Assembly: GCA_014905825.1 (NCBI GenBank)
Contig: JACGCN010000003.1
Span: 558,001-622,000, forward strand
Length of the DNA stretch: 64,000 nucleotides
Direction: 5' to 3'
Origin: Lyophyllum atratum
Lineage: Eukaryota; Basidiomycota; Agaricomycetes; Agaricales; Lyophyllaceae
The translations under genes were made by a program, and so were the position numbers. Below, in pieces: positions 1-64,000 of this stretch. Below the pieces are notes generated by a model. It worked only from the letters and a program-made list of their open reading frames with translations, searched no databases and was not told the DNA's origin. Positions within the stretch are counted from its first letter, which is position 1. The number at the start of each line of letters is the position of its first letter.

Positions 1-689
1 CAACGGTCCACGCGAACTATCGCTACTTCGAGCTCACAGAGCCGACTGGCGACGACGAGGGTAGTGTATCTCAGCCAAAGGTTCTGGCATGGTGGTTCGG
101 GGGCGGCTGCGACCTTACACCATCCTATCTGTTTGAAGAAGATGTAATTCATTTCCACTCTACTCTCAAGGAGGCCTGTGATAGACACGGTGCCCAGCTA
201 TATCCGACCTTCAAGAAATGGTGCGACGAGTACTTCTATATCCCCCATCGGAACGAGACTCGAGGAGTCGGCGGCATCTTCTTCGACGATCTCAGTGAAG
301 GCCCCCACGCACGCCTCTCCTCTCCCAACTCTCCTAATCCCGTTCACCGCCCAACCTCACCCGCTGAGATCTTCGCCTTCGTCCAGGATCTAGGCAATTC
401 CTTCATACCCTCATACCTTCCTATCATCACATCCCGACATTCGCTTCCCTATACACCACTCCAGCGCCGCTGGCAATTAATTCGACGGGGGCGGTACGTG
501 GAGTTCAATCTCGTTTACGACCGAGGTACGAAGTTCGGCCTGATGACACCCGGTGCCCGGATCGAGAGCATTCTCATGAGCCTGCCTGAAACGGCAAGAT
601 GGGAGTACATGTCTGAACTTGGGGAGGAAGGGACTGAAGAGGGAAAATTGGTCGAGGTGCTGAAAAAGCCAAGGGAGTGGATAGAATGA
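1..689 (+). CDS. HEM13: Coproporphyrinogen III oxidase, 3' part (5' end outside window)
   Basis: Oxygen-dependent coproporphyrinogen III oxidase catalyses the oxidative decarboxylation of coproporphyrinogen III to protoporphyrinogen IX in haem synthesis. One frame is open from base 3 to the TGA at 687-689 (about 228 residues) with no intron. Visible family hallmarks in order are [69 protein letters not shown] and, near the end, [14 protein letters not shown] and [14 protein letters not shown]. These cover the substrate-pocket and dimer-interface segments of the family. The stretch between the DDL motif and the YVEFNL motif is the usual linker and remains open. The N-terminal part lies upstream of base 1. 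I see no frameshift. Confidence 0.96.
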
Positions 690-2396
690 GGGCAGCCGGC
701 TGCCGTATAGATGAGATGAAGTTTGGTACGCTCCAGTGTCATCATTGTCCTCGCATCTGCTAAGCTGCGTGCATGTTAACAGGATAGAAAAATTGTATCA
801 TAATACTATGTAACAAAGCTCGAAGTCCCAAGTTTGGCTCATGCTTGGGGACGCGACTTCGGATTCGCTTTACTGCAAAGCCTCTTCCGAATTACATCCG
901 AAGGACATCTTCACATCGGGCTCATATGCCCGTTATCGGGGGTGACCTCGACCGCACCCGACAGAACGTACAGTGCAAATTTGAGGTAGAGACAAACCTG
1001 AAACAAAGCGACAATGTGATGAAACAGAACTTTAGGGCGTAGGAATGCGCGCTCTCCTGCTTCTGGATCTACAAACCATGCATGGCCATTACGGCTTAGT
1101 AAAGTCGTCCTCGTTGTTGGCAGCTCAGCCGCAGGCGGAAAGACCATTTAAGCACCCACGAGGACAAGGCACGTTTGGCTCTCAACGGTTTCCGAAATAG
1201 TGGAGGGTGCACTTTGAGGAGTTCATGGAGCAGCAGCAGCGAGCTTCTTCCATCGGGTCAGGCTCTCACACCGCGAAGTTGGGAAATTAGTGTCAACTAA
1301 AATCTGTACCTAAATCATGAGTTTGTATCCAAATTTTGTAATGACCGAAACTATCAATTTACGTTGTCCTCAAACTATGAATGGAAGCGATCCGATTGGC
1401 TGGTTCAAAATTTGAGGCGAACCCAAAGTGATAGTTTTGAGCATTACAAAATTTGGACGCAAACTACTCCTTCAGGTATACATTTGTGCTGAGGCTAAAC
1501 TCCCAACTTTCCGGTGTGTCTATAGAACCATGCTGTCGGGAAGCTCACCATGTAGAAATTCGCGACTTCGTTACTAAAGACGCCGGGGGGGCATCTTGTA
1601 TCAACGGTCTCCTGGCGGTTCGTGGTCTATTTCAGGATATAAGTTCGTATGGTGAGTATTCCTTCGATCCAGATTGAAATCTCGTGTGTCGATGGCAGAG
1701 AAGCCTTGTCTCCATCATGCTTATCTACCATGGTGACATTCGACCGAATATAGAGAGGTGATCGACGAAGACGGCACTATGACGATTATCGTCGTCTGCG
1801 ATAGAGCCGAGAGCACCAGCGACGTTTCTCCGCGACACGATCTCGAACAGATGACCCTCCATGACAACTCCATGATCGCTTGGGATGCTCGCTCGACGAG
1901 CTGGAAAGTCGCGGATCGCACTAGCAGGTGGTTTAGTACCAGTCCGAGCCGTCGGACGAGCGATATTTGTTCCTCATTCTTATGTAAATCAGCTTGGCAC
2001 AACATCTGGGTGTGAAATCTCGAGCATCAAGCCACTCATGCATGATCAAACGCCCGAGCGAACCTGCTTTTCTTGACGCCAGTTGCTCTGGTGACCTCTC
2101 TCCTACCGTAATGGCTGCTGTGAGGTGTATCTCTGCCCCATCTGAATGTGGTCACCTACCGCCTGGAGAAGAAACGACATACGATCCGCTGCCAAACTGT
2201 GGATCGTCGGCAGCTACATCCAGAATTTACAAGTACCGAAAAGCAAGGTTCCTCTCCTTGAATTATCTCCATAGGGGTATCGTATTCTGTCGCAAGTCCT
2301 ACAAGTGAATCGCTGATATCATTACACTGTATAATAAAACAGTAAGTAGCAACCCCCGAATTAGATATGTGATAAAAAAGCGGATAAAGATAGGTT
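690..2396. other. Intergenic, no gene recognised
   Basis: About 1.7 kb between the oxidase stop and the convergent carboxylesterase. It holds only short unconvincing ORFs on both strands, and an imperfect inverted repeat at 1320-1465 that is described separately. Confidence 0.5.
1320..1465. repeat. Imperfect inverted repeat with about 63-nt arms
   Basis: The outer 24 nt (1320-1343 against the reverse complement of 1442-1465) match at 22 positions. The inner arms (1344-1382 against 1403-1441) match at roughly 29 of 39, with a loop of about 20 nt centred near 1392. The whole can fold as a long hairpin. It may be a small non-autonomous foldback element (MITE-like) or a relic of one. I did not find target-site duplications or further copies in the window. 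Confidence 0.7.
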
Positions 2397-2421
2397 TTAT
2401 GTGCTTGATTGCAGGAACTGG

Positions 2422-4675
2422 TCAGCGATCGAACCGATGAAGCTGAGGAAGTCCGCGGTTAGCTCGTAGTGCAGGATGCATCGCGCGGACTGACCTGATT
2501 CCGGCAGCGCGGAAGTTGTCTGGCTGCATGGTTGTGTTGGCAGCGGTGAAGACGTTGTTCTGGTATCCCCTGTTGTATTTGTCCCAAGCAGGGTTGGACT
2601 TGTAGCTTGGATCGCGATTGTACGCGAAGGAGACCCTGGAGAGTAAGATTTTAGCTGATGAGAAACAAGAGAGTTTCCAGAGGCCGTACCAATACGCCAG
2701 CATCTGCTTGGACAGAGTATAAAGTTGGCCGTCAGCAGGCGTGAACTTCATGAAGACGTAGGGGATTTCGCCGGTGTGTAATACTGCAGAGATAATAAGT
2801 ATGGGAGGGTAGATCGCGAAAGCTCGTCACGTACCCCCTTGCCAGTCAGCGCTCGTTGGAGTGACCTGGTCGAAGACATATGACCAGGATGGGACACCAT
2901 TGAGTACGGAGATGTTGAGGAAGTTGCGTCGAGCCCATTGGAAATGGATATCTGACATGCCGGGTTAGGGTTACACCCGTTGAAGACTAATCGTCCTACG
3001 TACCACCATAGATCGCAGCGGCACGTTTGAACTGCGAGCCGAAGTACGTGGCGTTTCCGGTGCCAAAAGGAGAACCTAGACTTGGGTCATCGGGGTAGAG
3101 AACCTCGAGCGCGGCGATGGAGGTCACGTTCTGGAAGAAGGATGCGTTCCGGTTCAAATAGTCTTTCTCCAGGAAGGTAAGGAGTTCGTCATCCGTATTG
3201 ACGGTCTGAGGCTTGACAAAGATGGTTCCCTCATCCATGACATTACCAGTGATGAAAGGAATCTTAGCGCTATCCGCGACCAAAAGGTCAACTCTCAAGC
3301 TTGCATATGGATGGAAGATGATTCTTACATTTTGCCTTGGGCGGTGAGAACAGATGGGCTGTCAGGGATAATATCGCCATCGATAGCGACACCCCAGGGC
3401 TAGACAACAAAATTAGAAGTGCGCTCCTCAAAAGAAACATAACGTACGCGACTGGCGTAGACTGTAGGCTGCCCAAACATGGTGTTGGTGGCGTTGATGA
3501 GGACATCAAGGTCCACCGTTCGCAAGCACTCGAAAGTGTCCAGGGTATTGTTGCAGCCGGCATAGGACACCAGGGCATCATAGTTGCCCTGGAATTTCTC
3601 CGGTGCGAGAGCGGGAACAGACGTCGTTGTTCCAGACTCAAGGATCTGTGAACACGGTAAGTTGATCCCCAGACGGGCGACAGAAAAATCGAAGACATAC
3701 GGCACCCTGGAATAGCTGAGTACGGACATTCAGCATGTGGTAGGCGATCGACATGCTGCATAGGATGATGAGGACCTTTGACCTTCATATACAGATGAAT
3801 GTGTTACTTACGCGCCAGAGGACTGTCCGAAAACGGTGACCTTGCTCTTGTCACCGCCGAAATTCCCGATGTAGTTTTGAACCCATTGAAGGGCTAACTC
3901 TTGATCATACAGACCAAGATTTAGAGCACCCTTAGCGGCGGCTTCTTTCCCTCCTCTATCAGCAAGGAATGGGTAAATGGGCGAGATGTGATAAATAAGA
4001 GAAACCGACATACAGGAAACCATAAGCGGCGAGCCGATAGTTCAGGACGACAGTGATCACCGGTAGCCCCTTCATGCAACTATGTTCAGAGATTGCGAAC
4101 ATAACATTGTTTAAGGTACGTACGATTTTCGCAGATTCCTGAACTATTCCCGCACCGGCGTAATACCACGCCGCTCCCTGCGTTAAAGCCCCACCATGAA
4201 GCCACACCATGACTGGGAGCAGTGTTCCTCTTGGAATCGTGTGTGGACGGTAGATGTCAAGCAGCGTGCAATCTTCACTTGTGCCATAGACTGATAATGA
4301 ACTATGTGAGGAAGGGGTCTAATATTGTAGACCACAGGAACTTACTGCCATAATCTACAGCCAACGAGTTCTATCGAGATCGACTTAGTTATGCATAACA
4401 CAGTTGTCCCAAAAATTATTGCTCACTGTTCCCTTGATTTGAGGACACGCGGGCCCGTGAACAGTCGCGTTGATCGAGCCCCATGTGGAGTAGGACGGGG
4501 CAGTCGCACGGTTGAACCTCGTCGCTGAGCCATATTTCAGGCCCAAAAATTGGTCTACGCCAGATGTCGCGTTGTAGTCTCCAAGGATGGAGACTCTACT
4601 AATGTTGACCCTGACGGCGGATGCGGAAACGAATGTGAGAGTGCTGACGACACTGGAAAGCAAGGAGAGCAACAT
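2422..4675 (-). CDS. Secreted type-B carboxylesterase/lipase
   Basis: Alpha/beta-hydrolase of the carboxylesterase type-B family, hydrolysing carboxylic esters outside the cell. The start at 4675 gives a clear signal peptide ([20 protein letters not shown]). Family blocks in order over about seven exons: [24 protein letters not shown] and the oxyanion-hole block [26 protein letters not shown]; the nucleophile elbow FGQSSGA (Ser in GxSxG, with Q where many have E); the acid residue in [13 protein letters not shown]; and the catalytic His in HTGEIPYVF. All three catalytic positions are therefore present. Intron junctions are GT-AG and short. The last exon in the straightforward frame ends at 2422. 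A different frame stays open to 2397 and looks more protein-like (see findings), so the exact C-terminus is unsure. Substrate cannot be told from the sequence. Confidence 0.88.
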
Positions 4676-5930
4676 GGTGGCAGCGGCGGGGGCCCCTGTA
4701 GGTTGGCCACTAGCGAGCTCGAAGGTTTAAGTACTCGAGTACACCGCACAAGTGTTCAATATCGTTGGCGGTAACAGATCTGATGCCAGAAAAAGGACGC
4801 CTGATCAATTCTACCAAAGGTACCGTCCTCAATAATGAAAAGCGGGCCGGCAGTTTATTCCGGCAGGAGCAGCCGTTCGTGTGCCGTCCTCGTTCTCAAC
4901 GATGTCAAAAGCATTCCTTTGCACTAGTTTTCACGACGAGGTATCGATGATGGGATGGAAACGAGAAGTGCTGTCTGAATCGTTGCTCGACGGTTGTGGA
5001 GGACGATCCGAGCATGAGGAGTTAAGAGGCGTTGAGCCAACGTTGAGCAGGAAATCCGCCTATTTGGCTCGGTTTGGCAGCGGACGCTCAAAACGCGAAG
5101 CACGGCATCTCACGCTCAACCTGCACCACCACGTTATGTTCCGGCGGTACATGAGGTGAGGAACAGGAATGACGAAGCGACATCAAGGGAGGTATCACCG
5201 GTACCGGTAATCTGTTCAGACGTCTGCTATGTTTTTTTTCTCTAACTTGCCAAGGTCGTCCGACCTAGAAATCCCACCTGATCCATGCACGTTCTCCAGT
5301 CAATTGAAGCTATTTATACATGCCACGGAGCCAAGCACTTATTTGAATTTGAAGAGAATGTGCGTACTTCGCCCCCTGAGTGCTGAAGAACATTTTACCA
5401 CATCAGATGGCACCTATCAGATTATCCCACAACGCAAAATGACATCATGACGCAGCTCCGTCTGACTTGAGCATCTGGTCCTGATCGTGTGGCAACCAAG
5501 GCGGCCTCGTCGGCCTCGTTAACGAGGTGAGAAACTCAGATGTCGCATCCTTCTGGGTAACAATCTTACCCTCAGGACTGGGTCTGATATATTGTGTTTG
5601 ATAAGCTGATTTGTCCACGCAGGAAAAAATGCGGATTGATCCCCCGTGTGGAGTATCTTTTGACCCGCCGATATGTTTCTCCCTCGGATATGCCTCGATG
5701 ATGCGCCGCCGATCCACGCACGCGGTCGACGCGCTGATTCGGAGCTCAAGAGCCAAGTCGCAACACGTCCTCCGTTTCCTCGCGTCCCACTTTAAGCTTT
5801 ACACGCCGACAACCTTCCTTCAGGTACTCGAATCTCGCTTCTTCGAGATACATCAAGCGCCACTCGAGGAGATAAATTCGGGACTGATTCTATCTGATTC
5901 TACCTTCACTTCTCGTCCTTTGCGCCCACC
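4676..5930. other. Intergenic, divergent promoter region
   Basis: Lies between the divergent carboxylesterase (-) and the DUF6533 gene (+). Short ORFs occur on both strands, but none shows a recognisable domain or plausible splice continuation. I see no repeat or RNA gene. Confidence 0.45.
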
Positions 5931-7483
5931 ATGAGTTCAGCTGCAGCACTCATAGCGGCGGCGAACTACCTCAAGATTGCTGGAGCATCGATTTTTGCTT
6001 TTGGTGCGATCTCTAGCTTTTGCGTTCCAGCTCTTATTCATCTCATCTTATCTTCCCGTACCCCAGATTACTTTCAAACTCTCCCTGCGGAGATCCGGTT
6101 CTGTGAGTTGCATCGCCCTTCTCGCTTTTTGAATGGGATCTCATAAGGATATTTAGATAGGAAGCAGAAGAGCTTCTTGCAGATCTCTATAGCATGTTGG
6201 CTATTGGTTTCTGTCCGAGTTCGTCGTCATACCCCATCCTCCTATCTTTTTCCAACGAGATTGTCTATAGTATCTCGGAATGGTGGCCATTCTCTTATCT
6301 TTGGTTGGCGGATTCTCCACCAACTTCACGCGCAAGACCTGCGATAATTACTTTCTCGCGGTGCCGATCCTTAAGGTACCGTCAAGCCATGTCATGATCA
6401 CTATCTCTTTTACTGATGAACCCGTGTCATTTTGAAGGTTCTGGCAGCCGTTGCTTCGCAGGGCGTGTTCATTTTCCGAACATATGCCATTTGTAACCGA
6501 AGTAAAACTGTCCTTTACTTCCTCCTCATCTTCGGTGGACTTCTCAGCGCCGCCGAAATTATCGCACCGGTTGTCGTACCTAGAAATGCGAAGCTGGGAG
6601 CCACTGGGAACTGTATCTCGGATTTGTCGAAGGTGAAGCCAGCATTTCCCTCATGGTGCAATATTTTTTGACATTCGATGATTGATGAAGGGTACGACAA
6701 GTTGGATCCAATACATGGTGCGACCCTGCGCCTTCCACTGCATTGAGCTATCTAACCTCGCTTCTGCCACAGTGTCAGGTATTATTCGACGTGGTTATCC
6801 TTGGCTTGACCAGCGACCGCCTGTTCCGCGGGGTCGACATGAAGTTTGTCACGCGCTCGGAATTCACGAAAATCTTCTGGGAGAGTCAAATCATGTACTT
6901 CATCGCGGTCACGATTATGAACGTCTGTACGTCGCATTACCCACCCTTCTTGACCCTAGATTTTAACATAGCGTGTTCAGTGAACCTGATCTTTTTCATC
7001 AAGTTCAGCCACTCGTCGGAGTCGACCATGTTCGCCACCCTTGGCATGGCCGTTACCGCTATTTTTTCGAGCCGCGTCAGTAAGTAGAATCCACGCGTAC
7101 GCTGATCAGATACTGATACTGATCATCGAATAGTTCTAGACCTCCACGAAGTCTCCCATGGCCCTCGCTCTCGCTCGTACTCGACATCTGGCATTCCCAA
7201 TCAAGCCAACGGTATTCACACCACGACCTTTAGGAATGGGGAAATTGTTGACCGACAATTCCGAGTAATCACCACCGCCGATGAGACTAAGACGGATTCG
7301 TACAGGATGGACAACATGGTAAGTGTTCTTTCAATTTCCTTCAACGTCATTCTTACGGTGAGCCTGCAGGACAACGGCGGAGTCCTTGTGCAACGCGAAG
7401 TGGTGGCTATGGTCGACTCTGACCAGGGCTCCCTCCGCTCATGGGAGAGGCGACAGGCCGATCTCAAAAATTCACCGATTTGA
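5931..7483 (+). CDS. DUF6533-type integral membrane protein
   Basis: A multi-pass membrane protein of the large basidiomycete family with an N-terminal DUF6533 region; its biochemical function is not known. By-eye exons begin with ATG at 5931, and the first intron is 6004-6066. Joining frames gives the family landmarks: AANYLKIAGASIFAFDYFQT followed by LPAEIRF, then YRKQKSFLQISIACWLLVSV, a helix GMVAILLSLVGGF, then NYFLAVPILK, VLAAVASQGVFIFRTYAICN, LYFLLIFGGLLSAAEII, VLFDVVILGLTSDRLFRG, FWESQIMYFIAVTIMNV, VNLIFFIKF and TLGMAVTAIFSSRVILDLHE. About seven hydrophobic helices are followed by a hydrophilic tail ending at the TGA at 7481-7483. Every intron is short with GT-AG ends. The exon after GATGNCISDLSKV is the least certain join. 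Confidence 0.8.
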
Positions 7484-8564
7484 AAATTAGAATAGTTCGT
7501 TTTGTAACAGGGCTTGGGAAGGTAATGATGTAGGTGTATAGGATTATGTAGTTGTGTTGCAAAATGTAAGTGGTACTGAAGGAAGTTGTATAAAAGCTGA
7601 CGGTCATTACAACTAAATTTCGAGTGAGTGTTCCCTAAAGTACAGAAAGATCTTGACACTGACTGAGTCCCGGCTAGTTTAAAGTATGGACATGTCATGC
7701 ATAGATAATAGTAATAGGGGCCACTTGCCTGAAACGCCTCGGCCTCGCATTGCAGACTCAGTGATCCGGGTTGGATCCGGGTCCTTCGCGAGTCCATATG
7801 CGGTGGCGTCTTCGAATATTGACAAAATGATCGCTGGTGGCAGTGGGTCAATACACGTGCGCGGAACTCCGCGAGCCCTGGCTCAACGTCCCGCCGCCAA
7901 AATACGATCGCTCTCCAAAAACTCACGATCCTATCTGTACCCTTCAATATTTTGTCGATCATTTTCATCCATTCCAACCTATTTTAACCTGTAAGTGCTC
8001 ATATACCTGCAGGGGTGCAAGGGACGGATCCTTCGTCTCATGCACTTCCCCGCAGGTCAGTACATAGCTTATTTCGATTCGCTTCCTTCCGGTCTCACGC
8101 AGTTCCTGGCAGAGCGTGCAATGCATTGTCTCCGGACGCTTTTTTTCTATGGGGCATGATAGACAAGCATCTACTTGACACACGTTGCATTGAATGAGTT
8201 TGGACTTTGCAGACCCGATGATCCGGGTCGTTCGTGCGCCTGCATGTGGTGGCATCTTCCAACATATATCCTCATATATCGCGTATCGGAAACAAAGTCA
8301 GTGCGCCCAGCGTCCACCTTTTGACTGTGCATGGATTACGTGGATGCGAAGAACGAATGGTGTCACGGGGTCTGCGCGCGTTTAGAGCACGTGCCGTGAC
8401 TTTTTACGCGTGTCTTGGGTGTTGCAGTGCTCGACTGTCGTCATCCTCAGTTCATCCATGCAAACGTGGTTGGAGTCGTCTTAAACACCCCCCGTCGCCA
8501 GCTCCCATATCCTCTGTCTCCCTACCATCACGACCCAAGCGCCCTATCAATACTCCTTGAAGTC
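7484..8564. other. Intergenic with a diverged direct repeat
   Basis: No convincing gene. Two segments resemble each other (about 7748-7825 and 8201-8275), sharing a TTGCAGAC..ATCCGGG block followed by a TGTGGTGGCATCTTCCAA-like block, which suggests an old local duplication upstream of the anoctamin gene. Confidence 0.35.
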
Positions 8565-11045
8565 ATGTCACCCGAAGTTGACTTGGTTATCACATTTCGG
8601 GCCACGAGAAAAACTAGCCTTTCCAAGCAGCAAATCCGCGAAGATTCTCGCAAGGCTGAACAGCAATATTCACGGTTGATTGACACACTTAGGTACGGAG
8701 GTCTTCGTGCGGTGGGGAGACGGGGAGAGTCGTTGGGTCACCTACTTGTATTTGTATCATGTCCAAAGAGCCATGTAGTGAATCTCGCCAAACGGGAGAG
8801 GTGCGTAGTGATTGGTTTTTCTTGAATACCACATGAACGGTTCATTTAGGCATTCGGACTTCTTATCTGGCTTACCGACGACACCCTTGGGCCCAGAGGC
8901 TGATCCCATTTCATTGTCTCCGGCGGACCGCATTCGACTGGTGCATGCCTACGTTTCCTCAATCCCAGCAGACGGCGGTTTAGGCATCACCCCTGGATCA
9001 TCTGAATGGGACCTTGTAGAATCTGTAATGACACTTCATGACCGAGAGTTCAACGAGAGGTGGACTCGCAGTTGGACGCCGCGCCAAATCGCTTCCGTGC
9101 AGCTGGAGAAAATCCGAGAACAGGTGTGTTATCCGTCTACTTACATGGACCATACTAAACAGCCAGCTTAGTTTGGCGACTCTGTCGCACTTTACTTCGC
9201 CTTTTTGGCTTCATACACCAAAGCCCTGGTATTCCCCGCCGTCTTAGGTTTCATATTCTACTTTTTTGGCGCGCCCTATTCCCCCATATATTCAAGTCTG
9301 GTCTTCGTATGGTCTGTTATCTTCGTCGAGTGGTGGCGTGTACACGAACGTACTCTCTCCCTGCGTTTTGGGACACGCGGCTCCTTCCGCGTAGAGAAGC
9401 GTCGCGCGGCCTATCAACCAGGGTTCCCGTGGTGGAAACGCGAACTGAGGATCCTCGCAAGCCTGCCTGTCCTTCTCGTGTTTGCTGGAACTTTGGCCGC
9501 GCTCCTCACTGGAATATTCGTCTTTGAAGCCTTTGTCACGCAGTTATATACTGGCCCAGGACACAAATATATCGTAAGTGGTGGACCGTCTACTTTCCAC
9601 CACAGTACTGATGCTCTCCCACCAGTCTTTTAGTCCTACGATTCTATTTGTAGCTCTCGTTCCGCGGTTCCTCGCTCTGTACCAATCACTGGCTCGGAGG
9701 TTGACAGAATGGGAGAATCATGCACACTATTCGACACACGCTGCCTCCCTGACGCTGAAAACCTTCGCGCTCAGCGCTCTCGTCGCGTACTTGGGCCTGG
9801 GCCTCAGCGCTTTCGTATACGTTCCGTTTGGCGAAGGAGTCATGCAATTCCTACAAACATGGATCTTCCACGAGACCACTAATGGCCACCTCCAAGGGGT
9901 GAACGCGACAGTGTCTGACGGTGCCTCGGAGAAAAAGGCCCCTGGACCCACGGGAGGATTCTGGGACATGGACAAATCGAATGCGAGTCGAAAGTTGAAC
10001 CCAGGCCGGCTGAAGGACCAGATGTTTGCGTATACGGTGACCAATCAGGCCGTCAATACCTTTGTTGAGGTGGGGCTTCCGTATATCCTTCGCGGCGTGT
10101 CGTCTTTCCGAAACAGAAAGAAAGGCGCGTCGGCTCCTAGCAGTCCTGGTGGGAAGAATAGTGTGAAGAAGCGGGTGGTGTTCGAAGACGAGAAGGAGAA
10201 GGGTGGGATGGAGGAGCGGGAGTTTTTGGACAGGGTACGGGAGGAGGTCGCGCTCCCTGAGTATGAGCTTTTCGGCGACTATAGTGAGATGGTCACACAA
10301 TTCGGCTATGTTGCACTCTGGTCGACCATTTGGCCACTTGCACCAGGTCAGTTTCATTTCTGTTCTCACATAATTTCGCAGTCATAACAGTGCGCATATA
10401 GTTATGGCCCTCCTAAACAACTTCCTTGAGCTTCGTTCCGACGCGTTCAAGATGACCGTCCACAATCGCCGTCCCATCCCGGCTCGCACAGATACCATTG
10501 GGCCCTGGCTCGATGCACTGACATTCCTCACCTGGCTCGCGGCCCTCACCAACTCTGCACTCGTGTACCTCTTCTGCCCGCGTTCACAGAGCCACTGTTC
10601 GGCGACGCCAAGTGCCCATATGACGCAACTCGACAACGTCCACAAGCATCTCTTCTCAGCGTCTGGTGCCCTTCCCCCGGATGGCGGGGCTGATGCTGGG
10701 ATCGTCGCGACCAGGGAGTTGCTGTTCACGGCACTGCTGATTGCCCTCGTGGCGAGTCACGGGTACATCGTTCTCAGAACCGTTGTGAGACATGTCGTTG
10801 AGAGGGTATTCTGGAAGGGCAGTGAGGAGGTTAAACAGCGGGAGCAGAAGGATAGGGAGATCAAGGAGAAGTTCTTGAAGGGCTTTTTGATTGAAGAGGA
10901 ACGCACGCGGGATGCGTCTGCGAGAGAGGATGAAGGGGCTGGTGAAGCGCGCGACGAGGATGGCCTGGATCCGGGGCCGGTTAATGGTTTCTGGGAGCAT
11001 GATGAAGGATTGGAAGAGATTTCGAGGGTGTCGAAGGAGGTTTAG
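8565..11045 (+). CDS. Anoctamin/TMEM16-family membrane protein (Ist2-like)
   Basis: Members of this family act as Ca2+-activated phospholipid scramblases or ion channels, or as ER-plasma-membrane tethers in fungi; which applies here is not shown. Five exons join in frame to about 758 residues: 8565-8800, 8850-9123, 9172-9573, 9626-10346 and 10402-11045. Residues 1-170 form the cytosolic alpha/beta domain (DLVITFRATRKTSLSKQQ ... HDREFNERWTRSW). The transmembrane part starts at FGDSVALYFAFLASYTKALV and includes the helices VLGFIFYFFGAPYS, SLVFVWSVIFVEWW, ILASLPVLLVFAGTLAALL, FSPTILFVALVPRFL, FALSALVAYLGLGLSAFVYV, then FGYVALWSTIWPLAPVMALL, with a late acidic block EEVALPEYELFGDYSEMVTQ typical of the family. 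The tail (from about residue 680) is highly charged. Its last 70 codons are copied at 13.77-13.98 kb. The start at 8565 is the first ATG of the conserved domain. Confidence 0.92.
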
Positions 11046-11925
11046 TCATCTGCCGCATAGACTCCGGAGATATTGCTGCCAGCGTACTTGCGTCTTTCTT
11101 GCTGCTACAATACATGACTATGTCTACTTCGTGTTCGACTGTTACACTGATTTACACGACAGTGCCACACGATCATAACTACGATTGGTACTCATACGAA
11201 GTCCACTTCCTGTGTTCTACATTATCTATCAAGCCTGTTGCCGCCACATACCTTCGTGAAGCTCTTGTACCAGCAGGCTACCGAAACTTCTTGTCAGGAT
11301 TCTCTGAATCCTTTGTATCTCGACCTGGGTTCTCCCGAGGTCGCAATCCGTATATTCTGTTACCGCTCGAGTACAACCGTTGGGGCCCCTTCGTTTCTAC
11401 CGAGTGTATTCGAGAAGAGTAGTTTTAGCATATACCATCAAAAACACAAGATTACCGTGTGGATAGGAGAGCAGGCGCTTTGGTTGAACTTTGAGCGTCA
11501 CATGATCTTGAAACATAAATTTGGGCGCCAAGAAAAGATAAGCAAGCATACAATCGGTGTGGATAGGAGAGCAGGCGCTTTGGTTAAACTTTGAGCGTCA
11601 CTTAATCTTGAAACATAAATTTGGGCGCCAAGAAAAGATAAGCATACAATCGCTGTTGGTAAAAAAGTATAAGTATAATGCATTGGAAGCAGGATGACGA
11701 AGATGTGACGTCGTGAGATGACTCAAGTCGAACGAGAGAATTTGAGAAAATCGTCGGAGGCAGCGAACATTGTTATATGGAAAACGCAGTACTTGATAGA
11801 CGAAGGAAGTTATAATGTTGAAATAGTTATCGGCCATTAACGTAGACAATCAACCGAAAGCTATACACTACTTTTTTTTGTCAAGAGAGGAACGAACTCG
11901 ACAGCCTTGTGACCTGTACCACCCC
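11046..11925. other. Intergenic, 3' flank of anoctamin and Gly-rich gene copy 1
   Basis: Convergent intergenic stretch inside duplication unit A. It contains the 100-bp direct repeat at 11457-11652. No additional gene is recognised. Confidence 0.5.
11457..11652. repeat. Direct tandem repeat, two units of 100 bp
   Basis: Unit one is 11457-11556 and unit two 11557-11652, nearly identical (for example GTGTGGATAGGAGAGCAGGC at the start of each) apart from a few substitutions and a 4-nt deletion. The homologous place in duplication unit B (about 14251-14338) has one diverged unit, so this repeat arose or was lost after the larger duplication. Confidence 0.9.
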
Positions 11926-12381
11926 TCACCAATGTCCTGACCACCGACCTCTGTTCCAACCTCCCCCATTCCAACCACGCCCATTCCAACCACCACCATT
12001 CCAACGGCCGTTATTCCAACGGCCATTGTTCCAACCACCATCGTTCCAACCACCGTTATTCCAACCGCCATTATTCCACCCATCATTGTTCCACCCGCCA
12101 CCATGGTTACCTCCGCCATTTCCACCATTTCCGCCATTACCCCCGTTTCCGCCGTTACCACCGCCACCATTGTTCCAGACGCCGTGATTGCCTCCACCGT
12201 TTCCACCATCTCCGCCGTCACCTCCATCCCCACCGTCACCGCCGCCGCCATTCCATGAAGTTCCTCTGACCTCCATGTTGTTCATCCTTGCGAATTTGGC
12301 GTTAGAACCATCGCCTGATGCAATGGGACTGGCAATGGCGAAGCCGAGGAGTGCTGAAACGACGAAAAATTGCAACTTCAT
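11926..12381 (-). CDS. Small secreted Gly/Asn/Trp-rich protein, copy 1 (intronless)
   Basis: Encodes 151 residues in one exon. A signal peptide (MKLQFFVVSALLGFAIASPI) is followed by a short spacer with MNNMEVRGTSW and then by low-complexity repeats: GGDGGDGG and GGNGGNGG runs, a block of GGWNN/NGGWNDGGWNN units, and the end GWNRGRWSGHW. The composition suggests a cell-wall-associated or aggregating extracellular protein, but no catalytic domain exists and I do not recognise a named family. A TATA box lies 136 nt upstream of the ATG. The paralogue at 14589-15019 has a 53-nt intron exactly where this copy reads through MEV. The open antisense frame of Pro/Phe repeats is a shadow. Confidence 0.85.
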   Translation of the reverse strand: MKLQFFVVSALLGFAIASPIASGDGSNAKFARMNNMEVRGTSWNGGGGDGGDGGDGGDGGNGGGNHGVWNNGGGGNGGNGGNGGNGGNGGGNHGGGWNNDGWNNGGWNNGGWNDGGWNNGRWNNGRWNGGGWNGRGWNGGGWNRGRWSGHW

Positions 12382-12516
12382 TGTGGTGTTGAGGTCGAGT
12401 TTTTTGAAGATTTGAAAAAGATTTTGCGATGAAAGTCGTTGATGCGACGATGAGTAGCTGAGAGGATGTGTATCTGGGAGATGTAGAGATGCTAGAAATC
12501 GAAGTCGAGAGGGCCC

Positions 12517-12523
12517 TTTTATA
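12517..12523 (-). promoter_or_regulatory. TATA box of Gly-rich gene copy 1
   Basis: TATAAAAGGG on the minus strand, 136-142 nt upstream of the start codon. The same element stands at the same distance upstream of the paralogue. Confidence 0.65.
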
Positions 12524-12724
12524 GACGTAGGAAAGGGGTTCAGAGCGTCCGAGGATGACCAGGTGGGTCGCCACCATATATCATGTGTAGTGAATCACTC
12601 CTCCAGAGGGGTCTGCTGACATTAGGGTTAATTGTTGGGCTTGAAGCCACGGCAAGCTCTGTAAAGTGTTCTGCACGGAGGTCCTTTAATTTATATCTCA
12701 GTTAAACGTATGTCCATTGCTTCA

Positions 12725-12904
12725 ACTCACTCACTTGATCAAGAATGAATGGCAAAGCAGCAAAGTTCCCGTCGCGTCTTGGTCGCATGATGCCTCAGCT
12801 GCTTGCAATCGCCGAAGTATTTTACCTCAGACATAGCCCACATGAAACATTGACCCACTGTACCTAAAATTCCGTCGATTTGAGGCGAGGCTGACCGAGG
12901 ACGT
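12725..12904. repeat. 180-bp block identical to 15369-15548
   Basis: Compared base by base, 12725-12904 and 15369-15548 are identical over 180 nt, while the sequence on both sides differs every few bases. See findings. Confidence 0.95.
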
Positions 12905-13590
12905 CATTCACTGTGTTTAGGGGCTGAAAAGGCAATGTTTAGTATGAATCATAGCTCCAACGACCCACTTACTTTCTCGGACCAATCCACCCCCTTTTCT
13001 TGTACAGCTTTCATAGGACCCGGAAGAGTATATGCCCCGTTCCTGAAAGACTTCGTGGTTTGACTTCGTTTCGCGGTTCCATTGAGGTAAATCCTGGTTG
13101 GCCTGGTGCAGCCACAACGTAAATAAAGGCAAACAGCGCAAGCCTTTTTGTCCCATTCAAGTTCCGCGGCAAGGTCTAGGCAAGTTTACTTTTCCGCCCG
13201 TCGTTCTCCTCGTTCTCCTCGCCGTCGTTCACAACAGGAAAATAACTCATCTTTCCCCCTCCGTCGATGGCGCTGGTGGTGCTGGTTTGCTGGCTGTCAC
13301 CCGTTTCTGACACAAATGCACCACAAAACCAACACAAAACGCAGCGTTACACGGAAATCGGGATGACGGAAAGACCCTCAGGCTTCTCAACTTGTTCTGC
13401 AGAAAAGTTATGGGTAAATAACGAACATTGTCCAGTTCTCCGGGGGGACTGAATGGGTTCCCTGGAACTACGGTGAAAGCCTTCCTAAGTAAGGCTCTGT
13501 CGTAGAATCACAAGTTGAAGTTATAGGGGGAAAAAACACCTTACCTGTAATCGTCGCCGATACTAGGTAAACTCCCATCTCGAATTCTTC
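12865..13590 (-). pseudogene. Uncertain minus-strand gene, copy 1 (probably broken)
   Basis: Counterpart of the candidate at 15508-15984. It shares an upstream segment reading MGVYLVSATITG before a GTAAGG donor (near 13553-13590), an internal stretch ending in a GTAAGT donor (near 12974), and a last exon reading GQPRLKSTEF and stop (ending near 12865). In between, the frames are interrupted relative to copy 2. No known domain. I call it a decayed copy only tentatively, because the exon structure is unresolved. Confidence 0.25.
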
Positions 13591-13767
13591 AAGGCCGCAG
13601 TTCATCCGAGAGGTATGTATATGCAGTTTGTCGCGCGGCATGCATACGATGCGGCCTAACACCCCAGGAGGTCCATCCTCGGCTGGATGAGGTTACAGGA
13701 TTTGTTGCCAACCTCCTCGTACGCTTCAAGTGTTGAAAGAAAGGGGAGTGAGTCCCGGGAAGAAAGA

Positions 13768-13980
13768 GCGGGAGCAGAAGGATAGAGAGACCAAGGAGAA
13801 GTTCTTGAAGGGCTACTTGACTGAAGAGGAACGCACGCGGGATGCGTCTGCAAGAGAGGATGAAGTCGCTGATGAAGCGCGCAACGAGGATGCCCTTGAT
13901 CCGGGGCCGGTTACTGGTTTCTGGGAGCATGATGACGGATTGGAAGAGATTTCGAGAGTGTCGAAGGAAGTTTGTGATAT
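13768..13980 (+). pseudogene. Truncated copy of the anoctamin 3' end
   Basis: Reads REQKDRETKEKFLKGYL, then TEEERTRDASARED, DPGPVTGFWEHDD and GLEEISRVSKEV, close to the tail of the anoctamin gene. The original stop TAG (11043-11045) is TGT here, so the frame runs on to 14056. There is no promoter, start or transmembrane part. It is a passenger of the tandem duplication. Confidence 0.88.
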
Positions 13981-14588
13981 CAAGTTTACTTTTGGTCTTC
14001 TGCGCTATCTACCGAGCGTGTTACCGCCACTTACCTTCATGAAGCCCTTGGCGTAGTTGCGCTAATAGCAGCTACTGATATTTCTTGGCAAGACTTGTCT
14101 AAATCCTTTGTATCTCGACCTGGGTTCTCTCGAGGTCGCAATCCGTGTATTCTGTTACCGCTCGGCGAGTACAACCGTCGAAACCCCTTTGTTTCTGGTA
14201 CTATCGAATGTACTCCAGCAGAGTGGCTTTGACATGTACCATCAGAAGAAACGTGTGGATAGGAGAGCAGGCGACCTTTGAGCGTCACTTGATGGTAAAA
14301 CATAAATTTGGAAAGAGGCAGGATAAACAATCGAGGTTGTTACAGAAGATTATAGTGTAATGAAAGGTGATGACGTTGAGGAAGATATAACGTCGTTAAA
14401 CGGTTCAAGGTGAACGAGAATATGTCAAAGACGTTGCCGGAGGCAGCGAGACTATTTGAAGAACGAAGGTAATGATGAGGCTGTGATAATTGACATGCGC
14501 GCGAGCGGTAAATTGAAAGCTGTTGACTATTTAGTTTTTTGTTAAGGGCGTAACGAAACCAGGTCAACTTGTTAGACTATAAGACCGT

Positions 14589-15019
14589 TCACCAATGTCC
14601 CGACCACCGCCCTCGGTTCCAACCTCCCCCATTCCAACCACGCCCGTTCCAACCACCACTGTTCCAACCGCCATTATTCCAACCACCATGATTCCAACCA
14701 CCATGATTCCAACCGCCATTGTTCCACCCGCCACCATGGTTCCAGCCGCCATTGTTCCAGCCACCGCCATGGTTACCTCCACCATTTCCACCATTTCCGC
14801 CATTACCCCCATTTCCGCCGTTACCGCCGCCGCCATTCCACGACGTTCCTCTGACCTATGGCGCAAAGAGTTTAGAAAAGTAAAGATTAGACGGCAGAGG
14901 GTAACTACCTCCATGTTGTTCATGCTTGTGAATTTAGCGTCAGAAACTTCGGGTGATGCAATGGGACTGGCAATTGCGAAGCCGACGAGTGCTGAAACGA
15001 TGAAGAATGGGAACTTCAT
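14589..15019 (-). CDS. Small secreted Gly/Asn/Trp-rich protein, copy 2 (one intron)
   Basis: Paralogue of 11926-12381. Exon 1 (14909-15019) encodes the signal peptide MKFPFFIVSALVGFAIASPI and ends in NNME. A 53-nt intron (14856-14908) starts GTAGTT and ends CATAG. Exon 2 resumes VRGTSWNGGGG and continues with GGNGG runs, GGWNNGGWNHGG units and the same ending GWNRGRWSGHW with TGA at 14589-14591. The protein is about 125 residues, shorter than copy 1 because of fewer repeat units. It is presumably secreted and structural; function unknown. The start is fixed by the conserved signal peptide and the upstream TATA box. Confidence 0.85.
14856..14908 (-). other. Intron present only in Gly-rich gene copy 2
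   Basis: 53 nt, GTAGTT..CATAG, inserted between NNME and VRGTSW. Copy 1 reads the same codons without interruption. Confidence 0.9.
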
Positions 15020-15151
15020 TGTTGTGTGAGAGTCAAGCTTTTTTGGGTTTGCAAAAGTTTGCGATGAAGATCGTTGATGCAACGATGAGTGGATGCGTGG
15101 ATGTGTATCTGGAAGATGTATAGATGCTAGAAGTCAAAGTCGAGAGGGCCC

Positions 15152-15158
15152 TTTTATA
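15152..15158 (-). promoter_or_regulatory. TATA box of Gly-rich gene copy 2
   Basis: TATAAAAGGG on the minus strand, about 135 nt upstream of the ATG at 15019, matching copy 1 in sequence and position. Confidence 0.65.
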
Positions 15159-15368
15159 GACGCGGGAAAGGGGCTCAGCGCGTCGAGGACGACCAGGTGG
15201 GTCGCCACCGTATATCATGTGCAGTGAACCACTCCTCAAGAGGAGTCCGCTGAGATTAGGTTGATTGTTGGGCTCGAAGTCATGGAAAGTAACCACGAAT
15301 CTCTATAGAGTGCTCTACACGGAGGCCCTTCGATTTATATCTCAGTTATACGTATATACATGGCTTCT

Positions 15369-15548
15369 ACTCACTCACTTGATCAAGAATGAATGGCAAA
15401 GCAGCAAAGTTCCCGTCGCGTCTTGGTCGCATGATGCCTCAGCTGCTTGCAATCGCCGAAGTATTTTACCTCAGACATAGCCCACATGAAACATTGACCC
15501 ACTGTACCTAAAATTCCGTCGATTTGAGGCGAGGCTGACCGAGGACGT
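15369..15548. repeat. 180-bp block identical to 12725-12904
   Basis: Second member of the identical pair; see the unit A entry and findings. Confidence 0.95.
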
Positions 15549-15984
15549 TATTCGCTGTGTATAGGGGCTGGAAGGCAGTGTTTAGTATGAATCATAGCTC
15601 CAACGACCCACTTACTTTCTCTAACCAATGCACCCCCTTTTCTTGTACAGCTTTCATAGGATCCGGAGGAATATACTCCCCTTCCTCCGTGGTTTGGCTC
15701 AGGGCTTCCTTTCGCGGTTTCGCCGAGGCATCCTGGTTGGATTTGCCTTTTGCAGCCACAACGTAAATACAAACACCGCAAGCCTTCTCGACGCTCGTCT
15801 CAATTTTACGCGACAAGTCTTGGACAAGTTCGCTTTTTCGCTCGTCGTTCTCCTCGCCATCTCCGCGACACAAATGTCCAGGCTTGCCCCCTCCGTCGAT
15901 GGCATTGGTAGTGCAGATCTTCCTAACCAGGTGCACATCATTCTGGCTGCTGACTGTCACCCATTTCTGACACAAATGCACCAC
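15508..15984 (-). CDS. Candidate gene of unknown function (3' part), copy 2
   Basis: An open stretch from 15984 down to 15616 encodes a hydrophilic segment containing GGGKPGHLCRGDGEENDERK, ELVQDLSRKIETSVEKACG and EEGEYIPPDPMKAVQEKG. It is followed by a GTAAGT donor (intron 15568-15615) and a last exon PLYTANNVLGQPRLKSTEF with stop at 15508-15510. Further upstream (about 16225) a segment MSVYLVSATIT ends in another donor, but I could not join it in frame with confidence. No domain is recognised. The duplicate in unit A keeps the last exon but not all frames. It could equally be a decayed gene. Confidence 0.33.
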
Positions 15985-16375
15985 AAAATGCGGCGCTACG
16001 CGGAGATCGGGATGACGGAAAGACCCTCAGGCTCCTCCACTTGTTCCGCGAAAAAAGTTATGGGTAACCAATGAACATCGTCCAATTATCCTCCTGGGCC
16101 TGAATGTGAATGGGCTTCCTGGAACTACGGTGAAAGCCTTCCTAACTAAAAGGCTATGTCGTAGAATCACAATTTAAAAGAAAACAAAACCTTACCTGTG
16201 ATCGTCGCTGATACTAGGTAAACTGACATCTGGGATTCTTCAGGCCGCAGTTCATTCGCGGGGGATATGCAGTGTGTCGGGCGGCATGCTTGGCTGGATC
16301 AGGTTACTTACAAGAATTGTTGCCAAGGTCCTCGTACCCTTCAAGTTCCTGAAAGACCGAGTAGATTGCTGAGTG

Positions 16376-17273
16376 AGTATAGGTACGCGCTGGGGGTATG
16401 GAGGGCAGAACAAGTGACGCTGTTCCGATCTGTTGGGAGGCCTGCTCGCCTCGATGGCGCGCTTTGGCATGCCAAAACTCACGGAGATTTCGATATTCCG
16501 GGGGAGAAGTAAGCTATTAAGAAAAGATACTTCGAGGGTAAGATCTCGTATAGAAATAGGGTTATATGAACACGATGCATAACCGGCAGGACCGACGCTG
16601 CAAGGTGTGAAGCATCAATTACATTCATGCCAATGATTTCATGGGCGTTCGAACGTTCAAATCTCATCGATGATCCACCGTTCCTCCAGATGAAGGAGAG
16701 AAGGAATAATACCTACCATCCATATGTAACGGGGTTTTGTTCATAGTTTGGGAACTAATTTGAGTAGATTTGAGGCGGTCCTAGATTTCGCACCAAGCCC
16801 ATTGGCAAAGGTGTGTTGTCCGAGTACAAAGCATGGCCATCCTGAACGGTGATAACGTGGAGCTTACTTGAGTGCAATGTAATTCGAGGATAGGTCGGTG
16901 ATTTGGAGTGGTATGGATCTCAAGAAGACCGACATGACGAAGGAACTGTGTCGGCAGATTCCGACGGCGTACTCCGCGACGTGACTCAGGCTGGAATACC
17001 GAACAGTTATTCTTCAGATTGAGACTAAAGGCATCCTACTTAGAGATAATGAATTTTTGATAGCCTTCGTGGATAACATAAACAGTAACAGGGTACATTA
17101 CAACTTCAAATATGAAAGCAAAACCGTCCATCGCATGCAAGATCGTAACAACCCCTCTCGGGGTCAGTGCAAAAAAAGAGGAGACAATTATCTACTATGA
17201 AGCAAAAAACGTAAGGGTCCCTCTGGCCATTACTACTTTTATTCGTTCATCTAGTCCAAACTTCTCGTGATCA
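16376..17273. other. Intergenic, no gene recognised
   Basis: AT-rich sequence downstream of the P450 and the duplicated region, with no convincing ORF, repeat or RNA gene. Confidence 0.45.
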
Positions 17274-18976
17274 TTACTTTCTGCGGACGAAATCCACATC
17301 GAGGTCGTGCGGGATGCTGAGCCCAAACGCGCCGAACTCGTTCTTGACCTGGTGCTCGTGCATACTGTTGGCAGGGAGCGACCATTCGTAGTTCACGAGC
17401 AGCATGCAAAGAAGCGTGCGTTGCTGTGAGTGCGTCAGTCAAGGCCGAGGACCGCAGGCTACGTGGAACACACACCTCGAAGAGCGAGAACTGCCTGGCG
17501 ACGCACTGGCGCGGGCCGGTCCCGAACGGAATGTTGATAGCCGCCCTCTGCCGGGTATCAATAAACCGATACGGGTCGAACTTCTGCGCCTCAGGCCAGT
17601 TGTTGTCGTTTTGGTGCACCGCGCATACGTTGGGCACGACGGAGGTGTGCGCCGGGATATAGTACTTGCCGAGTTTGACGGGCTCGAGCGTCCAGCGTGC
17701 GGGGAGGAGGGAGATGGGGCTGTTGATGCGGAGCGCTTCTTTTATGCACGCGTTGAGGAAGTTGGTGTTCGAGAGGTCCTGCAGGGTCGGTTCGGACCGG
17801 CCACCCAGGACGGAGAGGACTTCATCGCGTGCTTTTGATTGGTGCTCGGGGTGCTTGGCAAGGTGGTAGATAGCGGTTGAGAGCGCGCCGGAGGTGGTAT
17901 CCTGTGGGAGAGATGTGGCGCATCAGCACTCAGGGTGGAAGCTGACAGCCCGACGGCAGATGAATTAAACGCACATGTCCAGCCGAGAAAAGGATGGCGA
18001 GGTTCGATCGCAGTTCCTCGTTTGATAGGGTCGAGTCTTCCAAGAGATAACTTAAAAGGTCGAGGCCAAGGTCCTGACGCTTTAACTGGAGAAGTCCATC
18101 GTAGCGTGCGTTTAGCGCGTTGACGTCCGCGATTACGGCATGGCGAGGGAACCAATCGTCTAGGAAAGGAAAGATCAAGCGCGTAGGGGTCGCGATGCGG
18201 GACATGACGCGATTGAAGTGGTCCACGAAGGAGTCTTCTGAAGCCTGTAGTGCCTGGAAGTTGTGTCCCAAAAGGGCAGTCCCAACAACGTCGAGCGTGT
18301 AACGCTATAGAACAAGGGTTTAGGGTGCGATCCGTGGCTTTGTGGAAAAAGAAGTACCTGGACAAGGTCGCTGAATCGATGGATGCCTCCATCGCCCATG
18401 CGTTCGAAGAGTTCGTGGGAGAGGGTCACGAAGCGATGGACGGGTATCTCGCGATCGAACGCCGCCTTGACTGATGCAGAATGACGCTTCCACATGTCAC
18501 CGTTGGAGAAGACGACATTCGGGCCACTCAGGAAGGTGAAGTGCAGATGGTCCTGGTAGTTTTTCTTGGGGAACCTCTCCAGGTCCTGGCACACTGTCTT
18601 GACGAGCTTTGTTGAAAGGTTAAAAGCCGGTTCATAGTGACGGGTTACGAAGAACACATACGTCGGCATCAAGGACATGCACGCCCCATTTTCCAAGCAT
18701 GTAGACGAGAACGACGCCTTCGCCGCGTGTGGCAAAAGGCATTATGAGCCGCCTGACTCGAGAATCGACGGATTCCCTCCGAGCATAACTCCAGATGGTG
18801 GCGTACGGAGAGACTTTCGGTAGGTGTCGCAGTTCGGTGGGGACGGCGAGCATGTATTGCACGAAAGTGAACAATGCACCTGCGACGAGTAACCAGCGAA
18901 GGTCAACCGACGCGAATTGCTTGTGGAAAAACGCAGAAAGGTATGCATCCAGAGGGGGAATGTCGGATGAAGACAT
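17274..18976 (-). CDS. Cytochrome P450 monooxygenase
   Basis: Haem-thiolate monooxygenase, probably anchored in the ER by an N-terminal helix (WLLVAGALFTFVQYMLAV, residues about 29-46). Five exons join in frame from ATG 18976 to TAA 17274-17276, about 490 residues. Family motifs: the B-C region LHFTFLSGPNVVFSNGDMWK (helix C W-x-x-x-R is WKRHS); I-helix AGHDTTSG, formed exactly across an intron; K-helix ExxR in KEALRIN; PERF-like block FDPYRF; and the haem loop FGTGPRQCVARQ with the axial Cys. The usual Gly two residues after the Cys is Ala, a variation tolerated in fungal P450s. The substrate is unknown. It is divergently arranged with the MFS transporter at 20193, which might hint at a shared small-molecule role, but that is inference. 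Confidence 0.92.
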
Positions 18977-20192
18977 GCTGGATGCTTGCCAGGGGAATGA
19001 AGCGTTGGACAAGGGACGGGTACTAGGGTTTATATAGGCTTCGTGAATTGTGTCATATTTCGCACGAGCATGGCGTAATGCTGGTTTCGTTGGCCCATCC
19101 GAGTAAGAACGGGAGGCAGCGAGGAAGATGGGCGTGAGAAGCTCGGGTACAAAGGAATCTAGCCGGGCCACAGCGCATCGATCGTCCGATTTGAGCGACT
19201 GGGCAGTCTGTCAGACCATCTCGGGAGGATCGTCTACGTGTTTGAAGATTTTGTAAGTCAACCCGTCGTTATATCTCCGAGAGCTGAGCATGGCAGTCCA
19301 CCGCCAGCTGCTTCTGATACTTTGGATGTCAAAACGCCGTTGGTATGTCTCCGAAAGCTGAGCGTGCCGTTACAGACTTGAAGTGAACAGGAGATTCGAA
19401 AACATCAGGAAGAAACCGAGAATGACATATTGTGTCCCGAAGTGCTAGAAGCATTGCGAAAGGGTACCGGGTACCCTAGAATGCGGCGTAGATGAGTCAG
19501 TGACGGAAGCATTAGCCCATCTGCATCAACGGCAAAGTCGCTTGCAAGTCGTTCCAACTTGGTTCCAACCCTTCAGAAGCTGGAGACGTGGTTTGCGCCC
19601 AAATAAACAAGATAAGATAAGATCGCTTAAAATTTGTAGTATGATCACAATGGAAGCGCTTGTCAAAAACAACATTCTCGGTGTCACTCCGTCGGGTACT
19701 TGCTTTCTCGGACGAAATAAATGTACTCCGCTCGTCGTTGACCCTGAGGTGATGGATGCTTCAGCCAGTGTGTCATTGGTGGGCCAACTACAACCTGCCC
19801 TGGACTCGGATGTGAGTCGTGACCATGTCGGCCCACGAATGACCTTCTGGGCCGGAACGGTCTTCGGTGGAGTCTCCGCGGTGCTCCATACTGGCGGTGG
19901 CCAAGGCGTCCAATGGAGAAATGTGGATGACTTACCGAACAGATGTACGGGCAAATGCAGGTCCCGAACAGTGTCACTTCCACTTCTAGCCTATTAACTG
20001 CTATAAGACGTACAAATCACGATTTGCTCCATTCCGACGCTCGGGCCTCTTGTGTACCCGACCACGTACGAACACAACTGAGGGGTGTAATTTGCGACAG
20101 ACTTCAGCCGTCCTATCCTCCTGCTGTGTACCCTTAAACTCCTCAAAAGAGCCTCCCTTCTCCCATCAAACTCAACTGCACGAGGCTGCAGC
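18977..20192. other. Divergent intergenic region between P450 and MFS gene
   Basis: About 1.2 kb with no convincing gene (an ORF at 19500-19997 has no family features). It includes a triple GATA run GATAAGATAAGAT at 19611-19623. Confidence 0.45.
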
Positions 20193-22083
20193 ATGTCTCC
20201 CGATCCGGATCAGTGCGAGTGCCCACTGTGTTCCCCCTCGGATACCAACTCAATCTCGGACTCTTCCACTGCCAGTCAAACCCAGGCAGACGACGAGCCC
20301 TACACCACCCCCCTTCCTAAACTCCAGCTTTTCATTATCATTTTCATTCAGATCGCAGAGCCCGTTACCTCCACTGTCATTTACCCCTTCGTCAACGATC
20401 TTGTACGGGCCCTTGGAATTACTAATGGCGACGAGAAAAAGACTGGCTACTACGTTGGCCTCGTCGTGCGTCTCCTATCCTCTCACTGATCTTGACAGTC
20501 TTTGAACATGTTCCGTCACCACAGGAGTCGATTTTTTATGCGGCCGAAGCCCTCACGGTCCTCAACTGGGGTCGAGCCTCCGACGCAATCGGACGGCGGC
20601 CCATACTGCTTGGAGGCATGCTAGGGCTCACTATGTCGATGATTGGCTTTGGCTTGTCGAAACAGTATTGGATGCTCATATTGAGTCGGTGCGCGCAAGG
20701 CGCGTTCAATGGAAACATTGGCGTCACAAAGAGCGTCATGGCTGAAATCACGGACTCAACCAATGCTGCTCAAGCTTTTTCATTTCTGCCAGTGGCGTGG
20801 TCCATTGGCTCCACTCTCGGGTGAGCTTTCGCTGCTCCTTTTCTCGCCGATTCGAGGACTTATATGTGATAGACCGTTCATCGGTGGTGCTTTCACACAA
20901 CCAGCCACGCGCTGGCCAAGTATCTTCGGGCATGTACAATTCTTCAAAGACTATCCGTACTTCCTGCCCTGCCTGGTGGCGACCTTGATCCCACTCTCGG
21001 CTTTCCTACTCGCTTTCATTGGTCTGAAAGAGGTAAGGCAATCCTCTTTCTAGTCGGTTTCCCCGATCTGACGCTTTTCCCTCGCAGACCCTACCCTCGG
21101 CCGTCGAACGGCAGAACCACGTCGACGCCATCAGAGGGCTAGCAGAAGCCGACGAATCCGACTCCCCACGCCCCACCACCCGTCTCCTCTCATCCTCCTC
21201 CAGCACCCTCTCGCAGGACTACGGCGCCACAACCGTCGCCGCATCCCCAGGCACCAGCGAACCAAGCACCCCGATCAAAAAAAGCTTCTCCGACACGGCG
21301 CCACCCCCTCCGTTCCGCGCCCTCCTCATCGCAAGAGTCCTCATCCCCATCACGAATTTCGCGTTCCTTGCATTCCTCGACCAGTCCATGCTCGTCTTGC
21401 TGCCCCTGATCTACTCGACCCCGATATGCTTTGGTGGCCTGGGCCTTACGCCAGCCACTATCGGCAGCATCTTGGGGGTGTGGGGCGTCATCAACGGCTT
21501 GGTCCAGGTGTTTGGGTTTGCGTGGGTGCGTAAGCGCGTGGGGCATAGGAACTGTTATATGCTTGGTATCGGGGGGCTTGGTGTCTGTTTCGCGCTGTTC
21601 CCTGTGTTGGCGGTGTTGGCGAGGTGGGATGGGGGACGGGTGGGTCCGTGGGTGTGGTTTGGGATTATGCTGCAGCTGACGGCGTATATGCTTTCGTACA
21701 TGTCTTATGGTACGTTTCTCTGCCATCTTTAGGGCTCGTCTCACTACTGATGTTGTTGTTGGTTAAATTTAGCTTGCATGTTCATGTACATCGCTGCATC
21801 CGCACCCTCCCGCTCCTCACTGGGCGCGACGAACGGCCTGGCGCAGCTCACCGCATCTTCCGTGCGGGCATTAGCACCCTCCACTGCATCGTCGCTATTC
21901 TCTCTGTCGCTCGAGCTCGGTGGCGGGCATAGCAAAAGAGCTGGTGGATACCTCGTCTATACGGTCCTCTGCACCATCGCCACTGCCTCGCTGTGGTGGA
22001 GCTTCCGGTTACCCAAGACGCTGGAAAGCGACGACAGGGATCGCAGGAGGAGGGAAGCGACTGAGTCTACTGCGATCCAATGA
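20193..22083 (+). CDS. Major facilitator superfamily transporter (DHA1-like)
   Basis: A 12-helix MFS exporter of the drug:H+ antiporter-1 type. Five exons: 20193-20465, 20525-20820, 20873-21032, 21088-21709 and 21773-22083. Helix 1 is LFIIIFIQIAEPVTSTVIYP. The diagnostic motif A between helices 2 and 3 is GRASDAIGRRP. Helix 4-5 has SRCAQGAFNGNIGVTKSVMA. A long hydrophilic central loop contains LLSSSSSTLSQDYGAT and is followed by helices VLIPITNFAFLAFLDQ, LTPATIGSILGVWGVINGLV and, in the last exon, YIAASAPSRSSLGATNGLAQ. The ATG chosen precedes a Cys-containing tail (CECPLCS) common in this subgroup. The substrate is not predictable. It could export a product of the divergent P450 but nothing proves it. 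Confidence 0.92.
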
Positions 22084-23152
22084 GCCACTACTTTGCGTGC
22101 ATGATAGATCCCTTTCTCTTTTCCCTGGTCATTTACATATTCTACTCATTCGTCGAGCTTGCTTTTGCACTCCAAGGTCTACGCTGTCTTTACACATTCC
22201 TTGCTACCACACATTCGTTTATCTTGTACTACTGTATGCTATCTTTCCCGTTTATCTTTCTACGTCATGTAGATAATTCGAATCTGTTTCCTTTCGCTTC
22301 TGCGCGCAGGTTTTACTATTGTTATCTTTGTCAATGCGCATAGCAGTTGATAGAAGGTCGGCCTCGGCTGAGTCACCAATGTTTGCATCCAATTCGCTAC
22401 GGCAAGGTCAATTGAAGCTCCATCAGATGACGCTACGTTATAACTTCCTCGGGAGGCTCCTCTGCTTAATATAAACATAAGCATCTAGTGCATACATGGC
22501 CCGCCTTGTCAAGATGGGTATTCCCACACCTATCAATAGACGTCACTTGAACAGACACCCACCATGTTCGGTTCCTGCATGTATAATATCGTATGTCAGG
22601 CAGAGTCATAAGGTCGTTCAGGCTCCAACGGTGTCCCTGTGACCCTTTCACTTACCACCATAAGTAACGACAATGATGCAGGTTCTGAATCGTCCACGGC
22701 TTGCAGTGATGTCTATGACTCAAAATATCTAGCGATTCGGGCGCGAATGAGGCGCTGATGCTGATATTATGAGGGTGCCATAATTAACTCAACCGTGGCA
22801 GAGTCTAGTACGAGAATGGTTGTGCGCCACGACTTCGGCCCGGAAGCTTTTCTTCAAGTTCGTGAGAGTCTTTTTGCTACATACGGTTTGATCTGTCTCC
22901 CTCGGTGGCTTCCAGTTCTCTTCGGTTCCTGCACTTGATAGAAGCTCCCGACATGTCGGCGAAAGACCGTTTTCATCAAGTGACAGATTAGGGAAAAGTC
23001 ATCTTCCCTGGTGTAACTTGGAAGTTGGAACTAGAGGGGGACAAACATTGGTGAGATGTTTGCGAGACAACTGATTGCATTTATTGGGAGTACGAAGTAC
23101 AACAGATTGGGATACAGAGGTATATACATTGATTGATGTGGTAGCTTCACGT
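22084..23152. other. Convergent intergenic region
   Basis: About 1.07 kb between the MFS gene and the VWA gene. No gene, RNA or repeat recognised. Confidence 0.45.
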
Positions 23153-24938
23153 TCAAGGGATGCGTTTGGCACGGATGTTGGGATGCAGCCCACCAAGGAG
23201 AATCCTCTCCAACTTGTCGGGAGAGATCGTTCCCGGGCCGGCATACGGCACGCTGTCGACCATGTTCTAAGGGATAAGCACCAGGTTATTGGGATGGTGT
23301 CAGGGCAAAGACAAGATGTGCTTACGCCGGTATCGGCCTGCAGGAGCTTGGGCAGATTGGTAGCAGCAGTGGGATCGGAACCGATTTGCACGAACTGCAC
23401 ACCCATGGAGTTGGGGTGGTGCGGCCCAGCCTTGATACGTGCGCCGGCCTTGACAAGCACTTGAGTGAGCTCGAACTCAGCCGGGTCATCTTACAAAGCG
23501 TAGATGTCAGTAGTGTTGTCTCGTGGAAGGAGCGCTTGGTACGCACTGGGAACACCGTCGGTGATGCAGATGAGATCGAGGGGCTTGATCTGGCCATATG
23601 CCGGCGTGCCCTTGGCAGCCTCGAGTCTATCGATGTGAGCGTTCAGTATCGCGCTGACTCTGGTACCTGTCGGGGTGTTGCCTGAATGTGGACTAGTTAT
23701 ATTTGGTTTGAGCCGTGTGATAGAGAAACGAATTACCACTGGGGCCGACTTTCGTCATGGCCGCAGCAACTTTGCCTTTGTCCTAAGAAGTGACGAAATA
23801 GTGAGGAATAAGGCCTATGATTCAATTCTGAAGGTGTAGTCACCGTGACGGATTGAATCTCGTTCTTGAACAAGAATTTGTCATTGGAGTTGAGGAAGGA
23901 CATGTCGATGCCGTCAGCATCGAAGCCAGAATCGATGACGACGTTCGCAAGACCGTCGAGCGCGTTACGCGCCTCGACCCATCTGTTCTCGTCCGCCATC
24001 TGTCGTGAATATGTAAATTGGCGGTCAGACAAGTAAACGGAAGCAACAAACAGAGCCGGAGTCGTCGATGAGGAAGGAAACGTCATACTGCCTAATACGT
24101 TGATTTTAGCGAGTGCAGTGAATCTCAAATGAACAACTAACCTGAGGTAGTTCTCGAACTTGGAGGGACGAGGTAAATCGAGGACGGGGTTGTAACCCGG
24201 GATGACGTTGTCCGGAACTTTGGGCGGGATTTCATTCGGGTTGATCTTGACGACGTGAATAGTCAAGACGCTGAGGTCGACTTTCAAGACTCAATCCAAG
24301 TAAGATCAAAGCTTGAACCCACGAGTCATCATATTGCCCGCTGCCCGCGACTTGAGCAGTGTCCTTAGTATCCTCGACGAAGACCTGATCACAAAAAGGT
24401 GAGACTCATCCACCTGATGCGCGCAACACGTACGAAGTATGTAACGTAGTCAGGGATGCTTGCTGACGCGCCGTCAGGCTTGGCAGACTAGATAATGGAT
24501 ATACTTAGCAAGCGTCAGCGAGAAGAAAGTGCACGCGTACGAATTGAATGTCGAGCTTAGTGGAAGCGTAAGTCGGCTTCATGAAGTCTCTTGCTTTGAC
24601 ATCGGCAGCCGCGTCAGCGGCGTAGAATACTTTGACGTCCAGAGTGACGGGATGGTCGCGAGGCTCTACGGGGAACGTAGTTTTCCCGTTCGCCGCGTCG
24701 GGCATGGGGCCCTGGAGTCCCTTTTTACTGTGGAAGAGAACAGAGCTATCGAACGCATTGGTCTGAACGAAGATTCCCTGCTGGTAGGGTTTCCTAGAAA
24801 TCTGGACAAGAGCTGAGTTATCGTAAATGATGGTGAACATTGAGAAACACCTACAGCAGAGAGCGTAATGAACCAATCGGGCGGGATGGTAAATTGGACG
24901 GTGGAGCCGACGGGCGGGGTGAATGAAGGTCGAGACAT
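23153..24938 (-). CDS. Shared N-terminal module + von Willebrand factor A domain protein
   Basis: About 415 residues from about eleven short exons; no signal peptide, so probably cytosolic. Residues 1-165 are the module shared with three neighbours: MSRPSFTPPVGSTVQFTIPP, then ISRKPYQQ, LDVKVFYA, IPDYVTYF, VFVEDTK, YDDS and VLTIHVVK. The rest is a VWA domain with an intact MIDAS metal site: DVSFLIDDSGS (DxSxS), the Thr in GNTPTGTRVSAILNAHIDRL and the Asp in PLDLICITDGVP, ending with LERILLGGLHPNIRAKRIP. VWA domains bind protein partners through a divalent metal. The first VWA join uses the acceptor CCTCAG near 24270, chosen because it restores both frame and alignment with the neighbours. Divergent from the DyP gene at 25971. 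It may be the organising or sensing member of the cluster, which is inference. Confidence 0.82.
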
Positions 24939-25970
24939 GCTACGATGAATGACCAGAGCTCGTCTATCGCAGTTTATATACATAGGCCCAAAGTATACTC
25001 GGTTCAAATCAGTGTTTCTCGATTCAGAACTATGTTCGTGAATCGATCGGAATCGGTTCGTGCCAGGTCGTACCCCGCATTTCATATCGATCTTCGGAGC
25101 TCGAGCCAGGTGACGACTTCAGAGAACAATCAGAAGGATGTAGAAGACGCGACGTTGCTCTATCACAAAGCTTTCCTTCATTAGTATAGCGAAGATCCTT
25201 GGCCATCGAACATCGCTCATCGGCGGACCTGAAGTCAAACCCATCTCCTACTTGCCATCGATTATCCCAACCATTTAGAGTATAGCAAAGCCCCGAACAA
25301 AAATGAAGACCCTTGCTTCGAACATGGAGACGCGATAGTGGCGCTGGCAGAAGTGTGATCGGGTGGGAGTCGGTAGACAGCAATTATGGTCGACGTGTGC
25401 ACATGCCAAAGGTGCGATAAGTTAAAGCGAAATGCAACGAAATCCGACAGCAAGTCGCTTTCAACAAAGTGGATTTAGGCAAGGAGAGCGAGATGAATAA
25501 TAGTTACAAGAGCAGGTGAATGGTCAGCTGGGAGCATAAGACTGGTTTCTTGATTGACAGCTTAACTTTGAGCCCTCAAAGACAAGTTGAATGGAAGCAG
25601 CATGGAAGGGTTATGAACGTAGCCGTATCGTCCAGTTCGTCGGGAAGGTCTATCTCGAACAGGACAAGGAGATAAAGATCGTGAAGAGTGTGCGGGGCAA
25701 CCTTCGTCACAAGCAGGGACAAATATCCACCCTCTCGGTGATATCCAGTGCCGAACTTTTCATTACAACCATGTCATGTTCTTCTGTAGCACTCGGGGAG
25801 AAGTTCTTAGGATCTTGAACCTCAGGATTCACCGACTGGAAGAATCTCAGTTGTAGCATGCCCGCGCAAACACCTCCGATGATGCGGCTACTGCTATAGT
25901 ACTAAAACCCTGAGGTAGGTCACATTCGAGAACAAGTCCCATCTTCTCGGTCAGGACGTTCTCGCAAACC
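24939..25970. promoter_or_regulatory. Shared divergent promoter region of VWA and DyP genes
   Basis: 1.03 kb between the start codons of two genes with the same N-terminal module. TATATAAA for the VWA gene lies at 24973-24980. No TATA box as clear is seen near 25971. No convincing gene inside. Confidence 0.5.
24973..24980 (-). promoter_or_regulatory. TATA box of the VWA gene
   Basis: TATATAAA on the minus strand, 35-42 nt upstream of the ATG at 24938. Confidence 0.5.
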
Positions 25971-28361
25971 ATGTCTCGCCCAAAGTCTAGCGTAAATGGA
26001 ACCAATGTTAAGATTGTAGTACCCACTGGTTGGACCAGCATAGTGACTGCGGTAAATAGGGAATTCATTCTTTTTCCTCGACCAATTGCACTTACAATGA
26101 TCACATCAGGTCACTCGCAGGAGCTACAACCAACTCTTTGTATGCGAGCACGATGACGGAGGATCCATGCGCACGACCCTCTTTGCGAACAAATGGCAGA
26201 CTCCTGATGTGACGATGCTCGACACGTCCAATAACTCCCCTCAGCTCGGAATCAGCCCACAGACCGTCGCTGTGAATTTGAGTCTCCAGTTCTATTACTC
26301 TCAGACGGCGTCCACCAACGGGGCCGCTCTGCGAGCCGATCAGTACAAGAGTACTGAAATTAACGTCCTCACTGTGAGATCACTTACCCCTCACACCATT
26401 GTCTCTGCGTCTTCCTAACGCGCCTTATAGTCAGATAAGCCGCCCAATGCTCCTCCCGAGTTCCCGGACTATGTTTCCTATATTGTCCGTACTCCCATCT
26501 TTCTGTATCATTATGACCAAAGTCTGATGATATGCCACATTAGATCCTAGTAGAGGACGCACGTGCGGATCAACAGGCTCCGGGCAAGCCTCGGTTCGAC
26601 GATATGTGAGCTCATTCTCGCCTGGATGGTCTATTACCTGAGCTGACCTTCTCCGATGTTAGGGTCGTCACAGTCCACTGTATGAAGAACCAGCAGTCAA
26701 CGACGGCTCCGCCTGCCCCAGTATACAATCTACAGAACATCCAGGGTGATATCTTGTACGTATTTATCTTGACTATGATGATGTCAAAATAATTCAAGCT
26801 CGCGAACGCAGACCTTCTCTTCCCAAAGCCTTGGAATATTTCTACTATTTCCAAATAACTGATGTCGAAAGATTCCGTGCAACTTTCGGACAGTTCATCG
26901 TGCCAAAAGTCACAACAACCTTCCAACTCGCCAACGCTCCTGCTTTCCCACCACCTGGGACCCCAGGAATCACATTCCTTGGCCTTAACGTCGGGTTCAC
27001 CCACCTTGCTCTCCAGATGTTCGACATGACAGGCGACCTCCTCGATGACTCTTTCGTGAAGGGTCAACAGCAAGACTCCAAGTCTCTTGGCGACGCAGGC
27101 ACTCAGCGTGGAGACTTCTGGACCCCTCGCTGGGATCCCGAATACAAAGTCGACATCCACGGCATCTTCCTCATTACCGCGTACACCGACGCCATTGCTG
27201 CCCAGTTCGTGACAGACATGGAGAGGGCCTTCTCTTATAGCGCCAACCGCATGTCGATCAAGAAAGTCGTCCTCTTCAAGGGCGCGCCGCGCGCCAAACC
27301 CGAGGATCGAAACGACCACTTCGGGTACCGAGGTGGAATGTCCAACCCGCAGGTCAGAGGCGTATCCTTCGAGACCGTACAGCAACCCGAGATCAGGTAC
27401 CCCGGTTCACCTATCATTCCTTTGGGTGTAATCGTGATGGGCTACGACGGAGATGAGGACAAGGACAAGAGGCCGGCCTGGGCGAAGGACGGGACATTCA
27501 TGGTTACTCGCAAGCTGAACAATCTGGTACCCGAGTTCGACGACTTCTTGCTTCTCCATGGACCCAGGATCTTCCCGAATATTCCTGCCAAGGACGCCGC
27601 TGATCGTCTAGGCGCACGTCTCTTCGGAAGGTGGAAGGATGGTAAGCAGCTAAAATGATGATATATATTAGACCCGTTACTGATAGATTTATAGGCACGC
27701 CCACCGAGCTCTCTCCGGACGCGCCTGATCGCACCATCTCGGGCGATGATAAGAAGATCAACAACTTCGTCTTTGATCAGTCCAAGGGTCAGACTCGCTG
27801 CCCATTTGCGGCCCATATGAGGAAGTCGAACCCTCGAAACGATGTCTCGCCTGTTGAATCCGTCTTCAAGCACTTGTAAGTCCATTCTATCAACCAACCA
27901 TACTGCGCCTTATGTATTGGACTCTCTAGCATAAGGAGGCACAACATGCCATACGGCCCCGAGGTAAGCGCCGAAGAGCGTGACGGCCACGGCACGATCA
28001 ACGAGCGCGGCTTGCACGTCGTCTGCTATGCCAGCAGCATCGTCCGCGGCTTCAAGTTCTACCAGCAAGGTAATGTCATTATTCCCTTGTGCTCGCCTCA
28101 TTCCTTACTGAGCCTCATCACTTCGCAGCCTGGTACAACGAACCCAACTTCCCGCCTGGCAAACCCGAGCTTCCGGGCTTGGATCCTATCTTCGGACAAA
28201 CCGGCGAGGAGGACCAGGACAACCACCGTTACATGACTGGTTCGAACCCGAGCGCCGAGCAGCAGGTGATGTCGTTCCCCAAGAAGTTCATCGATCCGAG
28301 GGGTGGAGAGTACTTCTTCGCGCCGTCCATCTCGACCATGAAGAGTATCATCGCGAAGTAG
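25971..28361 (+). CDS. Shared N-terminal module + DyP-type peroxidase-like protein (DyP1)
   Basis: Nine exons: 25971-26051, 26110-26373, 26431-26484, 26544-26605, 26663-26755, 26812-27641, 27695-27875, 27930-28069 and 28129-28361 (1938 nt, 645 residues). Residues 1-165 are the shared module (MSRPKSSVNGTNVKIVVPTG, VTRRSYNQ, LSLQFYYS, FPDYVSYI, ILVED, FDDM, VVTVHCMKN). A short linker leads to a dye-decolorizing peroxidase domain: NLQNIQGDI, PGTPGITFLGLNVGFTHLAL, KPEDRNDHFGY, WAKDGTFMVTRKLNNLVPEF, the proximal haem His in CPFAAHMRKSNPRND, the distal Arg segment IRRHNMPYGPE, and GLHVVCYASSIVRGFKFYQQ. The GXXDG motif, whose Asp is the usual catalytic acid, reads GYRGG here. No signal peptide, unlike many secreted fungal DyPs. 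It may therefore be haem-binding with altered peroxidase chemistry. Confidence 0.9.
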
Positions 28362-29144
28362 GTCTCAGATAGTGTCATCTTCTGCTGTGGGTCCTGAGTA
28401 AGAATGAAATCTGTACTATGTTCTATGTATGCATCTGTACCAAATCTTGCGAATGTTACTATCGAACGTTGACTCTTTGCGTTTCTTCGTTCTGGCTAAG
28501 CACGATCGGAAATTCAGACGACTCCTCGCAAGTTCGTGGAAGTGACTTCGAGTTCGTGGGCAGGGGTTTGGTGCTTAGACGTCCGCGCATTGGGTCAGTG
28601 ATCGCTAACTCGAAGCGCTACTTAGAAGTATTTAAAGTTTCCAACTTAAGACATCAACATATCTTCCAGCGTCTGGGAGCTGGTGTTGCGAGTAAATGAC
28701 GCCTAAGACCACTTCATGACCCTTTCGATGGTTTGTAGTCCTGTAAAGAAGATCAGATCGTGTAGAGACTTCCTATTTTACTGTGAGATAAACTGCGGGT
28801 GTCCTCAACGGTGTAAAAGATGAAAATATAGGAAGTATCCACGACATATCTCAGTCGTGTACAGCATATCGACTGAGATACATCCGTATACCCTATCAAC
28901 TCGTTGGCGGGGTGCTAGCCACTCCTATTTGACGATGATCTTATCCAAGATCTTATCTTATCAATTCACCTTCCGCGATTACGCAGCGACGTTTCTTGAA
29001 AGTTCGTGTGCTCGACACTTGGGGACCAGAGTTTGTTCAAGTCGCTTCATGTTCAAATAATAGCACAGTTTATTTCGCATTGTTACATCAGAGTACAGTT
29101 AATAGCTATGTCGACGGCCCGCATTCGGCCGCGACGCAGTCCCT
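28362..29144. other. Convergent intergenic region
   Basis: About 0.8 kb between DyP1 and the module-only gene. Nothing recognised. Confidence 0.45.
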
Positions 29145-29839
29145 TCACTTCTGGACGAAGTGAATGGTTGCAACGCTAGAGGTATGTGATCAGGTCGAGG
29201 GGAGGGGAAGATTGTGAAGGTACGCACGCATCATCGAATTGACCTGTATTGGCCTCTTGGCTAGATGTGTCCTCGACGAAGACCTGTAAGGCGTCAGAGA
29301 CCGATCTGTATGACGAAAAGAGACACCTACAAAGAAGGTGATGTTATCGGCTCCCGCAAAGGAGCCAGGGAGCTTCGCTGCCTGCGAACACAGTAAGTTA
29401 CGCCATCTCTTACACAAGAGACGAAAATAGAACACTTACTTGAACGACGTGAACTTTGCTGGAGAAAGATTTGTTCGTGGCCAACACCTCAGCCGATTTG
29501 ACTGGTGTGGTGGAGTAGTAGAAGGCGAATTCTAGTTCGTAATCGTCGTCCTGGGCGACAAGTGGAAGGGAGGTCGCCTTGTCGAGAGTGACCTTCATTT
29601 GTTCGTTGACTGAACTGGGCTCCGACCCGAATACACGGGTGTTTCGAACAAAGAAGTCGTACGAAACTGCACAACCCTGTGAGTATGGTTTGCGAGAGAT
29701 CTGTTGTAATGCATTAGGAGCGATTCGATCCTGTGGATGAGGAGGTATTTACGGCGGTGGTGATCGCATACCAGTTGGCAGGAACATTGATTGTGAATTT
29801 GGCACCAACGGGGTTTGCAGCGAGTGATGGACGGGACAT
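29145..29839 (-). CDS. Module-only protein: the shared N-terminal domain on its own
   Basis: About 161 residues in five exons with the same intron positions as the other three genes. It reads MSRPSLAANPVGAKFTINVP, then ISRKPYSQGCAVSYDF, ELEFAFYYSTTP, ADNITFF, VFVEDTSSQ, FDDA, and stops right after VATIHFVQK (TGA 29145-29147). The stop falls exactly where the VWA, DyP and flavoenzyme genes pass into their own domains. The module is therefore a natural unit able to exist alone. It appears beta-rich, with alternating hydrophobic residues. I do not recognise it as a known family, and no signal peptide or membrane segment is present. It could be a homotypic partner or assembly subunit for the three multidomain proteins, which is inference. 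Divergent from the flavoenzyme gene. Confidence 0.8.
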
Positions 29840-29885
29840 GGCTAAAGGCGAAGGATAAGGCTGAGTTCGACTTGTGTGTGTAAGC

Positions 29886-29892
29886 TATTATA
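29886..29892 (-). promoter_or_regulatory. TATA-like element of module-only gene
   Basis: TATAATA on the minus strand, 47-53 nt upstream of the ATG at 29839. Confidence 0.4.
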
Positions 29893-31132
29893 TGGCGCGA
29901 AAGATGCAAGCTCCCGTGATTCTTAAGGTGGTCTCAGGATCTCAAAGGGATTTCGATAGCGCAGAATCTCGCTTGCTCAAAAGCTGGGCAACCTGAGGAT
30001 TTTGATATCAGATAACGAAGTGACAGGGTGAGCGTACACCCCAGAAACGTTAGGAACGCGCTCCAGCCGCCGGACAAGCTTGTGCATTGTCTTTGGACGC
30101 CATTCTAGCTCCACGAAGCAGGGATGAGATGGCAATCAAAGAGTTTTCAAGATCTGATACCGACGCTATGAATCACGAGAACAGCGCAGTTAGGTGCGAA
30201 GTTTAGGCTGGCAGGGGGAATGAAGGCTCGGGGTCGAAGATGATGTCGTCGAGCCGCTGAACTCATGATCATCGACGTCAGAATAAGGGCTGATTCGAGT
30301 AACGAACCAACGTGCCTGATAACCGAGCTTGGGTTATAATCTGTTTGGTTGTTTTTTCTTCGGAGCCATCACAAGCCCGGACGGACACAGTTCTAAACTC
30401 AACCAGGTGGAAGTGGCGCATTCCCTTGATTCTACTCGCAAGATTAATCGCGTTTATCGTACACCATGCAAAGCTCCATTATAGTACCCGTTTTTGACGG
30501 CTCATTAAAGGCGTTATGGAAGCCTCGAAGTTGTATGTCCGTAGTTGGAGCATCCTTGTCTTCCAGGTTCTGATTTTCATCTTCTAGACGACACGAAGCT
30601 AGCTAGACTTATCACAGAAGAGGGTTCGGGTTCATCCCTATGAACCGCCCTACCTTCGGATGCATTTCTTCGGCACTCGCTCTAAGGTCTTCGACCCCAG
30701 ATCTTCAGCAATTCTGCGTAGGCTGCATATTTACTGCCGAAACCTTCCTGCTTTGCTAGTAAAGATCAGTCGGGTGACTCATATCGATATCTATCTAATC
30801 CGAATCGTGGAATGGCTTGCACACATGTGGTTATCAGTTCCTCAACTGCCAATATCCCCGGAGAAGCTCCCTCCAACACATCACAACGTCATACATCTGG
30901 ACCTGACGATGAAAAGGAGATGCAACGCCCCTACCAGAAAAGTGAACCAAGATTAAGGGCAACGATGGCGCAAGACAAGAAACCACGGGTCCTTCTTGCA
31001 TCCGAATTATAGTTGTCAGTTCAGGACGGAGCAAGAAGAATGTCATTACTGCAAGCAACTTCGCGGAATCCTGGGGTCTCTCGAGGAAATCCCACCATTT
31101 CAAATCCCAAACCCTATGACACGGAACGTATC

Positions 31133-31139
31133 TTATAAG
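31133..31139 (+). promoter_or_regulatory. TATA-like element of flavoenzyme gene
   Basis: TTATAAG, 45-51 nt upstream of the ATG at 31184. Confidence 0.4.
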
Positions 31140-31183
31140 TGCGTAGGACTTCTCACACAAATCAGCGCATCCCACAAATTGCC

Positions 31184-33949
31184 ATGTCTCGACCGAAGCT
31201 CGCCTCTGCCACCGGCACCAGTTTCCAAATCGACATCCCCGATGGGTGGTTCACCACCATCAGCGTTGTACGTCGGTCTCATAAAGCAAGCAATGATTGC
31301 GATGTATTGATATGCCTGTGTTCACCAGGTATCTCGCAAAACATACAACCATCTGGTTGTTGTGAAGTATGAGTTCAGCGGCATCAATCGTACTTCGAGA
31401 ATCTGCAACACATATGGAACACCAAACGAAGTCATGCAAGACATCTTGAATGGCGATGTCACCCTTGGAATCATCCCTCAGGACGACCCTCAAACTATTT
31501 CCATCGACACTTACTACTCCACCATCGGCTCTGCGAAGAGGGAGAAACTCCTCGACAACAAGTACAGAAGCACTCGCGCCAATGTCATCACGGTACATTA
31601 TTTTCGCCCTAGGCGAGACACCAGCAACTGACGCGTTTCCTTAGAACAATAAGCCTGTTGGCGCTCCACCCGAGTTCCCGGATTACACGACGTTCCTCGT
31701 AAGTTCGTTGGCTAAGCTTTTTGAACCTATTTAACGACGAGGTCGGTGTAGATTTTCATAGAGGATGGCCCCGCTGGCGCTCCTGGTGCACCCGAGTATG
31801 ACGATGTGTAAGCTGTCCACCCCACACAATAAACCAAAACTCATAAGTCAATAGCATCATCGCCGTGAACATCATCAAGGGCTTTCAGGCGCCGGCCCCT
31901 CCTCCCATCGACACTGGGTCTGCGGCGCTTACTCAGAATGGTAAAGATGCCGTCCAAGAGTACATCAATCAGTATACCGACCCCACGGCTCCTGGTCCAT
32001 ACATTCCCATTCCTCCTGGTCCGATCCCAAAACCCGTTTATCCGCCTCTCACACCTGAGCTCAAGGCACTCCCTGTCTGCATCTTGGGCGCCGGCGTCTC
32101 TGGTCTCTACATTGCCATGATGCTTGACACTCTCGGGATCAAGTATGAGATCATGGAAGGATCGCCTCGTGTCGGAGGTCGTCTTTACACGCACAATTTC
32201 CCGACCAACCAAGGGAAATATCAGTACTATGTGAGTATCCATATTCTAGTCTCATCAACGCAAAGCATCGATGCTCATCCTCTATTTTCAGGATGTTGGA
32301 GCCATGCGTTATCCCGACACTTCCTTTATGCAGCGCACGTTCGACCTTGCGCGCAATAGGCTGGGTCTCAAGGACAAGATGCTCAAGTATCTTCGCGCCA
32401 ACGACAACGCGTTCCTTCACTACAATGGTATCACAGTGACGAAAGCCCTGAACAACGCTACCCCGGCAGCGGCCGATATCTTCAAGGCCAGTAAGACCAG
32501 AGATGGCTATGTGCCTGACAAATACGTTACCGAGGGCTCAGGAGTTTTCTGGGATGTCATCCTTGGTGACCTTCGTCAACTCTTCGTCGACAATCCGTTC
32601 GACGTCGCCTTCCAGAAGTTGAAGGAGCTTGATGGCCATACCGTCACGAGCTACCTCACTTTCGTGAAGGAAATCCCGTACCCCGTCATCAAGTGGTACG
32701 AGACGATGGAGTCGCGTACCGGTCTCTTTGACCAATCTCTGACTGAGACCGTTCTCGCGTCGCTGGTCTTCATGGATCCCCGGTTTAAGGGCAAGGAAAT
32801 TGATTGGTTCTGCTTCGAGTAAGTCCCCTGCCAACCTCCATCGTTGCGAGCGCCGCACTCACAAAACTGTTCAGCGGCGGATCCGAAATCATCCACAAGG
32901 CGATGCAGGAAAGGATCCATTCCAAGCCGGTCCTTAATAATCGGGCGATCATCATCAAGGAAACCGACGATGGCCAGAGCGTCACCGTCACATTCGACTT
33001 GTCGGGTGGCCCTCGCCAGGTCGCCGCTCAAGTCGAGAAGAAATACTCCAACGTCATCTCCACCATGTCCATGGCCTGCTTGCGCATGGTCGACCTCGAC
33101 AAGATCTACCTCTCGAATGCTCAGCGTAGTGCCATCCGTCAGCTCACTTACACTCCATCCATCAAGATCGGTCTTCAGTTCAAGACCCCCTGGTGGGAGA
33201 AGCTCGGCATCGAGGGTGGCCAGTCTTCCACCGATCGTCCCATCCGCGACGTCGTGTACCCGTCGTATGGCCCCGATGACTCGCACCCCGGTTTCAAGAA
33301 GTCCAACTGCATGATCGCAGCTTACAACGGCATGCAAGACTCTCAGCGTCTCGGCGGTCTCATGAAGGGACGCGGCACTCCCGAAGAGAAGATCCTCCTC
33401 GACATCGTCATGCGCGACCTCGCCGTTTTGCACAACGTTCCCGTCGACGATCTCTGGAAGGAATACGAGGACTACTACCCATGGGACTTCTATCGTGACC
33501 AGTACCAGCTCGGTAAGCTCAAGCTCCTTGTCTTCGCGTCTTCGCTCACTAATCCCCTGAATGTGCAGGCGCGTTCTGCCAATTCGGCCCCGGCCAATTC
33601 AAGAACACCTACCCTCACGTGACGCAGCCCGCCTCCAGACAGCAGAGGTTGCACTTCGCTGGTGATGCGACTAGCACGTTCCACGGGTCAGTTCGACGTT
33701 ATACTATTACATCCCATGTCTAGCGCTGACCGCCTCGTGACCTCTAGATGGGTCGCCGGCGCGTTGAACAGTGGTTGGAGGGCCGTGTTGGGCCTGTTGC
33801 AGAACCACCCTGAGCTCAACCCCAATCCCAGTGAGGACATCATCGAGAAGTTCAAGAACCTCTGGGGCCCGTCAGAGGAGTGGGATGCCAAGGATCTCGC
33901 TACGCTCAACTACATCAACCAGCAAGTCACGAAGATGAACAACCCTTAA
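31184..33949 (+). CDS. Shared N-terminal module + L-amino-acid/monoamine-oxidase-like FAD enzyme
   Basis: Nine exons: 31184-31267, 31329-31592, 31645-31698, 31752-31807, 31855-32230, 32292-32818, 32875-33512, 33569-33686 and 33748-33949 (2319 nt, 772 residues). Residues 1-160 are the shared module (MSRPKLASATGTSFQIDIPD, VSRKTYNH, ISIDTYYS, FPDYTTFL, IFIED, YDDV, IIAVNIIK). After a Pro-rich linker (YIPIPPGPIPKP) comes the FAD/NAD(P) Rossmann segment VCILGAGVSGLYIAMML with the acid residue in KYEIMEGSPRVGGRLYTH, then DVGAMRYPD, a substrate domain, and the C-terminal FAD motif RLHFAGDATSTFHGWVAGAL. This layout matches flavin amine oxidases such as L-amino-acid oxidases, which release an oxo acid, NH3 and H2O2. 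No signal peptide. The substrate is uncertain. Confidence 0.9.
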
Positions 33950-34258
33950 ATGTACAACTACGTTCCCCGTGTATCATGTATTGCAGTCATCGAATGAAAC
34001 AAAGTATCACGTTGCTCCGATCTTGCTTTTGGTCCTGGAAGGAGACGTGGGTATGCACGAGCTCTGGAATGTACACTCAGTTCCGCCCATTTGTCATCTA
34101 TTGCTGTCGTCTGATATGAAAGTAAGTGGTCGTTGCTCATCTCACGATTACCCGAAAAGAATATGTGGAAGGCGTCATCCATGCACGAGGCGTGTGGGCT
34201 AGACATATTATTTGATTACTCCGAGTTATACGATACGACGATCCAGCGAGATAGAAAC
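33950..34258. other. Short convergent intergenic region
   Basis: About 0.3 kb between the flavoenzyme and GH76-1 stops. Nothing recognised. Confidence 0.5.
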
Positions 34259-36142
34259 CTAGTTCGCGCCAATCGCGCTGACGAGAACATCCAAAGCAGC
34301 AAGTTGACCCCAGGTGGTGAAGGCCTGGGGTGGCCCGTGCCACCTGGCCGAGTAAGCGTCTCCCCTCTTGGCCAAATCTAAAAGGGCATTATACTGTGGA
34401 TGAGGAGTTAGTCGACGAAAGACTAATCATCGGGAATGGAGAATGGATCCAACCTGGACATCAATGTAGCTATGTACAAGAATCCGCAGGTCGTTGTTTT
34501 GTGAATTCCGGGCAAAGGCTTCGTACAAGCCGCGGATCAAAACGGCTATGGACCATCTCAGCCCAACAGGAGGGATAATGCAAGTGTCTACATACCTTTG
34601 AATCTGACTCCGTCATTGTTCCTTGACGTACTTGAGCCTTCCGTGATAATGCCGTCCTCGCCTTGCCAACTAGTCGATTTAACCGATGCCGCGAGGATTT
34701 TAATCATTCTGAAAGCAAAGGTCAGAGATCGCGTCCCCTATACGTAAAGGTCTCTTTACAGGTTCCTCCATCTTGAATCATGCGTAACGTCTGCGAGGAT
34801 GGACAGTCCTTCGATGAATTTTCCGCTGTTGTAGGTGAACAGCCAGGTAGCTGGCGACCGTGAGCAATCTTGGCCATTGACACTGTCGAGGACGATGCTG
34901 CCGGATTTAAGATTATGGACTTGAATCCAATTGGCACTCGCGATGGCTGCATTGGTGTATTTCTTATCCCCAGTAATTTCTGCGAGGGAAGCGGAAAGAC
35001 TGGAGATGGAGTTATCAACTGACAATCGTGATGAGGGAGGTTTTCACGAGCGTACGTCAGGTAGAGGCTGGGAGGTCCGTTGATTGAGTACCAGCTGGGC
35101 CTGAAGGAATAAAGCTCTTACCCAGTAGTAATCGAGTTGATGGATTTATCATCGGAAGTGGGGCGCTATAACCACGAGGTGAGGTATGTCCAGAGAGTTT
35201 GATTCTGCCGACTTACCCAAAACACCCCGCCGACCATAGTTTCTGAGTCGTTGAGGTAAGGTATAAGCAAATTATGTATCGAAAGGTTACGCACGGCCTT
35301 CGCATTGGCTCGCAATCTGGAAGTTCTTGTTTGGCTGCTTTCGGTCCCGCGCTTGTGCTGCAGTTATAGCGCTGTACTTATGTCAGCCCTATTGAATCAA
35401 AGCCAGCGTTGGAGCTTGAACGTACAACTGGGAGACGTGTTTCCATGTTGAGACGGCGTAGGACAATAATGCGGGATCCCTATAAGCGCGGTACCCGTAC
35501 ACCGCCGCCTGAGCCCACCAACTTGAAAGGATATGAGGCTTATTCTGAATCCTATGATTTCGAAACATACAGTGCATCGTCATTGTACTGAGGTTTGCAT
35601 TCAGTCAGCAAATTTCGTGGTATCACTATTGGAAGAAGCACACACTCTGGGGGATAAGTACCACGTTTGAGAATTCAATATTATAAAGTGTCATGAGACT
35701 CACCCAAATTGATCGAAGTTTTTACGAAGTCGAAACACGGTTTTAAGATTCTTCACGACGTTGGCTTGGTACGTCTTTTGTCCAGAAACATGATCATGAT
35801 TAGCAATAGCTGACCAGGCGTTTCCAGATTGCCAGTATCCGATGCCTTTAGACGTCGTGCTATCAACCAGGTACTGAAAGGAAAATGTACACGTTACTCA
35901 CCTTTGAATTCGCCAGTCGCAATATCCAGTTGTGGCATGATTGCGTTTATGGCATTTTGTGAAATTTGGATTCGCTCTGTCCGAGGGCGCGAATTGGAAT
36001 ATTTCTAGGGCAAACACGTCAACGTATGTATTGTGAAGGCAAGACAACAAAAATTAACCCTCCAAGATGTGGAAACAGACAGGTCCTGAGCCGCAGCGAA
36101 AGCGCTCAAGTTTAGCACAAAACAACAGAGAGAAAGCCGCAT
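34259..36142 (-). CDS. GH76 alpha-1,6-mannanase-like protein, copy 1
   Basis: Secreted glycoside hydrolase family 76 protein, expected to cleave alpha-1,6-mannan backbones (cell-wall mannan or mannoprotein). The signal peptide is MRLSLCCFVLNLSAFAAAQD. Blocks follow the second copy in order: ISQNAINAIMPQLD, GIGYWQSGNAWSAI, LRKNFDQFG, YNDDAL with the family's catalytic Asp-Asp, WWAQAAVYGYRAY, SLAEITGDKKYTNAAIASAN, RSPATWLFTYNSGKFIEG, WQGEDGIITEG, LIRGLYEAFARN, and WHGPPQAFTTWGQLAALDVL near the stop at 34259-34261. The frame closes only if a one-nucleotide exon (A, 35646) sits between introns 35647-35703 and 35588-35645, followed by a 17-nt exon (35571-35587) encoding YNDDA. It is convergent with the flavoenzyme gene. 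Confidence 0.83.
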
Positions 36143-36575
36143 GAATGCGTTAGAGGAAGAGGAAGAGCGGATGGGTTGATTGCATTCCACGTCTGAGTGA
36201 ACCGATTTTATACTATCATGATCAAGATGAAACTACTGCTGGCCGCGACCCCCGTCACAATCAGGGCCAAGTTTACAGCTTTGAATAACTCGAACATCGC
36301 AGGTGTTGAGATTTTTGAATAATCGTTTAGAACGCCTGGGGCCTGGCACTGAGCAGGGACCACGCAGGCTGGATGTCAGAGTTCGGAGAAAGGATTGACG
36401 GACCCAAGGGTTTTGAAACGGGTTTGCTAAAGTTTGCCAAGCATGCCAACCTAAGTACGTAAATATCGCTTATAAGGCGACCATGATCGGATCATCGGAG
36501 ACATGAGTTTGTCTGAGTTTGTTCAAGTTCAATAGCTGAGTGAATGTCATCCTATCTCTCCTCCTCTTTTCTACG
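36143..36575. promoter_or_regulatory. Divergent promoter region between GH76-1 and the F-box-like gene
   Basis: Contains TATAAAA on the minus strand (about 36206-36212), some 65 nt upstream of the GH76-1 ATG. No gene. Confidence 0.4.
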
Positions 36576-37866
36576 ATGGGGCAATACTTCGAAGTCATCA
36601 ACCTTGATAACCCCTTCCCAGTCAGCACGACAATGAGCGGAAAGTTTGGAGAGTGCTTCTGGGGGATGAATGCTGAGACGGACAGAGGGGTTATAAATGC
36701 ACTATGGCAAACAGATACAGGCCACAAAACTGTCACCATCCAGCCATTGAGTCAGCTGGAGCCGCTTGGAAAGCACCGTAATAGTTTTGACGAAAGTTTC
36801 GTATTGCCTGGAGAGTGCGTCTACATCGTCCATTTTGTCCCTTCCCTCCGTGAATCTTACATTGAATTCATCGTACAGATCCGTTGCAAACGCAAGTCTC
36901 CCAACCGAGTTGCTTAACATGATCCTCGAGGAATTAGAAGGCATGACGGACCTCGTTTGTTTCATGCTGACCTGCCAAAGATACTACGAGATCGGTCGAC
37001 CGATTCTTGAAGCGCATCTTGAGGATATCCTTACTTATTCATGGGCTGGCAATCGCCTCATTTGCGCTGGTGACTACGCGAGCGTTGACGACCTCCCCCA
37101 GGGCATGCTTACGGAGGACGAAGTGGAGATTCTTGATGAGGAATTCCAGCCTACCGACGATGATCAATATGACACCGGCATTTCTGAGCGGTTGTGCTTC
37201 GTCCAACGTCTTCAACCTGACTGGTACCTAAACCGGGCGAGGGGCGGCTTTCGCCAGCAAAACCATAGACTTTCGTGGTATTTCATCAGCTTGTGGGACC
37301 CCAAATTTCGCGAACGCAGTCTGGTACGAGTGGGGCGGGGTGATATTGTCAATGTCGATGTGCTGCAAGCGCTGACTGAGGTCACCCCTCGGGCTCTCCC
37401 TGACGGTATCCAATTCTCCAACGCGTATGGGTCCTACGTCCTGCGCAATCTTACAACCAAGGAGTATATTCGTGGAGACGCCATCCGTCAAATGTGGGAC
37501 ACCCCCGTTATGCCGTACCTGAAAGCACTTCGCTTCTTGCATCTCCTGGTCCTCAGAATCACCTGGTCCTCGGATTCGAGTTTGTCCATAGCATATGAGG
37601 GTCCGATCCAGGTCCATCGTGGGGTATGGGCTGGTCATCGCTTCGATTTCTCCGAAATCAAAACTGTTCAAGGTGATGAAGGGGCGATGGGTGATTGGAA
37701 AGATGTGAGCAAGGTCGCGATAGACGAATTGGTGGCAGTATTTGAACCGGAGGCGAAGTCTTTGGATGTATTCCTAACACCACATGTTCCTTGTCCGGAC
37801 CCATGGGCAAGATTTCTGCTGGAGCTTCAGACTCATAGGTCGGACGGACGAGGATCTGTGCAATAA
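36576..37866 (+). CDS. F-box-like protein of the basidiomycete MGQYF family
   Basis: Two exons (36576-36814 and 36879-37866) give about 408 residues. The start MGQYFEVINLDN with a nearby SGKFGECFW is the usual opening of a family expanded in mushrooms. Across the 64-nt intron the frame continues SVANASLPTELLNMILEELE, an F-box-like LP-x-E-L segment, then DLVCFMLTCQRYYEIG and WAGNRLICAGDYASVDD. The rest is unassigned but open to TAA at 37866. F-box proteins recruit substrates to SCF ubiquitin ligases. That role is only suggested here because the F-box match is short. Confidence 0.75.
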
Positions 37867-38754
37867 TTCAAAAAAGGGTTCACGCCCACAGGGCCTGCTT
37901 AATGCTCTAATCTATATGCAAAACAAGGGAGAGTTCAATTTTTGGGACATTTACAGTTTCTTTTTATTCAATCTACCACTCAAAATATCGCAGATGAGCA
38001 TCTGTTTTTCTTCTCTGCCTGCGGCGCATGAACTGAACGAGCTTGTCATTAACTTTTCGAAATTCCCTGGTAAAGATGGTGCAAGATTTGTTTCTCTGCC
38101 TGCAGCGCATATATGGGTTTTCCATGTACGATAGAGTCCCATCTCCGGCTGGGAATTAAGATTCAACTTTTAATTGTAATCCTATAGATACATAGATGTT
38201 GAAACGAGATGCCATAGCTTCCACCAGCATGCATTAGGGACGTTGCAGACAAATTAATTTGTTCCTGCTAATGGAGCTGATAGGGAGAGAAATAAACATT
38301 TACTTTGCCTCAGATCTTCAACTGTATAAGCAGTCAGACATGGTGCTAGACCCGGAGGAGTGTATTGATGCATGATAGTACTTGCCCTGTGTAGTAGTTT
38401 GCTAAGCACACGGTGTGCTTGAGCTTTCTGAACAGCGAGGCCTCCTGAGGCCTCCTGAAAGAGCCAGAAATCATTCAGTCTTCTACTATCTACCGCTGCA
38501 GTCATTGAATTGCAAGGCCTGATTAATTTGGAGCACTGGAAGTTTTGTGAATTTGATTCTGTTGACACTGGACTCCGAAGGTTGTATTTCTCTCTTAAGT
38601 AGACGGTTGGTAGACGGACACAACCAGTCGTTTCCCGGTCGTTCCTCCCGAGTCCGGGTCGATTTTCTTTAGCGCAGGTTCTATTGTGACATGTTTGCCT
38701 CGAACCAGACCGGACTAATTCGACCTCATTCTCTCATCCTCATAAGTGGTCGCA
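37867..38754. other. Intergenic, no gene recognised
   Basis: About 0.9 kb. A short direct repeat (TTTCTCTGCCTGC.GCGCAT) occurs at about 38010 and 38090. Otherwise nothing. Confidence 0.4.
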
Positions 38755-40738
38755 ATGGCCCTCCCAACTCATGGACGCGTTATCATTGAAACTACTGCAG
38801 GAGAGATTGACATTGAATTGTGGTCTAAGGTATACTCAATTACTACTTTGCCACTGTCAAGAATTTCGAACATCCTTACAGGAAACACCGAAAACATGCC
38901 GAAACTTCCTAGCCCTGGCGATGGAGGGTCTGTGAGTTCTTTCGGTGCATATGGCTACTCAATTGACATGGAGATATATCTAGGATACTACGACGGTGTT
39001 ATCTTTCATCGGTACGATGCCATTTACCGCGTTCTCGCAATTATTATGCTCACGAGGCTGAAGAGTCGTCCCAGGGTTCTTAGTCCAGACAGGCGACAAG
39101 ACTGGGACAGGAGCAGGTGGGGAGTCATTCTACGGAGGTGCGTGGATATAGCATATGGATCTGCACGCAGCTGACGTCGAGCAGAGCCTTTTGAGGATGA
39201 AATTCACCCGCGGCTGCGGTTCCCACATCGTGGACTGGTGGCTATGGCGAATAGTGGCACCAAGAACTCCAACGACTCACAGTTTATCATTACACTAGGT
39301 ATGTCTGCTTCCAACGTCTTACAAGTGATTGAACTGAGGTCTCTTAGATAGAGCGGACGAGCTACATGGGAAACATACGTTGTTTGGACGGGTCATGGGA
39401 GACACGTTTTTCAGTACGTCCCTTGGGTAATGACCTAAGCACCATTCACTAACAGTGTCATGAAGACGTGATGAAAATAGGAGAAATGGGTATGGCGTCC
39501 GTTAACTTTACAACAGACAAGCTCTCAAAGACCCAATAGAAATCGACAAGGAGGGGCGGCCCGTATAGTATGTTCCTCTTCCTGATTCATCTTCGGATGC
39601 TCATCGCTAGCCAGTCCTCCGAAAATCAAGAGCGTCCGGATAGTGGAAAATCCCTTCGACGATATTGTGCCTCGGATCACCGCAGCCGAGAAGCGTGCTC
39701 AACAGAGAGCGAGGGAAGAGGCGCAACGCGAAAGAGAGGAGCGTGAAAGGCGGAAAGGTGCTAAAAAGTAAGTATTCGCCTCAATCCACAGTCCTCGCTT
39801 AACATTTCACTAGGGATGTCAAGCTCCTTAGCTTTGGCGCTGATGAAGACGCTGCGGAGGAGCCCGTGACCTTCCAGAAGAAAGCCATCTTTCGGCCCGA
39901 TCGTAGGTGCATCCTTCACTACGCCTGCTTGCCTCGGTTGACATATACCCTCCAGTGGCGGATCCTGGACCTGCAACCGTCGTGCCCGACTTTGCAGCAC
40001 CGCCACCGCTACGTACTCGACCGTCAGGAGATGTTCCAGCCGCAAAGCCTGACGCTTTGACTGAGAAGCCGTCAAAGAGAAAAGACGATTCGGACATAAC
40101 AAAGATTCGGCAGCGGCACGCCCAGGAGCAGGCTGCCAATCAGTGAGCGCTTTCCCAGCTCCGGTGTATAAACAATCTTTTGAGTATGCATCGTGGTCAC
40201 GTACAGAACATCCCGAAACACCGAAATCGAAAAGATGGAGGCCGAGATTCGGCGACTTACGAAACGCCGGGACGGTGACGACAGCGATGATGAGCAGACG
40301 AGGAAGAAGGCCAAGAAGTCATACCTGCAAGAGGAGCTGGACAAGTATGCGAAAGGTCGTGGGCTGCATAAGAAGGGAAAGCGGAGGGATGAAGGCGATG
40401 TGCTCGCGGCCCTGAGCAGTTTCCGCGGGAAGCTGAAGAGCAACGCTACGATGGGTGGCGACGACGTTGACGTTGATGCTCATGATCGAGCTGGGGATGC
40501 TGACAAGGAAATGAAAGGGGAGGGGGCGGAGGATATGGGGATGGAGGTTGATGATGATCGCGGATTTATGAGCCACGCACTGCATTTCCCCAAGGACGAT
40601 GGGGAGGAAAGCCGAAAGGCGGAACGAGATTATGAGGTCATCGATCCCAGACAAAGGGGCGCGAAGGCGAAGGAGGAGGAGAGGGAAAGAAAGAGGCTCG
40701 CGAAGGCCAGAGGTGGCGGTGGTGGACGAAGACGGTAA
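38755..40738 (+). CDS. CWC27: Spliceosome-associated cyclophilin CWC27
   Basis: Cyclophilin-type peptidyl-prolyl isomerase that associates with the activated spliceosome. At least eight exons. The start MALPTHGRVIIETTAGEIDI then IELWSKETPKACRNFLALAM, YYDGVIFHR, VVPGFLVQTGDKTGTGAGGE, EPFEDEIHPRLRFPHRGLVA, MANSGTKNSNDSQFIITL and DELHGKHTLFGRVMG form the cyclophilin fold, followed by the CWC27-specific stretch DPIEIDKEGRPVY, RIVENPFDDIVPR, a charged helix EAQREREERERRKGAKK and VKLLSFGADED. The tail has RFMSH-like DRGFMSHALHF and ends KRLAKARGGGGGRRR. Several introns are short and their acceptors were chosen to restore the cyclophilin frame. Confidence 0.92.
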
Positions 40739-41830
40739 CAATGCACGTTATTGTGTGTGCTGTGATCTTCTTTCGTGAACCATTTATCACTTATGTGTAT
40801 CCATTATATGTAGGCTTTTGAGGTGCTACCGCGATCGTCCATTCTCCTTTGGCTCTACTGATCGAAGATTTCGAGATATTTGTGACCGCCGGTAACCATA
40901 ATCATCCCTGGAGGTCGCCAGGTGTCATCATGGCTCTAAGTCACCGAAACGACCTTCCCAGATTTTCCGTAGCTCGTCAATGACGCTTGTCTTCCGCGAT
41001 CACGACCTTGCGATGGAGCTTCGACTGCTGGCAAGCACATTGGCTTTATGAAGGACCTAGACAACGCCTGAACCTCAGTCAGGTCTGTCTCATCGAAACT
41101 TTGTACCAGCAGGATAATCCAGGCCTGGCACCTCTCCGGTGCGACGCTCCTCCTGGAAGTGATCATGGGATGTGCATCAGCGTGAAGGAACCTTTGGGGG
41201 TGAGATTGCCCGTGGAGGTTGGACGGTCCCGAGGGGTTGCACGACTTCGCTAAGCCCTGCCTGTCAGAATCTGTCAGACCGTCGAGTCAAAATTCTTCGC
41301 TATTTTTTGCCTCCATATGCTCCCAATGCCATGAAAAGGTAGCTCCTTTGGTGGAGACAACACTCCGTTCTTTTTCTTTGATGATATCACAGTGATATAA
41401 TCATCTTTGTCAGTGAACTAAAAAATCACAGCCAAAGCGGATGAATGACCGAAGCTTGCCGTCAATACAGTGTACACATCACGACTGCCATTATCTGAGC
41501 GTTATGAAAGCTATTCATATTCTTGCCGTTGTACATGCGCTGAGAAAGACGGGTCAAGGTCACATCGACCCTTTGTTTGCTTATCTGCTACAGTGGCATT
41601 TGATTCATGGCATCTCGGACCGACTGAAAGGGTTCAAGGTGTTGAAAGAACTACTGATGCGGCTGTCTGGACGAACATATAATAAGAGGCTGTCAGCCTC
41701 TCCTGCTGCCATCGTTCACTCGCTGACACTGTCAGCGAAAGAGGCCTATCTGATTACGTACTCGAAGCAGCCTTGTTTGGGTTGTTTGGACCCTTCAAAC
41801 TTCTGTTCCTCACCACCAGCTCACTCTACC
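40739..41830. other. Intergenic, no gene recognised
   Basis: About 1.1 kb between CWC27 and the E2 gene. Short ORFs only. Confidence 0.45.
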
Positions 41831-43126
41831 ATGGCCAGCAAAGCCGCCCAGAAACGAGTATGTCTCCTTACATATGGACTATGAACTAATCTCATATAAC
41901 CCGAATACAGCTCACGAAGGAGTATGTTACTATGCAGAAGGAACCCCCTCCATTTGTGTGGGCTGTGCCAGACGAGAAGAACATCTTGACTTGTGCGTCT
42001 GATTTACCTTCTTCAGCTTGAATATCTTGACCTAATCCTGCATCAGGGAACTTTCTTATCGTACGCGGCCTCTCATATCTCCCCCTCACACCCATCTGAC
42101 ACATCTGAGTAGCGCGGGCCCCCCGACTCACCATTCTCTGGTGGCGAGTACCATGGCGTCCTCCTTTTTCCATCGGAGTATCCATTCAAACCTCCAGGCA
42201 TAAAGGTGCGCTCTTGGACAGTCATCAACTGAGCCTCGATCTCATGCATCAACAAATGTAGATGTTCACGCCTTCCGGTCGATTCCAACCAGATAGGAAA
42301 ATCTGCTTCTCCATGTCTGATTTCCACCCAGGAACGGTGCGTAGCGATTTCTTCTAGAGGCTTTGAAGGTGCTGATGCGATAGGGTACAGTGGAATCCTA
42401 CTTGGAGTGTGGCAACCATGTGAGTGTTCTCCCAGCTAGGTTTAAGCGCGCATCACAGCTATCAGTACCGGTCCATTTCCCGGTCAATTGCCGACGCGCT
42501 GGCCATAACCTTTTCCTGTCAAACCTTGGCTGACATCGCTTTGCAGCTTGACCGGCCTTCTTTCCTTCATGCTCTCTGATGAGATGACCACGGGATCTGT
42601 CACCTCGTCTGACACGCATAAGCGCACTTTCGCTGTCCGGAGCCACAGCTGGAATCTTACACAACAACGATTTAAAGAATGCTTTCCTGATGTGAGTTAA
42701 CAACGCCCCCGCATATCCCATAGATGTCGGGAATCAACAGTGTTTGCTGATCTGATGCATCTTGTGTAATAGTATTGTACACCATACCCCCGGGACCTAC
42801 CTAATATGGGCGAGAAAGAAAGAGGAAAACAGGAACCACTACCGTCGTTTTCGACACAGCCTTCTACCCCGTCACAGACCTCGTCGCCTGTCAGCTCCAC
42901 GGAATCGTCAACATCGAACCTCCCAATCACACCGCCGGGCGCACCTCTCAACCTTGTAACAACGCCAGGAACATCGGCAGGCACTGGATCCGGCAAGCCT
43001 GACGAGAACCGGAAGCCTGCATCAAGCATAGCGGCTACCTGGGGTCACATATTGTGGGAGAAGTGGCGATGGGGAGCCCTGATCATTTTCGCGGTCCTCA
43101 TATCTCGATTTTCATCCAGTGCTTGA
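41831..43126 (+). CDS. UBC6: UBC6-type (UBE2J) ER-anchored ubiquitin-conjugating enzyme E2
   Basis: E2 enzyme of the ER-associated degradation pathway, with its catalytic domain in the cytosol and a C-terminal membrane anchor. Exons join to MASKAAQKRLTKEYVTMQKE, PPPFVWAVPDEKNIL, RGPPDSPFSGGEYHGVL, FPSEYPFKPPGIKMFTP and the active-site region DRKICFSMSDFHPGTWNP (Cys in KICF), then WSVATILTGLLSFMLSDE. A Ser/Thr/Pro-rich stretch precedes the tail anchor WGALIIFAVLISRF and the stop at 43126. The exon 42047-42060 is only 14 nt long and encodes the WNFLI junction. Length and layout fit the family well. Confidence 0.93.
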
Positions 43127-44632
43127 TGAGCAGCCGTCTGTCCGTCTGTTCTTATATCCATCCATTCCTTCCAGTTTCTTTCGGTCTTGTCCAGAGGGAC
43201 TTATTTATTTAAACGTCGGCAATGGAGTGCGATACTCCCATATGGTCATCATCACGATCTTTTACCTTCCTTTATATTCCCCCACTCTTGTAGTTCTAAG
43301 CAAATATTCCATTCACGACGTATCACAAAACTCTAGCCAAAATACACATAATGCCTCCCTGATGCGCGGCTTCCAATTGTGCTGACAAGGCTGGTGATGG
43401 CGCACAGCATCCATGACAGGCAAATTCTTCCGAGGTTTACACCATGGTGGTCACTGGTATCGTTCCGCGACCGCCTGAAGCCAGAAGTCCCATTCTCATA
43501 GGTACGAAATCACCTGGATTGTGTCGCCTCGAAACACACTGAGCAGCGCATGATTCATATCAAGCGGGTAATTCATGGATCCGTCGACAGTCGACGCAGA
43601 GAACATGGATGTGTTACTACCCGTGTCAAGGATCCCACAAGCACCCACGCCTCCTCGGAGACCATCTCCATCTCTCTCCCCGCGCATCGACTCCCTTCCC
43701 TCAGCCGCGATCTCCTGCAATCCCACGGAGACCTCCGGCGCGACCTTGTATTAGCGCTCAGTACATCTCTCCTTTCTCGTATCCGCACCCCTCTCCGTCC
43801 CATGCCTCCGCAGCCTCGGGCATGTATGGCGACTCGGAACAGGCCTGGCGGGTAGAGGTGTATCCGGGGCCCGGCTTCACTCATATGCTACACTTTGAGC
43901 ACAAAGCATATCGGTTGGTCACAATTGCCGTCCCAACGTCCGATGAGTGTTCTATGAGTGCTCAATATCAAATCGTCGATCTATTTCAATTCATGACAGG
44001 GATTAGAGTTGACAGCGATCGACCCTTGCTGTGACGCACGCATTTAGGCGAGCCTCTACATACCTGTTCGCGGAGACGGGAGATGGATAGTGGAGCGACC
44101 AGAGTTCAGTCATACCATAGATCGTGGATTGACTTCTAAGGAGTTGATCATGATCATTCTGCCCGAGGGGTTGTCCTATTCCTATCTGTTTAGGGCCCGG
44201 TATTAAACACTCTACCAGCCTGAGCGATCATTGTGTGGCCGATCTCGGACTTAGCTGGGGATTTGGATAGTTAAGCAAGGTTACCTGCTGCGGACGAGCG
44301 GGTGACGATGAGGGCGGCTTGGCTTGATTGTCCGAAATTACGATGATTGGTCTTCGTTGAGACATGGCGGGCTGAAAGCAGAAGCTCTAGGAGAGTTTAG
44401 AGCTGTGGTGACGCACAGCAGATAGTCGTGTGCTCCGTTAGATACATGTCATCTGCGTGGCCAAAAATTATCTTTCAGCGAAGTGTGCTTTGATACATGA
44501 GAGTCATAAAGAGCGGTGTGATTCCATCCTTCCAAGATCAAAACTTAGTAGCACCTGCTACAAGTATAAACACGCCTGACACGAACTTAAGTGACTACAG
44601 GTCAAACAGCCTACTTCAAGGCCTGGATATGT
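43127..44632. other. Intergenic, no gene recognised
   Basis: 1.5 kb between the E2 gene and the convergent GH5 gene. ORFs at 43609-44034 (+) and 43573-43884 (-) overlap each other and show no family features, so I leave them uncalled. Confidence 0.4.
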
Positions 44633-46352
44633 TCATAAAGCAAGAGATGCGGTAAAGTCGAAGGGAGCACCGGACAGGCCAGCCGTAGATAACGATCCGC
44701 TGGAGAGAGTGCTCCAATCAGCGCCATTAACTTGAATCTGACGCTCAACATGAGTACCAAGTAAAGCAATGTGTATATCAGTATAGGCTCACCTCATAGT
44801 CCTCTCCTTGATGAGGGTCTGGATTCGTGATAAGTTCCCAGTAAATCCAAGGAACCTTGAAGTTATTGATTTTCTGGATGTTTGACTGTAGATTTGCGGT
44901 ACGCCCACTCCCTACGAGCGAGCCCCATTCTTCAACTATGAGCTTTTTACCAGCGGCCTTCGCCTGATTGATAGCACTTGTCATGAAGGTGTCGTAGTCA
45001 CTGTGGCAGTGTCAGGGCTGCATTCGGAAGTTGAGAAATACGGGTGCTTACTCGTTATAATCGTGGATGGCGACAACATCAATGGCGGGGCAGGAGCTGC
45101 TGAAGAAAAGGGATTGTACACTCGACGCCGCTGATCCCCCTCCTGTGAAGATCAGTTGATTCCTATCGCCGACGTTGTTGCGTATCTTGAAGGAGAAATG
45201 AGGAGTGAATCTAATCGAATTATAGGCATGATGGACATACTTGTTGCGCGGTGTTGCAGATCCAAGCTAGGTTATTCTGTGAGAAACGGTCCATAAGATC
45301 TCTGAGCATTGTTAACGGTGGAAACCTGCACCTTGTAGAATGTTTGATCGAAGATCATGGGCCTTGGAAAGACATGAGAAGATATAGAAACTCAGCGGCA
45401 GGTTTATCTCACTCATTCTGGGCTTCCAGACCGAATATATACGCAGATAGCTCGCTCCAGGGCCGACTACCCAACAGCTTATTCTTGTGGATATTGAGGA
45501 TGTGGGTAATACGTTGATTGAAGTCGTCGATGGCACCTGGGATCTGGTCGATAGACGGCTAATTTGGGTAGAGGGATCAAACCTACTGGGATTTGTGTAA
45601 AACCCGGTCTGTCCGTACTTTTGGCCGTATATGTCACCTGCCTGTAAGCTATTTTCTACGCAACAAATTAGAGCAGGCTATATATTTTCATCGTGACGGC
45701 GCTACTTACTGTCGTGCATTCCTGTGATGATGGATATAAGCACAAACCCGACTGAGATTGCAAATCATTCAGTGACATACCTATCAACAGCTTGATGCCT
45801 GCAGCAATATTACGAAGTTCGAGCGTCGTATCCTGCTGTAACAAGTCAAAGGAACCTACCACGGGCATGGGCGTCTACCTAAGTTGAAATTAGCCACATC
45901 GCGAGAGGGTGTGAGTTCAACGAGATCGTAGCCACCATCAGTTGATCGACAAGGTCTAGGATAGTGTCGTTGTAGTTACGATTCCCATTCGCTTCGAGGT
46001 CTAGCACCTTTAGATTGTTGCTTCCTTTCTGGCCTGCCTCGTGCCCCGTCACCCAGGTTCGCAGCACCTGTGAAAACAGAGACCAAGACTGAGATGCCAT
46101 TCGAGAAAGCCAATACGGTTGCAACAGCGAACCTTCATTCCAGCAGCTTGCATCCCATCTAGAAGGGCATGTCTCTCGGCATCTGGGAGGCTGTAGACAT
46201 AATAGTTCTGGGATGGCCCACACGTGCTTGTCAATGCGTGAGTTGCGAGATAGGCTTCGACAATACTTTACATTTGCACCCGCGAAACTGTTCGCACCGA
46301 GGACACTTTTCGTAGCGAGAAAAATGGTAGACACAATGAAGGAAAGACGCAT
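44633..46352 (-). CDS. Secreted GH5-type glycosidase (mannanase/cellulase-like)
   Basis: Signal peptide MRLSFIVSTIFLATKSVLG is followed by ANSFAGANNYYVYSLPDAER, DGMQAAGMKVLRTWVTG, NDTILDLVDQLMVDAHARGI, MHDKNSLQAGDIYGQKYGQT, DDFNQRITHILNIH, then YIFGLEAQNE with the likely acid/base Glu, DVVAIHDYND, and KKLIVEEWGSLVGSG, whose second Glu in VEEWG is the likely nucleophile. WIYWELITNPDPHQGEDYE precedes the last exon, which ends GAPFDFTASLAL at 44633. About ten short exons; the middle ones are approximate. The layout fits clan GH-A family 5 enzymes acting on beta-linked plant or fungal polysaccharides. Divergent from GH76-2. Confidence 0.82.
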
Positions 46353-47296
46353 TTCTGTACCGTTGCTTCCGTCGTATCTAGAACATCAAGTCAAAGGGGG
46401 ATGGCACTCCTTAAGTGAGTATGACAATGTATTCCATCGTAATCACGCTATACAATATGCTTACAAAAAAACAGCGAAGCATAGAATCTTTGCGGGCTAT
46501 GTCAGCTGGATAATCAGTTGATCAGAAATACGATGCAGATGTGTGCAAGAACGCACCAGAATATCACGGAAGCTTGATGCAAGAGTTTCTCTTCTACTCT
46601 GTACCAAGTAGGTGAGCTGGTCAATTAGTGCATTAGTCACCCATGGGTATGTCCAGGAGCTCCCATCCCAAGTGTGCATTCAGAAATTGCTATTTGCTCG
46701 AATGAGCGCGCGATGGGTCACACATGGTTGATCAATTAAAATAGAGAGCATATTCAGCGCGACATATCAAGATCAAAAAATGTAGTGAGTTGTACGGCGC
46801 GAGTTCCATGAGCATGATGTACTCAGGCTTCGAGTTCAGTATGGCAACGAGCGTTATGATCAAGAGCAGTCAGGTCAAGTGGGTAGATATTTGCCTTGGT
46901 TTGGATCACAAGGCATCAGGCCATGCGGTCACGGATCGCTTTCTCGAAAACTGCCTCCTCCATCATCCCACGAACCACCTCGTGGTCTCGGGATTGTTTT
47001 GCCTGCGCTTGAAGATATATATTTTAAAGCAATCATGTCCCAGCCTGGTAGCTATCCATGCGTTCCCCGGCCAGTCGTTGAACTTCTACCGTTGATTTCA
47101 CATCGTGTACTTGTGTAGCAACGAGCTGCACCGAATAGTTATATGAGCTCCATATGGTCCTCAGCGTCATTCGACCAGGCTCCACGGCACGAGAAACACG
47201 GCGTTATCGGCGGCATTGTACGCTTCATGTTCAAGCTATGATCATCTATCCATTTAAGCAGACTAAGCTGGGCAAAAACGAACAACTCAGGAACCA
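46353..47296. other. Divergent intergenic region between GH5 and GH76-2
   Basis: About 0.94 kb. No gene recognised. It presumably carries both promoters. Confidence 0.45.
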
Positions 47297-49196
47297 TGCT
47301 ACTTTCTGCTCCTGTCGTTTTGATTGCTATTGGTCTGGTAGCTGCTCAAGATCTAGGCGTACCATTGAGTTGGAGGGTATGTTTTCAATAACATCTTCTC
47401 CTTCTAGAATTCTCATGTTGTATAAACGAAGAAATTCAGCAATTCTCGCCCACTCTCAGAACGCATCACGCTCTCCCAGAACGCGATTAACGCTATTTTG
47501 CCTCAGCTCAACTCTGCCACGGGCGAGTTCAATGGCAAGTTCCGATTCTACGAAGGTCGTCGATCGACTCATCAGATATTTCGTGACAGGCATTGGTTAC
47601 TGGCAATCAGGCAACGTGTGGTCTGCTATGGCCAACCAGGACAGGCTCGCCGGCACAACGACGAACAAGGCACAAGTTGTGAACAATCTGAAGAACGTTT
47701 TCAACCTTCGCAAAAACTATGATCAATACGGGTACGCAGCCTTCGAACTATGATTGAATTGCCACTTATACTAGATGTGATTTTCTAGGGTATGAAGCCA
47801 TTGCATCATTCATTCCTTGTCTGACTGAATTTTGCACCAGTATAATGACGATGCGCTGTAAGTTTACAGTATCCTGCGATACAGACCCTCGTGGCTGATG
47901 AGTCGCCTTCTAGATGGTGGGCAACAGCGGCGATATATGCCTACAGGGCTTATGGAGACACTACCCTCCTTGCCAACGCCGTCGCGACGTGGAATCATGT
48001 CACAACCTTGTAAGAGTCACTCCACGTTAAACTCAAGCAGCTGTAGATCGAGCCAACAGTGCTCTCACCGCGGCCCAGGCCAACGCTGGGCAGCTGCCTG
48101 GCAAATCCTTCAGTATAGCGCCCACATGTGATGGAGGTATGCTCGACTTGTCAAAACATATAAGGACATCACTAATCGTATCTGCGAACAGTTACCATGG
48201 CAGGTGGCGTATTCTGGGTAAGTGCCCTGCCTCCTGGTTGAGCTAGCATCGACCTTGACGATATCACAGCGACCAACAGCTGATGATCAAGGCATCAACT
48301 CTATAACAACAGGGTGAGCTATATGCAGTCTGATCGTGATCTTGCTTTTCTCATTATTCGTGGAACCAAATCAGTCTATATGTGACGTACGTACTATAGC
48401 CAAGTCTAGTAAGTATCGGTGGCTCGATGCTGATTTACGTTCAGCGTATCCGCATTCCTTGCCGAGATTACCAGGGATTCGAAATATACCAGCGCAGCTA
48501 TTCAGAGTGCCAACTGGATCAAGGCGCATAATATGCAAAACAACCTCGTTCTTGACACCGTCAACGGCCACGATTGCTCTAGATCTCCAGCCAGCTGGCT
48601 TTTCACTTATAACAGCGGAAAGTTCATCGAGGGCCTCAGTGTTCTGGCAGACGTCACTGGCGATTCTCAGTGGAGAACTTTGTAAGTTAACCAACTTTCA
48701 GAAATCCTCGCCATCAGCCACTGAGCTTATTCACGCAGGTCTGTCAACATCGCCGCGGCAGCGATGAAGTCTGCACCATGGCAAGGATCCGATGGCATCG
48801 TCACAGAAGGAGTAAGTACCACAAGCAACAACGATGGCGTGGGCTTCAAAGGTCGGTTTCAACCTCAAAGTCTGAGAATAGACCAGAATCTAAGTGACGG
48901 ATCATTTGTCAGCCATCTACATACGAGGATTGTGTGAAGCGTTCGCGCGCAATCCGTCGAACAGCGACCTCCGAATTCTCATCCACAGCTACGCCGACGT
49001 TCAGGTAAGTCCACTCCGGGGTGCCTTGTCCTAGAGAGAAGCTGATTAGGATGCTTTGCAGTACAACGCTCTTCTGGACCTTGCAGCCACTGGAAGCACG
49101 TACTCCTCAAACTGGCATGGACCGCCCCAGTCATTCACCAGTTGGGGACAGCTCGCCGCTTTGGATGTTTTCACGACGGCCATCTTAGCCAACTGA
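47297..49196 (+). CDS. GH76 alpha-1,6-mannanase-like protein, copy 2
   Basis: Secreted GH76 paralogue of 34259-36142. Signal peptide MLLSAPVVLIAIGLVAAQD, then ITLSQNAINAILPQLNSATG, GIGYWQSGNVWSAMANQD, LRKNYDQYG, YNDDAL (catalytic Asp-Asp), WWATAAIYAYRAYGD, CDGGTMAGGVFWRPTADDQ, RSPASWLFTYNSGKFIEG, WQGSDGIVTEG, YIRGLCEAFARN and WHGPPQSFTSWGQLAALDVF. The stop TGA is at 49194-49196. The frame needs a one-nucleotide exon (G, 47789) between introns 47732-47788 and 47790-47840, then a 17-nt exon 47841-47857. The second intron (about 47570-47621) begins GCAAGT, a GC-AG intron, whereas the homologous intron in copy 1 begins GTGAGT. Convergent with DyP2. Confidence 0.85.
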
Positions 49197-49989
49197 TGAC
49201 ACCGTCGCCCCGTTGCCAGCGTTGCTACTGTACTTCCGGTAGAAAGTCTTGTCAGATTTAATGCTTTCAGCGATTTTGATTCGGTCAAGTAGTTCCTTGG
49301 CCTCACATGTGCAACGCTGTCGAATATAAGCGAAAGCAAGGTGTACTCTTTGATACTGCGTCGTAGCAAATCCAACCTTCTCAATCCTCCGGCTCACTTC
49401 GGCCCGTGTCCCAGTTGCGATTACACCAGCCTACCCTACGCGCCTATATGTGCGATATCCGCCTGAGTCTGTGTACGCGCTAGTTTTCTTAGCTCCCCCA
49501 ACTTTATTCGAAAGCTTGAACTAACTTAATGTCGACGTTACTCCATTCAATCCCACCCTACTTCTAGTATCGTTCTGCAGTCGACCGGAAGGTACGACTT
49601 CATCCGTCCTGTCGAGCGCAATGATAAGCTTGACCTCGTAGAGCTAGTTGATCTATATTGGCTTGCAACCGCGCCGCACATACCAGAGCCATACATATCG
49701 TAAGGCTTGAAAGCAAGTTTGTTGATATCCGCGTTCAGTCTGCTCCGAGAGGGAAAGACTAGATGGCCTGAATCAAAGAGTCGTCGCAAAGGAAGCATCA
49801 TCAGGACATCGCCAAAATCGCCAACGTCTTCGCAACTCGAACGATCGTGGTGAAAACATGGTAGTACATTCAAAACGGTTATAGGCAAGTACATCACACG
49901 GGCGGAATCATAACGACAGATATCGTATGCATACAACACATTCATAAAATCAGGCGTCCCTCTCATTCGCAACATTCCTCCCATCGAAG
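49197..49989. other. Convergent intergenic region
   Basis: About 0.8 kb between GH76-2 and DyP2. A minus-strand ORF at 49547-49984 continues upstream into the DyP2 end and has no family features. No gene called. Confidence 0.4.
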
Positions 49990-52900
49990 CTAACCCAAGT
50001 ATACTTGAGTCGCGATCATGTCCCTCATAGTCGAGATGGATGGCGCGAAGAAGTACTCCCCTCCCTTGACGTCAATGAACTTCTTGGGGAACATCATCAC
50101 CTGCTGTTCCGCCGTGGGGTTGGTACCAGTCATGTAACGGTGGTTATCCAGGTGCTCCTGGCCAGTCTGTCCAAAAATAGGATCCTGGCCAGGAAGTTCG
50201 GACTTGCCAGGGGGGAAGTTGGGTTCATTGTACCAGGCTGCACGTCGAATGGGTCAGAGAGATCACAAGACAGTGTCAAAGGATGCATGGTCTACCTTGC
50301 TGATAGAACTTGAAGCCGCGGACGATACTGCTGGCATAGCAGACAACGTGCAAGCCGCGCTCGAAGATCGTGCTCTTGCCTTCACGCTCTTCTGCGGTTA
50401 TTTCTTGCCCATATGGCATGTTGTGCCTCCTGATGCTACAATGGGCAGAGCTTGACGTTAATTCGCCATCTTGAGGACTGAAGGATGAACATACAAATGT
50501 TTGTACGCGGACTCGATGGGAGAGACGTCGTTCCGAGGGTTCGACTTCCTCACGTGAGACGCAAATGGGCAGCGAGTTTGACCCTTGGACTGATCGAAGA
50601 CAAAGTTGTTGACCTTGTCGTCTTTACCAGAGATATCGGGATTAGGACCGTCCGGAGAGAGCTCAGTTGGGGTGCCTGTACCGTTACGCACATCAGCAAA
50701 CGGGTCAACATGCAACACATTCAGCTGCTCACCATCCTTCCACCTTCCGAAAAGCCGTGCGCCTAGTCGATCAGCGGCGTCCTTCGCCGAAATGTTAAGG
50801 AAGATCTTGGGTCCATGCAGAAGTAAAAACTCGTCAAACTCGGGAACGAGGTTGTTCAACTTGCGAGTGACCATGAAAGATCCGTCCTTCGCCCACGCCG
50901 GCCTCTTGTCCTTGTCTTCATCGCCGTCGTAACCCATCACAATCACACCAATAGGGATGATAGGTGAGCCGGGATACCTGATCTTGGGTACCTGGGTAGT
51001 CTCGAAGGAGGCACCTCTGATCTGTGGGTTGGACATCCCGCCTCTGTACCCGAAGTGGTCATTCCGATCCTCGGGTTTAGGACGCGGTGTCGCCTTGAGA
51101 AGAACGACTTTCTTGATCGACATGCGGCTGGCGGTGTACGAGAAAGCTTTCTCCATGTCTGCTACGAACTTGGCAGCGATGGCGTCCTCGTACGCGGTGA
51201 TGAGGAAGATGCCGTGGATATCGGCCTTGTATTCGGCGTCCCATTGAGGCGTCCAGAAGTTGCCACGCTGAGTGCCTGCGTCGCCGAGAGACTTGGAGTC
51301 TTGCTGTTGACCCTTCTCGAAAGAGTCGTCGAGGAGGTTGCCTGTCATGCCAAACATCTGGAGAGCGAGATGGGTGAACCCTACGTTGAGGCCTAGGAAC
51401 GTCACTCCAGGAGTGCCTGGTGGAGGGAGTTGAGGATTGCTGGCGATCTGATGGGACGTGGTAATTTTCGGAACGATGAACATCCCGAATGTGTCGCGGA
51501 ATTTCGCAAGGTTGGTGATTTCGAAGTAATAGAAGTACTCCAAAGCCTTTGGCAGAGAGGGCCTGCGAGTAATGTTCGTTTAAGTTAATTATTTGGCAGA
51601 TGTTGACACTTACAAAATATCGCCCTGAATATTCTTCAAGTTGTATGTTGGCGTAGGACTATCCACAGGTGGCTTAGATACATCGACAGGTGGCTTCGAG
51701 CAGTCGACGGGGGGCTTTAGACAGTCGACAGGTGGCTTCGAGCAGTCGACGGGGGGCTTTGGACAGTTGACAGGGGGCTTTGGACCGTCGGTGGGAGGCT
51801 TGGGACCGTCGGTAGGCGGCTTGGGACCATCGGTGGGGGGTTTGGGACCGTCGGTAGGTGGCTTTGGACCGTCGGTGGGGGGCTTCGGCCAGTCGGTAGG
51901 CGGCTTGGGACCATCGGTGGGGGGCTTGGGACCATCGGTGGGGGGCTTTGGACCGTCGGTGGGAGGCTTTGGACCGTCGGTGGGAGGCTTGGGACCGTCG
52001 GTAGGCGGCTTGGGACCATCGGTGGGGGGCTTGGGACCATCGGTAGGCGGCTTTGGACCGTCGGTGGGGGGCTTTGGACCGTCGACGGGGGGCTTTGGAC
52101 CGTCGGTGGGAGGCTTGGGACCATCGGTAGGCGGCTTGGGACCATCGACGGGTGGCTTGGGACCGTCGGTGGGGGGCTTGGGACCATCGGTGGGGGGCTT
52201 GGGACCATCGGTGGGGGGTTTGGGACCGTCGGTAGGCGGCTTGGGACCGTCGGTGGGCGGTTTTGGACCGTCGATGGGTGGTTTTGGACCGTCGGTGGGC
52301 GGCTTCGGCGGATTAACCGGAGGGCCCCAAGGTGGAGGACCCTGTCATAAGAGATCGTCAGACTCGTTAAATGTGGAAAGTGATGTCTCGTCATACCGAT
52401 GGGCCGCCACCTGGTCCAGGAGGTCCTCCTGGGCCTGCTCCCCAACCTGGTCCGCCTCCTCCTGGTGGTCCTCCACCTGGTGGTCCTCCCGGGCCTGGCC
52501 CCCACCCAGGTCCTCCTCCTCCAGGTCCCCCTCCTCCTGGCGGTCCTCCCGGGCCAGGTCCCCAACCAGGTCCCCCTCCTCCAGGTCCTCCTCCTCCTGG
52601 CGGTCCTCCCGGGCCATGTCCCCAACCAGGTCCCCCTCCTCCTGGTGGTCCTCCCGGGCCAGGTCCCCAACCAGGTCCCCCTCCTCCAGGTCCCCCTCCT
52701 CCTGGTGCTCCTCCACTAGGTGGTCCTCCCGGGCCAGGCCCCCACCCGGGTCCCCCTCCACCTGGTGGTCCTCCTCCAGGCGGTCCCTATTGCGACGATT
52801 CGTCAGATGCTCGTAAAAGAAGATACATCGTAGCTCACCCCTCCGCCGCCGGGTCCACAGCCTGGTCCTCCCTGCCGTCGATGTTACATCAACCATCTGC

Positions 52901-53264
52901 ATCGAGAAAAAATGAAACCTGAAGTTCTTACCATGGGTGGTCCTCCTGGTCCAGGAGCTCCCCAGCCTGGAGTTCCGCCTCCTGGTGGGCCCTGGAATGA
53001 CGATTCAGAAGATGCTCGTACAGAAAATGTCAAGGCTCACCATTCCATGAGGAGGGCCTCCAGGTCCGCCGGGTGGTGGTCCCTGCTTTATAGTTGTTAG
53101 ATCAGCAATAGTCGGTATGGTACGGGCGACGTAGGCATACCATTCCGCCGCCAGGAGCGCAACCGGGTGGTCCCTATCATCGTTGACTCGTCAGGGTGGA
53201 GGATCAGACGAAAAAAAGAATCAAGGCTTACTCCTCGTCCAGAGCCAGGTGGTCCGCGATACAT
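49990..53264 (-). CDS. DyP-type peroxidase-like protein with Gly/Pro-rich and PKPPTDG-repeat N-terminus (DyP2)
   Basis: Paralogue of DyP1 with a wholly different N-terminus. It starts MYRGPPGSGRG (53232-53264). Next come several small phase-0 exons reading GPPGCAPGGGM, GPPPGGPGGPPHGM, GPPGGGTPGWGAPGPGG and GGPGCGPGGGG. A long exon of GPPGGGGPGWGPGPG-type units follows, then GPPPWGPPVNPPKPP and about 32 seven-residue units (PKPPTDG type) encoded by a 21-bp minisatellite. After TYNLKNIQGDI comes the DyP domain: PGTPGVTFLGLNVGFTHLAL, WAKDGSFMVTRKLNNLVPEF, the haem His in CPFASHVRKSNPRND, IRRHNMPYGQE, GLHVVCYASSIVRGFKFYQQ, and a last exon ending at TAG 49990-49992. As in DyP1, the GXXDG motif reads GYRGG. 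The repeats resemble flexible wall or hinge segments; no signal peptide is evident. Confidence 0.82.
51657..52330 (-). repeat. Coding minisatellite, about 32 units of 21 bp
   Basis: Units of 21 bp such as GGCTTGGGACCGTCGGTGG. (plus strand) encode PKPPTDG on the minus strand. The units nearest the peroxidase domain are more diverged (SKPPVD); the central ones are nearly identical, the pattern of recent unit turnover. Confidence 0.92.
52345..52790 (-). repeat. Gly/Pro-rich coding repeats of DyP2
   Basis: Imperfect GC-rich repeats with period of about 60-80 bp encode GPPGGGGPGWGPGPG-type segments on the minus strand. The plus-strand reading GPPPPGGPPGPGPQP is the antisense shadow. The minus reading is preferred because it is continuous through splice sites with the peroxidase domain. 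Confidence 0.75.
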
Positions 53265-56200
53265 ATTTCGGTAGTAGTTAGTTGGATGTGAAGAGCGAGA
53301 GTTCAACCTTCAGATGTTGAATACTTCGAACTCCACAAGTCGCCCCAGTATAAGTAGTTCCTAGCTGCCCGTAGCCGGCCTCCGCCGCGATACCGAGATT
53401 CAAAACCCATGGGATCCCAAGGGTTCGAATCCTACAATGTTCTGTGACTGATAAGAATTGGGTGAGCTAAAATCGGGTTCTTGTATGAAGCGTGTCAACG
53501 GTGGCCCAGAGCTGACAGGAACAATGTGATGAAGTGGTCTTCGATGACGACAGAAGAGTAATAGACGAAGGTTTTTCTGATCTCGTGTTGAATTGCCAAG
53601 GAGAGCTCCGGCGCTCAATGAATGCGAAGTAACCGATTCGTAACCCTCTGGGCCACTTAGACAGGCTGTGGCAATGGGACTTCCAACTAGCAGGGTCGGT
53701 GACAGACTTTCTCCATTGTGAGAAGCCATTCACCCATTCAACCTTGAATGAAATCGTCGCTGCTGAAGGGCACAGAGCTTCGTTGAGCTATGCCTATTCC
53801 TTTACAGCCAAGTATAAAAATGCATATCGTGATAGAACGGCCGGCTATGTGGTGACAGCCTGCAAAGTACTTGTCATTTAGGATCGAGGAGAACTGCAGG
53901 AGGTCTTGGCTGAGAGGGAATGGGGGCGCTATGTGATCAAATGAGGCAGATCAGCGATAAGATGCATTACGGGAAGACCTCTGAACCGTGATGTAATTCA
54001 AAAGTTCTTGATCTTCGCTATCCCTCTCCTGAGCATTTCGGTAATCCGGTTCCACGTCTTCCCGAATCTCATCCCGGCTGTCCAACTTCTCCGCCGACAA
54101 GACGTTCGCCTCAACTTTGCCGCGTCGTATCGTGGATGACCCACGCGTACTGTTTCTCGAGAACGTTGACATTTCTGCCAACGGACGCGTAACCTCTTCC
54201 TCAAAGGCTTCAGCAACGCTTTCCGACCAGTTCTGAATGCGTGAAGAGTTCAGCGTCACGAGAAAGAGTGCTTTGAGGCCAAGATCCAAGAATGAACGGT
54301 CTTGCACTCGTTCGCTGCTCCGTGAGGTTTCCTGCGATGCAAGATCTCGAGGGTCGCGACTTGAACAGTTCGTTATACTAATCAACTGGCTGAGTGACAA
54401 TCCCTTCGCCGACCAGCGCACGCATTCTTTCACTTCAAGTTCTTTCGCAAGAAGTCAGGAAACAGAACTGAATTATTAATGGAGCACTCTCACAGGGGGT
54501 GATAAGGGTTATTCCTGCCTATATTCCTGCCTATGTATCACAGTAGCAGGCCCGCAGCACATACCCTAGCAGAAGTGACAGAGAGAGCATGGAATGAACA
54601 GTTGGTCATGTCGGAAACGCAGAACATGAGATGTGACGTCGTCACATAATAGTCACTTCAAACACACCCACCGATCACGACTGTCACCAATTGACAGAGC
54701 TGCGACTTCAAGCTTCAGGCCTGAGGGCTGGGGCCACAGCCCTATAGGGAATAAAGGCCTGGAGAAGAAGGACTAGAGACAAGGAGTCTCTCCGATGGCA
54801 CATACATAGATGGTTACAATCACTTGAACCGTGTACTTCAAAGTTCACTATGAATTCTGCTATCATCATGCGTCTTACTCTCTGCCCTTCCCAGTATCAT
54901 ATGTAAGCCATGAAATTAGACGACCCCATCGCTCCTAATCGCGCACTGACCGAAATCGCGCTTCGTAAGCCCTTCAGGCCTGGGCAAGATATCCTGACGA
55001 CAGGACATTGATATGAGTGATAGAGGAAGCAGAAAAACATGCGTTGGGAGAGTCCTATCATCCAAGCTTGATCATGGACGCAGCAGTCATCGAATGCAGC
55101 GAAGCAACGTACGACAACAGCACCGACATGGCTTTCAACTGCTGCAGCCGTTAGTAGGAGATCTGAAACAGTGTGCGGCCGTTAGGGATAAAGAGGGCTC
55201 ATTCGTTGTGGAGAGAGCTTACATGCTTGCTCGCGGGCTTCGACAGTAAAACAATCAGCCCTTCAGGTTAGACTTGGACGCACGCGCAAACTTGCTCACT
55301 GTAGCCAAGCTGGAAAACCGGAAATGGGGTAAGTTCATATCTTTACTTAGAAGGGCAGTCAAACGTCACTTTCTGCAAGCAAGCCATGGCGTTCAACGCG
55401 GCCTGCTTGAAGGCGACGGTTCTTCATATATAAGGATTTTTGCATAAGTGATAAGATGCTGTGACGTTCGGGAGTACAGACGAGCTTACATCTCCGGGCT
55501 TTACCGTCACGAATGGTGGAATATCTGGGCTGCATGAAACCTGAACACAGATATCCACATGTCGACGAAGAATAATCATACTGCCAGCAATTGTGCACGC
55601 CCTATAAAACCCGCGTCCGTGAGCCCGATGCTAACACCTGGATGCGATGAACATAAATTGGCATACCTTCTGTTTCTCCGCCTGTCTTATCTTCCCATGT
55701 TAGTTTGATACGCCTCGCAATTTTCAGATCCATATAGCTCACACAAAAGGATCCACCTGTAGAAAAGGAATTGAGCATCAACAATTTCGTTACATACTGT
55801 CCCGACCGACGTACCTCAATGAGCGTCGGATACGGGTACAGAATTCGCTGCAGTGGCCATGATAAGGTGTTGGAAACCTGAACATACTACAGCGCTCTTA
55901 TATCCCAAGCTGTCCTTGACGTGAGAGTAGACGAGCCAAACCATATCTACGCCGCTCTCGTCCCGGGTGGTGCGCGGTCATGGGGCCCTCATGGATAAGC
56001 AGCCTGCGGAAGCTGGGAGACGGGTTTATGGGCACACGGTGCTCAGTGCGTACATCGGCGCGACGCGTGCCAAAAAACAAGTAGGGGAGTCCGAGCGTGC
56101 GGGATAAGGCGATCTGTAGTCGGCGCTAGTGCTCTACACAGTATCAGGACCTCCGGAGAATGACCTCTCCTCTGAAAGACGCCATGATCAAATCCTGAGA

Positions 56201-56693
56201 ATGGATATATGAATGTTAAGACGTGTAACGTCGAAAGAGACGCGTCCTACACGGTTAGTACACGTCTCGAGTTTCGACCATATGGAAGGGTAGAAATTAC
56301 GGCCCGGCCCGCCTTGCGAAGCAAGTTGCCAGTGCGAATCAATCACTGTATGCCAAACCCGCCTACTCGTCGATGATCCACGAATACGTATGCAGGAGCA
56401 ACTTGAACAGCGAGGTTGTTGGGCATATAAACATCCGCCATTCGCCTCGAGCTCTGGTGCGAAGGCGGAGTTGCACTAGTCTCCCGTCCGAGGTCTCCCG
56501 TAGTCACATTCAATTCTCACGTTGTCTTTTTTGAGGGGAGAGGGAGAGAAGTGATCATATCAATGGAGTTGCATGGATCATGATGTTGATGGAAAGCTCA
56601 GGCTGAGGTGAATTCGATGTCGTCGGATGATATAGTAGCACAGCACAGCCTTTCACGACCCCCTCGACGCTCATCCACCCCACCCACCTCCAA
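53265..56693. other. Long stretch without a recognised gene
   Basis: 3.4 kb. A hydrophilic minus-strand ORF at 53951-54433 (with EAFEEEVTRPLAEMSTFSRN) lacks a clear ATG start and has no recognised domain. Minus-strand fragments at 55360-55860 (MATAANSVPVSDAH; SFCVSYMDLKIARRIKLTWE; DICVQVSCSPDIPPFVTVKP) may be exons or remains of a small gene, but I could not join them convincingly. A short direct repeat ATTCCTGCCTAT occurs near 54515. Confidence 0.35.
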
Positions 56694-56789
56694 GGCGCTA
56701 TAGCCAAGTGGTTACGGCGACAGATTCGAATTCCCGAATTACCCATCTGTTCCTCTTTGAGGGCGCAGGTTCAAATCCTGCTGGCGTCG
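56694..56789 (+). tRNA. tRNA-Ser(CGA) with a 14-nt intron
   Basis: All arms can be drawn: acceptor GGCGCTA pairs with TGGCGTC (56782-56788, including G-U pairs) with discriminator G; D arm GCC/GGC around AAGTGGTTAC; anticodon stem ACAGA/TCTGT (56720-56724 and 56746-56750); loop TTCGAA..A with anticodon CGA at 56727-56729; 14-nt intron 56731-56744 one base 3' of the anticodon; long variable arm CCTC/GAGG, the class II feature of tRNA-Ser; T arm GCAGG TTCAAAT CCTGC. A T run at 56808-56812 fits a pol III terminator. Confidence 0.93.
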
Positions 56790-56807
56790 TTGGTGTTCTG
56801 TATTCAC

Positions 56808-56812
56808 TTTTT
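56808..56812 (+). terminator. Pol III terminator of tRNA-Ser
   Basis: Run of five T residues about 19 nt after the tRNA end. Confidence 0.55.
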
Positions 56813-57069
56813 CTTTTGTTCTCCTCTCTTTTGCCGTCCTCTGAGTCTCATGATCACCCAGAGCTAAGGAGAGTGTCAGAAGCGTTGATCATAATCCCGA
56901 GAACACAACAGCCCAAAAGCCATGACCATATCCCCTCCTCCTCCGTATCCAGCTCACTCAAAAAACTACACCACCACCACATGCATTATAACTCACAACC
57001 AAACGCAAACCAACATACACGCACATAGTAAAGAAAAAACCTATCCAACAGACGGCAGCCAGTAGGTAA

Positions 57070-57112
57070 AACACTAAACACTAGACACTAAACACTAGAC
57101 ACTAAACACTAA
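57070..57112. repeat. Short tandem array of ACACTAAACACTAG-type units
   Basis: Alternating ACACTAA and ACACTAG heptamers over roughly 43 bp. Confidence 0.8.
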
Positions 57113-57771
57113 AAAGTAAAATATACCGAGAGAACACATAACGACAGTAAGCCAGCCAACGACGGCCTAGCGATTTTTAGGGGGGGGAGTAGGAGGGGAG
57201 GAGGAGGGGTGGGAGGTGGGGTGTTCGCGAGACACAATAGGAGTAGGTGAGAAAAAAGGGGGAGATAAAGGGGGAGATGAAGAAAAACAGTGGCCCTAAA
57301 ACCGCTGAATGGAGCACTCAAAAGAAGAAAGAGAAGAGAAAAAAGGGGAGGTGGCAGGAGCTTGAACATTATATAAAAAGACATCATACGTATACGCATA
57401 CAAGCTTACGAAAAAAGGCGATGATGAACGGCAATATAACAACAACCAGAACCAGAAATGAAGAACCGACGTGGAGTCCTGGAGTGGGGAGCGACATGAA
57501 TAGATACGCGGGGGAGGCGGGGACACGAGGCATCGACGCGGAGTGGGGGCGACATAGAAGATAGATAGATACGCGGGCGCGAGGTCGGGATGGGATGGGA
57601 GGGTGGATTAGATTAGGGCTAAGACTTGAACTTGGACTTGAGGCGAGGACAGAGCGAACGACAAACTATGCACAGTGAAAAAGGTAGGAGCCAGAGCGAC
57701 AGCGGACGACGGGGTATATGCGCACTTGACGCGCGCCGGGAAACACAAGAAGGGAGTGAACACGAACAAGC

Positions 57772-60217
57772 TCACTCGGAGTGCGCAGCCCCAACAATAG
57801 GCCACACGCTCGCCCTCCTCTCCCCATTATTCCCCAACCCACGCTCAAGCGGGACCTGTAGCACCCCACTCTCCTGTTGCACCTGCTCCGCACCTTCACC
57901 CGCCCTCTCCCCACTCCCCGGGCTCGTCTGACCCTGCTTCGGGCTCCCAAGCGGCGACGGCACCCTCGACCCCGTCCCCACCTGTCCCTGTCCCTGTCCC
58001 CCCACCCTCGGACTCCCCCCCCCACCCGCACTCGGACTCCCCCTCCTACTACTCACCCCCACACTCCCCCCCTTGACCTGCATCTCCTCAATCCCCCTCC
58101 TCACCCCCCCCATCAACCTCTCCGTCCTCTCCACCATCTCCTCCATCCTCCTCTTCTGCTCCCCCAGCTCCACATAATGCCTCTCCAGCTCCTGCAGCGA
58201 CGGCACACCCCCACCCCCACCCCCACCCAGATGCGGCGGGTACCCAGGCATGAACCCCGCGAGCTCCATCCCGTAATACGGCATCGGCGAGTGCGTCCGG
58301 CTGGGCGCCCCAGACCCCGAGCGCACGTACGATTGCGAACCCCCGCCCGGCCCGCCGAGGACCATACCGTTCAGCGTGGCCAGCGGCGGGAGATCGTACC
58401 CTGCACCGGAGGGCGGGAACGGCCGGCCTTGGATGAATTCGGGCTGGAGCGCCGGGTGGATGTTGGGGTGGTGTTGGTGCCGCGGCCCGCGGAGACCCAT
58501 GCCCATGTTCAGGTGCTGTTGTGGTGAGGCTGAGCGACCTTCCTGGCCTTGTTGCTGGGGTGCTTGGCCCTGCGGCCAGCCATTCGCAGCAGCAGCAGCG
58601 GCGACGTTACCGGATCCACGTTTCCGTAGGCCCTCGCGTCCGCCGACACTCGCACTCCGTCGCTCGTCGTCCGCACTGCCCTTACTTCTTGTCTTCCTGA
58701 GTCCAGCACCAGCGCTCGCAGTTCCCACACCTGCACCCCTCCTTGCCCTTCTCTTCCTAGGTGGCTCTCCGCCCGCTTCCCCATCATCGCCACCTTCCTC
58801 CTCTTCCTCCTGCTCATCACCGCTATCCTCCGTATCTCCACGCCGTCCACCAAGCCGTCCGACTGCAACGAGCGCTTCAGCCGCAGCCTGATCCGACATA
58901 CGCCCCCCAGCACCGGGGGTCGCGAGCTCTCCTGCCGCACCCGCACGCGGGTGTTGAGGCGAGCCGCCAGGGGCAGCGGGGACGCGCTTCCGTCGCTTGA
59001 TGACAGTTTTCTTCATGCTATTGGGCCGGTGTGTACCGTGTAGTTTGAAGTAAAGACCTGGATGAACGGTATTAGATGTGTTTCTTCAAGGGCGAGATGA
59101 AGAGGGGAGGGGAAGTGCTATCTGATAAGATGGCCTGCATGCGAAACCAGGTGGGAATGAGAACGCAAACGTGAGAGAGCGATCCCTAACCCCGATCACA
59201 TGAGACGTGGCAGAGCGACACGAGCGCAATGCAGCAACGAAACCACTCGACGGCAGATAGATGAAACACAATCGAAAGTAGACACGCACCACATGCGTTG
59301 CAGATATTATTCCCAACATCATCTCTCCGCCACAACGGCGTCGTGCTCGTACCACAGTTCGCACAACTAAGTGCGCCAACCGCCGCGCGGACCTTCCTGC
59401 CCCCGATCCCGTTCCCATTCGCAGATGGCTGCTGGGCAGCGAGCAGCGCCGCCGCATTAGGGTTGCCGATCATACCAATTCCCAAGCCCGCGGGGCCGAG
59501 CACAACTTGAGCATCGCTCTCCGCGCCCTGTTCCGGACTCGTAGCGCTATCTGCACCTGCAGCGGTGGACGCACCGGCAGGGTGGGCGGGGATGACGCCG
59601 GCTGCGACGAGGGCTGCGGCAGCCGCTGATTCCTGGTCGTCGAGAGACATGTCGATACCTAGGAGACCCATCTCGACGTCGCCGTCGTTATCGGTTAGGT
59701 TGGGATCCTGGCGCGAGGCGAGGGCGAGGGCGTTGTTGTAGGTAGGGCAGCCGGAGCAGGCAGAGGTTCCGCCTGTGCCGTCGCAGCGGCCGTCACCGGG
59801 GCAGGTACCGCCGGTGTTGGGGTTAGTGTGCGGGACGGGTTTTGTATTTGAAGAGGTGGTGGCTTTGTTCTGCTTGGGGAGCATGGAGGGCGAGGGCTGC
59901 GGGGGCTGGACGGAGGGAGGAGCGGTATTTGTAGGAGGGGGAGGTGTGTGGCCGAGCGAGGAAGGGCGCGGCTTGGATCGTGACTTTTGATAAAGACCTG
60001 GTAGGGGTGGATGATCAGAACACGACGATGGTGCGTGGGTGCAACACCTACCACAGGCATTGCAGATCGGGTTGCCGTCTGCATCCCGTCTCCAGAGGGG
60101 AGTCTGGAGGGTGCCGCAGTTGACGCAGGGGGAGCGGACTGGGGGCGAGGCGGGGAATGTGAACTCGGACGATGCGAGGGACGGGTGGATGGGGTCGAGG
60201 ACAACGGCGGGCGACAT
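57772..60217 (-). CDS. sre1: Two-finger GATA transcription factor of the iron/siderophore repressor type (SRE/Urbs1/Fep1-like)
   Basis: Nuclear DNA-binding repressor that shuts off iron-uptake and siderophore genes when iron is plentiful. Start 60217 ([19 protein letters not shown]). Finger 1 is CVNC-x17-CNAC ([17 protein letters not shown]). Between the fingers lies the Cys-rich block [18 protein letters not shown] that marks this subfamily and binds iron in the known members. Finger 2 is CANC-x17-CNAC ([17 protein letters not shown]). After an intron of about 230 nt the frame resumes [16 protein letters not shown] and a basic block KRRKRVPA. The C-terminal third is low-complexity with a predicted coiled coil ([20 protein letters not shown]) near residue 600. 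Both fingers are split by an intron at the same codon after CNAC. GATA sites stand in its own promoter. Confidence 0.93.
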
Positions 60218-60254
60218 GGTAATCCGTAGAGGGGCAACACTCCTCCGCTGGCAC

Positions 60255-60354
60255 TGATAACGGACCACCAACCAATCACAGCTCGCATATTATTTCTGAT
60301 AACCCTTTTCAATCTCCGACTCTCCTATCTCATCTCTCCGCCCTCATCTGATAT
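60255..60354. promoter_or_regulatory. Cluster of GATA sites upstream of the GATA-factor gene
   Basis: TGATAA at 60255-60260 and 60297-60302, and ATCTGATAT at 60346-60354 (near the ATCWGATAA consensus of this family), within 40-140 nt of the ATG at 60217. Confidence 0.45.
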
Positions 60355-61517
60355 CCCATCGCTGCCTCGACTCTTCCGTGCTTTACTTTACACTCTCAGG
60401 TGCTCGATCTTGTCCTACCGTCGCCATTGAGCCCCTCTGTGCAGTGGACAAGCCTCTCTTCCTCGCCGGACCATCTCAGGGACGCAAACAAATAATATAT
60501 TTCCCCTTCAATTATTCGGGTCTTTTATATGAACGTTCCTCGCCGCATTCATGCCTCTTGCCCGCTCTTCCGAGTGCGACTCTCACACTCGTCCTCGGCC
60601 TCCGCCCTTCTTTGAATTCACTTTCGTTTGCGTTCCTCCCTCCTGCAGAAGTTAGAACACCTCCTCCCATCCGTTGAAACACACACCACCCCATGGGACC
60701 CACAAATTTCGGCCTCCTGACGCCCCTACGACGGACGTCAATCCAAACCCACCCCGTTTCATCTCGCATTTTCTCTTCATGACTTTTTTTTTTTTTCATC
60801 GCGACAGATATTGATAAGATGATGGCCGTCGCCCAATATGGACTAGTCAGCGATTGATTAGATCATCCCATTTCCTCATCCCTGCGCAAAGTGTCCATTT
60901 TCCTCAACCTTTTTGACCGATGTTCGCACATCGCTGTGCTCCTGCACGACATACGTAAGTGAGTATGCGATGTCCTCGTCCTCCACGCCGATCCCGTAGT
61001 GTAACTCAGCTGACATCCATCCGGACGAACAAGGCACCCCCCCCAACCTCCACCCGACATCGCATAATACATCGCTCTTAGACTCTCCTTCCCCACCTCG
61101 ACATATGGGGATCACACCATGACATGGGATGCGATCTCGCAACGTCAATCTCATCTCACGCTTACGTGTGTGTTCGGCGGCGATAAGATAAAGCAAAGGG
61201 GTGATGCGAGATGAGATTACGGGGCGTAATCTGAGACACCGGAGCTTGCCGATGCGGACGTGTGACACGTTGTGAGTCGGGGGTTGCTATCCGACGGCTG
61301 GGCGTTTCGTCGAGGACGACGTTGGGAGGCGTAACAAGAGTACACCGTGAGACATGCTCTCTTTCCGCTGTATTCGAACATGCAGAAATCAATGGGAGGC
61401 CAATTTCTATGATATCTCCCCGCCCCACTCTTTGAGCACCTTATCTCTTGTCCGATGCACGCGGATTGTTTCTGGCTCCTGCTGCTACAATAACTACATG
61501 CATATCACCTATCCCCC

Positions 61518-61940
61518 AGAGCGTTTTTGAATTCAACAACTATTCACTCTGGCCCGGAAAAAGTGCTATCAATAGCGGGCAGGACTCTCGACAACGTCAA
61601 CCCCACAGCAGAGCGGCACCGGGGTTTCTTTCGTCTTCCAGGCCCAGTCCTGGGACCCGTACCTATATATGCGCTGCCATACTACCCCCTGCTAATGGGG
61701 ACAGAGGTGCTAAAGCAACACCCACACCATCTCTAGGGCCAAGGTCGGAGCCGTGACATCGCATCCCTACGCAGGGTACACACGTTGACCTCACGAGCCT
61801 GAATGGATACGACTACGAAGTTCACTCTGATGCACCTGATGTCGAATTCGCTCCTCAACGCCATCCAACCTGTCTCCCTACAAATACTCCAAGAACCATT
61901 CCGACTTCCCCGCCTTCCCTTAGGATCGCTCAAATCGCCA
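61518..61940. repeat. Tandem duplication, copy A
   Basis: Matches 61956-62480 in order: GCGTTTTTGA start, CGGAAAAAGTGCT, ACAGCAGA, GTCTTCCAGGCCC, TGCTAAAGCAA, GGAGCCGTGACAT, GGGTACACAC, AACGCCATCCAAC and AATACTCCAAGAACCA. Edges are by eye. Confidence 0.88.
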
Positions 61941-61945
61941 CGAAC
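61879..61945 (-). pseudogene. Fragment copy of the dienelactone hydrolase 3' end
   Basis: The minus strand here corresponds to the last codons of the hydrolase (the GDLGDPK..GK region and the LEYL end), with an internal deletion. It cannot encode a protein by itself. Confidence 0.7.
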
Positions 61946-61955
61946 AGCAATTGCC

Positions 61956-62480
61956 AGAGTGCGTTTTTGATTTCAACAAGAATTAAACTCTGGTCCGGAA
62001 AAAAAGTGCTCTCAGTCTCGATAGCGTGCAGAACTGTTGTCGACAATGTCAACTCCACAGCAGAATGTGCAGGGGACACGTCGCACGCGGCAACCGGGGT
62101 CTCTCTGGTCTTCCAGGCCCTCATCTGGATGCGTTCCCATATCCTAGGGCGCGTACAAGTTATATATGCCATACGTGATCATACCGCCCCCTGCTTATCG
62201 GGACACAGGTGCTAAAGCAAGACTTACGCCACGATCTCTAGAGTCAAAGGACGGAGCCGTGACATTGCATCCATGCATAGGGTACACACTTCGATCTCCT
62301 TGACTCTAATTGGAACGACTACGGATACACCTGATCTCGAACTCGCTCCCCAACGCCATCCAACGTGTCCCAAAGCCCAATATTAATATCTCTTCAAATA
62401 CTCCAAGAACCACTCAACCGTAGCTCCGAACGCGCCCTCCTTCCCCGCCTTAACCTTAGGATCGCCCAGATCGCCCCGGA
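61956..62480. repeat. Tandem duplication, copy B (includes gene 3' end)
   Basis: Second copy, slightly longer through small insertions. It runs into the last codons of the dienelactone hydrolase gene. Confidence 0.88.
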
Positions 62481-63578
62481 CGGCAAACCCATGCGTACAC
62501 CCCTCGAAATATTCCCTCCTATACCCAGGCGCGAACTTCCCATTGCCCAGGATCTCGTCTGCTTTACTCTGAGCGTCCAGGGGGAATTGAGCGTCGACGA
62601 TACAGCTGTTTATCAGGAGAGGCGCTTTCAACGCCGATGCGTATTTCTAGAATGGTGCGGAGTCAAATTTCAAGGCTTATGGTAGATGGTGAGGAGACTC
62701 GCCTCGAGGTCGGCGGGGATCTGGAGGAGGGAGGGGTGGGAGGTGGCTGCGACCTTGATGATGTTCTCGAATGCAAGATCGAATACGTACCGGCCTAGTG
62801 GATCCAGCCATGAGCACAGTACACGAAAGTCTCGCCTCGAAAATGGTAAACACAGCACTACACACCTCCGAAGCAGTACCCAGTCGCACCAAATGCAACG
62901 ACACCCTCCTCTTTCAACGCCTCCACGACCTTGTCAAGAACCGGGCGCGTCTGGGCGGGGCCGTGGCTGTTGATCCATGCCGCGAAGTCGAAATTGACCT
63001 GTTGGAATACGGGTTGGTGTACATGTAGCCTTCTTCGTATGGAATAAGAACAGGTACACCAGGCTCAAGCGCGTCGATGGGGACCCTGTCGCCGTTCAGA
63101 TAGTCTGGCATGACGGTCTACCAAACTCCCCAATCAACGTCCACGTCTCCTCTCATGAACAACATGATCAGGCGCTACCTTGAACCCATTGCGCGCAAAA
63201 TCGTCCACCAAGAGCTGTAGTACCGTACTCGGCATCAGGACTATGACACTCGCTGCAAACCCATAGGGAATTCAAGCGTACTTGTGAATTGGGGAACTCG
63301 ACTCCGAAAGCGTCCGCCAAGAAGAGGATGACCTTGTCTGTTGGGTAGGGGATGGTCGGAATGGCTACGTAGGATTTGACGCCTCCGATGAGATCCCATG
63401 TTCCTGTTTACGTATACAGTGAGCGTGTTATCTTGAAGTAGCCTCAGGTTCTGAATACCTTGGGGAGTTCCTTCGTGGGTAACGCCTGAGCCCAAGCATT
63501 CATGATCAGTTCACTCGAGAAGGTGGTAGTATGTGTGAACGATGCTTCACCTGAAATGCAATCCTTGCACAGACTCAT
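62383..63578 (-). CDS. Dienelactone hydrolase family protein
   Basis: Alpha/beta hydrolase with a Cys-Asp-His triad, probably cytosolic, hydrolysing lactones or related esters. Exons join from ATG 63578: [115 protein letters not shown] with the nucleophile Cys (GYCFG), [20 protein letters not shown] and HKP, then the last exon [20 protein letters not shown] and [15 protein letters not shown] with the catalytic His, ending [10 protein letters not shown] at 62383. Five to six introns, all GT-AG. The length of about 260 residues is normal. Confidence 0.9.
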
Positions 63579-64000
63579 GATGAGAAGTGGAGTTGAGTCA
63601 ACCCCGGTGCTTCTGAGGCGCTTTAGAGGATTTTGACCTCACGCTTGGGTCGGCACGGCATTCTTACGCACACCACTCGGCGAGGTGGGACATGGGAATC
63701 TTGATCGAGGCGTCGCATGATTTGATAGGACATGTAACTTGAATGTGTGCTTCGGAAGTCTAACCGCGTCGACCATGAGCTTTTGACAAATATCATCTGA
63801 CATGGTTAGTATGGGAAGGAAGAGCGAACTTGGGTGCACCGTGGACGTACGCAAAAGTGATGCGTTTCAGTTCCCAGCAGATGCAATCTCTTCAGAAGCT
63901 GACCGTGAATGAAACGCAGTCGCAGTCATTTTGGCGGCGAGAGATGATTGGAGAGATCGCCAGTGCATGCGGATTCAAGGCATACCAAACTGATCGTGCC
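63579..64000. other. Window end, no gene recognised
   Basis: Upstream of the hydrolase. Short minus-strand ORFs (63639-63854) might be exons of a gene beyond the edge, but nothing supports one. Confidence 0.35.

What the first reader, a model, noticed from the sequence alone, without database searches (positions are those of the whole stretch)
23153..33949. Four neighbouring genes share an unrecognised N-terminal module fused to VWA, DyP and amine-oxidase domains
Directly visible: the VWA gene, DyP1, the 161-residue gene and the flavoenzyme all start MSRP and share a pattern of (I/V)P.(G/D/N)W, then (I/V)(S/T)R(K/R).Y, an (F/Y)Y(S/A) strand, a PDY-like segment, (I/V/L)(F/L)(V/I)ED, (F/Y)DD and a (V/I)..(I/V)(H/N).(V/M/I)(K/Q) strand. 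Then three of them continue into three unrelated enzyme or adhesion domains and one stops. Sharing an N-terminal tag among physically clustered, functionally different proteins is the signature of a co-assembled complex or co-targeted system. I know of no described fungal system with this make-up; that it is one is inference.
Basis: partly seen in the sequence, partly recalled or inferred. Interest (0 to 1): 0.92.

Follow-up and report, generated by a model that had tools for sequence, protein, structure and literature searches.

The report
Mushroom lectin-fold tag on oxidase cluster
Four neighbouring mushroom genes share a front-end protein domain that is predicted to fold like a bacterial sugar-binding lectin; it is joined to a hydrogen-peroxide-producing enzyme, a heme-peroxidase-type protein and an adhesion-type domain, and once stands alone, which suggests an undescribed oxidative protein system kept together across mushrooms.

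The parts
23153..24938 (-). VWA fusion gene (414 aa): N-terminal LecB-fold module, Pro-rich linker, VWA domain with MIDAS-like DDSGSM, TPTGT and TDG motifs (motif definition recalled, read by eye)
   Evidence: spliced model = deposited P0013; PF00092 23.7 bits, just under its cut-off of 23.8
24246..24938 (-). module of the VWA gene (residues 1-162, five exons)
25971..28361 (+). DyP1 fusion gene (645 aa): module plus DyP-type peroxidase domain
   Evidence: own splicing, no deposited match; PF21105 120.7 bits; GYRGG in place of GxxDG read in the model
25971..26687 (+). module of DyP1 (residues 1-162)
29145..29839 (-). stand-alone module gene (161 aa); AlphaFold2 model with LecB/PA-IIL fold
   Evidence: = deposited P0001
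31184..33949 (+). L-amino acid oxidase fusion gene (772 aa): module, Pro-rich linker, flavin amine oxidase
   Evidence: = deposited P0022, named L-amino acid oxidase; PF01593 127.3 bits; 9enh, L-amino acid oxidase 4, E 1.7e-87
31184..31879 (+). module of the L-amino acid oxidase (residues 1-161)
49990..53264 (-). DyP2 (906 aa, own splicing), paralogous DyP without the module: Gly/Pro-rich segment plus about 30 KPPTDGP-type repeats in its place; outside the four-gene unit, shown as natural contrast

Best explanation
The shared N-terminus is a LecB/PA-IIL-fold domain. The four genes are an old Agaricales unit that makes proteins without a recognisable secretion signal, all carrying this domain: a free copy, an L-amino acid oxidase (makes hydrogen peroxide, ammonia and keto acids), a DyP-type heme protein and a VWA protein. 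I think the module acts as a lectin-type oligomerisation and docking domain: modules pair through their last strand and C-terminus as in LecB, the free module subunit fills and adjusts the assembly, and the mixed particle puts the peroxide source next to the heme protein and a metal-dependent binding domain. Stored inside the hypha and released on wounding, it would serve as an oxidative defence. Shown: homology, clustering, constraint, no hydrophobic N-terminus, and fold by high-confidence model. Inferred: pairing between different members, glycan or metal binding, cascade, cytosolic storage, defence.
Against: No direct evidence for a complex. The module with DyP was found in only 2 species (this one and Cyclocybe aegerita), though no database search with the DyP module was run. 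The three DyPs of this kind looked at carry GYRGG instead of GxxDG, so peroxidase turnover is uncertain. In 3 of 4 genes the chain runs on past the last strand, so a free C-terminal carboxylate cannot complete a neighbour's site. Foldseek TM-scores are moderate (0.38-0.55 by query length, 8-16% identity) and the calcium-loop stretch is the least certain block of the model (pLDDT 75). The oxidase module changes faster between genera (46-62% identity) than its enzyme domain (69-82%). One Coprinopsis species has two single-module proteins on different contigs. Coprinopsis cinerea encodes the oxidase fusion (P0028) but showed no amino acid oxidase activity in PMC7248570 (Table 1 passage). No shared promoter k-mer.
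Confidence: 0.45

Rival explanations
1. The module is a working, calcium-dependent lectin. Each fusion is an independent chimerolectin whose lectin part brings an oxidase, a heme protein or a VWA domain to fucose- or mannose-bearing surfaces of grazers or bacteria; no mixed complex forms.
For: Fold and partial conservation of the metal site; the oxidase modules have Glu at the position of LecB Asp101 by spacing in 9 of 10. Fungi are known to arm lectins with effector domains (CCTX2, PMC13324453, abstract start seen in a listing).
Against: By spacing, the LecB Asp99 equivalent is acidic in 1 of 26 and Asp101 in 9 of 26 modules; PF07472 does not match; a free stand-alone copy and tight clustering are not needed for independent toxins.
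Confidence: 0.3
2. The module is a LecB-derived fold that no longer binds sugar and only makes homo-oligomers, keeps the enzymes soluble or holds them inactive; the cluster serves amino-acid nitrogen use or peroxide balance.
For: Incomplete metal site; very strong constraint, not the fast change of an arms race; other L-amino and L-lysine oxidases have N-terminal parts before the catalytic domain (7d4c aligned only from its residue 75).
Against: Invariant acidic pairs suggest that a metal or ligand site is still used; three unrelated partners plus a free copy are hard to explain by autoinhibition of one enzyme.
Confidence: 0.18
3. The genes lie together only because the module duplicated in tandem and picked up neighbours; there is no joint function.
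For: Duplication must have occurred, as the shared introns show.
Against: Stand-alone, VWA and oxidase modules had separated before the lineages sampled here, which span three suborders, yet stay linked in 6 of 6 informative species.
Confidence: 0.07

Closest known systems
LecB / PA-IIL two-calcium lectins (bacterial LecB, RS-IIL, CV-IIL, BclA, BC2L-A, BC2L-C C-terminal domain; sponge thrombocorticin)
   Different: No sequence match to PF07472; longer calcium loop without conserved middle Asp residues; N-terminal fusion to enzymes; found here only in fungi
Fungal chimerolectins (e.g. CCTX2)
   Same: Mushroom proteins that join a lectin-type domain to another domain (cytosolic storage of such proteins is recalled, not from a call)
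   Different: Here the partners are an amino acid oxidase, a DyP and a VWA domain, with a free module and a conserved gene cluster; lectin activity unproven
Fungal L-amino acid oxidases (9enh, named L-amino acid oxidase 4, recalled as hcLAAO4 of Hebeloma; L-lysine oxidases 7c3i, 7d4c)
   Same: Flavin amine oxidase domain, best PDB match 9enh, E 1.7e-87
   Different: None of the 40 PDB matches listed covers residues 1-214 of the query by its best stretch, so no module is seen in solved enzymes; 772 aa with a Pro-rich linker here
Fungal DyPs, clade III of Adamo et al. 2022 (PMC9064869)
   Same: Asp of the distal site replaced by Gly, as that paper reports for clade III; no signal peptide
   Different: The parts I read (abstract, passages, section 14) mention no N-terminal lectin-fold module; placing these DyPs in clade III is my inference from that residue

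Membership tests
PA-IIL/LecB lectins | beta-sandwich fold of the family | tested here: met
   on a model of the stand-alone member only; the other three by homology
PA-IIL/LecB lectins | sequence match to PF07472 | tested here: not met
   not among the families matched by 23 module rows at E<=10 (HMMER filters drop weak hits); own genome 0 matches at E<=10, exon by exon
PA-IIL/LecB lectins | side-chain calcium ligands Glu95, Asp99, Asp101, Asn103, Asp104 | tested here: not met
   Glu and the two late positions invariant 26 of 26; no column of the loop between them is conserved as acidic. Equivalence by spacing and strand order, not by a residue-level superposition
PA-IIL/LecB lectins | C-terminal carboxylate of one protomer completes the neighbour's site | tested here: inconclusive
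   stand-alone protein ends at that spacing in 3 of 7; fusions run on, though 10 of 10 oxidase modules have Gly at that place
PA-IIL/LecB lectins | calcium-dependent fucose or mannose binding, dimer or tetramer | not testable with these tools
   needs protein
Fungal chimerolectin | lectin domain joined to an effector domain, no secretion signal | tested here: inconclusive
   fusion and lack of a hydrophobic N-terminus seen; lectin activity unknown
L-amino acid oxidase | FAD amine oxidase domain close to characterised enzymes | tested here: met
   PF01593 127.3 bits, 9enh E 1.7e-87; activity not testable
DyP-type peroxidase | DyP domain | tested here: met
   PF21105 120.7 bits for DyP1; TIGR01413 151.2 bits for P0032
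DyP-type peroxidase | distal Asp in GxxDG | tested here: not met
   GYRGG in DyP1 (model), DyP2 (aligned to solved DyPs) and P0032
VWA domain | VWA profile and MIDAS motif | tested here: met
   PF00092 E 6.5e-5 but 0.1 bit under cut-off; DxSxS, Thr and Asp motifs read by eye in the model

The most novel reading that the evidence does not exclude
Mushrooms use a LecB-type lectin fold, not reported from fungi as far as I recall, as a common tag that co-assembles an amino acid oxidase, a modified DyP heme protein, a VWA protein and a free lectin subunit into one glycan-targeted oxidative weapon, a kind of multi-enzyme chimerolectin complex without a described counterpart.
Probability: 0.22. Interest if true: 0.92.

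Novelty: new variant of a known kind. Interest (0 to 1): 0.76.

Why it matters
If true it shows a lectin fold, well studied for bacterial adhesion, reused in mushrooms as a modular tag for oxidative enzymes. It would give a function to two uncharacterised groups, the module-bearing L-amino acid oxidases and the DyPs with a lost catalytic Asp, and it predicts protein-protein contacts and glycan ligands that can be tested in days with recombinant protein.

Tried and rejected
Pfam, NCBIfam and PDB sequence searches for the module: nothing significant. One search lists 8 weak Pfam families, each in at most 3 of 23 members, best E 0.012 (Ig_J_second); dropped as chance. No bacterial or viral relative of the module was confirmed (36 and 40 pattern matches, none confirmed) and no prokaryotic relative of the whole oxidase by the two short patterns used (86 pattern matches; a weak test). 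Shared promoter words in 500 bases upstream of the four genes: none of 7-10 letters. Arms-race evolution: rejected, dN/dS is very low. Specificity positions fixed in three groups: only one column, so no interface could be read from sequence. Other copies of the module in the genome: at E<=0.001 found only at this locus and its second copy (lower bounds, exon by exon). The other DyPs on C62 and C35 and a VWA paralog on C24 gave no match in the module part of the four queries; the second copy of DyP2 matched DyP1 from residue 148, that is, over the last 15 module residues only, next to the DyP domain. Exon shuffling at the module border: rejected, the junction lies inside an exon in all three fusions. 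Rows dropped: P0007, P0008, P0010, P0011, P0012, P0017 and P0021 (truncated, partial or oddly spliced) from the 26-row count; P0007, P0010, P0011, P0012 and P0021 from the tree (28 rows, P0008 and P0017 kept). The 23-row alignment A2 used for the model left out P0007, P0008, P0011, P0012, P0016, P0017, P0021, P0025, P0031 and the hand-spliced DyP1. A second structure job (whole oxidase) and a comparison with viral structures never found a free slot. A claim that this system is not in print rests only on searches of a partial open-access library.

Full report
What is there. The window lies in a 64.8 Mb assembly. Four spliced genes were modelled: VWA (23153-24938, minus), DyP1 (25971-28361, plus), a 161-residue gene (29145-29839, minus) and a flavoenzyme (31184-33949, plus). 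The pairs VWA/DyP1 and 161-gene/flavoenzyme are divergent and share upstream regions of 1.0 and 1.3 kb. The models of VWA, 161-gene and flavoenzyme equal deposited proteins letter for letter; DyP1 rests on my splicing.

The module is real. The first 161-162 residues of all four align end to end in 6 of 6 pairs, 27-41% identity, pairwise E 1e-17 to 1e-44. Four introns sit at the same columns (29, 119, 137, 158) and phases (0, 0, 0, 2) in 4 of 4 genes. This is common descent by duplication. The border to the downstream domain lies inside an exon in the three fusions, so fusion was not simple exon shuffling.

What is attached. Pfam names the rest: VWA (PF00092, E 6.5e-5, 0.1 bit under cut-off), DyP_N (PF21105) and Amino_oxidase (PF01593). 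The oxidase is closest to 9enh (L-amino acid oxidase 4, E 1.7e-87; recalled as hcLAAO4 of Hebeloma) and L-lysine oxidases; the best stretches of the 40 matches listed start at residue 215 or later. DyP2 aligned to solved DyPs has GYRGG where they have GxxDG; the same letters stand in the DyP1 model and in the Cyclocybe aegerita fusion P0032. Adamo et al. 2022 (PMC9064869; abstract, passages and section 14 read) report Asp-to-Gly at this site for their clade III and call the presumably intracellular DyPs uncharacterised. Assigning these DyPs to clade III is my inference from that residue.

Who has it. Protein searches with the module returned 12, 11 and 11 proteins at E<=0.01, 32 distinct in all, three of them from this genome. 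The database is clustered and searched by shared short words, so absence elsewhere is not shown. All 12 named species are agarics: 10 looked up, all Agaricales, in suborders Tricholomatineae, Agaricineae and Pluteineae; L. shimeji and a Coprinopsis species go by their genus. In 6 species two or more module types were found, and in 6 of 6 they share a contig length: L. atratum (here seen directly); L. shimeji (single, VWA, oxidase; 1,001,936); Asterophora parasitica (oxidase 009506, single 009507, VWA 009509; 68,817); Crucibulum laeve (single 689696, VWA 689699, oxidase without tag; 284,459); Hypsizygus marmoreus (oxidase 008897, single 008898; 1,729,883); Agrocybe chaxingu (VWA g7449, oxidase g7452; 14,288). 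Outside L. atratum, same contig is inferred from equal lengths, and closeness from the tag numbers of four species (tags are not positional in L. atratum's own annotation). Species with one type only: Tricholoma matsutake, Coprinopsis cinerea, Volvariella volvacea, Cyclocybe aegerita, Sphagnurus paluster, and a Coprinopsis species with two single-module proteins on two different contigs, which is a case of scattering. DyP fusions were seen in 2 species; no database search was run with the DyP module.

History. On a tree of 28 modules the stand-alone (support 100/100), VWA (99/98) and oxidase (79/93) modules each form one group; the two DyP modules lie beside the oxidase group but are not resolved as one; 3 label changes, the least possible, against 14.4 in shuffles. 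These fusions are therefore older than the split of the lineages sampled. A second copy of the locus (contig C80; a second haplotype is my reading, 93-94% DNA identity) has all four genes in the same order without internal stops; dN/dS is 0.016, 0.00, 0.078 and 0.00 for the modules of VWA, 161-gene, DyP1 and oxidase. Between genera the oxidase module changes faster than its enzyme domain (46-62% against 69-82% in five of the seven comparisons, the two nearest relatives left out); for VWA the module is the slower part in 1 of 5 comparisons and the faster in 4.

Metal site. [quoted passage not shown] Thrombocorticin has a similar plan, including the swapped C-terminus, called a hallmark of the family (PMC9700728, passages). 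In 26 of 26 modules a Glu-Asp pair ends the next-to-last long strand and an Asp-Asp pair starts the last strand; the loop between has no conserved acid: by spacing, Asp99's place is acidic in 1 of 26 and Asp101's in 9 of 26, all 9 being oxidase modules with Glu. The stand-alone protein ends 10 residues after the second Asp in 3 of 7 cases, the LecB spacing; the other four end at 11-13. All 10 oxidase modules have Gly at that place, as LecB does, but the chain goes on; a linker follows in the fusions, Pro-rich in VWA and oxidase. So the site is LecB-like but altered; sugar binding is open.

Mechanism. By a plain hydropathy scan no N-terminus has a signal-like stretch, and no protein ends in SKL, so the proteins are probably cytosolic or leave by an unusual route. 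LecB-type domains form dimers and tetramers; a free module beside three fused ones fits a mixed assembly. The oxidase should make peroxide; the DyP should bind heme and may use or sense peroxide; VWA may bind a partner through metal. Mushroom L-amino acid oxidases are antibacterial through their activity (PMC7248570, abstract, passages and section 22). Against this, C. cinerea fruiting bodies were inactive in that paper's table. I give 0.45 to assembly with a defence role, 0.30 to independent glycan-targeted chimerolectins, 0.18 to a non-binding oligomer or control domain, 0.07 to no joint function.

Comparison. It works like a chimerolectin or a lectin-type oligomer, but it is not filed as a PA-IIL lectin: the sequence profile and the full ligand set were tested and not met. 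The paper searches listed no title or abstract describing the system in the held open-access library.

Noticed in passing
window 49990-53264 (minus): DyP2, 906 aa by my splicing: same DyP type as DyP1, but the module is replaced by a Gly/Pro/Trp-rich segment on six exons and about 30 KPPTDGP-type repeats (29 copies by TRF); a natural swap of one N-terminal device for another.
   Followed up: partly
DyP1, DyP2 and P0032: Distal catalytic Asp of DyPs replaced by Gly (GYRGG), while the CPFA.H region (heme ligand, recalled) is kept; activity of this group is unknown.
   Followed up: partly
L042, about 2880-5130 (contig C24): A VWA paralog with the same PGYNP linker lies downstream of a patatin-like stretch (GGGxRG, GTSTGG read by eye; gene not modelled) in place of the module.
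   Followed up: partly
window 11929-12594 and 14567-15133 (minus): Two similar frames with repeats of 15-45 bases; the second shows a secretion-like start and has no Pfam match.
   Followed up: no
contigs C75 and C80: The two copies of the locus differ by about 6% of DNA letters, which seems high for two haplotypes of one fungus.
   Followed up: no
window 11457-11644: A 100-base unit repeated 1.9 times at 96% identity.
   Followed up: no
window 3-686, 9578-10384, 17254-17922, 34759-35043, 59189-60289: Flanking genes by Pfam: coproporphyrinogen oxidase, anoctamin, cytochrome P450, GH76 and a GATA factor; no sign that they belong to the unit.
   Followed up: partly
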